A stretch of DNA of 64,000 nucleotides. Source: Zygnema cylindricum. Lineage: Eukaryota; Streptophyta; Zygnematophyceae; Zygnematales; Zygnemataceae. Positions 1 through 64,000 of the stretch are shown here, in pieces. The DNA lies in assembly GCA_037447655.1 (NCBI GenBank), contig JBBHKE010001037.1:1-64000 (forward strand). Reading direction: 5' to 3'. Under the pieces are notes generated by a model. It was not told the DNA's origin. It saw only the letters and a list, made by a program, of their open reading frames with translations, and ran no database searches. A program made the position numbers and the translations under genes. How positions within the stretch are numbered: the stretch's first letter is position 1; every line of letters starts with the position of its first letter.

Positions 1-2138
1 ACGAGAGAGGGAATCACATACTGTAAGGAAAAACATCTCTCCATACAAATTAGGATCCACAAAAGTAAGAGCCGAACATCTTCCGTGGTCGTGTGAAAGT
101 ACCGAAAAATGGTCTTTACCTCCATGTCGGTTAAAATATGGGTATTTCGATCGAATATTGTTAAGAACTTCGGCAAAAGCTACCGAAGTTTCATTAAAAC
201 CTTTGTCAAGATGATTCCATTGGGAGTTGTCGCCTATATAAACGTATTTTCGAAAAACGACATGCAAATAACGTGTAAAAAAAAAAGGAATGTAGAATAA
301 AGTTGCACTTTCGGGATCTTCCGTTCTTGCAATTCCTTTTTCTTTTATCATTTGGAAAATTTGTAACTCTCCTTCGTATTGACTACTCCACCAAGCGGGT
401 TCGTAGTCCATTAAATCCATATTATATTCGGACGGGAGATCGTAAACATAAATAAAATTTTGAGGAAGTAGACCCCCTTTATCTTCAGAGTTGCTTTCCT
501 GTCCTTTTTGAAAACCCCAACAAAATAAACAATGACCACCACTTAACTGTGAATACTTAACAATCTTCACTCTATCCTGGAATTGCAAATTTACATTCGA
601 AAATTGGTTTAACAACCTTCATTTGAATCTGGGTTAATAATCCACATTAAACCTACTTTAAGAGTATTTAAATTGAGTTAACAGTAAATGCATTTGCATT
701 CGAATAAACAATCCACATTTAAACAGATTTTAAAAACCAACATTAATTCCAGTTTAGCTCTATTTTCAAATATGCGGCTGAATCCAAATAAGCAATGTAC
801 ATTTGAATTCGACCAAGCATTCTAAATTACGGTCAATCCAGGTTTTCTTTAAATGCGAATATGAAGTAATTCGTCCGTTTAATGCTACAAAAGAAATTTG
901 AAAATTGGACGTCAAACATTTGTCAACATGGACAGTAAATTTTAAATTTTGGAGATTGTATTTTGTCCTTGATGAATGAAATATAAACTTAACATGCATC
1001 AAAAACACGAGAACTTTGTTTTCAACCACTAAAGTGTTCAACATTGAATATCAAGGGTGGACCTCCGTGAAGAGTTTCCACTAGACGTTTTCAGTATTCT
1101 GAAGCACCAATCAAGTGTACACCGCCTATGCCTGCTAAAGGGACAAGCCTGTTTGTAAAGATTGGTCCGTTTGCTCAATTCGGTTCGAATCTATCCACAA
1201 AGATCCAAAACTCTTTTCCTACAAGAGGTATTTTCATCATCACTCTCCAAAAAAGGTACATAGTGTCGTTAAACACATGCATCTTACGGCGTGCCCCCAT
1301 AGCCTGTTGATTAAAATTGTCCATCCTTGAGGATTTAATAGCTAAGCTACCCTAAGTTCGCTAACCAAACAGGCAATTCGCTCATAACACCACTGACAAT
1401 CACTTGCACTTTGAGTTTGTAACCAGGCCCTATCTTGATTCTCATGCACTCCATTGACTTGCAAAACTTCAATCGAATTGAGCAAATAGACAAAAAGGTA
1501 TTGCACACGAATGGTAACTTTAAGTCAACAGACATAACAATGATACAAGGTGATTTGCGTAAGTTTTCTAAGTCTTATGACTGGGTTTTGTACTGAGAAG
1601 GACCACTCCTGACCTCCTAGCCAACCAAATGCACAACCAAATGACTGTGCAGTACTGCACACTACGAAATAATTAATCCTATTTGACCAGTTGAATCATT
1701 ACGATAATATTTACAGACTCTTTAACTAATTTGAACTTTAAAATTGTTCATAGACGCTCGACTCTATTAGCCTCAACTACAAGAGATTTTATTTCCGAAA
1801 TCGGGATGGTTAAACCACCAGAATACAAAACAGGATTGAAATAAAAAGTTGTTGAAGACCATTAAAGGTGAGAGATGAAAACCCTACCAACGGTAAGCAA
1901 CACTAGCGTCAAGGAATCATTTCCGTCGGGTTTATATTAGACTTATTATTTCTTGAGTCTTGACTAATGCCGTGGTTGGTTTTGGCCCGTCTAAAAAATT
2001 GGCGAAAAAAAAAAAAAAGTGTCGTTGACGCTATTTTAGGTTGGAGGCATAGGAACTCCGATGTACGGACACTGATGTACGGACACCGGTGACTTTGCGA
2101 CGCTAATATCTAATAACGATACACAATGTAGTATAGTA
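1..2138. other. Unassigned AT-rich intergenic DNA
   Basis: I recognise no gene in this stretch. Open frames are short, lack family motifs and are rich in Phe, Lys and Asn as expected of AT-rich non-coding DNA. Around 2101-2135 a degenerate right end of the MITE family described next (a TAATAACGAT-type end) lies head to head with the intact MITE that starts at 2139. A 13-bp string, GATGTACGGACAC, occurs twice within about 2060-2090. Confidence 0.5.
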
Positions 2139-2357
2139 CACCGTGAATCGTTATTAGCGTATTGAACGCTAATTCGGGTACCTTTTTTATTTTTTCAAAT
2201 TCTCAAATAGAATTATCCATACTATTTAAAAAAAACCCTAATTCCTAATTAGAGTTAACGATTTCTTTGAAAATTTCCAAATTCCCAATTAGCGTTAATA
2301 ACGGTAATTAATCCTTATACGCTAAAAAAACTTCTACTCTAATAACGATTCAAGGTG
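2139..2357. mobile_element. MITE copy A (CACC-ended, TA target)
   Basis: A 219-bp non-coding element. Its left end reads CACCGTGAATCGTTATTAGC, and its right end is the inverted complement of that, ending AACGATTCAAGGTG. It is flanked by TA on both sides (2137-2138 and 2358-2359). The interior is AT-rich with no open frame. Three further copies with the same ends lie at 3807, 5676 and 6118. Boundaries rest on the terminal inverted repeats and on the empty-site comparison possible for the two copies inside the 5633-8917 element. TA duplication suggests movement by a Tc1/mariner-type or similar transposase, but the CACC ends are not a signature I can assign to a named superfamily. Confidence 0.75.
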
Positions 2358-2359
2358 TA

Positions 2360-3804
2360 CTGTACGGATACTGTACCATCGACGTCGATGACGTTTTCAA
2401 TCGTGTAGACTTCACAAAAAAATCGCAAAAAAAACGATTTTCATTTGCCTCGTAGCCAAGACGCCGCGACACTTTTTCTTTTCGCGGAAAACAAATAAAT
2501 TTTAGAAGGTCCGTACGGACGCAGCTGTCAAACTGTAAAAGAGCATTCGTCGTTTTTTGGATCCGCCAATCATCGTTCGTGACGATCCCTATATACTGAA
2601 AAACGAAAACCTAAAAAATACTAGAAGAATCCAAAATTTATTAATTTTGTCGTTTTTAGAAGCTAACGGGTCAATTTACAAGACAAAACTTGTTCCTAAG
2701 CGAAACAAAAAGTTTTTCGACGGAGTTACGTCCGTCGGCTACAAAAAAAAATCAGCATGAATAGTAAAAATTCGGGAAATTCGAAGATTCGGTCGTTTCG
2801 GACTTTTAACTTACGAAGGATCTCGTTCTTTTCAACTTACTTCTAATAGACAGGAGAGTCTATCTCTAGTCCTCTTCTTTTCTTTTTATGGACTTGTTGT
2901 ATTTGCAAAAGTTGTTCTTTTCCTTCGTACTTTATTTTATTTTTCCACAGTTACTGTTCGCAACTGTCGATGTAACTCCTTTCCTTGCAAATCGGTTGAA
3001 AGTTTTTTTTTTTTTTTTTTTTTTTTCGAGCTCACGTCAATAGTCTATTTACAACACAAAAATGGCTATTGTTTTAGCCCCTTTTTATCACTCATTTCAA
3101 AAAAATGAGTCATAGTTTGATTCTCAATATGGAGGATAATAACTTCTTTTTTTATTTCTTTTTTCTTTTTTAAGAGAATCGGTGTTGAAGTCTTTCCAAA
3201 ACTCCTTGATTATTTAGATTTTTGGAAAAAAAAATCATTTTTGTACTGAAATTTGTTGCCCTAAACGGATCTAGATTAAAATCTCAGTTTAAAACAGAAA
3301 AGACAATTCAGTCAAGATGGCACTCCCACTAAAAAATCGAAAAAATAAAAGAAAAAAAAAATACATAATATTAATAATAATAAGAAACTGCAGCTTAAAG
3401 AGGATTGCAGCAAAACACTGCAAAATTGAAATTTCAAACAGAAACACCGACATCACTTTTTATTATGTAAAGAAATGCAAAAAACAGAATTGAAAATAAA
3501 TTGCGTATTGTACGGATTACAGGAGATATAATACGTATGTTTAGGTCATGACGTGGCACCTCTTTTCTGGAGGGATGCAGAAGCTCCTCCACGTCTGATA
3601 TCCAACGGTGAGCAGCAGCAGAATAATCAGAAAAAGACAAAAATGAGAAAAGGAGAAAAAGAAAGGTACCGAAAGCAAATTTACGTGTTCCACGTGTCGG
3701 ATAGAAGGTATCCATGGCTGCTTTCTTTACAAAGGAGAAGTAAAAAATGTAGAAATTGTAGGAAATGCGTGAACAAAGCAATAACCTCGAGTACTACAGT
3801 ACAG
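2360..3804. other. Unassigned AT-rich intergenic DNA
   Basis: No gene or repeat family is recognised. The stretch has long A and T homopolymers (a T-run near 3004-3026) and short open frames without motifs. Confidence 0.5.
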
Positions 3805-3806
3805 TA

Positions 3807-4015
3807 CACCGTGAATCGCTATTGGTGTTAATGTTTTTTTCGTCTCTTAAAACATAATTTCTCCGTACACACTTGTCGGGTTGTGGATCTAACGGTTGCG
3901 ATTGAAAAGTAAGCTTCCGATTGGCGGTCTCAAATTGAAAATCGAACGAGTGTGTACGGAGAAAATATGTTTTAAGTGGCGAAAAAATTATAAGCACGAA
4001 TAGCGATACACGGTG
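3807..4015. mobile_element. MITE copy B, long terminal inverted repeats
   Basis: A 209-bp element with CACCGTGAATCGCTATTGG at the left and the inverted complement at the right, flanked by TA (3805-3806 and 4016-4017). The inverted repeat extends inward almost to the centre: AAAACATAATTTCTCCGTAC on the left matches the inverted GTACGGAGAAAATATGTTTT on the right. The whole element could therefore fold as one hairpin. The flanks are also repetitive (TACAGTACAGTA and TACTGTACTGTA), so the target itself was palindromic. Confidence 0.78.
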
Positions 4016-4107
4016 TACTGTACTGTAAAGTACAGTACCACGGTGTAATACCAAAATTAGTGCTCCTTTTCACACGTGTAAGTTCTGGAAAATTGCCGTT
4101 GTGTCCT

Positions 4108-4130
4108 GGGAGGGAGGGAGGGAGGGAGGG
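4108..4130 (+). repeat. GGGA tandem repeat, G-quadruplex-type motif
   Basis: Six GGG tracts are separated by single A residues, followed by another GG pair. This meets the usual four-tract G-quadruplex pattern with the shortest possible loops. It stands out in an otherwise AT-rich region. No gene is attached to it. Confidence 0.7.
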
Positions 4131-5624
4131 CGGCTACAGACAGAGTGCCGGACGACTGTACTGTGTCGTTTTGTCATTTCTCTGCAATTCTGCAATTGTC
4201 GGCCTTCTGGTACGGTAGTCGTACGCACGAACCTAATCCGAAGCTCAGAAATTTCGGCTTTTCGAGCATCCAAAATTTGAGTGATTAGTGCGCATTTAAA
4301 AAGAGTGTGCCGAATCTTTGTGACACTCCTTATTTCCACACTAAAAAACCCTAAATTTTAAGCAAATTTCGCCGGAAAATCGTAGTGGTCACGACGGCAA
4401 GTACAGTCAAGGTTCCTTTCTGAATTGTACAGCTCGGTAGACGACAAGCAAGTGACGCCGGATGATGTCAACCAAAAAAAAACCGTCGTCGTAATTAGTA
4501 TATCGGATGTGACTAAAGCCAGACCGTACACTTGAAATAATAAACCGTACCGTCGAAGTAACAAGAGCCGTTGGTAGCTACGGGAATTTGGACGGAGCTT
4601 TGTTACCAAACGCGAATTTTGAATCTGCCGCCGTTCAATTTCGTTAGTCTGCGACCAAACGTCCCGTTGCCATTTATTTCCGACGTCAGCGCACTGTTTG
4701 GACCAAGTCATACAGTACAGAAGAATACGATAGACCACGGAAATAGATCCGCGACCGCTCAATGATAGCCTCGGGAATTCAGACGACCACTTATTTTCTT
4801 AGGCGTGTGAGCCCTGAGTCCCTTGTACTGCTTTACTGACCATATTGTACGGAAATGTAAGTTTTGGCAACATTGGTTTTATGAGGAAATGATTTCGAAT
4901 CAGAATGGGATCGATTCGTATATTTGTTCGCGAATGAAATCTTGGCACCGAGATTGCGAGCTGCTTGGGTACATTCGTCCGCAGGAAACATGCCAACCTT
5001 TTGACACACGACATTTCAAAAAACAAGGGCAGATGAGGAATATTATATGCTGAGAGTCTAAAACATAGTTCAAAAGTAGGTGAAAGTAGGCCCATACAAT
5101 ATGCCTATTGTATGTAAAACATACAATATGACCTTAAGACCCATATTGTATTGGTCGAAAAATGAAAAAAAAGAGTAACAGGGTTGAGTTGCACATCGAT
5201 CGATAGAGAATTAAACGTCATGTCTAAATTTTGAAAAACATTCGGACAAAAAAATTTATTTCTGTGAGTTTTGAGGTATTTTTTATTTAAACCGTCAGAT
5301 TTGGACGATCGGACGGTCGCTGATCAAAGTAGCGATCTAAGAAGATCACATGAAAAGCCCATAACACAACTCATCCTAAGTTGTGTCAGTTCGCTGAAAT
5401 CTCGTCCAGCGGCGTGCGCTGTACTACGATCATACGTCAGATTCGTACGTTCGTACAAAAGTGTGCACAAACGCACACACATACAGTATACCTACTCTGC
5501 CCGAGTTTTGTGCCAAGTTTTGTGCGTCTACCAAAGGCCTACCATGAAAACGCCTACTTTTGAACTATGGTCTAAAACTATTTTGGAACAGTTACGCTTT
5601 CATTACGAAATTTACGTGATTTTT
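4131..5624. other. Unassigned intergenic DNA
   Basis: No gene recognised. The open frames here (for example near 4358-4762 minus and 5271-5633 plus) lack domain motifs and overlap one another on both strands, as expected by chance. A short CA/AC-rich stretch lies near 5468-5490. Confidence 0.45.
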
Positions 5625-5675
5625 TTTCTATAGGGAATTGCTAATCGCAGAGACGATTTTTGCTGCGAGCAGGTA

Positions 5676-5874
5676 CACCGCGAATCGTTATTAGCGTTAT
5701 GAACTCTATATCGGCACCCCAAAATTTTGACATTAATACCTTAAATAGAATAAACTACACTATTTAAGGACGTGGACTATAATCTGCCACGTCTCCTGGC
5801 ACTAAATTAGAATGAATGACGCTAATTTTTTCTTTACACTAATAATTTCTCAACGGTAATAACGATTCGCGGTG
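5676..5874. mobile_element. MITE copy C, nested in left arm of 5633-8917
   Basis: A 199-bp element with CACCGCGAATCGTTATTAGCG and its inverted complement at the ends, flanked by TA (5674-5675 and 5875-5876). The opposite arm of the host element (near 8870) lacks it. There the sequence reads straight through a single TA, which gives a direct empty site and confirms the boundaries and the TA duplication. Confidence 0.85.
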
Positions 5875-6117
5875 TAGTGTTCAGAAATTGTACATTTGAA
5901 GTACAGTTTCGTACAAGCTACGTACCTTTAAGTTCAGATTTGACGGTCAATCCGTCGAACAACTTTGACTGGCGAAATATTGTACTGGCGGTTAAAAAAG
6001 TGTCGCGTTTGCGACCGTCGACCGTCATAAAAAAATAAACAATTCACACGGCCAGCGCAGGTTTACTGTAACAAAACTACGGCAGCCACATATAAATAAA
6101 ATGATTGCGCGCAGGTA

Positions 6118-6669
6118 CACCACCAATCGCTATTAGCGTAGAAGTTTCTTTAGCGTATATGAATAATTACCGTGGTTTACGCTAATTAAGAATTTGAAAA
6201 TTTTGAAAAAATACATACATTCTAATTTTTTAATAATTCTAATTTGGTTCTTTGAAAAAAGTAAAGGTCAGTCGCAAACATGCTTACACTAATATAGGTA
6301 TTTGTCCAAAATCTGACAAATCGTACACAAATCGTACTTTCACACAGTCGAAACGTGGTTGTTGGACAAATATATGCGAATGTGATATTTGACAACCCGA
6401 TTTGATCCCCTTTTTAGACCGCACATTCTCATGCTTCCGCGGCTACTAAACATAATGAAGTGTACTTTTTCACTGTGGCAGAGGTATGTTTTTACGGTCC
6501 GACTTTGACCTACTATTTAAAGATGATGACTTCATTTTGTGACGGGTACTTGGAAAATAACCCTAAATGGCGTACATAAAAAAAATTTAGAATAAGCTAC
6601 GCTATTGGAGAATAAAAAAAAAAAGGGGGACGGAATTAGCGTACACTACGCTAATAGCGATTGACGGTG
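6118..6669. mobile_element. MITE copy D (552 bp), nested in left arm of 5633-8917
   Basis: The ends are CACCACCAATCGCTATTAGC and an inverted GCTAATAGCGATTGACGGTG, flanked by TA (6116-6117 and 6670-6671). The right arm of the host element at about 8630-8645 is the uninterrupted target with a single GTAG. At 552 bp it is more than twice the length of the other copies, so it has either extra internal sequence or a further insertion. No coding region was found in it. Confidence 0.83.
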
Positions 6670-7178
6670 TAGTTTATCACTTCACCTATGTGAGAGCACA
6701 CACTGACATTTGACTTAAGCCTTACTCCATTAGGCGGTCCAAGTAAACATGCGGATACGTCTATTTGTAGTGTTTACTGTCACGGCCTTCCATTATGTCG
6801 TGCCATTAGACATCGTTGTTTCCCAATTATGACTGGCGCCACGTAGGTTAATTTCATATTCTTAAAATCTATAAATATTCATCAAGCTGAAAATCTGTAC
6901 ATAATATTTGCACGGGCGAAGGTAGTTAATGATTCGTACGAAAATTTTGCGACCAGGTTTTAATTTTGAAATTGAAAATCAAAATTTCGAAACGAAATGT
7001 CAAAAAGGCGCCGCAAATTTTTAAGGTCAGCGGGTGTCAAAAGGAGCGTGCAAAGATATTTCAGTCGACCTTCATACACCGTGGCGGAAGGCACATGGCG
7101 CGTACGACTTGTTCGATTGTCATCAGTTGTTCGTGGTGGATTTTTTTTTTACTTTTCACGTGTACCAATGGTACACGA

Positions 7179-7225
7179 CCAGTGTGAAGAAACTCTCCTC
7201 GCCGAGGAGAGTCTCTTCACACTGG
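7179..7225. repeat. 47-bp near-perfect palindrome
   Basis: CCAGTGTGAAGAAACTCTCC is followed at once by its inverted complement, with a single mismatch pair and almost no loop. It would form a strong hairpin on either strand. It lies in the interior of the 5633-8917 element. Confidence 0.8.
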
Positions 7226-7417
7226 ACGATATGCGCAATTGCTTCGCGAATCTATAAAAGTGAAAAATCCAATGGTGAATACTTATGCCTATAATATTGG
7301 AGCCATCCAGTAGACATGTTTCGTCATGTTTCGTTTGACAAAAAAAAAATGGTACGAATTTGTAGGACATCATACGGCTTCTAGTTAACAACCCCACTTT
7401 TCTTCAAATGGAAGTTC

Positions 7418-7795
7418 ACCCTTAGCCGCAGTAATGAAATCTACTCGTGAACTGTTACACTGAACTTGGACACAAATAAAAGGACGACGTACAACATGTA
7501 TATAATCGCACAAAACGAAATAAACTTCGTACAAAATAAAAAGCGTCCCCGCGTATAAATATCGATGAAACTAAATTGACGCGTCGTCACGTGAAACTAA
7601 AATGACGAGTCGTCACGTCACATGTGACGACGCGTCATTTTAGTTTCATCAATATTTAAACGCGGGTACCCTTTTTTTTTGAACAAAGTTTATTTCGTTT
7701 CGTGCGAGTTTATACATGTTGTACGTCCTCTTTTAATTTGTGTCCAAGTTTAGTGTAACGGTTCGCATGTAGATTTCATTTTTGCGGCTAAGGGT
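7418..7795. repeat. Foldback repeat centred near 7607
   Basis: Sequence from ACCCTTAGCCGC (7418) to the centre is repeated as the inverted complement up to GCGGCTAAGGGT (7795). Matching blocks include a GTGTCCAAGTTTAGTGTAAC-like segment and a CGTCACGTGAAACTAAAATG-like core. The arms are diverged by a few percent and contain short indels. No target duplication could be recognised, so it may be the centre of the larger element or a nested foldback. Confidence 0.65.
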
Positions 7796-8452
7796 ATGGC
7801 CCCATGTGGCTAAGTTCGGGTTTCCTACTGTCGTTTTCTTTTCAAACTTAGCGCCGTACTGCCTAAGCTGCGACCGTACGAAGAAATCGCAAATTTGTAT
7901 AGTACAATTTGCGTCATTCTCTAACTTAGGATGTACCAAAATATGTCGTCTTGCGTTTTTTCGACCCACTGTCACGTCATCGTCAAAATTATCATAAAAC
8001 ACATCGGCAATGTGTTTTAAGCTAAGTAAAATCCGTTTACACTAATAGGAAAACAATTTTTCATGTGTGAAATTTTTTCAAAATTTTTTGAAGAAAAAAA
8101 AAGTACAGGGTTTCTGGGTTTTGTCGAGTAGTACCTTGTACGGTTTTTTTTTGCAGAGGTCTCGATGTTGCTGTGTCATTTCACGCAAAGTTGAAAAAAT
8201 TGCAAAGGTGAAAAATCTGCGAAGTCATGGCGGCCAGACAGGCGAGGTTTACCCAAAAGCATGTCGTACAGCCACACCTGCAAAGCTGTTCGTATACGAT
8301 GTTACGCAATGACACGCCACATGCCAAACCGTTTCAAAAATTACGATGTGTGTTGCGAAGCTCCAAAAAGTTTTGAAAAAATACAGTGCGGCAAAGACAA
8401 ATTGTATACGGTGGCAACCGTCACGGGTATTGTTGACGTATTCAGTTGTCAC

Positions 8453-8492
8453 AAACTTAAGTAACAATCTCCAAACTTAAGTAACAATCTCC
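8453..8492 (+). repeat. 20-bp direct tandem duplication
   Basis: The unit AAACTTAAGTAACAATCTCC occurs twice in perfect tandem. No function is suggested by the context. Confidence 0.85.
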
Positions 8493-8925
8493 ACAGAATA
8501 CATAAAGACACTTGAAATCCGGGTCTGCCGGATCCGCGCTAAAATCCAAAGTAAGTACACAAAGTTACAACTACATGGTGCCGTACCCTAATTGAAATGT
8601 CAGTGTGTGCTCTCACAGATGTGAAGTGATAAACTACCTGCGCGCAACCATTTTATTTATATGTGGTTGCCGCAGTTTTGTTACAGTAAACCTGCGCCGG
8701 TCGTGTGGATTGTTTTTTTTTTATAACGCTCGACGTTCGCAAACGGGACACCTTTTTAACCGCTAGTACAATATTTCGCCAGTCAAAGTTGTTCGACGGA
8801 TTGTCCGTCAGATCTGAACTTAAAGGTAAGAAGCTTGTATGAAACTGTACTGTAAATGTACAATTTCTGACAACTAGCTGTGCGCAACAAAAATCGTCTC
8901 TGCGATTAGCAATTCCCTTTCTATA

Positions 8926-11266
<2,341 letters not shown>

Positions 11267-11502
11267 AATATCCAAAATTCGTTTTCATTTTCAGTTTTGT
11301 TTGTTGTTTATTTCGATAATGTCATGTTTTACCTTTGAGTTTCAGTTTTACCTTTCAATTTAGTTTTTGAAAAAAAAATATAAAAATTTATATATCTTAA
11401 AGTTATACATTTGGAAAAAAAAAATGCTTTTGCTTGTTTTTTTCCATTTTATTTCTTTAATTATTTCCCCCCTACCTTAGTTCTATTGTATTTCTTTGTT
11501 GC

Positions 11503-11636
11503 AAGTTGGTCAGAGTTTTTGTCTGCCAGGGTGGCAGTTATTTTGCTTAAACACAAAGGGGTCAGGATTATCCTAGAGGCTTCTTGGAAGCTGTCCACTC
11601 TGAGGACTTATGGAGGTCTCAGAGTTTCATTACGGT
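11503..11636 (+). repeat. Family A copia LTR, 3' end fragment
   Basis: This matches the last ~130 bp of the family A LTRs seen intact elsewhere (for example 16695-17701), ending with the conserved ATGGAGGTCTCAGAG block. The upstream part of the LTR is missing, and what follows is not gag, so this is a truncated relic. Confidence 0.7.
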
Positions 11637-12686
11637 TGCCGCAGGCCTAAGGTTTGCTGAAAACCAAGGGTTTGGGTTGCCCCTTTCCCGAAAGCCTTGC
11701 TTCAAAGTTTAATTTCCATTCATTTTTTTTATTACCGTATTTTTCTTTCCCCTTCCCGTCGTGTTTGAACATTCAGAGGCGAAGGCTCGCACGGTATGGA
11801 GGGCATTTGGAGGAGACCCCTTAGGAAAAAATTCTTAGAGCGGATATGTCACAAAAAACTAGGCGTCTACACCCTTTATTGTTTTGTATAGGTCCCTAAT
11901 TGTCGTTAGTTTCGTAGTTGTCTTCAATCGTCAAAATTTGTTCTCATGTCTACAACAATCAAATTTCAATGTTATTTTAAGCTTCTAAGCTGGAGGCCTT
12001 AGAAGCTTCGACCATGCTTTGACCATGGCTTCTCCGCAAGGTTGTTTAACATTGGCATGCGGGTACTCTACAGAAAGTATTTCTCAAAACCTTTATACTT
12101 CTAGGCTAATGACTCCATCTGTTCCCCTGTTTTGCTTTAGTCCGGTTTGCCAATTCTGGTCGATTTTTTTTTTTCTGTTTGGCCATCTCCTTCTATCTCG
12201 TCCGCATATGTTTGAGGTCGCATTTGTCTTTCTAAAAACTTTAGCCATGATTGACAGTTTTTTTTTCCTTTTACTTCTTTTCCCGTATTTGTCGTCAAAT
12301 TAGCGTGCAGGTAAGGATTTTTCAAGATCTTTTTATGATTATCTAAAACAACTCTTTCCGGCCTATCTGATTTTGCCGCCTTTTTGCTTTCGTTTTTTGA
12401 TTTTCTCGCACCTAATTTATATTTTTTATACCTAGTAGATAAGTCTTCCAACGACTAAACACATCATATTAATTTTTGTGTCTCGCTCTTGTTCGATTCA
12501 GTTTTTTTTTCTTTATGTTTAGGTCCTTCATTTTTTAATATGCCACTAGCTTGTCACTAGAGTACTCCACTATCATCATTTATATTTATTCGTTCCGGCA
12601 ACTTCATTTTTCTTATCAATTCGTTTTTTTTGCCATCTATCTCCCCTTTCCTTTGCCATTCAGCCTATATTAATGGAGTGTCGGCA
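11637..12686. other. Unassigned intergenic DNA
   Basis: T-rich on the + strand. No gene or known repeat family recognised. Confidence 0.45.
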
Positions 12687-12761
12687 TGTTGGTGGCAGAA
12701 ATCTTCAGTTTCCTACCAGAGTACCCTATTGAAAAGAGAATTTTCTAGGTTCTATCTTTTC

Positions 12762-12859
12762 TATCTGTGTGTAGGTTTTCTTTTAAGTCCTACATACTTG
12801 TCGTAGTTACTATCTGTGTGTAGGTTTTCTTTTAAGTCCTACATACTTGTTGTAGTTAC
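12762..12859 (+). repeat. 49-bp tandem duplication inside LTR
   Basis: Two copies in tandem of a 49-bp unit starting TATCTGTGTGTAGGTTTTC, differing at one position. It is not seen in the other family A LTRs, so it arose in this copy. Confidence 0.85.
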
Positions 12860-13678
12860 CAAAGACGTAAGACAGCCATGGCTGCCTTCAGGTAGCCAAA
12901 GCGACAAACTGACGAAGGAGAAAATTTTGCTACTACCTAAAAAGTAAATGACTTGACCAAGATTTGATTCAAGTCCCCAAAGAGTCATCGCCCGTCAAAT
13001 AGTATTTTCGCGTTATCCGCCAAATCATAGAAGAATCAATACATGTATGGGGGGTGAAATTTATTTAAACATTAACGCGGCAGCTAATCCATTTAACTAG
13101 ACCAACTCGCGAAGACGCGCATGTAAACCAACGGAATACGGACGCGAATGGAACAATGTAAAATATATTGATGGGACGGTCGTCGTTGCAACCGCCAACC
13201 CGGAATGAACTTTTGGCGGTTTTTCGGAGACAGCGTCACGCGATGCCACGTGGCGCCACATCATTGGACACCAGAGAAGATGGGATGAGGAACCATGGCT
13301 TTTGATTTGACGAGCGTTATCTGGAAGGCTATCTCGTATAATGGTCGTACAATAAATACATTAGCCACTGTACCTTCTTGTAAAGTACATTGTTCTTATT
13401 GGTCTACGGTTTAGTAGTAGGTAGCTGTGAGTAGGCATACCACAACTTAGTGAAATTTAGGCACCTCTCTCCGAGAGAGCTTATAAAAATAAAAGTCATC
13501 TTTGATCAAGCAATAGGGGAGAACATTTAGAGATCTTTTCTACGTCTAACTCACGGGAGTCGGACCCTCACAAAGGGTGAGGTTGGTCAGAATATTTGTT
13601 TGACCAGGTGGCTTCTATTTAGTGGGAAAGTAAAAGTGCAAATATTATCCTAGAGGCTTTACATAAGTTGCATACTCT

Positions 13679-13750
13679 GTGGGCAAATGGAGGCTCGTGG
13701 GCAAATGGACGCCCGTGGGCAAAAGGAGGCCCGTGTGCAAATGGAGGCCA
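13679..13750 (+). repeat. 18-bp x4 tandem repeat at the gag start
   Basis: Four units of the GTGGGCAAATGGAGGCYC type. The unit length is six codons, and each unit includes ATGGAG or a near copy. The block is therefore in frame with the gag codons that follow (ATGGAGGCCACAGAGTTACA) and reiterates the conserved Met-Glu start. Other family A copies have a single unit. Confidence 0.8.
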
Positions 13751-15416
13751 CAGAGTTACAAGTTATGGGCTCACCCTCTTGGGTGCCCATTTTCTATTGA
13801 ACGGGGTTCATATAATGCGACACAATGATGAAAGGTGCACTTTTTGAAAAACATCTATAGGGCATTTTAAGTGGTAGTGTGCGGCGCCATCTAAAAATCT
13901 AGGAGTCCCACTAGGTTTTGGGAGGAGTCAGATTCTCAGAAGGATTTGGATAGATAGAGGAGGTAGATGATGATGGACAAAGCATTGTGTTGGATAAAGC
14001 TAAAGAGAAGTGAAAGCAAAAGCTCACACAAATGTTTACTCGATCTTTACCAGTAAGGGTTGTTCCAAACACAACGACAAATGATATTAAAATTTAGGAT
14101 TTCAACAATACGATGGCGACTCATTTTATTCTCAGGAAAGCAGTTGCTACTCCTCACCTCAATGTGGACAAGGCGGTAGATATTTGGGAGGCCCTTGTAA
14201 ATATTTACAGGAGTGGAACAACTTCAACAGCTGGCTGATCAGAAGCTGCAAGCATATGTGTACAAAAGAGGAAAGATGCTTAATATTTGTAATGCTTTGT
14301 CCGAGTTGTTTATGAATTTGGAGAGTGATAGAAAGTAAGAGACAAAAAAAAATAAGTGAATACTTTGCTCATGAAGGTGTTGGATGATTAAGAGAACATT
14401 GTTAAGCGGGTTCATGATTTGCCAAACAATCGATAGGTCTAGAATTTCGTTGTTAGGTTGATTATAGTCCGGGAAAACACAATAGATATTTAGAGAGGAG
14501 GCAAGAGTGTTCAAGCATTGGCTGCAAAAACTGAATAGAGGAATAAGGATTATAAGAAACATTATGGAAATTTTGGTGGGGAGGCAAGGGAAACCAATCT
14601 GGTGGATTTGGATCTAAGCCTCTAATGGGGCTTTGTCATTTTTGTAAGAAGTTGGGTCATTACATGGCCGACTGTACTAGATTGACAAAACTGAGAATTA
14701 AAGAAGGACGGATCAGTGGATTGGCTAGAGGAAAGAAGAAAACACTTGTGACAACAAAAGTCAAAGGGAGAGGATAATGAGGATCACGATGAGGATGAGA
14801 GAGAACTCGTACTCAACGAGCAGTTGAAGATGAAGACCGAGATGGGGATTCCAAAGAAGTAGAAGTTGTCTTTCGACGGAGTGAAAGAAGCTCCCCAAGA
14901 ATGTTGGATTATTGATTCAGGTATCTCTATGCATATGTGTAGAGAGAGACATATGTTTATAATTATGAAAAAAATCCCTGCAGTAGAGATAGAGTATGGG
15001 GATGCGAGTGTTATAACCACTACCTTAGTGGGATTTCTAGATCTTAATTCTTAGTTGAAGGTAAGACATCAATAGTCACTTTATTATATGTTCTTTTCAT
15101 TCCACAGATGAACAAAAACCTTATCACTACATTAGTGTTTGATGATAAAGGTTTTGAGACGAGTACTAAAAAAGAGGTCTTTAAAGCTAGCTATAAAGAT
15201 GAAGTATACTTCACAGCTAAAAAGGGTAGCCAAGGAATGTTTTGGCTAAATTTGGATAATGAAAAAAAAATCTACTATGTTGATGTAAATTTCTTCATGA
15301 TTTGGCATAAAAGTTGGGGCATGTGCATCTAGATTCGCTAATAAAAATAGAGAAGATAGTGTAGTTGAATGAATCCAGTTTGAAGATAATGAGACTTTGG
15401 GTGAAATGCAACTCTG
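13741..15416 (+). pseudogene. Copia gag-protease remnant (family A, copy A4)
   Basis: This begins as gag and runs into the start of pol. From the LTR-borne ATG it encodes M-E-A-T-E-L-Q-V-M-G-S-P-S, the conserved family A start. It continues with gag helices (frame near 14107-14330), a CX2CX4HX4C zinc knuckle at about 14632-14680, the aspartic protease core D-S-G (near 14914) and a pre-integrase segment (15108-15332, WHK motif). Stops and frameshifts interrupt it throughout, including TGA and TAA in the first 20 codons after GSPS. It ends where a reversed LTR fragment begins at 15417, so integrase and reverse transcriptase are absent. It is non-functional. Confidence 0.75.
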
Positions 15417-15815
15417 AGATCTCCATAGGTCCTCAAAGTAGGCAGCTCACACGAAGCCTCTAGGATAACCCTGACCCCTTTGTGTTTCAACAAGAATAAC
15501 TGCCACCCATGGGAGACAAAAACTCTGCCACCCTGGGAGACAAAAACTCTGACCACCTTCACCAGGGTGAAGGCAAGACTCCCTTGAGTGTATAGCAAAA
15601 AGAATCTTTGATTTTTCTCCCCTGAGCATTATGTTATGGAGGGTCAAAGTTGACCGTATGTACAAAAGCTCTCTGTGAGAGAGGGTCCTATATACCAAAT
15701 TTTCCTAAGTCTTATCTCTCTCTAAAACTCTCTCTAGTGAAGTACGGCACCAATCAAAATAGTGTGTGGTACAAAAAGATACATATGCGAGTGTACTTTT
15801 TGTATGAAATCCAGT
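15417..15815 (-). repeat. Family A LTR fragment, reversed
   Basis: Starts TGCAACTCTGAGATCTCC, which is the inverted end of a family A LTR, and follows the LTR for about 400 bp up to the AGTACGGCACCAATCA block. It then diverges. The remaining ~600 bp of LTR are missing. It sits directly on the truncated A4 pol sequence. Confidence 0.75.
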
Positions 15816-16694
15816 TAAATTAAGCTACCAGCTAGTTGTACAATGTATTCCCGCTGCACAGCTATACATTTCTACCTGTCTACATTTTTTACTGTTAACT
15901 TTCTTACTACCTATAGAATTATATTTTCAGCAAATTTTTTGCCAGCTGTACATCGATACATATCCTTGTACAGTACAATATAGTATACTACAATGGTTTT
16001 AACAAAAACAAAAGTTGAACATCTTGGGAGGTTATATTTGAATTAAACAATGCTTTTATGAATGTCGCCTGATGTCAAATATTAGTACAAAGTTAGTTTA
16101 AACAAATAATATAAATTTCAACAAGTGTAAACCTTAATTTTTTTTTTTCTTTTCAAAACCTAAAAACACTTTCATTATAACACTTATAAGAATGAAGAAC
16201 AATGAGTGACTTACATTATTAAATAAAATAAAATTCAAATAAAATTTAAATTGGGCCGAGAAGAGTGAAAGAGAAATGGCGACTACAGAGAGAGAAAACA
16301 AATGACAATAGAAAAGAGAAAGGCAGCCAAGAAATGAATGCGTGAGAATAAAGAAAAGCAGGCAATTGGAGAAACATCCGAAAATCAGTTTTTTTTTTTA
16401 TTGGAGAAGTATGTGTAACAACTTTAAATTTAAAAAGTATTTTTAAAAATTAAATCAACGGGCAGAAAAATGATACGTCTCGTGGTTTCTATTGGTGAAT
16501 GGATCGTTTTGGTAGTTTCGTGTGCTGTTCGCAGTTTGCGATTCGGCTCGCGGCGCGAGGCGTCGTTACTCAAAAAATGAGGGAGGGCGACGTGGACGCT
16601 TCCAAGAGCGGTGCCGTAAGCCTTCGGCTCGAAATGTTGCAAGATTCATATCGCCCGGGTACCTCAAATTTTTAGGGTTATATACATAGATGTT
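15816..16694. other. Unassigned intergenic DNA
   Basis: No gene or known element recognised. AT-rich up to about 16440; a GC-richer patch (about 16500-16640, with CGCGGCGCGAGGCGTCG) has no convincing reading frame. Confidence 0.45.
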
Positions 16695-17701
16695 TGTAGA
16701 AATTAGAGGTTTCTATATTGTATTTTCTAAGTCTGCAAGATGTAGAATAAAAGGAAGAAAAGAGGCACAGACATTCTGCCTCTAACTCCTCTCTACAGCC
16801 CCCACACTTGTCCTAATCACTGAAAACTTGAGATGGAGGTAGAGCCATGGCTGTTTATGTTGTCTGAAGGAGACGGGAAGGAGAAGGTAGTAGATTTACC
16901 AATAAGGTTTCACGGACCCAGGATTTGATCCTCGTATATGCTGTCCGTAAAAGTAGCCGTTAGCGTTGTCTTATAGTCTAAGAACTGTGCTTAGATGTAA
17001 TGTAATAACTATTTAAATATGTGCACGTAGAAAATACCATTTAACTAGAAAAATGGAATACAGGGCATAGATTCAGCTGTACTTTATGTACTAGACGAAA
17101 CAAAATGTTAGGGCATTTGTTTCGACGACATGTATCAAAAGCCGATTTCGGATCCAACGGCCATGGTGCGATCCGACATCGAGGAATGGTTTTTTTTGGG
17201 GTTTGCGGTCACAATTACACAAGGTAACACGTGGCAACATCAGAGTACCTTGCTGATTCTCCGGGGAGCATCACAACAAGTCTGGATGTGATAAGTGTCA
17301 CCTTTATAGCCATGTCGTACAATAGCCGTACAAAAAGTACTTTGACACCTGTACTTTTCTGTACTGCACAGTCTTGTGATTGGTACCGTACTTTTGTAGA
17401 AAGGGTTTAAGAGATGGATTTAGGATTTAGACATTTTAAGAGGTTGTCCTCTCTCTCTCTAAGGGGCATCTGTATTTATAGGCCATTTTTGGCCATTCAC
17501 AAAACTGCTTAGGGGAGAAAATTGCCTGATTCTTTTTGTGGCAGACTTAGAGGAGTCTCGCCTTCATTGAGATGAAGTTAGGCCAGTCAGTTGTCTATCA
17601 GGGTGGTAGTCCGAGTTGATCAAAGTAAAAGGGATTAGGTTATTTTAGAGGCGTCAGGTGGGCTACCTATTTTAAGTACTAATGGAGGTCACAGAATTAC
17701 A
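16695..17701 (+). repeat. Family A copia 5' LTR (copy A6)
   Basis: 1007 bp from TGTAGAAATTAGAGG to CACAGAATTACA. It contains the antisense tRNA-like module near 16915-16990, the CCAAT-containing palindrome near 17360-17400 (in this orientation TGATTGGTACC), a CTCTCTCTCTAAGGGG segment and the conserved 3' end with ATGGAGGTCACAG. Gag follows at once. Its 3' LTR is not in the window because gypsy F interrupts the element. Confidence 0.8.
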
Positions 17702-18676
17702 AGTTATGAATCCACCCTCTTGGAAGCCCATCTTTAACGGAATTGGATTCATATACTGTTAGAGTATGATGATAAAGCTCTGTGTGAAAAAAGGTTTTGG
17801 GGGATAGTAAGTGGATGAGTGAAGCGTCCATCCAGTTCAGCCATTACCCAAGGTTTGGGGGAAGCAGGTTTACCAGAAAAGCAAATCTAGCGCCACCAAA
17901 GGATTCGGAGAAAAGGGAGAGCATTGTGATGGACAAAGGGAAAAAAAGGAGACAATCACACCGATAGCAACACCTATAGCAACCGGCTCACCCTTGATGT
18001 CACCTATTCTGAGGAATGAGGAGAATGATGTCGATACATGGGACAACAACAATATGGCAGCAAAACACTTCATTCTTCGCCATCTCACTCAAGGACTTGC
18101 ATCTCCTCATTTGCAGGTAGAGAGGGCATGTGATCTATGGATTGCTCTTATAGAGATGTACCGAAGTTGTATGATTTAGCAGCAATAATTCGCTGATCAG
18201 AAGATAGATGCATATACATATAAAGTGGGAAAAATGCTAGATTTTTGTAATGAGCTTGCAACCCTTTTTATAGAGCTAGAGAGTACTGGTCAGATAGAAA
18301 GAGGAAAGATGAAGGTTAACTGTCTACTCATGAAGTTACCTGATGACTATGAAAACATAGTCAACTGTGTGCTAGATGTGCCGGACTCTAGGTAGATTTG
18401 GAATTCTATGGTAGGAATTATTCTCTTCCAAAAGAATATGATAGCGATCTGGAGGGGAGCAAAGAGTGGACAAGCTTTGGCACCGGGACCGATTGGAGGA
18501 TCAAGGATCCTAAAAAACCGGTTTGAAACTATAGAGGAGGAGGCCAAAAAAATTAATCTGATAAGTACTGACCAAGGGTCTCAAAGGGGTTGTGTCATTT
18601 CTGCAAGAAACTAGTACACTATATGGTAAAGTGTTCTAAGCTAACCGAGCTTCAGTTAAAAGAGGGGCAAACCGGT
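17682..18676 (+). pseudogene. Copia gag remnant (family A, copy A6)
   Basis: The frame starts at ATGGAGGTC inside the LTR (M-E-V-T-E-L-Q-V-M) and continues into gag with the F-N-G-I-G-F-I-Y motif. After frameshifts there is a capsid-like block at 17994-18179 (H-F-I-L-R-H-L-T-Q-G-L) and another at 18200-18600. It reaches the zinc knuckle (C-H-F-C-K-K type, here altered) near 18594-18640. It stops at the codons for G-Q-T-G, where the TGTAAC end of gypsy F LTR begins. Equivalent full gag is visible in A1 and A2. It is broken by several stops. Confidence 0.75.
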
Positions 18677-19145
18677 TGTAACACGGTTACAAGGATTTAG
18701 TGGATTGAGGGTAGAAAGGAGCAGCTGGTATGACTGCAGTGTTCGACAATGTTGCTGCTATGTCAGAGAACCGCAGCTGCGATGTTAGACTAGTGCAGCA
18801 TGGCAGCGTAGCAACGCGACAGATTGTGATAGATGTAGTACTTCGAGAACTTAGTGTGGTTAGGACACGGCAGACCAAGGGTTACCACGTGTATATAGCG
18901 GTACAGTTGTAGTGGTGAGCTGTTTAGCGGCTAGCTAGTTTAAATAATTGTAGATATTAAGAAATCTAAAGAGTGAGTGAGTGTACTTTGAGTGAGTGTA
19001 CTTTGTACCAAATCTTGTATTCTCTTCTTTTGAATTAATAAAATTTTGAGCTATTCCTTATGGACGCCGTGTGCCTTACTGTTGCTACGAGTGGTTCCTA
19101 GAAGCATTGCGCTGTGCACTGTAGTGTTGTTTTACCCTTTTTACA
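18677..19145 (+). repeat. Gypsy F 5' LTR
   Basis: 469 bp from TGTAACACGG to CTTTTTACA. A second F-family LTR at 62421 matches along its length (shared GGTTAGGACACGGCA, GCGGCTAGCTAGTTTAAAT and CTTGTATTCTCTT segments). It contains a TATA-like GTATATAGC near 18890 and an AATAAA-type signal near 19040. A module at 18775-18812 is shared with the copia B LTR in opposite orientation. Confidence 0.85.
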
Positions 19146-19146
19146 T

Positions 19147-19158
19147 TAGTATCTGAGC
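19147..19158 (+). promoter_or_regulatory. Gypsy F primer binding site (tRNA-iMet 3' end type)
   Basis: TAGTATCTGAGC lies just after the LTR. It matches the common plant initiator-Met primer site TGGTATCAGAGC at 10 of 12 positions. The two mismatches fit the general decay of this copy. This is the standard 3'-end priming arrangement, unlike the family A copia elements. Confidence 0.75.
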
Positions 19159-19179
19159 TATCCCTCGTGACCCGACAGT

Positions 19180-20122
19180 ATGGAAGACCATGGCGTGTCT
19201 ACAGCTGATATGTTAGAGCGAGTCCTTCAGGAGTTCGAGAATGTTCGACTGCAAAATCTTCACCTGAGCGATATAGTCCCCACCTTAGAATCTCGTCTTG
19301 ATGATAGAGCACATGGAAGCGCGGAGAGAGACGTGAGGAGGCCGAAGTTGAAGACCCCTGATGAGTTTGACCCTGCCAAGCACCAAAACCTTGACGCATG
19401 GTTGTTTTCAATGGCAAATTACCTTGAGAGTTTTCCCGACTTGTTTGATCGTGATCAATTTTACTACACGGGAGGCCTACTGAAAGGAGCGGATAGGGCT
19501 TGGTGGAGAGTAATGGTGGAAAACGGCGAAGTACCCGCTATTTAGACTCTCTTCGTTCGAAACTTTCGTGACTATTAGCAACCCGTGAACACAATCAAGG
19601 CCGCTAGGGACAAGATCTTGGTGCTAAAACAACGTATTCTGTCTTCTAGTATATGCAACGGATCTTGGAATGCAAAGTTCAAATCCCAACAATGATGGAG
19701 GACAAAGTCATTGACCGATATGTTAAAGGACTTAAGGCTTCGATTGCCAGAGATGTGGAACAATGGCTTTCGCGGGACACGAAAACTCCTAGTCTCTCGG
19801 CAATCATCGAGTTTGCAGAACGGACCGATTTGGTGGACTTCACTCTCCAGAATTCCTACCACTATAGATTGAGCAGTGGCGGTGGAGGGCGAAGAGACGA
19901 TGGTTTGACCCCCATGGAGTAAAGAGCTCTTAAGGAGGATGCGGACGTGGTCAATGCGCTTAAGAAGAAGAAAAAGACAGCTAAAAAAAAGACCATCGAC
20001 ATGTCCCACGAGGAACTCCAACAGAGGAGACAGAACGGATTGTGCTTCCAGTGCGGTTCTCTGGATCATATGGCCAGAGTATGCCCAAATAACAAAGTCC
20101 CAGGCAAGGCAAACTTAACGTC
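19180..20122 (+). pseudogene. Gypsy F gag remnant
   Basis: The gag polyprotein starts at ATG 19180, 22 bp after the primer site. The first frame (19180-19545) has a coiled-coil-like N-terminus and the capsid motif with W-L-F-S-M and Y-F-T/Y-Y-T-G. It ends at a TAG. The capsid continues after frameshift at 19653-19922 (Y-V-K-G-L-K, a typical gypsy gag helix). A Lys-rich linker and a CX2CX4HX4C zinc knuckle follow at about 20041-20087 (C-F-Q-C-G-S-L-D-H). It packages element RNA in an intact element; here it is interrupted at least twice. Confidence 0.8.
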
Positions 20123-20725
20123 ATGAGGTTAGCTGTGGAAGGCGGTGACCCAATGGTTTTCAAAGGCAAAATTAGGGGCAGCGGAGCCTGCTTTATAGTT
20201 GACTCCGATGCGTTGGGGAATTTCATCAACGAGAAAACAACAAAGAAGTTAAAGCTACCTCTCGTGGCTGTTCAAGACATCTTCTCGGTTCAGTTGGCCG
20301 ATGGTAGTTCTCTTTCGATCACCCATCGTACACCATGTCTACGTGTCAGTTTGGGGAGTTTTCACTGGTACGAGATGCTTCATGTATTACCCCTCGGCGA
20401 CCATGAGGTAATCTTGGGGAAGCCATGGCTCCTGAAATTGAACCCTACAATTGATTATAGGACCAACAGTATGAAAGTGAAGAAAGGTGAAAAGGAGTTT
20501 GCGGTAAACGCGAGAGCGGGTGGTAAAGACGTCGAAGAGGGACACATGCTTTCAGCTTTACAGCTTAAGAGGGCATTCAAGAAAAGGGAAACAATTACAA
20601 TTGCTGTCATGCGACCTATGGAGGAGGTAAAGGAGGGGATCGTAAAAGAGTGGTCGAAGAAAGATCCCGATTTTAACACCAACAAAGGTGACGACAAAGG
20701 AGAGGCTTCCATTGAGGCCCTATAA
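20123..20725 (+). pseudogene. Gypsy F aspartic protease region
   Basis: An open frame of 200 codons encodes a retropepsin-like domain. The active-site motif is V-D-S-D-A-L-G-N-F-I at 20198-20227; the family normally has D-S/T-G, so the Gly after Ser is replaced by Asp. The later hydrophobic-Gly flap motif (V-I-L-G-K-P-W-L) is present near 20408. The C-terminal part is the charged linker that precedes reverse transcriptase. The frame is open, but the Gly to Asp change predicts loss of activity. Confidence 0.8.
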
Positions 20726-21642
20726 GTCCTTGCAAAGCTTCTCGAGGAGTATGTTGATGTTTTTCCCCAAAGCTCTCGGAAGGTTTACCTCCGGAACGCG
20801 ACGTGGACCACAAGATCGAGCTCGTTCCCAAAGCTGTACCCCCGGCCAACAAGATGTATAAAAATGAGCTACACCAAGTTGGAAGAGCTCAAGATGCAGC
20901 TTTTCGAATCGGAAGAGGCCGCAGCTATAGAGCCGAGCAAGTCACCGTATGGATCCCCCGTCCTCTTTGTGACCAAAAAGATGGGAGCCTACGTATGTGT
21001 GTGGTTTAATGAGCGCTGAACAAGCTAAAAGTCAAGAATGCGTACCCCCTCCCAAAGATAGCTGAATTGTTAGACCGATTAACAAGTGTTCGGTACTTTT
21101 TCTAAGATAAACTTACACGGTGGATATCACGAGATTAGAGTTGCGGAAGGTGATGAAGAGACGCCCGCATTCAGGACTAGGTAGGGTTATTTTCAGTTTC
21201 TACTCATGTCATTTGGGTTGACAAATGCACCGACTACCTTTATGCACTAAATGAATTCCATCTTCAGGCAGCATCTGGATGCATTTGTAATAGTTTTCTT
21301 AGACGATATCCTAATGTGGAGTGAAACGCTAGAGGACCATGTCAAGCACGTGAGAGCCGTGTTATAGATCCTAAGTGAAATAAAGTTGTACGCCAAAATG
21401 AGTAAATGTGAGTTCTTGAAAGAAAAGATAGAGTTTTTTGGCCATGTGGTCAGTAAGAATGGAATCGCAGTGGACTCCAATAAAACTAAGGCACTCAAGG
21501 AGTGGCCGCAACCGAAAAACGTCATGGAGCTGAGGAGCTTTCTTAGACTATGCTCCTACTACCGAATATTCCTGGAGGGTTTTGCAAAGGTTGCTGCACC
21601 CCTCACGGAGCTGCTCAAAAGTAATGTGCCTTACAAGTGGAA
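20726..21642 (+). pseudogene. Gypsy F reverse transcriptase, interrupted
   Basis: Reverse transcriptase spread over three frames. Visible in order are the fingers region (Y-G-S-P-V-L-F-V near 20950), F-S-K-I-N-L-H-G-G-Y (near 21100), F-G-L-T-N-A-P-T-T-F (near 21213) and the catalytic F-L-D-D box (near 21298). The thumb and tether follow (F-L-K-E-K-I-E-F-F-G-H-V-V). There are stops near 21009, 21181, 21248 and 21364. The reading frame is cut at P-Y-K-W by copia A1 and resumes at 29053. Confidence 0.85.
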
Positions 21643-22676
21643 TGTTACTCTGAGACCTCCATAGGTCCCCAGAGTAGGCAGCTCACACCAGGCCTCTAGG
21701 ATAATTTTAACCCATTTGTGTTTCAGCAAGAATAACTGCCACCTTGGCAGACAAAAACTTAGACCACATCCACCCCTGTAAAAGGAAAATTGCCCTGAGT
21801 CAATAGCAAAAAGAATCTCTGAATTTGCTCCCCTGAGTAGTAAGTTATGGAGGGTCAAAGTTGACCTTTTGTACAGAAGCTCTCTGGGAGAGAGGGTCCA
21901 ATCTATCAAATTTTTCTAAGTAATATCTCTATTTAAAACTCTATCTACTTAAGTACGGCACCAATCATAATATTGTGCCGTACAGAAAGGTCACGTGCCA
22001 GTGTACTTTTTGTACGGCTATTGTACGACAGGGCCAACAAGACGACACATGTCATTTTTGGATGCGTTGCTGTAATTCCCGGAGATACAGTAATCCAATA
22101 TGGTTGTGCCATGTGTCAATCGATGTGACGTCAACCACAAACCGCCGAAAACCTATTCCGCGATCTCGACATTCTTCGCGGCCGTCTGATTAAACCAGAT
22201 TTCAATCGTAGCCGTCATAAATACTTGCACGATATTTATTTCGCCTTCGAAACAAAGTGCGCGTTATCCGTATGGATGTTCCGTACGCCGTACAACACAA
22301 ACTGTATCTATGTCCAAATATCCCGTGAAATAAAATAACCTACATGTGAGTATTTATATAATTATCAAACCCTATATGGTATAACCTTTATCTTAGACTA
22401 ATTGGCTAAGGCTACTGGCTACCGACAATATTGAAGGACAGCAGGTACCACGTTCAAATCTTAGGTCTGTCAATTAGTATTTTGGTTAATCTACCAATCT
22501 AATGTTTGTCATTGTCTGGATAGCATAGGCGGCAATGGCTCTATCTCCCTCTCCAACTTTCAGTGACTGCGACAAGTGTGGGAGCTGGAGAGAGGAGTTA
22601 GAGACAGACTGCCTCTGCTTCTATTTCTGCATTTTACAAAACCTAGAAAATACTAAAATAGCCTTTAATTTCTACA
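21643..22676 (-). repeat. Copia A1 3' LTR
   Basis: 1034 bp, matching 28019-29047. It contains the GTACGGCACCAATCATAATATTGTGCCGTAC palindrome region (about 21954-21986) and the tRNA-like A/B box module (22394-22460). The minus-strand start is TGTAGAAATTAAAGG and the end is GGTCTCAGAGTAACA. Confidence 0.88.
22394..22460 (+). other. tRNA-like A box/B box module, antisense in LTR
   Basis: TAGACTAATTGG (22394-22405) fits the tRNA A-box pattern TRGYNNARNNGG except at one position. GTTCAAATC (22452-22460) fits the B-box pattern GWTCRANNC. The spacing of about 46 nt is compatible with a tRNA with a long variable arm. The same module recurs at the same place in the other family A LTRs (28774-28840, 30809-30876, and inverted near 16915-16990 and 53790-53860). 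I do not call it a tRNA gene because acceptor-stem pairing is not evident. Confidence 0.55.
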
Positions 22677-22684
22677 CTCCCTTT
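22677..22684 (-). promoter_or_regulatory. Copia A1 polypurine tract
   Basis: AAAGGGAG on the minus strand, directly before the 3' LTR. The same tract precedes the LTRs at 31111 and 63928. It would prime plus-strand DNA synthesis. Confidence 0.8.
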
Positions 22685-22738
22685 ATTTTCTAGTCACTCT
22701 TTATTTTAAGACCACACGTCTCCCTGCAGAAAATTAGT

Positions 22739-24244
22739 TTAAGGCAAAGGTTTGGTCATCATATATGCTACCATTTCACTATTTGGTTTATATTCCAAAC
22801 TAATTATCTTGTTTTCTACTTTCTCCTTAACAAAGCTAAGTCTGATGTCCATGTGTTTGGCTTTAAAGTGATGTTTAGGATTGGCAAAAATGGCAATAGC
22901 TGACTGATTATCACAAAACACTTTTTGGACACCACTCTTAATATGACCAAGCTCACCAAGCAAAGACTTGACCCACATTAATTCTTTTACAACAGAGCAA
23001 GAAGCCATGTACTCAGCCTCTATGGTGGACTGAGCAATAACCTTTTGCTGCTTGCTGCTCCAACAGCAAGCCCAATCACACACATAGAATACATATCCAG
23101 AGGTGCATCTCCTCATAAGAGCATCCTGTTAGCTGGCATCACTCCAAGTGGTGATGTCAGTATTGTTCCCACCCAAATGCTACCATAGATCCTTAGTCCA
23201 TATGAGATATCTAAAGATTCTCTTAGCCGCCTCCGAATCTATCTTAGTGGGAGCATTCAAACTCCTACTTAGTACTCCTACAGCCGCGGCTATGTCCGGA
23301 CGGGTACAATTCATAAAATATATTAGGCTGCCCACTACTTGTCTATAAGGGATGGTCTGCATAAATATTTTCTCTTCCGGGCCTACCTCATCATCTAAGA
23401 TTATAACTCCCTCTTCCTCACTCCCCTCACTTCCCTTCTTTAATTCCATAGGAGTGGTACAACTATTAGCCTTGTCCATTTGGAATTTTTCTAACATGTT
23501 TCCAATAGCCTCCTTTTTAGTTAATCTTATTATCTTTCTATCTCTGTCTCTCTCTACCTGAATTCCCAAAATATACCTTGCTTCTCCCATATCCTTCATC
23601 TCAAATCTTCCTTTTATATCATTTTTCGACTTATTTATTCTATCTATAGATTTACTTAAAACAAACAAATCATCAACATAAATTGCAATAAAAATAGTTC
23701 CTTCCTCATTTTGAAACAAATAAATGATTGATCTGAGATGATTCGAATATATCCCCTACCTGTAAGAAACCCATCGAGCTTCTTGTTCCATTATCGGGGC
23801 GCATGTTTCAGCCCATACAAAGATTTGATGAATTGGCATACCTTGCTTTCTTCCCCTTGCTCCACAAATCCCTCTGGCTGTGGCATAAAAATTTCCTCTT
23901 CCAACTCTTCATGTAGGAAGGTCGTCTTGATGTCCTGCTGATGCAATTCCATGTCTTCTGCTCCCGCCATACTGAGAAGTACCTGAACCGAAGGAAACCT
24001 GACGATTGGAGCAAAAGTCTCCTTGTAGTCAATTCCCTCTTTCTTAGTAAATCCGTCGCCACTAACCGAGCCTTGTAGCGTCAATGGTGTTATCCGGTTT
24101 GAGTTTCTGCTTAAATACCCACTTACACACAATTGGCTTCTTGTCAGGAAGACAATTCACCAATTCCCATGTATCGGCCGCCATAATTGAGGCCATCTCC
24201 TCATTAATGGTCGTCTTCCACCGGTTTCTCTCAGGACAAGTCAT
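22739..24244 (-). pseudogene. Copia A1 reverse transcriptase and RNase H
   Basis: This encodes the RT-RNase H end of pol. The RT begins with the W-E-L-V-N motif and C-K-W-V-F-K (24244-24062), is frameshifted and stopped over 24060-23720, and resumes with Y-V-D-D-L-F (23680 region). It continues with G-S-L-I-Y-F-M-N-C-T-R-P-D (about 23330). RNase H follows with S-D-A-S (stop nearby), E-A-E-Y-M-A (near 23000), C-D-N-Q-S-A and the C-terminal H-M-D-I-R. The frame ends about 55 bp before the polypurine tract. The catalytic YVDD is intact but upstream breaks inactivate the protein. Confidence 0.88.
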
Positions 24245-24396
24245 TGCCTCATTATAAGTTTGAGGTTTATCGAAGTGAGATTGTTTGCTTACCTTATTGT
24301 TAACTTGTCTCTCTTGTAGTCATTTGTTGCTTCTTTTTCCTCCCTCAAACTTGGTTGCCGCAATAGATGGCTCTTTTGGATTCTTCCAAGCAGTTT

Positions 24397-25399
24397 CTAT
24401 TTCTCCCTATCCCTTGCTTCCGGGTCGATTTCCATCACGTCTTCCGCTTCGGTTTGAGTTGATACTAGGGGTTCTTCATTTGGGTCGTTCTCGATCTGAT
24501 CTGTACCAGCAAGATCATCATCTTCTTGAAATCCTAGATAGTTAGGAAGCTCAAAGTCATCAGAATATTTTGCCTCATATCTGATTTTGTCTCTCTTTGT
24601 ATGCTTAAAGGGATCTATAGATTTTCCTTTATCCATAACCACTAGATGAGTCACTAGGATAATATCCTCTCTTTTGAGATCATAGACTCTATATCCTTTT
24701 ACATCTTCATCATATCCTAGTAGATATCTTAGTTTTCCTTTTGGGTCTAACTTCCAGTTTGACCGATCTGTGTTTAAAGTGAACACTTGACTACCGAAAA
24801 CCTTTAAGTGTGAAACATCTGGTTTTCGGCCAGTCCATCTCTCATAGGGTGTTTGGCCTTTTACTCTTGAAGTAAAAACTCTATTTTTGAGATAATTTCC
24901 ACATTTCATTGCTTCAGCCAAAAACTTCTTTCCTATCTTCTTATTTGACAGCATACTCTTAGCACTATCACTCAGTGTTCTATTTAATCTTTCACCTTCA
25001 CCATTCTGCTCATGATTTTCAAGAACTGTCTTTTGGTGTTGCACTCCATCTTCTCTCAAAAAATCCTCAAACTGGTTAGATGTATACTCTCCACCATTGT
25101 CAATCCTTACTCTCTTGATTGAGGTTTCATGGAGTTTTTCACTCCGTGTTTTATATTGTCTAAAACATTCTTGAGCCTTTGACTTATTTTTCATAAAATA
25201 CACCTTGGAATATCGAGACTAATCATCGGTGATAGACATCATAAATATCTTCCCCCACGGTGATGGTACTCTGACCGGCCCCCAAATATATGTGTACTAA
25301 ATTTAGAATCTTTTCTCCCTTATAGGTGGCAGTTTTTGGGAAGGGTAACCTGTGTGCTTTACCTTGAGCACATCCACTACAATCACTTAGATTCTCACT
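24397..25399 (-). pseudogene. Copia A1 integrase
   Basis: The integrase core covers an open frame of 268 codons (25203-24397), preceded by the zinc-binding C-S-G-C and the first Asp region up to about 25390, which has stops. R-I-D-N-G-G-E-Y (second catalytic Asp) and N-G-E-G-E-R-L-N-R-T (Glu region, normally N-G-V-A-E-R) are visible. W-T-G-R-K-P and G-Y-D-E-D-V-K-G-Y-R-V-Y complete the copia-type GKGY-like C-terminal region. An acidic linker follows. It would insert element cDNA; here it is interrupted upstream. Confidence 0.87.
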
Positions 25400-25911
25400 T
25401 TAACCGAACTGAATCCCTTCCACTACTCCCATCTTTTTCATCTCTTTTAACTTATCTAGATTCACATGCCAAAGCCTCTTATGCCACAACATTATATCAT
25501 GAACACCAACATAATAAAGTTTTTTCTTTTCATTGCTTAAAATCAGCCCAAACATCCCTTGGCTACCTTTTTCAGCAATAAAATAAACTTCCTCCTCAAA
25601 ACTACCAGTAAAGACTCCTTTCCTAGTGCTAGTATCAAAACCCTTATCATCTAATACAGACGTAGAGATGAGGTTTTTGTTCAGCTCCGGAATAAACAAT
25701 GCATCGGAGAATGTAACTATGGATGTCTTTCCTTCTACTAACACTTTCTCATCCGCCGATCCTACAAAAGAAGTAGTGACTATCCTCCCATCCCCGTACT
25801 CTATCTCTACGGTGGGATTCTTTCTTATCTTAGTGAACAGGTGTTTATCTTTACACATGTGCATTGAGTCACCTAAATCTAAAATCTAGCTTGCTTCACC
25901 TTTCAATCCAC
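25400..25911 (-). pseudogene. Copia A1 protease and pre-integrase
   Basis: The frame 25864-25400 carries the downstream part of the copia protease (M-H-M-C-K-D-K-H-L-F then V-E-I-E-Y-G-D-G) and the pre-integrase segment (M-L-W-H-K-R-L-W-H). The active-site motif D-S-x in copies A2 and A4 reads D-L-G here, with a stop just upstream, so the catalytic triad is damaged. Confidence 0.82.
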
Positions 25912-26782
25912 TCAAAGTACATTTATGCATTCGTGGAATTTCGACCTCGTTTTTTCTTCCAACTCCTCATCCAATAGTAGTTCATCGTCCTCGTCCTCGG
26001 ATTCCGACTCATATACCTGTGTCATAAGAGCTTTTTTTTTTCCTCTCGGCGGTCCACCGGTCTGCCCCTCCTTTAACCGCAGCTCGGTTAACTTAGTGCA
26101 CTCAGCCATATAGTGCCCTGGTTTCTTACAAAAATGGCACAAACCCTTAGAAGTCCTTGGTCCGCCTTCCTTGGTCTAATTTTTTTGCCCCTCCCCTCGA
26201 TAATTTTTGACCGGTTTCCAGGAATCATTGTTCCTCCAATCGGTCCCAGCTGCCAAGGCTTGCCTAGTCTTTCCTCACCTTCGGATCTCCATCGTATTCT
26301 CCCGAACGAGAATCACCCCTACCACTAAATTCCAAATCCACCTTGAGTCCAGCAAGTCCTGCACACGGTTGACTATGTTCTCGAACTCATCTGGTAACTT
26401 CATAAGCAAAGAGTTAACCATCATCTTTTTAGTTTCAACCTGTCAAGACTCTCTAGCTCCATGAAAAGTGTTGCGCGCTCATTACAAAATTATAACATCT
26501 TCCCCCCCTTGTATACATACGCATTAATTTTCTGATTAGCCAACTGATTTTGCTGAATCGTACCACTTCATGACATCTCTATGAGAGCCACCCAAAGATT
26601 AGATGCCCTATTTACTTGCAAATGAGGAAATGCAAGCCCTTGAGTAAGATGGCCGAGGATGAAATGCTTAGTCGCCATATTGTTGTAGTCCGAGGTATCG
26701 ATATCATTGTCGTCGTTCCTCGGAATTGGTTACATGAATGCCAAACCGGTTGCTATTGGTGTGACTGTCTCTTTCTCTTTTC
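25912..26782 (-). pseudogene. Copia A1 gag, C-terminal part
   Basis: Gag capsid (M-A-T-K-H-F-I-L-G-H-L-T-Q-G-L, near 26680) through the zinc knuckle C-H-F-C-K-K-P-G-H-Y-M-A-E-C (26142-26100). An acidic Ser/Glu/Asp-rich tail follows (about 25990). Several stops are present. The N-terminal gag exon lies at 27788-28040, on the other side of the inserted LTR. Confidence 0.82.
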
Positions 26783-27787
26783 TGTTGAATAAGTAGTTTT
26801 TGGTATTTTCTAGGTCTAAAATAATTAGCGGAAACAGATAAAGAAAATGCAGGAAGCCTGCCTCCATCTCTTCTCTCTTGCCCCCATACTTGTTGTAGTC
26901 AATGAAGAAGAGAGAGAGTGATGGAGCCATGGCTGCCTCAGCTCCATAAGAAGGACTAAAGAGTGACTTAAGTCACTCTCACCAAAAGGTTGAGTCTGGC
27001 AGGACTCGAACCTCCGACCGGCAGAGCGCGGCGTAGCCGTTAGCTCTAACCAGTCAGTCTTAGAAATCTGTTAGGAGATATAGGGTTTGATAAGTATTTA
27101 ACCTATTGTATAATACTCAAACCATTTAACTGAAATATGGATGAATGAACATAGAACTTGTTAAGGTTTAAATCGAACGTCATTTCCAACGAAACAAATG
27201 AATCTGACATTTGTTTCAACGGTCGACATTTGATGTCGGGTTTAATCTGACGGCGCACATCATCGCCGAGATCGCAGAATGGTCACTTTGGCTTTTATGG
27301 ACGTGGCATGACCTGGTGCCGCGTGGAAGGATGAACTTTGGTCGCGGGAATTCTGGGGAATATATGAACGAGTGGAAAAGTGACACACTTCCACTCAGTA
27401 GCCTTGTCGTACACCGGCTGTACAAAAATGACATCGGCCGTAGTACTTTTTCTAAACTTTACAGTTATATGATTGGTTCGTACTTCAGTAGATAGGGGTT
27501 GTGAGAAAGGTTTAGGAATTAGGAAATTTTGGTAGGTAGTCACCTCTCTCTCTAAGAGAGCTTTGTATAATTTGGCATTTTTTGCCAGCTCATAACTTAT
27601 CGGCTGGTTGGCCGTTTTCAGTGATTCTTTTTGCTACGGAACCACAGGAGTCCTAGCTACACAGGGGTGCAGTCAAACTGTCATTTTGCCTTCCTAGACA
27701 GCAGTGGTTATGGCTTGAAGTGGGTTAGTTAAATACTATCTAGAGGCTTCTTGTATTCTGTGGTCCAATGGAGGACACAGAATTTCA
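26783..27787 (+). repeat. Family A solo LTR inside A1 gag, opposite strand
   Basis: About 1 kb from TGTTGAATAAG to CACAGAATTTCA, orientation opposite to A1. Comparison with intact gag of A2 (near 35130) gives the uninterrupted target. No 5-bp duplication is seen: the flanks TTTTC and CTTTG join exactly to the empty site. The LTR has its own tRNA-like block near 27005-27060 (GGTTCGAGTCC on the minus strand). Confidence 0.8.
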
Positions 27788-28040
27788 CTTTGTCCACCAC
27801 CTCCCCTTCCTTTGTCTCCACCGTTGAAGATGGATCTGCATCTCTGGTGAATCTGCTTCTTGTAAACCCTTGAGGGATCCCAAGAGTTGATGGACGCCTC
27901 ACCCGTCCACTCACTATTTCCCAAAATTGTTTCTCACATAGAGCTCTTGTCATCATACCTTCCCAGTATATAAAGCCAATTCCATTAACGATGGGCACCC
28001 TAGAGGGTGGGCCCATAATGTTTAACTCTGAGACCTCCAT
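27788..28040 (-). pseudogene. Copia A1 gag, N-terminal part
   Basis: Starts at ATG 28040, inside the 5' LTR, and reads M-E-V-S-E-L-N-I-M-G-P-P-S-R-V-P-I. It crosses the LTR/internal junction in frame. A second in-frame ATG (28016-28014) lies within the primer binding site. The gag motif V-N-G-I-G-F-I-Y-W follows. The frame is then cut by the LTR at 26783-27787. The conserved N-terminus is shared with A4 and A6, and with A2 except for a stop. Confidence 0.82.
28006..28018 (-). promoter_or_regulatory. Copia A1 primer binding site, anticodon arm of tRNA-iMet
   Basis: TTATGGGCCCACC on the minus strand, directly adjoining the 5' LTR. It is the exact complement of the 13 nt GGUGGGCCCAUAA in the anticodon arm of plant initiator tRNA-Met (from memory of that tRNA). 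The ATG in it is in frame with gag. Drosophila copia is known to prime with a 5' half of tRNA-iMet in the same region. A2 and A4 have one G-U-compatible change (GGGCTCACC); A6 has diverged further. Confidence 0.65.
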
Positions 28041-29047
28041 AGGTCCTCAGAGTACGGAGCTAACACAAAGCCTCTAGGATAACCCTGACACCTTTGTGTT
28101 TCAGCAAGAATAATTGCCACCTTGGCAAACAAAAACTCAGACCACATTCACTCTTGTGAAGGGAAGACTCCCATGAGTCTATAGCAAAAAGAATCTCTGA
28201 ATTTTCTCCCCTGAGTAGTAACTTATAGAGGGTCAAAGTTGACCTTTTGTACAGAAGCTCCTTGGGAGAGAGGGTCCAATCTATCAATTTTTTTTAAGTC
28301 ATATCTCTCTCTAAAACTTTATCTACTGAAGTACGGCACCAATCATAATACAGTGTCGTATATAAAGGTACAGGTGCCGGTGTACTTTTTGTACGGCTAT
28401 TGTACGACATGGCTAGAAGACGACACATGTTATTTTTGGATTCTTTCGTGTAATTCTCGGAGATGGCGTAATCCAAGATGGTTGTGCCACGTGTTAATCG
28501 ATGTGACGTTGACCGTTAACCGCCGAAAAACCTATTCCGCGATCTTGGCATGCTTCGCGGCCTTTTGATTAAACCGGATTTCAATCGTAGCCGTCATAAA
28601 TACTTGCGCGATATTTTTTTCGCATTCAAAAAAAAGTGTGCGGTATCCGTTTCGGATGTTATGTACGCCGTACAACACAAACTGTATCTATGTCCAAATA
28701 TCCCGTGAAATGAAATAGCCTACGTGTGAGTATTTATATAATTATCAAACCATATATGGTATAACCTTGATCTTAGATTAATAGGCTAAGGCTATCGGCT
28801 ACCGACGGCGTTGACCGACTGCTGGTACCAGGTTCAAATCTTGGGTCCGTCAATTAGTATTTTGGTAAATCTACCAATCTAATGTCTGTCCCTGTCTAGA
28901 TAGCATATGTGACCATGGTTGTATCTCCCTTTCCAACTTTTAGTGACTGCGATAAGTGTGAGAGCCGGAGAGAAGAGTTAGAGGCAGAGCTTCTTTTCTG
29001 CATTTTACAAAACCTAGAAAATACTAAAATAACCTTTAATTTCTACA
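28019..29047 (-). repeat. Copia A1 5' LTR
   Basis: 1029 bp, direct repeat of 21643-22676, ending TTTCTACA just before the TGGAA duplication. It carries the tRNA-like module at 28774-28840 (TAGATTAATAGG and GGTTCAAATC), with a T-stem-like pairing CCAGG/CTTGG around the B box, and the GTACGGCACC palindrome near 28331. Confidence 0.88.
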
Positions 29048-29052
29048 TGGAA

Positions 29053-29700
29053 GTATTTTTGTGCCTTATGAGTGGAATCAAGATTAGGAGGCAGCCTTTA
29101 ACACGCTAAACGAGTGGTTGGTTACCGCACCTATGTTAGTTGTCCTCAACCCAGATTTACCTTGGACATTGATCACTGACGCTTGTGATACAGCTATTGG
29201 AGCGATCCTTATGCAGGACCATGGAAAAGGTCTTCAACCTATCGCCTACGATAGCAGGAAACTGAAGGCAACAAAACTCAACTGGGCAATCGTGAGAAAA
29301 AGACCATAGCTATCATCAATGAGTTGGAGGTTTGGAAGTGTTATATCTAGTGGAAGTGAGTCTGTGTGAATATTGACCACCATGCTTTATAGTATTTGCA
29401 AACGTAGACAAAATTGTCCAAAAAGCAAGTCAGATGAATGACCTTTCTACAAACATTTGAACCCGAGCTAACAATAGAACACAAGACGGGTAAGATGAAC
29501 CTTGCTGATGCTCTCTTAAGAAGGCCAAGCATTGTTGAACCAACGAAGGGGTTCATACCGCAGCCACCGCAGGATCGTTGCAATGGTGCCCCAGAAAATT
29601 CAAAATCGCAGCCACCACAAGACCACAACGATAATACCGAGAGGCGAGTAGTGAAGTGGCCGACAAGAATCACGACCTAAATGTCAACGCGGTGACAAGT
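29053..29700 (+). pseudogene. Gypsy F RNase H
   Basis: Continuation of the F polyprotein after A1. A-F-N-T-L-N-E-W-L-V-T-A-P and the RNase H start T-D-A-C-D-T-A-I-G-A-I-L-M-Q are at 29092-29220. The A-Y-D-S-R-K-L motif and, after a frameshift, E-P-E-L-T-I-E-H-K-T-G-K-M-N-L-A-D-A-L (29460-29510) follow. The segment before 29092 has a stop (TAG). Catalytic function is lost by frame breaks. Confidence 0.82.
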
Positions 29701-30378
29701 ACTGTGTAAGTTGATGAGCACTGGTTTAACAAAACCAAAGCTGCGTACGAGGAAGACACACAATCAAGGAGCTGGTCAGGAAGTAAATCCTAGTTAAGAC
29801 TTACAACTGTATATGGCGATACAAACCAAGTCAAACAACCTGATTGTAAGTTCTGACAAATCAAGAGTTACGACATACAATCCTCCAAATGTGTCATGAC
29901 GAACCCTTCTGTGGACACTTTGGGAGAGATAAAACAACTACACAAATGGTTGAGACGTACTAGTGGCCCTACATGACTAAGGACATTGCCGAGAATGTCA
30001 AAACTTGTGACTCTTCTAACAAAAAGAATTCTGATGTGTGTAATCAAGGACTTTTGCAACCCCTTCCGACACCATCCATTCCTTCGGAGGCCATCTAAAT
30101 AGATTTTATTGTCCTTTTCTATTGACTCCACAAGGCTACGATTCCATATTCCTCGTCGTAGACTACCTTACGAAGATGGCCCACTTTCTACCTACAAAGA
30201 TCACAGCTACAACTCAGGATATCGCAGAAGTTATTCCGAGAAGTGTTCTGCCACCATGGACTCCTAAAGAAGATCGTCAGTGATAAGGACAGGAAGTTTG
30301 TCAACCAATTTTGAAAAAATATGTTTTCTCTATGTGGGACGCAATTAGCTATTTCTACTGCGTACCCCCCTCAGACTG
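29701..30378 (+). pseudogene. Gypsy F integrase, 3'-truncated
   Basis: A degraded integrase. The H-H-C-C zinc finger region (G-H-F-G-R-D-K-T-T near 29915) and C-D-S-S-N-K-K are visible. The core retains I-D-F-I-V (near 30100), V-S-D-K-D-R-K-F (near 30280, normally S-D-R-D) and L-C-G-T-Q-L-A-I-S-T-A-Y-P-P-Q-T (30335-30377). It ends exactly where the truncated LTR of copia A2 begins, so the catalytic Glu and the rest of F are lost from this locus. It has many stops. Confidence 0.78.
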
Positions 30379-31111
30379 CCGTACAGAAAAATAGAGTTGT
30401 CGGTGTACTTTCTGTACGAATATTGTACGACATGGCCTAATTGTTGACAGATGTCATATCGTGATTCGGTCCCATAATCCTCGAAGATGCCGCGATCCAA
30501 TGTAATTGTGCCACATGTCATCCGATGTGGCGATGACCACAAACCGCCGAGATTCTCTTCCGCGATCTCGCCATTATTCTCGACCGTCCGATTGAATGCA
30601 TATTTCAATCATAGTCGTCATAAATACATGCGCGGTATTTGTTTCGTTTAAAGAAACAAATGTGCTGTACTCGTTTCTTATCCGTACCGTAATTCGTACT
30701 TTAACATAACTGAGTCTATGTATCCCGTAAACAATTTTCGTTAAATTAATTATCCTACGTGGTAATATTTAAATAACTAACAAACTCTATAGCATGTAAC
30801 TCTAGTCTTAGACTAAATGGATAAGTCTACCGGCTACCGGCGGCTTCAACGGACGGCATGTATTAGGATCAAATCCTGTATTCGACATCTCTTCTTTTAG
30901 TAAATAAACTACCTATCCGTAAATCAACTAATCTATTTCCTGTAAACCTTTGGATAGCCTTAGTAGCCATGGCTCTAGCTTCCTCTCCAACTTCTCAGTG
31001 ACAGCAACAAGTGTGGGAGTTGGAGAGAGAAGTTAGAGGCAGACTACCTCGGCCTTTTTCTGCATTTCATTTTAGACCTAGAAAATTCTAAAAGAACCAA
31101 CAATTTCTACA
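30379..31111 (-). repeat. Copia A2 3' LTR, truncated
   Basis: Matches 35700-36431 with minor divergence. Contains the tRNA-like module (TAGACTAAATGG at 30809-30820, GGATCAAATCC at 30866-30876). It is followed by the polypurine tract complement CTCCCTTT at 31112-31119. Confidence 0.83.
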
Positions 31112-31119
31112 CTCCCTTT

Positions 31120-32520
31120 ATTTTATAGTCAACCTTTAATTTCAGACCACACTTCTCCTTGTAGAAAATTAGCTTAGGGGAAGGCATTGGTTTGGTCATC
31201 ATAATTGCTACCATCACGCTATCTAGTCGGTACTCTAAACTGATTATTTTGTTTTCTACTTTCTCTCTAACAAAGCAGAGTCTAATGTCCATGTGTTAGG
31301 ATTTAAAATAATGTTTAGGATTGGCAAAAATAGAGATTGTTGCCTGATTATCACTAAAAAACTTTTGCACATCACTCTTAAAGTAACCAAGCTCACCAAG
31401 CAAAGACTTGACCCACATCAATTCTTTTAGCAGAGCAAGAGGCCATATACTCAGCCTCCATGGTGGACTGAGCAATAAATTTTTGCTGTTTGCTACTCCA
31501 ACAGCAAGCCCCATCACCCACATATAATACATATCCAGAAGTGCATCTCCTCATCGGAGCATCACCATAACTGGCATCACTCCAAGTAGTGATGTCAGTA
31601 TTCTCCCCACCCAAATGAAACCATAGATCCCTAGTTCCTATCAAATATCTAAGGACTCTCTTAGCTGCCTCCCAATCCCTCTTAGTGGGAGCATTTAGAC
31701 TTCTACTTAGCACTCCTACAGCTACAGCTAAATTCGGTCGGGTACAATTCATAAAATAGATTAGGCTTCCCACTACTTGCCGTAAGGAATAGGCTGCATG
31801 AACTTCTGTTCTTCAAGACTTAATTCCTCGTCTAAGACTATGACTCCTTCCTCCTCACTCCCCTCACTTCCGTTCTCTAACTCCATTGGAGTTGTACAAC
31901 TATTAGCTTTATCCATCTGAAAATTTTCCAACATGTTCTCTATTGCTTCGTTTTGAATCAATCTTGTAAACTTTCTTTCTCAGTCTTTTTCTACTTGAAT
32001 TCCCAAAATATATTTTGCCTCCCCCATATCCTTCTTTTCAAATCTCCCCTTAAGATCGGTTTTCATTTTATTAATTTTTTCCATTATTTACTTAAAGTAA
32101 ACAAATCATCAACATAAATTGCAATAAATATAACACCTTCCTTATCTTCAAAAACATAGATTGAGTGATCTGAGCTGATCCACATATATCCCAGACCAGT
32201 AAAAAACTCATCAAGCTTTTTATTCCACTTTCGAGGCGCTTCTTTCAAACCATAAAGAGATTTAATCAGAAGGTTGTCTTGATGTCCATCTGGTGCACCT
32301 CCACGTCTTCCGCTGCTGCCAGACTGAGAAGTAAGCGGACGGAGGGAAATATGAAGAACGGGGCAAAGGTTTCCTCGTAGTCAATTCCTTCTTTTTGTGT
32401 AAATCCTTTTGCTACTAATCGGGCTTTGTAACGCTCAATGGTGTTATCCATGTTCAGTTTTAATTTGAAAACCCACTTACAACCGATTCGTTTTCGGCTA
32501 GGTGGACAATCCACCAGCTC
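31120..32520 (-). pseudogene. Copia A2 reverse transcriptase and RNase H
   Basis: RT starts with C-K-W-V-F-K-L-K-L (32480) and has F-T-Q-K-E-G-I-D-Y-E-E-T-F and H-Q-M-D-I-K-T-T-F (to 32266). A frame break follows. The Y-V-D-D region near 32110 is frameshifted, then N-S-C-T-T-P-M-E-L (31880) and G-S-L-I-Y-F-M-N-C-T-R-P-N (31770) are seen. RNase H follows with S-D-A-S-Y-G-D (31590), M-E-A-E-Y-M-A-S (31450) and S-D-N-Q-A-T. Stops and shifts are present near 32260, 31960 and 31430. Confidence 0.86.
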
Positions 32521-33850
32521 CTAAGTATTGGCTGCCATAATTGAGGCCATCTCCTCATTGATTGCAATCTTCCACCAGTTTCTTTCTGGACAAGTCACCG
32601 TCTCTCCATAAGTCTGAGGTTCATCTTGATGAGATAGTTTTGTTACCTTGTTATTAACTTGATTTTCTATCAATCTTTTGCTACTTCTCTTTCCCCCCTC
32701 AAAATCTGTGGTTGGAATAGATGGTTCTCGTGGGTTCTTTCGAACAATCTCGGCTTCTCCCCTGTCCCTTGATTTCGAATCAATTTCCACCATGTCTTCC
32801 GCTTCGGGTAGAGTTTTCACTAGAGTTTCCGCAGCCGAGTCCTTCTCGATCTGATTTGTACCTGCAAGAATGTCATCTTCTCTAAAATATGGATAGTTAG
32901 GAAGCTCAAAGTCATCGGAATTTTCTGACTCAAATCTGATTTTTATTGACTTTGTATACGAGAAGAAATCCACAGACTTTCATTCATCCATAACTACTAG
33001 ATGTTTTACTAAGATTATATCTTCCTTTTTTAGATCATAAACTCTATATTCTTTAACATCCTCATCATATCCTAATAAGTATCCTGGTTTTCCTTTAGGA
33101 TCTAGCTTCCAATTAGACCGATCTCTATCTAGACTGAATACTTGACTGCCGAAAACCTTTAAGTAAGATATGTTTGGTTTCCGGTCGGTCCATCTCTCAT
33201 AAGGTGTTTGACCTTTTATAGCTGAAGTAAGAACTATATTTTTGAGGTAACTAGCACAGTTCATTGCTTTTGCCCAAAATACTTTTCCGATCTTCTTATC
33301 CGACAACATACTTCTAGCACTATCACTTAGTGTCCTATTTAATCTTTCAGCTACCCCATTCTGTTCGAGTTTCCTGGAACTATCTTTTGGTGTTGGACTC
33401 CATCTTCCCTCAGAAAATCCTCAAACTAGTTAGAAGTATACTCTCCACCATTGTCACTCCTTACTCTCTTGATTGGAGTTTCATGGAGTTTTTTGCTCCA
33501 TGCTTTATATTGTCTAAAAGAATCATGAGCTTCAAACTTGTTTGGCAAAAAATACACCTTGGAATACCGAGACCAATCATCAGTGATAGTCATCATAAAT
33601 CTCTTCCCCCCCGGTGAGGGCACTTTGGCCGGTCCCCAAATATCTGTTTATACTAAATCTAGAATTTTTCTACCTTATATGTGGCTGTTTTGGGAAAGGG
33701 TAATCTATGTGCTTTACCTTGAGCACATCCACTACAATCACTTAGATTCTCACTCTCACCCAACTAAATCCCTTCCACCACTCCCATCTTTTTCATCTCT
33801 CTTAACTTATCTAGATTCACATGCCCGAGCCTCTTATGCTACATCATTAT
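32521..33850 (-). pseudogene. Copia A2 integrase and linker
   Basis: The integrase core begins near 33840 (pre-integrase zinc region degraded). It shows M-T-I-T-D-D-W-S-R-Y (33600), V-R-S-D-N-G-G-E-Y (33450) and, after a frame break near 33370, M-L-S-D-K-K-I-G-K (33309). W-T-D-R-K-P-N and G-Y-D-E-D-V-K-E-Y-R-V-Y follow. The acidic linker (32973-32521) ends with the G-G-K-R-S-S-K-R and C-P-E-R-N-W-W-K motifs that lead into reverse transcriptase. Confidence 0.85.
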
Positions 33851-33851
33851 A

Positions 33852-34460
33852 TCATGAACAACCAGCATAATAAAGTTTCTTCTTTTCATTACTTAAAACC
33901 AGCCAAAACATCCCATGGCTACCTTTCTCAGCAATGAAATAGACATCCTCCTCAAAACTAGCAGTAAAGACACCTTTTCTAGTGTTGATATCAAAACCCT
34001 TATAATCTAAAACAGATGTAGAGATGAGGTTTTTGTTCAGCTCCAGAATAGACAATACATCGGAGAATGTAACTATGGATGTCTTTCATTCTACTAACAC
34101 TTTCAGATCTACCGATCCTACAAGAGTAGTAGTGACTATCCTCCCATCCCTATACTCTATTTCTACAGTGGGAATCTTTCTTATCTTAGTGAATAGGTGT
34201 TTATCGTTACACATGTGCATGGAGGCATCTGAATCTACAATCCAGCTTGCTTCACCTTTCAATCCACCTAAAGCACATTTCTGCTTTCGTGGAATTTCTA
34301 CCTCGTTTGTTGCTTCCAACTCCTCATCCAATAGAAGCTCATCGTCCTCGTCTTCGGATTCCACCTCATCTACTTGTGTCACAAGGGCTTTTTTCTTTCC
34401 TCTCGGGGTTCCACCGGTCTGCCCCTCCTTTAACCGAAGCTCGGTTACTTTAGTTTAAAC
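33852..34460 (-). pseudogene. Copia A2 protease and zinc knuckle
   Basis: The acidic gag tail (E-D-E-D-D-E-L-L-L) and the protease W-I-V-D-S-D-A-S-M-H-M-C (about 34235) are in one frame, 34382-34086. The normal D-S-G is D-S-D here, as in gypsy F. The downstream pre-integrase block with N-K-N-L-I-S-T-S-V (34040) continues in another frame. The zinc knuckle region near 34440-34500 is degraded. Confidence 0.8.
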
Positions 34461-35369
34461 CGCCATATAGTGCCATGGTTTCTTACAAGAATGACATCAA
34501 CCCTTGGGATCCCTAGGTCCGAACTTGTTGGTCTGATTTTTCTGCTCCCCCCCTCAGTAATTTCTGACACGTCTACGGAAATCCTTGTACTTCCAATCGG
34601 TCCCAGCTGCCAAGGCGTGCCCACTCTTTCTTCCCCTTTAGATCTCAATCGTATTCTCCCGAACGAGAATCCTTCCTACCATTGAGTTCCATATCCACCT
34701 TGAGTGTGGAAAGTCTTGCACACGGTTGACTATGTTCTCGAACTCATTAAGTAAATTCATCAGTAGACACTAAACCTTTTCCTTTTCACTAAATTATTTT
34801 CCAACTTTCTCTAGCTCCATTAAAAGCGTAGCAAGCTCATTGCAAAAATCCAACATCTTCCCCCCTTTGTATACATACACTTTAATTTTCTGATCAGCCA
34901 ACTGTTGTTGTTGAATCGTACCACTTCGGTACATCTCTATGAGAGACATCCAAAGATCGAATGCCCTTTTAACCTGCAAATGAGGACATGCAAGCCCTTG
35001 AGTAAGATGGCGGGGGATGAAGTGCTTTGCCGACATATTGTTCAAGTCCTAGGTATCAGTATCACTCTCTTCGTTCCTTCGAATAGGTGACATGTATGCC
35101 GAACTAGTTGCTATTGGTGTTGTCGTCTCCTTCTCATTTCCTTTGTCCACCACCTCCCCTTCTTTTGTCTCCTCCGTTGAAAATGGATCTGCTTCCCTGG
35201 TGAATCTGCTTCCTCCAGACCCTAGAGGGATTCCAAGACCTGATGGACGCCCCATTTGTCCACTCACTATCCACCAAAACCTTTTCTCACATAGAGCTCC
35301 TGTCATCATACTTTCCCAGTATATGAAGCCTGTTCTATTGAAGATGGGTACCCTAGAGGGTGAGCCCAT
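34461..35369 (-). pseudogene. Copia A2 gag
   Basis: Gag with M-G-S-P-S-R-V-P-I-F-N-R-T-G-F-I-Y-W at the start (ATG at 35369-35367, inside the primer site). The capsid M-S-A-K-H-F-I-P-R-H-L-T-Q-G-L is at 35045-34800. Upstream of the primer-site ATG, the LTR-borne ATGGAGGTC start is in frame but followed by TAG in this copy. The region 34800-34500 is frame-broken. This copy shows the gag sequence uninterrupted at the point where A1 carries a solo LTR. Confidence 0.82.
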
Positions 35370-35373
35370 AACC

Positions 35374-36431
35374 TGCAACTATAAGACCTCCATAGATCAT
35401 TAGAATGGACAGCTTGCAAAAAGCCTATAGGATAACCTTGACCCCTTTGTGTTCAGCAAGATTAAATGCCACCTTGGCTGAAAAAAACTTTGACCACCTC
35501 CACCCTTGTCAAGGCAAGACTACCCTGAGTCGATAGCAAAAATAATCTATAAATTTGCTCTCTTAAGTAGTAAGTTATGGAGGGTCAAAGTTGATGTTTT
35601 ATACTGAAGCTCTGTGGGAGAGAGGGTCCTATCTACCAAATTTTTCTATGTCCTATCTCTCTAAAAAACTTTATCTACTATTGTTCGGCACCAATCATAT
35701 TACACTGCTGTACACAAAAGTACAATTGCTGGTGTACTTTATGTACGAATAGTGTACGACATGGCCTAAATGACGACACATGTCATATCCTCATTCGGTC
35801 CCGTAATCCTCAGAGATGCCGCGATCCAATGTAATTGTGCCACGTATCATCCGATGTGGCGATGATTACAAACCGCCGAGATTCTCTTTCGCAATATCGA
35901 CATTCTTCTCGACCGTCTGATTGAATGCAAATTTCAATCGTAGCTGTCATAAATACTTGCACGGTATTTGTTTCGTTTAAAGAAACAAATGTGCCATACT
36001 CGTTTCTTATCCGTACAGTAATTCGTACTTTTACATAAGTGACACTATGTATCCCGTAAACAATTGTCGTTAAATGAATTATCCTACGTGGTCACATTTA
36101 AATAACTAACAAACCATATAACATGTAACTCTAGTCCGAGACTAAATAAATAAATCTATCGGCTACTAACGACTTCAACGGACAGCATGTATTAGGATCA
36201 AATCCTGGATTCAACATCTCCTCTTTTAGTAAATAAACTACCTATCCGTAAATCAACTAATCTATTTCCTGTAAACCTCTGGATAGCCTAAGTAGCCATG
36301 GCTCTAGCTTCCTCTCTAACTTCTCTGTGACTGCAACAAGTGTGGGAGTTAGAGAGAGAAGTTAAAGGCAGACTGCCTCGGCTTCTTTTTGCATTTCATT
36401 TAAGACCCAGAAAATACTAAAAGAACCAACA
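35374..36431 (-). repeat. Copia A2 5' LTR, end-truncated
   Basis: 1058 bp beginning TGCAACTATAAGACC and ending ACCAACA, where it meets the gypsy E LTR without the final ATTTCTACA seen in the other A2 LTR. A primer site (TTATGGGCTCACC, minus strand, 35359-35371) lies two bases from the LTR edge. Confidence 0.83.
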
Positions 36432-36989
36432 GGGTCAGAGAATCAAAGACAGACTCCATGGGTACAGAATTATCTGAAGCTGAGACTTTTCCTCTTGTAC
36501 GACCCTCTCTTTCCGACCCTGCTCTCCAAATCCGTTATCCGGAGTCTCTCCTCCCACCATGATGACAGAGGTAACGAGAGAAATAGTATTGAATGTAACT
36601 AGAGCTCACTTCCAAAATGAGAGCTCCGAAAGTTAAAGCTTCTATCCCCTCTAATCTGAGCAGACATGTGTTCCTTTTTAGTACTCTGCTTTGTCTACGG
36701 GGAGTCTATCGCACTTGTTCCCTCAAAACCCACTGTCCTACTCCAGGGGGTTTCAGTTTACTCCGGAACAGTAACTCCAAAGCAATGAGAACTCCAGATG
36801 AAGACACTAATGCACTACTACGTAGATATATATATAAATGAATATGATTGGCTTTCCAGATTTAACAATATCACCTTGCCCCAGAAAAGAGAATAAAAGA
36901 TAGAAAATGTGAAATGAAGCGAAGGAAGCTTAACATACCCCAGCAATCAACGATGACAATTAGAAAAAGGCGACCCCTCTCCTGATAGT
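36432..36989 (-). repeat. Gypsy E 3' LTR, distal part
   Basis: Matches 56062-56625 (both contain CAGACTCCATGGGTACAGAA, CCTCCCACCATGATGACAGA and TAGATATATATATA). The TATA-like run near 36826 may be the LTR promoter on the minus strand. It ends in ATAGT, the copia B target, and the LTR resumes at 44481. Confidence 0.85.
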
Positions 36990-38000
36990 TGTTGTTTTGG
37001 AAACCTTGAGTTCTCTCTATATCTTGCTGCTATGCTACCATGCTGCGCTAAGTCTGACATCGCTGCTAAAAACCTTGAGCACTCTACACTTGTTGTTGTG
37101 CTGCTATGCTGCTCTGATCTGACATCGCAGTTGCGCTGCTCTAATATCACAGCAGCGGTGACACATCATAGCAGTCATAGCAGTCATAGCAGTCATAGCA
37201 GAGTCATAGCAGCTATAGCAGTCTGCGCAAGAAAGGTGTTCTGAATATGAGTCAGTTTGTGTTAAGATAAATTGACGGGGACATGATTTAGTGAGTATGT
37301 AACTCGAAAGGGAGTACACATATTCGGTGCACTTCAGGCACACGTGTCGGTCCGTGAGAAAGTCAAGTTTGGTTGTTCTAGAAGAAAAGGTACAGTTACA
37401 TTTGAGGACCAAAGTTACACGTGGAGGTTCATCTTCGGTGATGAAAGAATACGTGGAAAGCGGACGAAGTCCGCCATCATTTTTGAAGAGAAGTATTGAC
37501 TGTAGCGTCATTTCAGCGGATGAACTTTAACCGCGTACTATTTCATTTCTAGCGGCTGTCTGATTGGTGTAAATAATTATGTGCATTCGACGGTGGGATT
37601 TTGTTAATGAAAAATTAGTGTACCAATTGACCACGCTAGTTGTAGTACGGTGTGATCAACTGTAGGCTCACTTGTATATATAGGACTTGAATTACTTTAA
37701 GAGAAGTAGGATTGTTGTGTAGGAAAAACTGCGAAGCAGTTTTTAGGTGTGTTTGAATTATAATATCATTGTGATCTTTTGGCAGAACTTTGTGAAATTC
37801 TGCATGTGGGTTCTTTGGTGTATATTTTATATTGTGGCAAATTTGAAGACCTAGGGTGTGTCTGGTTTGTTTGGGGCTTCATTGTGAAGTTGGTTGTTTG
37901 TGGGATTTCGTGAGAGTTTCCTCTTTGCACAATAGATTATCATGGCAACTGCCGGTGCTTCTTCATCTTCTTCAGTGGCACCAGCTGCCTCAAATCAACA
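36990..38000 (+). repeat. Copia B 5' LTR
   Basis: Begins TGTTGTTTTGGAAACC and ends CAAATCAACA. It contains a CATAGCAGT-type minisatellite (about 37165-37215), a TATA box (GTATATATAGG near 37672) and, in its last 59 bp, the gag ATG (37942) with about 20 codons. The segment 37029-37067 is shared in inverted orientation with gypsy F LTRs. Confidence 0.9.
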
Positions 38001-38399
38001 GGTCACGGGCCCTCCCTCACGGATCCCGGTGTTTAATGGGCAAAAGTATCTTTATTGGGGGGATTTGACTAAGTCTTATTTGAAACAAGTGAAATTATAT
38101 GATGTGATTTCGATATTCTTCCGGATACGAATCCGAAGTTTGGAAAGAAAAATGAAGATGCATTGCATGTGTTGAAGTTACTTTTGTCAGAAGATCTTAA
38201 CATGACATATATCAATATCTCTACGGCATCTGAAATATGGAAGGCCTAGAGTGAATCTTATGTCTTAGCTAGTGAGCAGAATGAGGTTGTTACTGCTGGA
38301 AAAATTTGGGACTATAAATATACTGGAGGTGACATGAACTCATATTGTAATGGCTTGAAACTTCTATTATCGGAGAATGCATGTTCCGGGGGGAGTTTT
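37942..38399 (+). pseudogene. Copia B gag, first part
   Basis: Starts at ATG 37942 inside the LTR. A Ser/Ala-rich leader encoded by the LTR runs into Q-V-T-G-P-P-S-R-I-P-V-F-N-G just past the junction at 38000/38001, then Y-L-Y-W-G-D-L-T-K-S-Y-L-K-Q-V-K. A frame break near 38110 and stops follow, but gag homology continues to L-S-E-N-A-C-S-G-G at 38385. It is cut at 38400 by the LTR of the inserted related copy. The same gag resumes at about 39623. Confidence 0.82.
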
Positions 38400-39137
38400 T
38401 GTTGTTTTTAAAAAGCTTTAGTCCTCTTTATGCCTCAGCTGTGAGAGAGAGCTGTTCAGGACTTAAGCTATTTTTGGTTGAGTTCGGTTCAGTACTTACC
38501 GGAATTAGTGTGACAGTGAAGTTGGGAGTTCACGGTTCATTCACACTTGGGACACGTGTCGTCACTTGGGAGAATGCGTGAGTATGTCCTCCGTGGACGT
38601 ACGGAAATTCGGCAGGACCACTGGACTTCGTGAAGTCAATTCTACGGTGCCAAATCCTCTAATCGGACCGCTGACAACCGCCGCCAACAAATAGTGACGA
38701 GGCGTGACTAGATCATTATCACTTTACGTTGTCTGAACTTCGGTGTAAATATTTGTGATAGAATGTTAGATGTACGGCTGGAATGCCTCCGTACAGCTTA
38801 GTGTAGTTTCGGTGTATAAAAGTAGGACTTAGTGAATTTGATTTTTAGGAACAAATGATATGAAAACTGTACACTCAGTTTTATGTAATTTCATTTCTAC
38901 ATATCTCACAGATTTGTGAGCGGAATTGATTGAAATTTTGTGTGTGTGTTTCTTTGTATGTTATCTACATTGTGGCAAATTTTCAGGACGTTTGGAGCGT
39001 TTTTCTGAAAGTTATAGTCTGTCAAAGTTGCTGTTCAGGCATCGGTATTTGTGGAAGCTTCCTCTCTTGATTTGTTCTACGATGACTACTGCTGCATCTT
39101 CTTCATCTTCAGTACCAACACTTGTCTCAGAACAACA
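38400..39137 (+). repeat. LTR of related copia element C, internal to B
   Basis: 738 bp from TGTTGTTTTTAAAAAGC to GAACAACA. The start and end resemble the B LTR (TGTTGTTTTGG... and CAAATCAACA), but the middle differs, so C is a sister family. It includes a TATA box (GTATAAAAG near 38814) and again encodes the gag start (ATG 39082) in its last 56 bp. The next bases, GGTCACGGGCCC, are the same as after the B LTR. Confidence 0.83.
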
Positions 39138-39622
39138 GGTCACGGGCCCGCCTTCACGAATTCCGGTCTTTGATGGACGTGAATATCTGTATTGGGCAGA
39201 TTTGGTTAAGTCTTACTTCAAGCAAGTGAAACTTATCGATGTGTTAAATGGATCATTGGCAGAATCTGATGCCAGTTTTGATCAGAAAAATGACTAGGCT
39301 TTGCATTTAGTAAAGCTTATGATATCAAAAGAATTGCATATGACATATATTAATGTTGCAAAGGCATCAGATTTGTGGGATGCATTGAAATCTTCTTATG
39401 TTAAAGCTAGTGACCAGCATGAGATTATAACTGCTGGTCAAATCTATGAGTATAAGTACACAGGTGGTAGCATGGTGGAATACACTAATCGGTTTTCGAA
39501 TGTTACTGTCAGAAAATGCATGTTCTGGGGGGACTTTCTCCCATTATCATCAGGCCATGATTCTCCTAAAGGGGCTTCCTAATGAATATAAAGGAGCCTC
39601 AGATGAAATGAAAAAATTGTCT
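39082..39622 (+). pseudogene. Gag start of copia element C
   Basis: M-T-T-A-A-S-S-S-S-S leader (LTR-encoded), then Q-V-T-G-P-P-S-R-I-P-V-F-D-G-R-E-Y-L-Y-W and capsid sequence. There is an in-frame TAG at 39295-39297 and a frameshift near 39490-39500. The C-derived gag runs to about K-K-L-S-N (39622). There it joins a second, slightly different copy of the same gag motif (Q-A-M-I-L-M-R-G-L-P-T-E-Y), which I take as the resumption of B. Confidence 0.75.
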
Positions 39623-40632
39623 AATCATCAAGCTATGATTCTAATGAGAGGGCTTCCTACTGAATATAGAGGAGCACCAGAGCAGCTAAGACGGTTAGAG
39701 AAGAGTAAATGGGAAATATCACTAGCTCTGGCTTATATCCTAGACGAAGAGGCAACTCAGATAGCATTAAATGGTGGTCAATTAGTGGTTGCTTACAATG
39801 CACAGACATATAAGCCGGCTGGTTTTTCTGGAAACAGAAACTTTACCCCCAATCCGAATTATAAGCAATATGATAGGTGTGTCTATTGCTTTGGTCAAGG
39901 TCATGTTTTCCGGCTGTGTCCGACATTTATAAAAGCGTGTGAAACAGGAATTTATCGTGCGGGATGGAGGGTGCGATCGAAGGATTCATCACCAAAATTT
40001 CCGACATCAAAATTGCCGATTAAAAATGCGGCATTCCTTGCATTTGATGAGACGTCACAAGATGAACGAGCGGAAGAAAAGAAAGATGTGGTCAGATTTC
40101 CGCAATCAGATGATGAGGAGTTCTTTGCTCTTGCAAAAGATCTCATGGAGGGACCTCGAGAGAACGGATGGATTATGGACTCCGGATGCTCCTCCCACAT
40201 GTGCGGCAACCGGGCTTACTTCAAAACACTTACTCCAATTCCCACTCGTCAGGTTTATTACGCGGATGACAGCGGTGTGGAGGCTACGGCAAAGGGAAGC
40301 GTGGAGTTAGCATGTGACATCAATGGTCAGATTGTAAAAAGAACCTTGCATGATGTTCTCTATATCCCAAAGTTTACAAAAAAATTGTTTTCCACTTCGG
40401 TAGCAGAAATGAAAGGTTTTGAAATTTTACAAAAGAATGGGAAAATGGTACTAAGCAAAGATGAGAAGGTAGCTTTGGTAAGAACTAGAGGCCCAAACTT
40501 GTTGTACCGGATGGACTTGGCTAATGAAATTGACTTTGCATACTCTAGTGTCCTTTCGGAAAATGTATTGTGGCATAAGAGGCTCGGTCATGTTCATCAT
40601 AAAAGGCTTGATAAAATGAAAAGCAAAATATG
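39623..40632 (+). pseudogene. Copia B gag end, protease, pre-integrase
   Basis: Open over about 1 kb. Capsid end (A-L-A-Y-I-L-D-E-E), zinc knuckle CX2CX4HX4C (C-V-Y-C-F-G-Q-G-H-V-F-R-L-C, 39878-39919), acidic stretch and protease with intact D-S-G-C (Asp codon 40178-40180) are visible. The pre-integrase H-K-R-L-G-H-V-H-H (40573) follows. It ends in a frameshift at about 40630. This is the best preserved coding block of the copia elements here. Confidence 0.87.
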
Positions 40633-41712
40633 ATAGATGGTGTTAAATTAGGACAAACATATTCCCATGTATGTGATGGATGTGCTTTGGGAAAACTTCA
40701 TAAGCTGCCACTACCTCAGACAGCGGATAACCGGGCAACGGATTTGCTGCAAATTATTCATTCGGATGTATGGGGGCCATCAAAAGTTCCTTCACTTAGT
40801 GGCAACCGGTTTTTGGTCACTTTTACGGATGACTTCTCAAGATATAGCAAGGTTTACTTTATGAAAGAAAAGACTGAAGTGCTCACTCACTTCAAGCATT
40901 TTCGGGTATGGGCCGAAAAACTTCATGGGAAACCGATCCTTTCCCTTCGGTCCGACAACGGAGGGGAATATATTTCTCATACATTCTTTGAATATTTAAA
41001 AGACAATGGCATTTCTTGGCAATTTACAGTTCCTTATACTCCGGAACAGAATGGAGTATTCTAAAGACTCAACCGAACTCTAACAGAAAGTGCAAAATCT
41101 ATGTTACTAGATAAAGGAATAGATTTCAAATTTTGGGGTGAAGCTTTCTCGTGTGCGTCGTATATTAGAAATAGAATAGAGACTAGAGCAGTAAAAGGGA
41201 AAACACCATATGAAGTGTGGACCGGAAGAAAACCGAATGTTAGTCACTTTCGAGTTTTTGGGAGTAAATGTTTTATTTTGGATAATTTCCCTATTTCTAA
41301 GCTTAGTCCAAAATCGATTCCAGGAATTTTTATAGGTTATGATGATGAATCCGTGGGCTATAGAGTATTTAATAGGGATAGGAATACTCTTCAGACTGCT
41401 AGAAATATTCAGGTTAAAGAAGAGAGCAGATCGGTAGATGTTTTTGGTATGACAGATTTTGAAAAAGATTCCAAAATCAAAGAATATGTTATTTTTGAAA
41501 GTGTTCCTCTCGCTTCTTTTAGTCCCACTTTGGACCCTCCGGCTGGTCCCCTTGTGGAGAATCCTCCTCCTCCTCCACCACCTCCTCCTCGGCGGCAACC
41601 TACGGATCCAACAATTCTAGCCTCAGATTTTCGGGGGGGAAAAAGGCAAAGCAGCAGGCTGCGACACTGCGAAGCTGCGCTATTTTCTGTCGGATCAGTG
41701 GATCTGACTTAA
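40630..41712 (+). pseudogene. Copia B integrase
   Basis: Zinc-binding C-D-G-C (40669), core with H-S-D-V-W-G-P (40760), F-T-D-D-F-S-R-Y and L-R-S-D-N-G-G-E-Y (40950). The sequence that should carry the catalytic Glu has an in-frame TAA (41062-41064) directly before R-L-N-R-T. The frame then continues with S-C-A-S-Y-I-R-N, W-T-G-R-K-P-N-V and G-Y-D-D-E-S-V-G-Y-R-V. A Pro-rich run (P-P-P-P-P-P-P, near 41570) and G-G-K-R-Q-S-S-R follow before a TAA at 41710-41712. Confidence 0.87.
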
Positions 41713-41855
41713 AACTGCGACGCTGCGAAAATACGAAGCTGTGATGCTGCGAAGCTGCAAAGCTGCGACGGTCGAAGCTGCAAAGCTGCGACGCTGCGAA
41801 GCTGCAAAGCTGCGACGCTGCGAAATTGCGAAGTTGCAAAAGTGCTCTATTATCT
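41705..41855 (+). repeat. GCTGCGA/GCTGCAAA minisatellite in pol
   Basis: About 150 bp built from GCGACGCTGCGAAGCTGCAA-type units lies between the integrase and reverse transcriptase of copia B. In A1 and A2 the same place encodes a normal linker. Stops flank it, so it probably broke the frame. Similar GCAACGCAGC words occur in element D (59320-59480) and in the F and B LTRs. Confidence 0.8.
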
Positions 41856-41862
41856 GCAAACA

Positions 41863-42800
41863 TGATGGAACCAGTCACAATACAGGAAGCCTTTTCAGCT
41901 CCGGAAAAAAATCAATGGATCGCTGAGGCTAAAGATGAAATGCGACCGATAATGGAGGCTCAAACTTGGGAGCTTGTGGAGCTTCCACCAGACCGAAAAG
42001 CCATTGGCTGTAAGTGGGTCTTTAAAGTAAAGTTGAATCCACATAACTCTATTGAAAGATATAAGGCTAGGCTTGTTGCTAAAGGCTATAGTCAGAAGGA
42101 GGGAATTGACTATGAAGAGACTTTCTCTCCGGTTGTCCGATTTCCAACTGTTAGAATTTTGTTATCCTTAGCGGCCATTGAGAATATGGAACTACATCAA
42201 ATGGATGTAAAGACAACTTTCTTGCATGGAGATTTAGAGGAAGTAATTTATATGAAGCAGCCTGAAAGGTATGAAAAGACTGGAAAAGAAAATCTGGTCT
42301 GTAAACTGTTGAAATCCCTGTATGGTTTGAAGCAGGCTCCACGTCAATGGAACCTAAAAATAGATGAGTTTCTTACAAGTCTAGGATTCGTCAAGATTAG
42401 CTCAGATCACTCAGTCTATGTTATGGAAGGGAAAGATGGGATTATCTACATTGCGGTATATGTAGATGATTTGCTGTTGTTAAGCAAGTCATTAAATGAA
42501 ATTAACAAAATAAAGGCAGCCTTGAATTCAAGATTTGAGATGAGGGACTTAGGTGAGGCAAAGTATATATTTGGAATTTAAGTAGAAAGGGATAGAGATA
42601 GGAGAACAATCCATCTAACGCAACGTGAAGCGATAGGAAATGTGCTTGAAAAGTTTGGCATGGCTAAGGCAAACGGAAGTGCCACTCCCATGGAATTTAA
42701 GCAGAAAGTGGAAGGCATGGAGACCGATGGAGGAATCATTTTTGACGATACCTTGGAGTCAGGGGAGGCAGATTTTATGGCCACCATTCCATACCGACAG
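41863..42800 (+). pseudogene. Copia B reverse transcriptase
   Basis: Starts near M-M-E-P-V-T-I-Q-E-A-F (41863). It has C-K-W-V-F-K-V-K-L (42010), Y-K-A-R-L-V-A-K-G-Y, Y-E-E-T-F-S-P-V-V-R-F, H-Q-M-D-V-K-T-T-F-L-H-G-D-L, S-L-Y-G-L-K-Q-A-P-R-Q-W and the catalytic Y-V-D-D (42459-42470). One in-frame TAA (42579-42581, where the family has Gln) interrupts it, consistent with a CAA to TAA transition. Otherwise the domain is open. Confidence 0.9.
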
Positions 42801-43450
42801 ATTGTTGGTAGCCTAATTTACTTCATGAACTGCACAAGGCCAGATATTGCGGCAGCAGTTGGCGATTTGAGTCGAAGTTTGAAGAATCCAAGAAAAACAG
42901 ATTGGGAGGCCGCAAAGAGGGTTCTTCGGTACCTTGCAGGAACACGGAATCTTAGACTTGTTCTCGGTGGAGATGAAGTCAAAATTCAGACATGGAGCGA
43001 TGCTAGCTATAGAGACATGCCAAGCCGCCGTTCCACCACTGGATTCATTTTGAATATTGGAACTGGAGCATGCTACTGGAGCAGCAAGCTTCAAAAGGTA
43101 ACAGCTCAGTCTACAATGGAGGCTGAATATATGGCAGCAAGCTCAGCTGTCAAGGAGTTACTATGGGTGAAGTCGCTCCTCCAAGAACTTCATTTTATGC
43201 AATCCGGACCTCAAATAGTGTGGTGTGACAACCAAGCAGCTATTGCGATTGCATCCAACCCGAGTCATCACTTCAAAAGCAAGCACATTGACATTAAGCT
43301 GTATTTTGTAAGAGAGATGGTGATGAACAGAATTTTAAAGCTAAGTTAACTTCCGGATGAGAAGATGGTAGCAGATATGATGACTAAGTCTTTACCTGCA
43401 CCTAAGTTGAAGTTCTGTAGAGAGGAATGTGGACTCAGTGGCTGAGAGAG
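42801..43450 (+). pseudogene. Copia B RNase H and pol C-terminus
   Basis: G-S-L-I-Y-F-M-N-C-T-R-P-D-I (42810), W-S-D-A-S-Y-R-D (42994), M-E-A-E-Y-M-A-A (43117) and C-D-N-Q-A-A-I-A-I (43225). H-H-F-K-S-K-H-I-D-I follows. An in-frame TAA at 43347-43349 precedes the final M-V-A-D-M-M-T-K segment, which ends at the TGA near 43444. Function is that of RNase H in reverse transcription. Confidence 0.88.
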
Positions 43451-43453
43451 TCT

Positions 43454-43468
43454 AAAGGTTTAGGGGAG
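43454..43468 (+). promoter_or_regulatory. Copia B polypurine tract
   Basis: AAAGGTTTAGGGGAG lies directly before TGTTG of the 3' LTR. This is the expected position of the plus-strand primer. Confidence 0.8.
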
Positions 43469-44480
43469 TGTTGTTTTGGAAACCTTGAGTTCTCTCTATA
43501 TCTTGCTGCTATGCTACCATGTTGCACTAAGTCTGACATCGCAACTAGAAACCTTGAGCACTCTACACTTGTTGCTGTGCTGCTATGCTGCTCTGATCTG
43601 ACATCGCAGTTGCGTTGCTCTAATATCACAGCTGGGCTGACAGATCATAGCAGTTATAGCTGTCATAGCAGTCATAGCAGAGTCATAGCAGCTATAGCAG
43701 TCTGCGCAAGAAAGGTGTTCTGAATATGAGTCAGTTTGTGTGAAGATAAATTGACGGGGACATGATTTAGTGAGTATGTAACTCGAAAGGGAGTACACAT
43801 ATTCGGTGCACTTCAGGCACACGTGTCGGTCCGTGAGAAAGTCAAGTTTGGTTGTTCTAGAAGAAAAGGTACAGTTACATTTGAGGACCAAAGTTACACG
43901 TGGAGGTTCATCTTCGGTGATGAAAGAATACGTGGAAAGCGGACGAAGTCCGCCGTCAATTTTTGAAGAGAAGTATTGACTGTAGGGTCATTTCAGCGGA
44001 CGAACTTTAACCGCGTACTATTTCATTTCTAGCGGCTGTCTGATTGGTGTAAATAATTATGTGCATTCGACGGTGGGATTTTGTTAATTAAGAAGTAGTT
44101 TACCGATTGACCACGCTAGTTGTAGTACGGTGTGATCAAGTATAGGCTCACTTGTATATATAAGACTTAGATTACTTTAAGAGAAGTAGGATTGTTGTGT
44201 AGGAAAAACTGCGAAGCAGTTTTTGGGTGTGTTTGAATTATAAAATCATTGTGATCTTTTGGCAGAACTTTGTGAAATTCTGCATGTGGGTTCTATGTTG
44301 TATATTTTATATTGTGGCAAATTTGCAAAACAAGGGTGTGTCTGGTTTGTTTGGGGCTTCATTATGAAGTTGGTTGTTTGTGGGATTTCGTGAGAGTTTC
44401 CTCTTTGCACAATTGATTATCATGGCAACTGCCGGTGCTTCTTCATCTTCTTCACTGGCACCAGCTGCCTCAAATCAGCA
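43469..44480 (+). repeat. Copia B 3' LTR
   Basis: 1012 bp matching 36990-38000. It ends CAAATCAGCA followed by the ATAGT duplication. It carries the gag ATG and leader codons too (44422 onward), which run straight into the flanking E LTR. Confidence 0.9.
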
Positions 44481-45550
44481 ATAGTATCGTCAAAAGGTAT
44501 GGTACTCCTGCAACCTTCGGTGTCTACAGCTTGGAACCAACCAGACTCTTTTCGGTTCAAAATAGCAAAAGTTTAAAATCACCCAAAAGGAAGATAATAC
44601 CAACTACTTGCGCGGACTGTGATTTCCACAAAACATAGTTCCAAAACCAAGATGGCAATAGAGTCGAAACAACACAAAGATTCTCCAAAAGAAGGTTTGT
44701 TGGAATTTTTGAGGGTTTTCTCGAAGATAGTACTGAAAAGCAACCTATCTTCTTCGACCCCAAGTGCCTTTTACATCAAAGTTTGTCAAATTGCTGGTCC
44801 AAAAGTCAAAGCTACGCTATTAAGCAATGAGCGGCAAGCAATTCTAATTAAACTGACACAAAAAAAAATAATCCGTACTACACTCTGGGCAAAAAGTTTT
44901 GCTCTGGATTGCAGCTAGATTTGCGGCCGGAAGTAATTATTCGGTCCACTATTATAAGACAAAGTCTTGAAAATGACACTAACTTGCCAAACTTTGACCT
45001 AACGTTATTAATGGAGAAAAAGTCAATTGAGACTGAACTAAATTCCTAATGACGGCTACCAACATAATCTAAATGCAAATCTGGAAAGTTATGTGGCAAT
45101 CCACAATGTACCCACCAGGAGGGAGGGTGGCAAATGGTTCCCTGTAACATAATTACAACCTTAGGGACGGTAGAACTTTGTCGTCCGGCCTTTGTCAGGC
45201 GCCAAATAAAGTGCCTTCCGCTCAATTTAGGAAATACAAGGGTCTCGTCCAGCTTGGTGCACTCGCTCCTCCGTACTCTGAAGCGTACAGGGTAAAAAAA
45301 GCCCGGAAATCCTTCGTGATATAAAGGTATACCTGAAAAGCACAAGAGCTTGATAGCTGTCGAGCATGCCTGATTAACGTGAAGAAAGGGCCCATAGCCC
45401 GAATTCGTTGGCATTGGAGTCCTGGAAATAAACCCCAAATGCGAATGCTTCCCAAAATGATGATCATGCACACTGCTGCCCACATCCCTCTCATAGATAT
45501 GCATGCAAAATAGGAGAGATGCTTGGACAGTGAATAGGGATGAGGGAACG
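44481..45550 (-). repeat. Gypsy E 3' LTR, proximal part
   Basis: Matches 56620-57507 (shared TCGTCAAAAGGTATGGTACT, CCAAAACCAAGATGGCAATA and AGGAAATACAAG segments). The inner boundary is uncertain, between about 45524 and 45559, close to a purine-rich stretch on the minus strand (45560-45610) that is the likely polypurine tract. Open frames on the minus strand here have no family motif and I do not call them genes. Confidence 0.75.
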
Positions 45551-45813
45551 AGAAGGCAAAAGTTATCCCCTCCCGTTTCCTTCCCCCCCCCTCTGCGCGG
45601 GGGAAGGGATTTGGGTCTCGGTAATCGGGCTGATATCCTAATTTCCCCCCCTCTTAGTCAACCGTCACTAAGATATAAAAACAATTACCTGCTCCATTCG
45701 CAATTCCCATAAAACCAGATGCTGGAGTGTAGAGGGTGTGGCTCCCAAGAGGAAGGGAGACAAGCTGAATGCCAACACTGACCACACTGATTGCAAACGA
45801 ATATGTTGTGCAA

Positions 45814-47000
45814 CTAGGAAGACTGATTGCAAGCTGATGAATAGAAAGGGGGATCGGCAAAGTAAGTTAAGTGGAAAGTAGGTTCATCTTCCAATCCCCG
45901 AAGATGGTAAGGGGCTACATTGATCTGATTCTCTTTAATTCGTCGACCATCCTTTCCCTCCAATGTAAGAACCCATTTGTTGGAAACATCAACCACTTTC
46001 AAAATTACTCTCCCGACAGATTTATCCAGCGTGTCCTTCTTCTGTTGCATCCGATATATAAAGTCCCATGGCATAAATTGTCGTCGCCGAGGCACATAAT
46101 TCCCCCTCTTGCGTTGAGAATACCACAACTGATCTCGATGTTGAGCCGCCTGCAAAGTGCCTATGGCGAGAGGCATCTCTTGGTGGAATATCTTGGCTTT
46201 GTCAGCGATCAATTTTTTGACTGTCCCCTTGTCATCCATCTCCGAAGGACCACCGCTTGGGTTGATGCAGCTCCGGGCAAGATAGGATGCCATCCAAATA
46301 GAATGAAATAAGGGCTATACGAGTGGAGAGAAGCCTGCTTGCTGAATCTATAACCCATAGCAATCCAAAGCACTTTTCTGTCCCACTCCCCCAAATCTTT
46401 TTCAACCGCATATTTTCGTAGTGACCGCTTCCTTGTCTATACGCACCTTTCGGCCAAACCATCGGCTTAAGGGTGGTCACGGCTGGTCAGCCGATGGTCG
46501 ACTAGGCATTTTTCCAAGAGGTTGGAAAATTCTCCGGCAAATTCGGAGCCTTGGTCGGTTAGAACTTCTGCAGGCGCCCCGAATTGGGCGAAAACCCTTT
46601 GCAAAAAGGCATCTGCAATTGCCTTGGAGTCCTTCGAGGGCAACACCACTAACTCGATCCACTTGGAAAAATGTTCTATGATGACCAGCATTAAACGGTT
46701 CCCCCGCCTGCTGGTCGGAAGAGGTCCCAAAAGATCCAACGACCATCGATAAAACATCCCCTAGGTAGGAAGTGAATGAAGCTCAGTCGCTCCTTTTTTG
46801 TCAAAAGCAATCTTAACTGAATCGCATGAGGAGCAAGTCTACACAATTCGGTTGACTAGGGTCTGCAACCAATGCCACCAATAGAAGCGTGTAACCAGGG
46901 AAGTGGTCCGCTTTTGCCCAAAGTGTCCACATTGCCGATGGAGATTAGAAATCAGAGTTTCTCGGTCAGAGGGGGAGAGGAACCACTTTCCTCATGCCAT
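45814..47000 (-). pseudogene. Gypsy E integrase
   Basis: Zinc finger with L-H-R-Q-C-G-H-F-G-Q-K-R-T-T (about 46940) and C-S-S-C-D-S. The core has S-L-D-L-L-G-P-L-P (46740), L-T-D-Q-G-S-E-F (46570) and, after a stop, D-G-L-A-E-R (46470), so the three acidic residues are identifiable. The C-terminal domain (46293-45814) has K-K-D-T-L-D-K-S-V-G-R-V, V-S-N-K-W-V-L-T-L-E-G-K-D-G-R and an N-V-A-P-Y-H end. No chromodomain is recognised. Several stops and shifts. Confidence 0.83.
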
Positions 47001-47860
47001 CTGACCATTTCCGAAGGAGAACGCCTCTGTCGTAAGCATACGTAGCCATCCCGGTCTGTATTCGGGATAATTGAATTCCAGTCAAGTGGGGAAGAGGCGA
47101 CCCCTGCTGGATAGATTGGAGAGCATCAGGGTCGTTCTAGAAGTCTTTCCGTCTGGCCCCTATGGGCGCCTGCCCCTCCACGTCGGCCGAGAAAGTTGAC
47201 AGTTCCCCCCCAGATTGGGGAAGCGATATGAAAGCGGAGGATGCTCGAATGATTCCCATACTAATCTCAGGGTCCTCATCATGCTGAGCCCTTGTAGAAT
47301 TTATGGTGGAGGGATTAGGATTCTGGCTAAGTCAGTCAACATTCCCATGGATTTCCCCTGCCCTATGAAAAATGTCAAAATCATATTCCTGTAGGATAAG
47401 AACCCATCAGGCGAGTTTGCTGGTTAACTTACTATTTTCTATGATCCATTTAGGGGTTGGTGATCCGTAATCAAGGTAAAATGGATTCTGTACAAATAAG
47501 ACCAGAAATGCTGGATGGCCCAAACCGCCGCGAGTAACTCTCCCTGGTAACTGCTATAATTCCCCTCAGCCCTGGTGTTGCTCCGGATGGCGTAGGCCAC
47601 CACACATTCATCCCTGGCATCATCAACTAGAGCCAGAATTGCTCCCAATCCAAACGTACTCCAATCGGTATGAAACATGAAAGATCTGTGGTGATCAGGC
47701 ATCTAGAGACCGGGGTGCTGCTTCAGAGCATCTTTCAAGAACTCGAAAGAGATCTGTTGTTTTTCGGCCCACTACCACTCTTGATCTTTCCGGAATAGTT
47801 GGTTAAGGGGCTTAGCGTGATTACTGAACTCATGAATAAACTGCCGATAGTAATTGGCCA
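47001..47860 (-). pseudogene. Gypsy E RNase H and connecting region
   Basis: The tether L-G-L-A-N-Y-Y-R-Q-F-I-H-E-F (near 47840) leads to RNase H in frame 47702-47439: F-H-T-D-W-S-T-F-G-L-G-A-I-L, Y-S-S-Y-Q-G-E-L-L-A-A-V-W-A and F-T-L-I-T-D-H-Q-P-L. The downstream part, up to the integrase zinc finger, is frame-broken (M-A-T-Y-A-Y-D-R-G-V-L-L-R-K near 47040). Confidence 0.82.
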
Positions 47861-48740
47861 GACCTAGAAAGGTGCGAAGGACCGAGATGTTCGTGGTGGG
47901 GGAAGAGCATCAAGGGCTCCCACCATGACCATGTGGGGACCCACAGTCCTGGGAGTCACCTCATGTTCGAGGTAAATGATTTTGTGTACCCCAAAAATGC
48001 CTTTACAGGACATTTCCCGCTTCGAGTGCCGGTCCCGACCGATATGCTCAAATGTTAGATCTAATGTCTTTGAGAATATAATAACATCATAAATATAGAC
48101 CGGCATGTCGATTTCGAGTGCTCGCCATTGCCCGTTGGAATTTTGCCGGTGAATTCTTAAGCCCGAAGGGCATGTAAATCCATTTATATAGTCTAAAACC
48201 TGCCCAAAATGCAGTTTTCTCCTTGTGCTTCGGTTGCATGGCAATCTGGTGGAAACCATTCTTCATGGCCAGAGTGGAATATATAGTGGCGCCAGCAAGA
48301 GAGTCGAATATCTCTTCCGGAGTCGGCATCGGATACCGGTCAGAGATGGTGGCCGTGTTCAGCATGCGACAATCTCCGCACATCCGGAAATCTAAAGTCT
48401 TCCCAAACGAGTCCTTCTTGGGAGGGAGAACTATCAGGGAAGCAAACCCATGAAGTCCAGTACTTTCCTGAACCAATTCGGCTTCCACCAAAGTCTGGAC
48501 TTTAGCCATGATGAATTCTTTTTCTTGAAAACGAAAGGATACTGCTTCTGCCAAACAGTAGTCGTCTCGTCGATCAAATCATTTCGAAAGGTGTTCCTTT
48601 GTAAATACCGACATCTATTTCTGAACATGAGATAACTTGCTTGTTTTTCGGCCAATAGCTCGGAGAGCTGCGCCTTTTGTTGAGGATCCAACTTCTCCCC
48701 TAGGGTCAATCCATTTTCCCAGGCTCTACAGCAGCCCAAG
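47861..48740 (-). pseudogene. Gypsy E reverse transcriptase
   Basis: A linker G-E-K-L-D-P-Q-Q-K-A-Q-L (48700) precedes RT. The RT has L-V-Q-E-S-T-G-L-H-G-F-A-S-L-I-V-L, D-F-R-M-C-G-D-C-R-M-L-N, D-R-Y-P-M-P-T-P-E-E-I and Y-S-T-L-A-M-K-N-G-F-H-Q-I. F-G-L-K-N-S-P-A-K-F-Q-R-A-M follows. The catalytic box near 48080-48100 reads Y-I-Y-D instead of Y-I/V-D-D. A frame break separates it from F-Q-R-A-M. It follows the methyltransferase domain in the same polyprotein order. Confidence 0.87.
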
Positions 48741-49019
48741 CCTGCTGCGGTCTACCCCAGAGGTTAATGTCGAATTCCAATCCTACTTGTGGATCTGCCT
48801 CCACTCTTTCGGCTAGGACTCTACTGGTGACAACTTCCGCTAAGCTGTTGCCATCTGAGCCCCTGCCCCCCCCACAGGGAAAACGTGCGGTGGTGAAATG
48901 TTAATTTTTCTTCTCCTTTCTCTCCCCCCCTCAAGCTGGAAAGTTTGCCTGCATCGTTAACAACTGAGGAGCTTAAAGGTAAACAACCTTGGATTTCGGG
49001 GACTTGAGATTGGAAAAGG

Positions 49020-50133
49020 CGAGTACATGCTTGAGTACCCATGTGATCAAATTCAAGTCCATACTCTTTCTAATTAGGCTGCACCTATGATGGTCTGAGA
49101 TACCTAGTGCTGCCGTGGTGTCTTTACGAAATCCCATTGCTTCTTCCCGTTCTGCAATCGTTGGTGTTGTCTTGATTCTTGCCATACTGTCAAAAATCAT
49201 TCCCGCTGCTCCTTTCCAAAAAGCGTGACTGTGAGGGAAAAAAACCAATGTCGGGAGTGCTTTTAGTGGTAATAATAGTTTGTGGCACCGAAAAAAAAAG
49301 AGAACGGCCTGGTCCTGTCACAGGGGTGGCCATCCTGCCTTCCCCAAGTATTTGCTACACCAAATTCTGAGGGTCGAGAATTTGCTTGTCTAACAGTCGT
49401 CGGAGTAACGGAAGCGAGATCATATTGGTCCAATATGCCTTTACTCTATGTGCACGGGATCCCATTTGTGCGGCGTCGAAAACTAAGGGAGCTTCTAAAA
49501 TCCTGGTTACGTGATTCCAGCTGTCCACAACCTGTTTCTTTTTATCATCTCCCAGGTTGACATTTTCCAGAACGTACCCCACCGGTATGTCCTGATGCTG
49601 TTGAATCCACGTGATTAATTCGATTATCTGGTGAAATGTTCCACTTCTGCGGTCTTGATGCCCTTTTCATTGTCCCGCTCGGGAGTATTCTTGAAAAGGC
49701 TTGCCTGCAAACACCAAATCCACTCTTCCTAAACTGTCTAGATGAGGCGCTAGAATGTTGTCTACATTTTGGGGAACACTTGGTGAGCTGTGGAAATGGC
49801 TTTCACTGGAAGCTGTTGAGGATATGGGTGATGAAGTTGGTGGAGGCGGTGTTCGCTGAAAGCCCGCGCCTCAGGTGATATTTCCACGGCCGCGTATGAC
49901 TCCACCAGATATCCTGTTTTCAAAACCGCTTCCAAATCAAAACTAATTCCCAAAAACAAAGATAAAATACGCAGTCTGGAATTGGGGACTGCAAATGACA
50001 CCACTTGTCGATTAAACTCTTCGTTATCGGACTTGGTTTTGAAAGCATCAGACAGTTGTGTAGAAACGACTTCCTTCAATGTTAAGGCTGAAAATGCCTT
50101 ATCCACTCCCCGCCGAAGTTTTGCTACCTGCAA
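49020..50133 (-). pseudogene. C5 cytosine DNA methyltransferase domain in gypsy E pol
   Basis: In intact members this enzyme transfers a methyl group from S-adenosylmethionine to cytosine C5. Motif I is L-R-I-L-S-L-F-L-G-I (49942-49974) and the following strand A-A-V-E-I-S-P-E-A is at 49867-49893. Motif IV is D-L-V-F-A-G-K-P-F-Q (about 49691-49720), where the catalytic Cys of P-C-Q is Phe (codon 49694-49696). Then R-S-G-T-F (about 49640), E-N-V (49559-49567) and R-A-H-R-V-K-A-Y-W (49430-49456). The C-terminal part has E-R-E-E-A-M-G-F (49129-49152) and M-D-L-N (49051-49062). Breaks: frameshift near 49768, TGA 49667-49669, a stop near 49352, frameshift near 49200. It resembles the DRM/DNMT3 side of the family most, by eye. 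It sits between protease and reverse transcriptase. Confidence 0.88.
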
Positions 50134-50741
50134 TAATCTATTCTTATATTCCTCTTCCCACCGCTTGGAAATTGGGAATTGCTAGATTTCTTTGGCGATA
50201 TCTGTAGAACTGCCAAACAGTTCCGACGGAGATGATGTAGTGTACACCGGGTAGCAACCAGACACAGGGACATTTGTCTTCCCCCGGTTCCATAAATCCA
50301 AAGGAACCACCACTTTGGTTCCTTCCAGATTCTTGGGGTCCTGGACGGTAGATTGTTCCTTCCACACGCTGAAACTCATATTGAGTCGGGTCCAAGTGGC
50401 CATTCCCAGCAGAATTTTGAATTAAGTTCCTTCCACCACCAAGAAGGGAAGCACAATTTTCACGCGTTGGCCTCCGTCATCAGAAAACTCGATTTCCATG
50501 CCTTGATTATTCCAAGAACTTGTTCACTGCCGCTGCTTACGGTGCTTAAGCAGATATTGCTTGGGCAGATTTCGGGCCAGAGTTCCTCGGGCATTTTTTG
50601 CAAAGCGGAGGTGGTAATGAGGTTGGGGAGAACTTTGGTGTCGACCCCAGCGTCGTGGTATCCCCCGTACCCGTTGAGCTTCAAGTTCCTGGTCTCGTTC
50701 AGTATAAGAGCCACTGATGAGGCTTTGTAGTCCATATCCAC
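50134..50741 (-). pseudogene. Gypsy E protease and linker to methyltransferase
   Basis: The frame 50741-50460 looks like a retropepsin-type domain: D-A-G-V-D-T-K-V-L-P (around 50654) in place of the usual D-T/S-G, and L-G-I-I near its end, like the flap/second Gly motif. A second frame (50403-50182) is contiguous with the methyltransferase and has the V-V-V-P-L-D-L-W and N-V-P-V-S-G-C motifs, of unknown role. The protease call is tentative because the motif is not canonical. Confidence 0.55.
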
Positions 50742-51609
50742 TAAAAGGGGTTTTGGGATCGGTGGACAGAAATATTGCTGTTGGCAGAGTGGTCCTGTCT
50801 ACCCCCCCTTTACAGAGTGGATCTCCTCTCCCAATGCATGAATGAGGATTTCTTCAGGCAGGTTGTGGGAGGATGCTAAAGTCTTCATGTGTGTGAGGGC
50901 ATAGGGCATGAGGTGCCGGACTAGCATGACAGCCGGTTTCGAGGATGGATCTCTTTCTCTCGCAACTGTTTCTCGTTCTATTGATTTTCGAAACCGGGAG
51001 GCAATTTAGGTTTGGGAGGAAGAGATGGGGGTTGATTAGGTTTGATTCCTAGGCCGATGTCGCTGTTCAACATTACTGACCGGGGAGTAAATGACAAAGG
51101 CCTTGTAGCTTTCTGGTTGTGATCGCGATGACCCATTTTTTGTCTGTCCTGTCTTTACATTGAGGTGGAACTGCCGAGATGGCGGCGGCTGTCTCCCACC
51201 CCAACATTCCAAGCTCCGGACAGAAAGGTTTGGGCATGGTGGGCATTTGGGGGTTCCAAATCCCAGCCCAATAAGTCGCCATCTTTGGCACCCGTGGTGC
51301 GTTGAAGCTCAAGCTCAGTGAGCTTCTGCAACAACTCCTGTTTGTGCTTTTGGAGTGGTTGTGCTGTTGTGAGAGGAGCATGCCGGGAAGAAGATCCCAG
51401 GGGGAGGGTAACCAACTCTGCAGCCATTGCGGCTAGCAGCTGACTTTGTTGCTGTATGATAATCTCCGGCGTAAGCCTGGCCGGAGCAACCGGGGCTCGT
51501 TCAGATTTCTTCGGCATGGACATAAGTTGGCGCCCCCAGGAGTAAAGTAGTTAGAGGGGGAGAGGGTTAACGGCTGTTTCTCCTTCTCCAGTAAACAAAA
51601 CAAATTGCA
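50742..51609 (-). pseudogene. Gypsy E gag-protease spacer, coiled-coil-like
   Basis: The frame 51523-51155 is Gln/Leu/Ala-rich (I-I-I-Q-Q-Q-S-Q-L-L-A-A-M-A-A, then K-H-K-Q-E-L-L-Q-K-L-T-E-L) and could form a coiled coil. No catalytic motif is seen. It is overlapped by other frames and broken further downstream. Assignment to the polyprotein is by position. Confidence 0.5.
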
Positions 51610-53102
51610 TCATTTCCTTGGGGTACTCCCATTTTTCCAGAAGCATTGCCCTTCCTTATGCCCTAGAAATCCACAAGCTTCGCACTTGGCGCCCTCGGTG
51701 GTATATTTACTCCGGATTTTGTTGGAGATTTGAGCGTCATCAAACTTTGGAAGTTTGATTTGCCGCAACTGAGATTGGGACATCTTAGAGGTTTTGCTCC
51801 GTGGAGTTGGACGAGAAGTTTCCTTGGTTATCGGGTTCTTGTCCTCTCCCCTCCCTCCCTTGAACTTTTCTTCCTGTTTCAAGGTCATTTCTGCACGTTC
51901 TTTCTCCCATTCCTTATGTTTCAAAGCCATCTCCGATTTAAGTTTCTTTGTGTAGTGCTTCCACCCATGACCCGGTTGTTGGCAATTCATGTAATTATAC
52001 AGAAATTCTCGCTCATTTGCTCCCATAGCTGGTTCTGACCTGCTGTCAGCCTCTTGCTTCCCTTTAAGCTTCCGAATAAGTTTGAAGTTCACCCTGTTCC
52101 TCTTCATTCAAGGAGGTTTCGTGTCAGCCACTTGTTTCCTTTTAAGCTTCTAAAAATTTTGAAGTTCATCCTGTTCCTTTTCATTCAAAGAGGTTTCCCT
52201 GGCGAATCTTGCAAATTTTGTTCGGCTTTGCCGGTTTCACCGCCTTCCCTTGCCTCACTCTAGACAAAGTGGTCATATAATTTATCGCCACCGCGAGATT
52301 TCTTTGGCGAGGGATTGATGTCTTCAATTGCCTATTTGACAATCCAGTTATCTAGAGCAGTGTGCCAGTGATAAAGTATTTAGTTGCCATTGCCGCAAGG
52401 TCAATCGTGGACAGTTTCGTTTTCTGACAAAGGCTTGAGAGTTGGTTAAGAGAGAGTCTGGGGAGTCTCGTTCTTTAAGCATTGGAATTCCGTGAATTCC
52501 TTGATTGCTTACTCATTCCTCTCTGTGTAGAGGAGTCTCTAGATGTTCAGCAGAGTGGTAGAAGGGTTGGGATTAACAACCATGCGAGTTGCTGCCTGGA
52601 TTGCCTGAATGACTTGCAGCTGGTTAACTTAGGCACTTCCTTCTGCTTGCAGTTTCATGTCCTATGTGAAGGTAGCGGTTATAGGGGTTGCAGCCGCTGC
52701 CGCTAAATGAGCTTCCGCTTGCAAGACGGCCGCATCAAGGACCGGATCTGAGATCTTGATGCTAGGAGCCATTGAAAGTGGTTGACGCTACTTGTAATCT
52801 GCCAACGCCCCTCTTGAAAAGTAGTTGACCATCATGGGGAAGAGGGATGTCTCGAAGTCATCCGAAATGGCTCCTCCCCGGTACTTATTGATTTCGGCTT
52901 GTGTAAGAGATTTCCACAACAACTCGAGATCCAAAAATGCGATCTCCGAGCTATCTCCTGTAAAGATCCTGATATCCCCCATTTCTTTTCTTCCTCTGCA
53001 AGGTTGGTGAAATGGGAAGAGGAAGGACCGGTGGGGCTGAAAAACTGAGCCGTCGAGATGACTCCCGTATCCTCTTCCTCGGAACCAAAACCGTTTCCTC
53101 AT
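51610..53102 (-). pseudogene. Gypsy E gag with two zinc knuckles
   Basis: Frame 53102-52788 has a capsid-like start (M-G-D-I-R-I-F-T-G-D-S). The middle, 52780-52110, is frame-broken but keeps gag-type helices and a duplicated Lys/Glu-rich segment (near 52070-52190). Frame 52107-51610 has a first knuckle N-C-Q-Q-P-G-H-G-W-K-H-Y, in which two Cys positions are Tyr, and an intact CX2CX4HX4C (C-E-A-C-G-F-L-G-H, 51643-51684). A basic Lys/Glu-rich stretch lies between them. It would bind element RNA. Confidence 0.72.
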
Positions 53103-53581
53103 CCGGTAAAAGGTGCTGCCCTAACAGATGTGGATCCCCCTCCCACAGAGGAAGTATTAGCGCCTGAAAATATGGTGGGAGGAAGGATTTTCCCCACTAC
53201 TCTATATCTAGGAGAGTTTTGTTCCTCCCTGAGAATCTGCTCCGCCGATGGGATGTGGAGGCGAGTTCGGTTAAAATGAGGTCTTTGGGGAATGGGTGGC
53301 GACGGAGACGGAGACGAAGACTGTTGGGGCTTGGTTGGATAAGGCGTCTGTTTGTGGGTTCGCCTCCTGGAGGTCTCGGGAGGTGGAGTTCCGAATCTGG
53401 TGGAAGGGGAACGGCTGTAAGGAGGTGTGTAAGCGGGGACGTCGTGTTTGTAAGGTAAAATAGGCGGCTCTCGAGACCCCCAGACTGCTGCAGCGAAAGA
53501 AAGGGATGGTGAAGGGCAGTCCCGGGGCTCTGTAGTAAGAGCCGCGGAGTGAGAGGAAGGAGGAGGAGGAGAAGATGGGAG
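53103..53581. other. Gypsy E, region upstream of gag
   Basis: No family motif recognised on either strand. GC-richer than the flanks, purine-rich on the + strand (GGAGACGGAGACGAAGAC and AGGAGGAGGAGGAG). It belongs to E by position and ends at the GGGAG target of the solo LTR. Confidence 0.5.
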
Positions 53582-54680
53582 TGTTGAAATTTATGTATTT
53601 TCTAGGTCTGTATTGGAAGAATAAATAGAGTGTTGAAAAGGGGTGACTAATAGTTCACTTCTATATTTTAGTTTGAATGTAAAGAGAGAGAAAGAGAGGA
53701 CCAAAGACACGCCATGGATGCCGCATGATTTAGAAGGAGGCAGAATGAATTAGAAAGTATTTTACTAGTTTTAGCAAAATACTGCCCCTGGCCGGATTTG
53801 AACCGTGGTATATAGGCTACTAAAGTAGACCAACGTCTTATCCATTATGTCACTAACGTATCGACACAAGTGGAACGTTTCACGCATATTTAGCTATTGA
53901 TTCAAAGGACTAATTCGCAGCAGACTAACGAAAACGCGCATTAATCACTTCATGCATGGAAGCGAATTGAAGCCCTATAAATATAACTAATCGGACGGCC
54001 ACCATTACAGCCGCCACCCGCAATAAGCATTCGGCGGCCTTTGGGGATAGCGTCACGCGGTGCCACGTGGCGCCACATTATTTGACACCGGAGAAGATGG
54101 GAGGAGGAACCATGGCTCCCGATTTGGCACATGTCACCTTGTAGACCATGTTGTACAATGGCCGTACAATAAGTACATCGCCCATCGTACCTTGTTGTAC
54201 TATATAGTGTTCCTATTGGACTAGGGTTTTGTAGTAGGTAGTCATGAGTAGGCAGACTAAGACCTAGCAATATTTCGGTACCTCTCTCTAAGAGAGCTTG
54301 TAACTATAAAGGTCATCTTTGACCAGCCATAACTTAATGCTCGGGTGAGCAAATTCAGTGATTCTTTTTGCTGCGGACTCGGGGGAGTCTAGGATACACA
54401 AAGGTGTAGTCGGTCAGAGGTTTTTGCGTGTCAGGGTGACACTTATTCAGTGGGAAAGTCAAAGTGGGGAATACTGTCCAAAACACATATTCAAGTTTTG
54501 CATTCTGTGGTGGAACTGAGCACACAGAAGGCCTTCTCTTCACTAGGGTGAAGGTGTATTGGAGTTTTGATTGTCAAGGGATCATTCATTTGGGTTTATA
54601 TCAACTTGGAGTCGGCACTATCTAGATTAGCTTCTTTTGGATTTGCGAATTCTGTGGGCAATGGAGCCCATAGAATTTCA
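53582..54680 (+). repeat. Family A solo LTR in gypsy E
   Basis: 1099 bp from TGTTGAAATTT to CATAGAATTTCA, flanked by the direct repeat GGGAG (53577-53581 and 54681-54685). There is no internal copia sequence, so it is a solo LTR left by recombination between two LTRs. It has the tRNA-like module on the minus strand (TGACATAATGG and GGTTCAAATCC, about 53790-53860) and CTCTCTCTAAGAGAGC near 54281. Confidence 0.88.
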
Positions 54681-56061
54681 GGGAGATCTGCAAATGCTCT
54701 AAGAGGTGGTGAAGGGGGTGTTGACGGCCTCAAGGGGATGTGAATCCTCTCGTCCGGTCGTAACTCCACCAAAGCCTCCATTGCTGAAGACACCTCCACC
54801 GAGACCAAGGTTGGCTCTTTCGAGAACAGCAGTAGACTCGGTAGGTAAATCTGCACCTAAACCCCTCCTGTTAGGTCCTGTTGTTTTCCCCCCTTCCCGC
54901 TGAAGAGGAGGCTCTCGGCTAGGCCCTGAGGAAGGAACGTTAGGCTGTGTGCTTGCGAGGGGAGAAGTTCCCATTGCTGGTGTTCAGCATGCAGCCCGGT
55001 CTCTTGTGTAAGAGGGGTCTGCCAACTGAGAATCCCACTTGTCCTACGCCAAGCTTCCCGAATAAGCACCATTTCCTATTCCCATACCATTCTTCTTTCC
55101 ACCTCCAAGGCCTTCCAATATACGGTGGCAGGCCCGGCCCCCGCCGTAGCTTGTCTTTGGGATTTTAGATCCTCCACTAGCTCCTTGGCTTTTTCGACCA
55201 CTTTTGTGAGATCCACTTTCCCCACCGCCGGAATTTTGGGATCATTGGGTCTGGTTCGCCACCATCCCTCGGACAAATCTTTTGGTCCCGTACCCTGAAC
55301 CTGTAGATCGGTCGGTTTGGATCGCTAGAGCCATTTCGCAGGGAAGACACGAGTCGCTGTAGGAGAAGATTTCTGGGTTGAGACTAACACAATAGTGGGA
55401 GACGTCTCCTCCTTGGGAAGAGGTAGGAATCTCCCCTTGCTGTCACGATGGTCAAACCTTTTTACCCTCAATGGGTCTCGTGCTTCCCTCTCCATACCCT
55501 CTTCTCCTCTACGAGGCCAAGAAGAGGAACGCCCGCGGAGGGTCTGCTGGTTGCAGTGTCCTGAGAGGAAGATGGGGGAGGGCGAGAATAGGGAGCTCTC
55601 TAGGAGCGGTCCTGCACCGACTATGAAAAGCTCCTCTCTGAAGAACTGCTCAAAATATTTACCACCCCTCCCACGGGTCTAACCACTCTGACTCGATCTC
55701 TCCGAGCCACTCTCTATACCAACTCCTTCTTCACCTTCAGCTCATGGAGATCGTGAAGAGCAAGGAGTTCTTTACGATCTAGGCGACGTGGATTCGTCAA
55801 AACCGCGGGGTCAATTGGATCTCGGCTCGGTGAATTTTGGATCTGGTGTGAGACCCGGCCTCCGGAAGAGGACCCAAATAAGGCTCCCTATGCGCATGCC
55901 TCTTTGGCCAAGCCCTGGGAGACACTTGGTTCCTCTCCTAGGCCTGAGCTTAGGCTTCCTTCCTTTCCTCAGCATAGGCCTTGGCGGCCTTCGCTAAAGA
56001 GGGGTAATGTTTGGGAGTCAGACTAGGAGAAAGAGGAGGAGAAGAAGCACTAGATGGTTCG
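54681..56061 (-). pseudogene. Gypsy E 5' region, unidentified reading frame
   Basis: Between the 5' LTR and the solo LTR. The frame 55276-55076 encodes K-V-D-L-T-K-V-V-E-K-A-K-E-L-V-E-D-L, helical and charged, and 54974-54699 encodes a Gly/Pro/Ser-rich low-complexity stretch. I do not recognise the product. It may be an extra 5' frame or an extended gag N-terminus, since gypsy elements of usual length do not need 2.5 kb before gag. Broken by stops. Confidence 0.45.
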
Positions 56062-57507
56062 TTGGTCGGAGAATCAAAGCAGACTCCATGGGTACAGAAT
56101 CCTTTGACAACTGAGACTTTTCCTCCTGTATGGCCCTCTACTTCCGACCCTGCTCTCCAGATCCATTATCTAGAGTCTCTCCTCCCACCATGATGACAGA
56201 GGTAACGAGAGAAATAGTATTGAATGTAACTAGAGCTCACTTCCAAAAAGAGAGCTTCCAAAGTTAAAGCTCCTATACCCTCTAATCCGAGCAGACATGT
56301 GTTGCTCTTCTGTACTGTGCTTTGTCTACGGAAGTCTATTGACTTGTTCCCTCAAAACCCATTATCCTTCTCCTGGGGGTTTTAGTTTACTCCGGAAGAG
56401 TAACTCCAAAGCAATGAGAACTCCAGATGAAGACACAAATGCACTTCCACGTAGATATATATATATAAATAAATATGACTGGCTCTCCAGATTTAACAAT
56501 ATCACCTTGCCCCAGAAAAGAGAATAAAAGATAGAAAATGTGAAATGTAGCGAAGCAAGCTTAACATACCCCAGCAATCAATGATGACAATTAGAAAAAG
56601 GCGACTCCTCTCCTGATAGTATCGTCAAAAGGTATGGTACTCGTGCAACCTTCGGTGTCCGCAGCTCAGAACCTACCAGACTCTTCTCGGTTCCAAACAG
56701 CAAAAAGTCCAAAATCACCCAAAAGGAAGATAGTTCCAACTACCCGCCCGGACAGTGATTTCCACAAAACACAGTTCCAAAACCAAGATGGCAATACAGT
56801 CAAACAACACAAAGATTCTGCCAAAGAAGGTTTGTTGGAATTTTTGAGGGTTTTCTCAAGTGACATTACCGAAAAGAAACTTGTCTCCTTTGACCCCAAG
56901 TGCCTTATACATCAAAGTTTGTCAAATTGCAGGTCCAAAATGCAAAGGTACGCTATTAACCAATGAGCGGAAAGTAAGTGTAATTGAACTGACAAAAGAC
57001 AACATAATCCGTACTACACTCTGGGCAAAAAGTTGTGCTCCGGACTGCGGCTATATCCCCGGCCCGAAGTAATTATTTGGTCCACTATTATAAGACAAAG
57101 TCATGAAAATGACACTAACTTGCCAGACTTTGACTTAACGTAATTAATAGACAAAAAGTCGGCTGAGATTGAACTAAATTCCTACTGTCGGCTACCAGCA
57201 TAATCTAAATGCAAAACTAGAAAGTTACGTGGCAATACACAATGTACCCCCCACGGGGGATGGTGGCAAATGGTTCCCTGTAACGGAATTGCAACCTTTG
57301 AGACGGTAGAACTTTGAGACGGTAGAACTTTGTCGTTCGGCCTCCGTTAGGCGACAAATAAAGTGTGTTCCGCTCAGTTTAGGAAATACAAGGATCTCGT
57401 CCAGCTTGGTGCACTCACTCCTCCGTACTCTGAAGACCGTACAAGGTAAAAAGGGCCCGGAAATCCTTGGTGCTATAAAGGTATGCCTGAAAGCACATGA
57501 GCTTGAC
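56062..57507 (-). repeat. Gypsy E 5' LTR, outer end missing
   Basis: 1446 bp matching the other E LTR after removal of copia B. At 56615-56625 it shows the uninterrupted copia B target (CTGATAGTATCG). Homology to the other LTR ends near 57507, where copia-type gag of element D starts. The outer ~190 bp of this LTR are missing. Confidence 0.85.
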
Positions 57508-57903
57508 ATTGACTTACAAGTATTATTTGCAGAAAATGATTTGGCAGGAGGAAACTTTACAGATGCCCAACAAGCTATATTGTTAATGAGAAGTCTACCT
57601 AAAGAATATAAGAGTGCATTAGATCGATTGACTTTAATTGATATAAAGGATTGGAGCTTAACTGTAACAAGATGTGTTGTTCTAGATGAAGAGGCTATTA
57701 GAAAGGTTATATCAAGTCAGACGAATATAAAAGAATCTAAGTCTCATTTTCAGAAAATTAAAAAGAATAGCGAGTTTGGAGATCGACCAAAGAAATGGTT
57801 TTATTGTAATGATTTGGAACATACCTTCAGGGTATGTCCGTTGTATAAAAGTGCATGTGTTACAGGGAATTTCAGAGATGGTTGGGACAACAACCTAGTT
57901 TGA
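57508..57903 (+). pseudogene. Copia-type gag, element D (5'-truncated)
   Basis: Open frame: L-F-A-E-N-D-L-A-G-G (matching L-S-E-N-A-C-S-G-G of B), then Q-A-I-L-L-M-R-S-L-P-K-E-Y and L-D-E-E-A. It ends in a zinc-knuckle remnant, Y-C-N-D-L-E-H-T-F-R-V-C, that lacks the first Cys, then C-V-T-G-N-F-R-D-G-W as in B. The N-terminal half and 5' LTR are absent. Ends with TGA at 57901-57903. Confidence 0.8.
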
Positions 57904-59320
57904 CCCTTAACAAGGAGGGAATTAAGTGCTTTCATGAGTGAGAGACAAGATTCAATGTATGACAAAAGTCTTACACCTTTCGTCGACGAATACATTTACT
58001 TACCGACTCTCTGCGTTTTTCGGGATGTGGAGAAAGAGGTGACAGAAAAGGATTCGGTTATTATCAATGTTTTCGTGACAGATTGGTAAGTGACACAGAT
58101 TTACAAAAGAAAAGGGTTACTAAAATAGGAGGAGTTGAAGGAATTAAAGGGCAACCAGAAGTGGAAGTTGAAGGAACTGAAAATAGTGTGGTCATCGAAG
58201 ATAGTGTGGAGAAAGAAAAGAGTGGAAAAGATTCGGTTGTTGTGACTCTTTCTTGTGATAAATTGGTGTGTGTAAATAACTTACAAGGGGACAAGATGCT
58301 TGAATAAAGGAGAGTTAGAGAAGTAAACTCAAAAGTGGCAGCACTATATTCCTTAGATATGGAGAAAACTGAACTAAAAACAAAACTTAGAGTAAGGGAG
58401 GAAGATGATGAGAGAGAAAATGGTGAATTCACACAAGATGGGGGATTGACATTGGAGGTGGAAAATAATGTGGTTTTAAAAGTTAATGAATTCAGCGAAG
58501 GATCAAGAGAGATTGTTAAGAAAATGAGGTTAAGAAAAGAAGGTCATAAAATTGGAGAAATTTGGATATTAAGAAGGAAAATTAGGAAGAAGAAAAAGCA
58601 GCTAAATGAAACGGGGCTCAAAATGAAAGTATTCACGATGAATACACTTACGGGGAGTGGTAGATCTATGGAAAAATACCAAAACCTAGAAAGAAAAACC
58701 ACACTTTATAGAGGTAATGGGAAGGCAAATAATTGCAGAAGTACAAATTCTACGAACAAACCAAAATCAAGTAAGAAAGAAAGAAAAAGATACAAATTAA
58801 GGAAAAATAGTTGGAGAAGAAACAAGTTACAAAATCGATCACACAGAAGAACACGACCAGCAACGATGAGAGGATGTGTGACGGGAAAATGGAGAGACTT
58901 GAACGACTTTTCAGCAAGGTATAAGGGAATTTGGTGCAGTAACGTAGGCAACATATATTGAAGGAAGTAGAAGGCGTGGAATATATAATAGGAGAGAAGG
59001 TGTAGCAACTGTTCAATGAAAGTGTGAAGAGACGAGATATTTTCCACAAATACTTATCATATGACTAAGTGACGATAACGGGTGGAATTCAGATTTACTA
59101 GAGAGGTATTATATCATTAGTGAAAGGACAATTTGGCGTTTATGGCATAGGGGGAGCTGTTAGGAGACGATATTCAAATCTGTTAGTCTGTAAAATTCAC
59201 AGAAATTAAGGAAATGGTTGATAATGTTTTTCATGGAAGACAAAGAGTGTTTGAATATTAAATAACTTACTCGGAAAGGAGGCAATTGTCAAGAATGGGA
59301 AGTTTGGAACACATGGCAGG
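57904..59320 (+). pseudogene. Element D internal region: Lys/Glu-rich frames, no pol
   Basis: Where copia protease, integrase and reverse transcriptase should follow, there are only strongly charged frames. 58083-58307 is Val/Glu/Lys-rich and 58335-58961 (208 codons) is Lys/Arg/Glu-rich with R-R-K-I-R-K-K-K-K-Q. No pol motif is present on either strand. In composition it looks like a disordered or coiled-coil protein, but it could be AG-rich non-coding filler that happens to be open. Confidence 0.5.
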
Positions 59321-59490
59321 AACGCAGCAGAAGCAGTGGTGAATCAGCAAAAGCAATTCGCGTCGCAACGCAGCATAGCAATGCACCAGAAGCAATGGTG
59401 AATTAATCGAAGCAATTTGCGTCGCAACGCAAAATAGCAACGCAGCAACGAAGTATAGCAACGCAGCGGAAGCAGTGGTGGCGTTTGACA
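59320..59490 (+). repeat. GCAACGCAGC-type imperfect minisatellite
   Basis: Imperfect units of about 60 bp with AGAAGCARTGGTGAATYA and GCGTCGCAACGCAGCATAGC. The GCAACGCAGC word relates it to the minisatellite in copia B pol and the modules in the F and B LTRs. Confidence 0.7.
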
Positions 59491-59543
59491 CTTGAAACAG
59501 TGCAATTTTTATTACGGTGCACGAAACTAAATTTTTGGGAGAG

Positions 59544-60507
59544 TGTTGTTTTGAAAACTTAGTTTCGTGCGTACGCGACTTTTTGTACGCTTAAGACGTT
59601 TTGTGCGTATATTATTAATGTGGAGGTTTGAATGGATTCACGGATTGGGGGAGTGAACGTACGGATAAAAATAAATTGAAGTAAGGGAGTTAGTGAGTGG
59701 CGTGACTACACAGTAAGAAAAAGACGACGGATCACGAAACGATCCGATTTGAAATGTACAAAACGTTGAAATATGCGCCGCCGGTACGACGCATCTATTT
59801 GAAACAAGTGTACTTTAAATAAGACAACGCAGCTGCTACAAAGCTGCGGTTATTTTTGGATATGTCCAGGTGTGTGACAACGCAGCTCCGACGAAGTTGA
59901 CAACACAGTTGCTGTTGATATGAATCAAGTCGCTGGACATGATTCATACGAAGATCACAAGTGACTGAGCAAGTTGACTTTTCGGAGATGTCGGTGTAAA
60001 TATTTGGTTGAACAGTGGTTTGTCCTTTTGTTAATTAGTTTATTAGTATAGATTAATTCATTGTGACATACATCGAATTATTCAGGCATACTCGTAGTAA
60101 TTGAGGTAGGTGATAAATAATGTACGGCTGGTATGCCTTCGTACATACAGTAGTGAGTTCTCTAAGTATAACTTGTAGGACTTAGATTATTGTGATATCA
60201 CAGTCAAGTTTATCAAAGCAATGGCAAACTGTTTTCTGCATCTTTGACCTATTAATGTGATCGCCTTGTTTGGTGTTTTCATGTGAAACTTTGTGAAGTT
60301 ATTTTATGACATAGAATTTATATGTGTGTGCAGCTTCATTCTATTCTGTTATTTTTGTAAGATTCTGTGAGAGGTCTAAGTGGTTAGTTTGTGAAGCTGT
60401 AGTCTGTTTTTGTGAAACTCTGGAGCTTATATCTTCTAGATTCCTTGATGGATTTGGTTGTAACTTTGGGAGCTTACACTGTATATAGTATACTGTCTAT
60501 TGGTGCA
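59544..60507 (+). repeat. Element D 3' LTR
   Basis: Starts TGTTGTTTTGAAAACTTAG, closely like the B and C LTR starts, preceded by a purine-rich GGGAGAG. It has the AGTATAACTTGTAGGACTTAG box corresponding to the TATA region of B and C. The 3' boundary (TTGGTGCA, 60507) is an estimate because there is no partner LTR. No gag GPPSR-type coding follows. Confidence 0.65.
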
Positions 60508-62420
60508 GTTTAAGGGGATTTTTATTTATTGTGGAGTAATGTGTGTTGTCTGAAACACAACTGTTAGAGGGGTATTCTGTGGTGCTTCCTAGTATAGTCC
60601 ATGGCTGAAATAGGCTATGGACAACAATTACTACACTGGTTCCAGCGGAGTGTGAACACCCTGCCTCACCAGAGGGCCAGACACAACACGCGTGAAAACG
60701 GAAAGAATCGCAAGGTCGCAGTCGTCGCAGCCATCTTGAAGACTCAACGCAGGGAACAACTGCGCTGAAATCCTCTTTCAACACCGCCGCAGCGCTGCTA
60801 GAGAATCACAACGTAGATGCTGCAGGGAATTGCAATGACAGAATATTAAATCACAATATTGGCGAAGTTGAACCCTTAGTATCTTCGCAGCGTCGCAATC
60901 GGAAAATTGTTGGATGCTGCGATATTATCGTACAGTACGACGCAAAGGATGTTTTCGACAGGAAACCTGCAACCCTCCTAATTAGAGCTGCTATTAAATC
61001 TTGTGGCAACCCTAGTGGAAGAAGTATTGAAAGCCTCTCGCTTCACACGGCCAGCTTACCCAAACTCCTTTCATTACTTGAGCTCTCGATGATCACAACA
61101 TCCATGGCATCTTCATCCTCACCATCACCGAAAAGAAGGAGATTCGTCCGGAAGTGAAATGATGAGATGCCTTGTCAAGATAGACTTTTCACCGCAGCTG
61201 AGGCCATGGTAGAGGAGGAATGGAGTAGGACTATTGCAACCGTTACCAGCGGGGGGGAAGTAAGCGAAATCAGTGGGGGGGGAGGATAAGAAAACTCACA
61301 GGACCTTGAGTACAATCCGCTCCGAGAGGGTGACCTAGAGGACAAAGGGGACCATGAGCTCTAAGAAGCCAAAGAACAGGAGAAGAGTTCGACACCCCTA
61401 CCAGAGGAGGAACGCGCCTCAGATTTAGAGTTATAAAGGGACCCCAACAAGGAGAGCACCGCAGATTAGCAATCTTCAGAAATCTCTGAGAACAAGGTGG
61501 AAGAGCGGTACCATATCGAGGATTACGTATATGTCCTCCCACGGGAAAGAGGGGAAACAGAGGGAGAAAGCGAAGGAGAGCAAAAAATTTCCGATTACTA
61601 TTTCCACTGCCTCCGGATTCCCAAAACCCCGATCTCACCTTCAGTTTTGGAAAACAGTTCTATTGGAAACCATCTCAGTGGCCAACAGAGTGGCGTTTGA
61701 GAAAGCTCGGGGAACCACTAAACATCCCCGCCAATGTTCGTTCTCACCCCACGTGGAATTTCATGCAAACGGCGGATCTGGGAAACAATCATAAGGGTTA
61801 ACTGCAGCTAAATCCTCACTCTTTGCCATTTGTGGAGGTGGTTGAAGACCACTACCGCTATCGTGTGAATGTTCCCCGCCTTCTCAGGCAGTATCACCCA
61901 TGGGACGTCCGCCTCCACCACAACATTACGCAAGCCGAGGTCACACCCGAAGTACTAACGCTGAAAAAGGCCCCATGCAGGCCCGAGGGGCCCGGAAACA
62001 CTCATCCTTCAAGCTAAAGAAGGTGCCTCAGTGGGAACGCAAAATAGAAGAGGAGAAAGCAGCATCCACTACTCCCCAAAGTCCGGCACCGGTGGAACTT
62101 GAAACCAGATCTTCCCCATCTGCAACTTGTGGCACCAAATAATGTCCTAGAGGGCCAGAATGAAGATCTAAGATGGCGGATCACTCGGCGACGGTTGGAG
62201 CTGCCGATCATCACATTGAACTCTTGGAGACGAAGTATCAGGACCTCCAAGATTAGTTCAATGAGCTGAAAGACAGCCATTGTCAGCTCGTTTAACGGAC
62301 CAACTCCCTCCACCAAGAGTTCCAAGAGTTTCGCCGCGAGACCTTTGAAATACTCTGACAACTCCAGTTTCCTTAGAGTGTCACAATTTAGCAAGATGTT
62401 AAATTCCTAGTGGGAGGCAT
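60508..62420. other. Unassigned region before F-family LTR
   Basis: About 1.9 kb without a recognised domain. The + strand frames near 61497-61800 and 61900-62142 are charged and Pro-rich. 62180-62390 reads as a broken heptad-like segment (L-E-T-K-Y-Q-D-L-Q-D, then F-N-E-L-K-D), possibly coiled coil. Since an F-family LTR preceded by GTGGGAGGCAT (possible polypurine tract) follows at 62421, this is probably the 3' internal part of a pol-less or rearranged gypsy. Confidence 0.4.
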
Positions 62421-62862
62421 TGTAATAGGGTTACAAGGATTAAGTGGGTTGAGGGTAAAATAGAGCATCTGCTATGACTACAATGTTCGCTAATGTAACT
62501 GCTATATCTGAGCGGCGCAGTTGCGATGTCGAACTAGCGCAGCATATCAGCATAGCAACGCAAGTGAATGTGATAGATGTAGTACTTCTAGATTCTAGTG
62601 TGGTTAGGACACGGCAAACCAAAGGCTGCCACTTAAACATAGCGATAGAGTTGTAGTGTTAAGTTGTTAAGCGGCTAGCTAGTTTAAATGATTGTAGACG
62701 TTAGGAAAAGGGGGGCTTTTTAGTCAGTGTACTCTGTAAAGAATCTTGTATTCTCTTTTTCCGAATTAATAAACTCTTGATCTCTTCCTTGTGGACGTCC
62801 TTTGCATTACTGTTGCTACAAGTGGTTCCTATAAGCATTCCGCTTTGCATTGTAGTGTTGTT
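62421..62862 (+). repeat. Gypsy F-family 3' LTR, interrupted
   Basis: TGTAATAGGGTTACAAGG matches the F LTR start at 18677, and homology continues to GTAGTGTTGT, about 15 bp short of the LTR end. There copia A3 begins. Which element it belongs to is not resolved, because the sequence before it is not F pol. Confidence 0.82.
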
Positions 62863-63928
62863 TGCAACTCTAAGACCTCTATAGGTTCTCAGAGTAGGCA
62901 GCTCACACGAAGCCTCTAAGATAACCCTAACCCCTTTGTGTTTCAGAAAGAATAACTACCACCTTGGCAAACAAAAACACTTACCAACTTCACCCCTGTA
63001 AAGGCAAAACTCCCCTGAGTCTATAGCAAAAAGAATCTCTGAATTTGCTGCCTTGAGCAGTATGTTATAAAGGGTCAAAGTTGACCTTTTATACACAAGC
63101 TCTCTGGGAGAGAGGGTCCTATCTACCAAATTTTCCTAAGTCTTATCTATCTCTAAAACTCTATCTACTGTAGTATGCCACCAATCAAAATACTGTGTCA
63201 TACAGAAAGGTACACCTGCGTGTGTACTTTTTATACGGTAATTGTACGACATGGCCAACCACTCGACACATGTCATATCTGGATTCTTTTTTGCAATCCC
63301 CTGAGATGTCGTAATCCAATGTGGTCGTGCTAGGTGTCAATCGATGTGGCGGTGTCCGTAAACCGCCAAAATCTTATTCCGCGATCTAAGCATTCTTCGC
63401 AGCCGTCTGATCAAAACCGGGTTTTAATCGTAGCCGTCATAAATGGTTGCGTGATATTTGTTTCGCTCTCAAAAAAAATTGCGGTATCCGTTTCGTAACG
63501 GTATAGTATTACGTACTTTAAAAAACTGTATCTATGGGCGACGTCTATAGTTTCAGTTAAATGAATTAGTTCACGCTTTACAATTTATATATTTGTCAAA
63601 CCCTATATGTCTTAACACCGATCCTAGACTTGTAGGTTAAAGCTAACCGCTACCGAGTAGCTTGACAAAGGGCAAGTATCGAGATCAATTCGTGGATCTC
63701 TCAGGTACCCTTTTAGTAAATCTACTAAAACATCTACCAGTCTCTCTCTGGATAGCTGTCTCTCTGTGGATAGCACAGGCAGCCATTGCTCTATCTTCCT
63801 CTTGAACCTTCAGTGACTACAACAAGTGTGGGAGCTGAAGAAAGGAGTTAGAGGCAGACTGCATCGACTTCTTTTCTGCAATTAATTTTAGACCTAGAAA
63901 ATACTAAAAAGAACCATTAATTTCTACA
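62863..63928 (-). repeat. Family A copia 3' LTR (copy A3)
   Basis: 1066 bp, TGCAACTCTAAGACC to TTTCTACA, matching A1 and A2 LTRs along its length. Inserted in the F-family LTR near its end. It carries the tRNA-like region near 63630-63700 in diverged form. Confidence 0.85.
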
Positions 63929-64000
63929 CTCCCTTTATTTTCTAGTCACCTTTTAATTTGAGACCACACTTCTCCCTCCAAAAAATTAGCTTTGGTAAAG
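63929..64000 (-). mobile_element. Copia A3 internal 3' end, runs off window
   Basis: Begins with the polypurine tract complement CTCCCTTT, then TTTCTAGTCACCTTTTAATT and AGACCACACTTCTCCC, as in A1 and A2. Pol would follow beyond 64000 on the minus strand. Confidence 0.8.

Follow-up and report, generated by a model that had tools for sequence, protein, structure and literature searches.

Why would a retrotransposon carry an enzyme that methylates DNA? DNA methylation is a weapon that hosts use against transposons, and an element with a methylating enzyme of its own turns that weapon round. The question is raised by a 64,000-nucleotide stretch of Zygnema cylindricum DNA (the window). There a Ty3/gypsy element, which we call element E, carries a decayed C5 cytosine methyltransferase between its protease and its reverse transcriptase (RT), at about 49983-48976 of the minus strand.

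The methyltransferase survives as three pieces (Table 1), of which the middle one lies in the next frame from the motif I piece and contains one TGA (49667-49669). A sequence-only reading of this DNA had placed a C5 methyltransferase inside a Gypsy element, between its protease and RT, and had named the lack of a significant profile match as evidence against it; PF00145 matched the middle piece at 27.6 bits (E 2.4e-6), above its curated cut-off of 22, which bears the proposal out. The middle piece also matched DNMT3 chains in the PDB (1.5e-5) and phage C5 methyltransferases (1e-7), and the motif I and C-terminal pieces gave weak or no matches when searched singly. A profile built from seven phage enzymes found nothing comparable outside the methyltransferase region in the six frames of the window, and its second-best place in the window was the motif I piece, in the right order and on the right strand (E 0.42). 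Because the seven phage enzymes had been picked as matches to the middle piece, this motif I match is the sole unbiased check. The three pieces show a linear, unpermuted motif order, and the domain is almost certainly a methyltransferase. Motif IV of this copy has Phe where the catalytic Cys is expected; with its three frame pieces, internal stop and Phe for Cys, the window copy is a methyltransferase pseudogene. Protein database searches returned no relatives at E up to 1, nor up to 10, and scans of viral contigs with three pieces returned none.

Table 1. Positions of element E features in the window, and copies assigned to each lineage in the assembly
Feature	Position or copies	Strand	Basis or remark
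5' LTR of element E	56063..57508	(-)	self-BLAST direct repeats; ends read, TG...CA on + strand
Gag piece, zinc-knuckle-like motifs	51610..52107	(-)	by eye; Pfam 0.057, below cut-off
Protease region (approximate)	50380..50717	(-)	transferred from nucleotide alignment with copy L016
TAG stop, then CAA TTC	50182..50184	(-)	between protease and methyltransferase; present in other copies
Methyltransferase, motif I piece	49765..49983	(-)	minus-strand frames and phage-enzyme profile; in frame with protease tail
Methyltransferase, middle piece (motif IV, ENV, RAHR..YWTN)	49355..49843	(-)	PF00145, PDB DNMT3, phage enzymes
Methyltransferase, C-terminal piece (ERE...GF, MDLN)	48976..49224	(-)	minus-strand frames; weak when alone
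Reverse transcriptase	48087..48578	(-)	PF00078 2e-12
RNase H	47439..47702	(-)	PF17917 8.1e-21
Integrase core	46467..46760	(-)	PF00665 9.7e-14
C-terminal PHD-like finger remnant, one internal stop	45691..45840	(-)	tblastn with L016 C-terminus
3' LTR of element E, first part	44481..45355	(-)	self-BLAST, junctions; remainder beyond nested copia
Copia element nested in element E 3' LTR	36990..44480	(+)	5-base duplication ATAGT on both sides; Ty1/copia domains
3' LTR of element E, second part	36433..36989	(-)	self-BLAST, junctions; another copia LTR abuts at 36432
Lineage E	L015, L016, L019, L025, L026, L027		window joins in tree, UFBoot 84
Lineage E2	L010, L029
Lineage S	L011, L017, L018, L020-L024, L028, L030
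ECQ copies	L011, L017, L018, L020, L022, L024, L028, L030		e.g. methyltransferase at L017:4346-5302

The surrounding element has the Ty3/gypsy order of protease, RT, RNase H and integrase on one strand, with the protease placed through the alignment with copy L016, and is flanked by direct LTRs. The LTRs are 90.0% identical (K2P 0.108 over 1425 columns) and those of the copia element nested in the 3' LTR differ by K2P 0.040, so element E is older than the nested copia. A shorter LTR pair (44481-45353 with 56616-57506) was replaced by the split LTR from self-BLAST. The integrase zinc-binding part just before the core scored 0.012, below its cut-off, and the window itself gave no Pfam protease match. 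By eye we saw no target-site duplication, primer site or polypurine tract in this old copy; we found no inverted repeats of at least 60 in 43000-60000, and an Rfam scan of the window gave nothing at gathering thresholds. Old and dead, element E belongs to a large Ty3/gypsy lineage that encodes gag, protease, a DNMT3-type methyltransferase, RT, RNase H, integrase and a PHD or PHD-like finger. The core of the sequence-only reading of the element stands; what it had overlooked is that the copy is dead, that the stop before the methyltransferase is conserved, that a PHD-type finger follows the integrase and that a copia element splits the left LTR.

Several other features lie in and around the element. 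The gag region contains a two-copy, 77-base tandem repeat (52044-52197), and upstream of gag the segment 53958-54466, which is 73% similar to 13140-13638 and partly similar to other LTR-like places in the window, is probably an insertion within element E. The nested copia is fairly young, with long pol open frames, and its pol reading frame contains an 8/24-base tandem repeat (41711-41837). Elsewhere, 29000-30374 (+) is a fragment of another Gypsy element, RT/RNase H/integrase-like by eye, and 1-618 (-) is a host exon of GT47 exostosin type (PF03016, 1.2e-19), as would be expected of a plant or streptophyte alga.

We searched the window's own assembly (352.8 Mb, 2689 contigs) for further copies. 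PF00145 gave 123 scored matches among 782 candidates, and the middle piece of the window gave, as the best 150 of 1195 candidates, matches (the window among them) that were all 59-100% identical, with E no higher than 3.5e-50. Merged, the two lists hold 236 distinct methyltransferase places among the matches listed, a figure that includes at least one host gene and possibly alleles and that serves neither as an exact count of insertions nor as a lower bound on them. The methyltransferase is followed by RT on the same strand in 17 of the 19 other places read (L010, L011 and L014-L030); both exceptions were kept in the denominator, namely L027, with protease and methyltransferase and no RT, and L014, which has no element methyltransferase and by eye holds a host CMT/MET1-type exon. 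With RT as the starting point, a methyltransferase lies just upstream in 15/15 best loci, the window's own included. Among the first 90 of 150 RT matches listed (2571 candidates), 50 have a listed upstream methyltransferase and 40 do not; all seven of those 40 that were read (L032, L033, L036, L040, L042, L044 and L046) have one. The 17 of 19 places and the 15 best RT loci make the methyltransferase segment a regular part of these elements, and the other finding that the sequence-only reading had named as contrary, E copies without the segment, fails against the places read, where other copies do have it.

The methyltransferase sequences of L015 and L025 are identical, as are those of L026 and L027; these pairs may be recent copies, alleles or duplicated contigs, and the place count may therefore overstate insertions. 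Several copies retain long open frames, the 12 open frames checked, which include those relied on here, hold no N, and one frame, 2395 residues long, takes in everything from a gag zinc knuckle through the PHD finger. What looked like an open frame of 5743 residues at C961 (L046, G000:C961:70000-79000) was rejected as a run of N, and given that run, open-frame lengths in genome tables need a check for N.

The places read include 18 element copies, which fall into three lineages, E, E2 and S. The catalytic Cys of motif IV is kept in 15/15 other copies whose sequences were compared; the motif reads PCQ in E/E2 and ECQ in S (8/8 S sequences compared), and better-kept copies retain the ENV/ENI and AHR motifs. 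PF00145 scored 48.9-53.7 bits on copies L016, L017 and L010, against the cut-off of 22. For lineage E, the dN/dS of the methyltransferase is 0.12-0.39 in 13 of 15 pairs, the other two pairs being identical. For lineage S, dN is 0.11-0.21; of the 28 pairs, 21 have saturated dS and the remaining seven give dN/dS of 0.09-0.32. When L034 was compared with four relatives, dN/dS was 0.12-0.15 for the methyltransferase and about 0.04 for RT, both at dS near 1; at equal dS, the dN of the methyltransferase is three to four times that of RT. The methyltransferase is under purifying selection, and the Glu that replaces Pro before the catalytic Cys in the ECQ copies, under that selection, is unusual for a C5 methyltransferase.

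As to where the enzyme came from, we built a tree on 129 columns, with the element enzymes set beside phage enzymes, mammalian DNMT3 and a single host exon, which is CMT-like. The element enzymes (lineages E, E2 and S, and the window copy) fall into one clade with UFBoot 99, and this clade joins mammalian DNMT3 (UFBoot 98), apart from the phage enzymes and the host exon; the sampling is thin and the branches are long. The best PDB matches of the element enzymes are DNMT3A/B; the middle piece by itself gives alignment scores that do not tell DNMT3 and phage enzymes apart. By motif order, PDB ranking and the tree, the element enzyme groups with DNMT3, and the single clade suggests that a DNMT3-type gene was captured once, before E, E2 and S split. 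A DRM identity is rejected on the linear motif order, and a phage or bacterial enzyme as nearest kin is rejected on the tree, which places the element enzymes with DNMT3. The PCN that motif IV shows in the DNMT3 chains compared is absent from the element enzymes, which have PCQ (E/E2) or ECQ (S) in its place.

How the enzyme might be expressed is indicated by the junction with the protease. In the window, the frame that leads from the tail of the protease on into the methyltransferase has two stops in 233 codons, compared with a mean of 11.7 for 233-codon stretches in the window, of which 53/2532 have two or fewer. A stop stands at the same codon in 9/9 E/E2 copies with the junction in view, the window included, so the TAG in the window is conserved and does not reflect decay. 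The sequence is TAG CAA TT in eight of the nine E/E2 junctions, L025 has a second stop at the next codon, and the S copy L017 has no stop at the junction. Stop codons between gag and pol are known in other plant LTR elements, and a UAG with CAA-UU behind it is similar to the context in which tobacco mosaic virus reads through its stop. The viral readthrough motif is CAR-YYA, which the CAA TTC after the window stop fits at five of six bases, a mismatch that counts against readthrough. On this context and conservation, readthrough at the UAG in E/E2 is probable, with room for doubt.

At the other end of the polyprotein, behind the integrase, we detected a PHD finger. PF00628 scored 40.1-44.3 bits in the six S copies scanned, above its cut-off of 24, and of the ten S copies tblastn found the finger in eight; the retrieved stretches of L011 and L024 stop short of that region. 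Lineage E has a related PHD-like stretch, at 23.8 and 19.9 bits just below the PF00628 cut-off of 24, and a related PHD-like finger is also present in the E2 copy L029. The window retains a remnant, which the L016 C-terminus matched by tblastn with 67% over 94 residues (45972-45691, 1e-38). Neither the main text of PMC5890265 nor a literature search, outside which most subscription journals lay, yielded a Gypsy element with both a methyltransferase and a PHD finger. The PHD class is described as at least nine-fold larger in Zygnema cf. cylindricum SAG 698-1a than in other Zygnema strains, and Copia as the main repeat of that strain at 29.8% (PMC9915684). If the present host is that strain, PHD-bearing retrotransposons may lie behind its enlarged PHD class.

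We propose that in E/E2 ribosomes would mostly halt at the UAG and yield Gag-protease, and that occasional readthrough would yield small amounts of the methyltransferase-Pol part. The methyltransferase may then be packed into the particle alongside RT and integrase and methylate the new cDNA or the integrated copy, which would resemble host DNA from the start, and the PHD finger may, like the chromodomain of chromoviruses, tether the integration complex to a histone mark. The enzyme might help the element to evade or reshape silencing, as the sequence-only reading had suggested. Without the methylation of the element's own cDNA, we regard this explanation as a whole as reasonably probable. Marking of the element's own cDNA by its enzyme is a tentative proposal. 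Other elements in such genomes do without the enzyme, an argument made in PMC5890265 that weighs against the explanation as a whole. The boldest form of the proposal is a self-contained epigenetic retrotransposon, with a DNMT3-type writer and a PHD reader flanking RT and integrase on one polyprotein, UAG readthrough in E/E2, marking of its own cDNA and steered integration, which would thereby have spread to hundreds of places; we consider it rather unlikely in full. The writer-reader pair would be likened to DNMT3 with its ADD domain, built anew.

Constraint on the enzyme shows that it is useful, not what its target is, and the enzyme could instead act on the host side, methylating chromatin round new insertions, or rival elements, as self-restraint or tolerance and not on cDNA. 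Self-restraint is offered as one possibility in PMC5890265, and a PHD-type finger on the same polyprotein suits action at chromatin; a place in pol beside RT and, in E/E2, behind a stop suits a low-abundance particle protein instead, and we judge host-side action unlikely, if a serious contender. It is more doubtful again that the protein has another substrate or has lost catalysis, serving in RNA binding or methylation or in the structure of the particle. The best candidate would be the S lineage, with ECQ in motif IV of all eight sequences compared, and the methyltransferase dN at three to four times that of RT at the same dS points the same way, but the kept Cys, ENV/ENI and AHR motifs and the low dN/dS make this improbable. 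A chance insertion or inert passenger confined to the window copy, where the domain is indeed broken, is refuted by the same position in 15/15 best RT loci, by 17/19 places read and by purifying selection, and has practically no standing left.

A single previous Gypsy case in one alga had left open whether such an element is a curiosity. There are now at least three lineages in one genome, 236 places among the matches listed, strong constraint on the enzyme and, within its own polyprotein, a finger of reader type; what a transposon gains from methylating DNA therefore becomes testable in one species. Annotators should be aware that transposons may inflate the DNMT and PHD gene counts of such genomes.

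Two comparisons place the parts of these elements. Chromoviruses are Ty3/gypsy elements that bear a chromodomain, a histone-reading module behind the integrase; in the present elements a PHD-type finger replaces the chromodomain and a methyltransferase is also present, so that the likeness is one of analogy. Animal DNMT3 carries an N-terminal ADD domain. Plant and animal DNMT3 have the linear motif order in common with the element enzymes, with PCN in motif IV of the DNMT3 sequences compared and PCQ or ECQ here. The flanks of the element enzyme, with gag and protease before it and RT, integrase and PHD behind, are unlike the architecture of plant and animal DNMT3, the plant enzyme carrying DUF3444 (PMC6453930).

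The sequence-only reading was also right that retrotransposon-borne C5 methyltransferases are a known class (PMC5890265). Members of the DNMT3 family that sit within LTR Copia and DIRS elements are reported from streptophytes and dinoflagellates (PMC12344493, citing the 2018 paper). SymbioDIRS-Dnmt3 and SymbioLINE-Dnmt of dinoflagellates are likewise retrotransposon-borne, but belong to the DIRS and LINE classes and are described as independent captures; Symbiodinium retrotransposon DNMT3 domains, including that of SymbioDIRS-Dnmt3, methylate CG in yeast (PMC5890265). The closest known system, likened here by its description, is KnitGypsy-Dnmt3 of Klebsormidium nitens, which has the LTR Gypsy domain set, a Dnmt3-type methyltransferase in Pol and Ka/Ks below 0.2 (de Mendoza et al. 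2018, PMC5890265). As described there, it has in common with the present elements an unrearranged Dnmt3-type domain in a Gypsy Pol, purifying selection and a streptophyte alga as host. Its enzyme gave no methylation in yeast, a result that the authors judged inconclusive, human DNMT3B having also failed (PMC5890265). It differs in its repeats, which are DIRS-like (PMC5890265, Fig. 4 legend) where element E has ordinary direct LTRs, and in copy number, which in K. nitens is below that of Symbiodinium (PMC5890265) as against 236 places among the matches listed here. The words PHD, gag and readthrough are absent from the main text of PMC5890265, and relative to KnitGypsy-Dnmt3 as described, the present elements add the conserved stop (E/E2), a PHD or PHD-like finger at the C-terminus, and the ECQ lineage. 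The kind is thus known from Klebsormidium, and copy number, conserved stop, PHD finger and ECQ lineage together make a variant of it that looks new.
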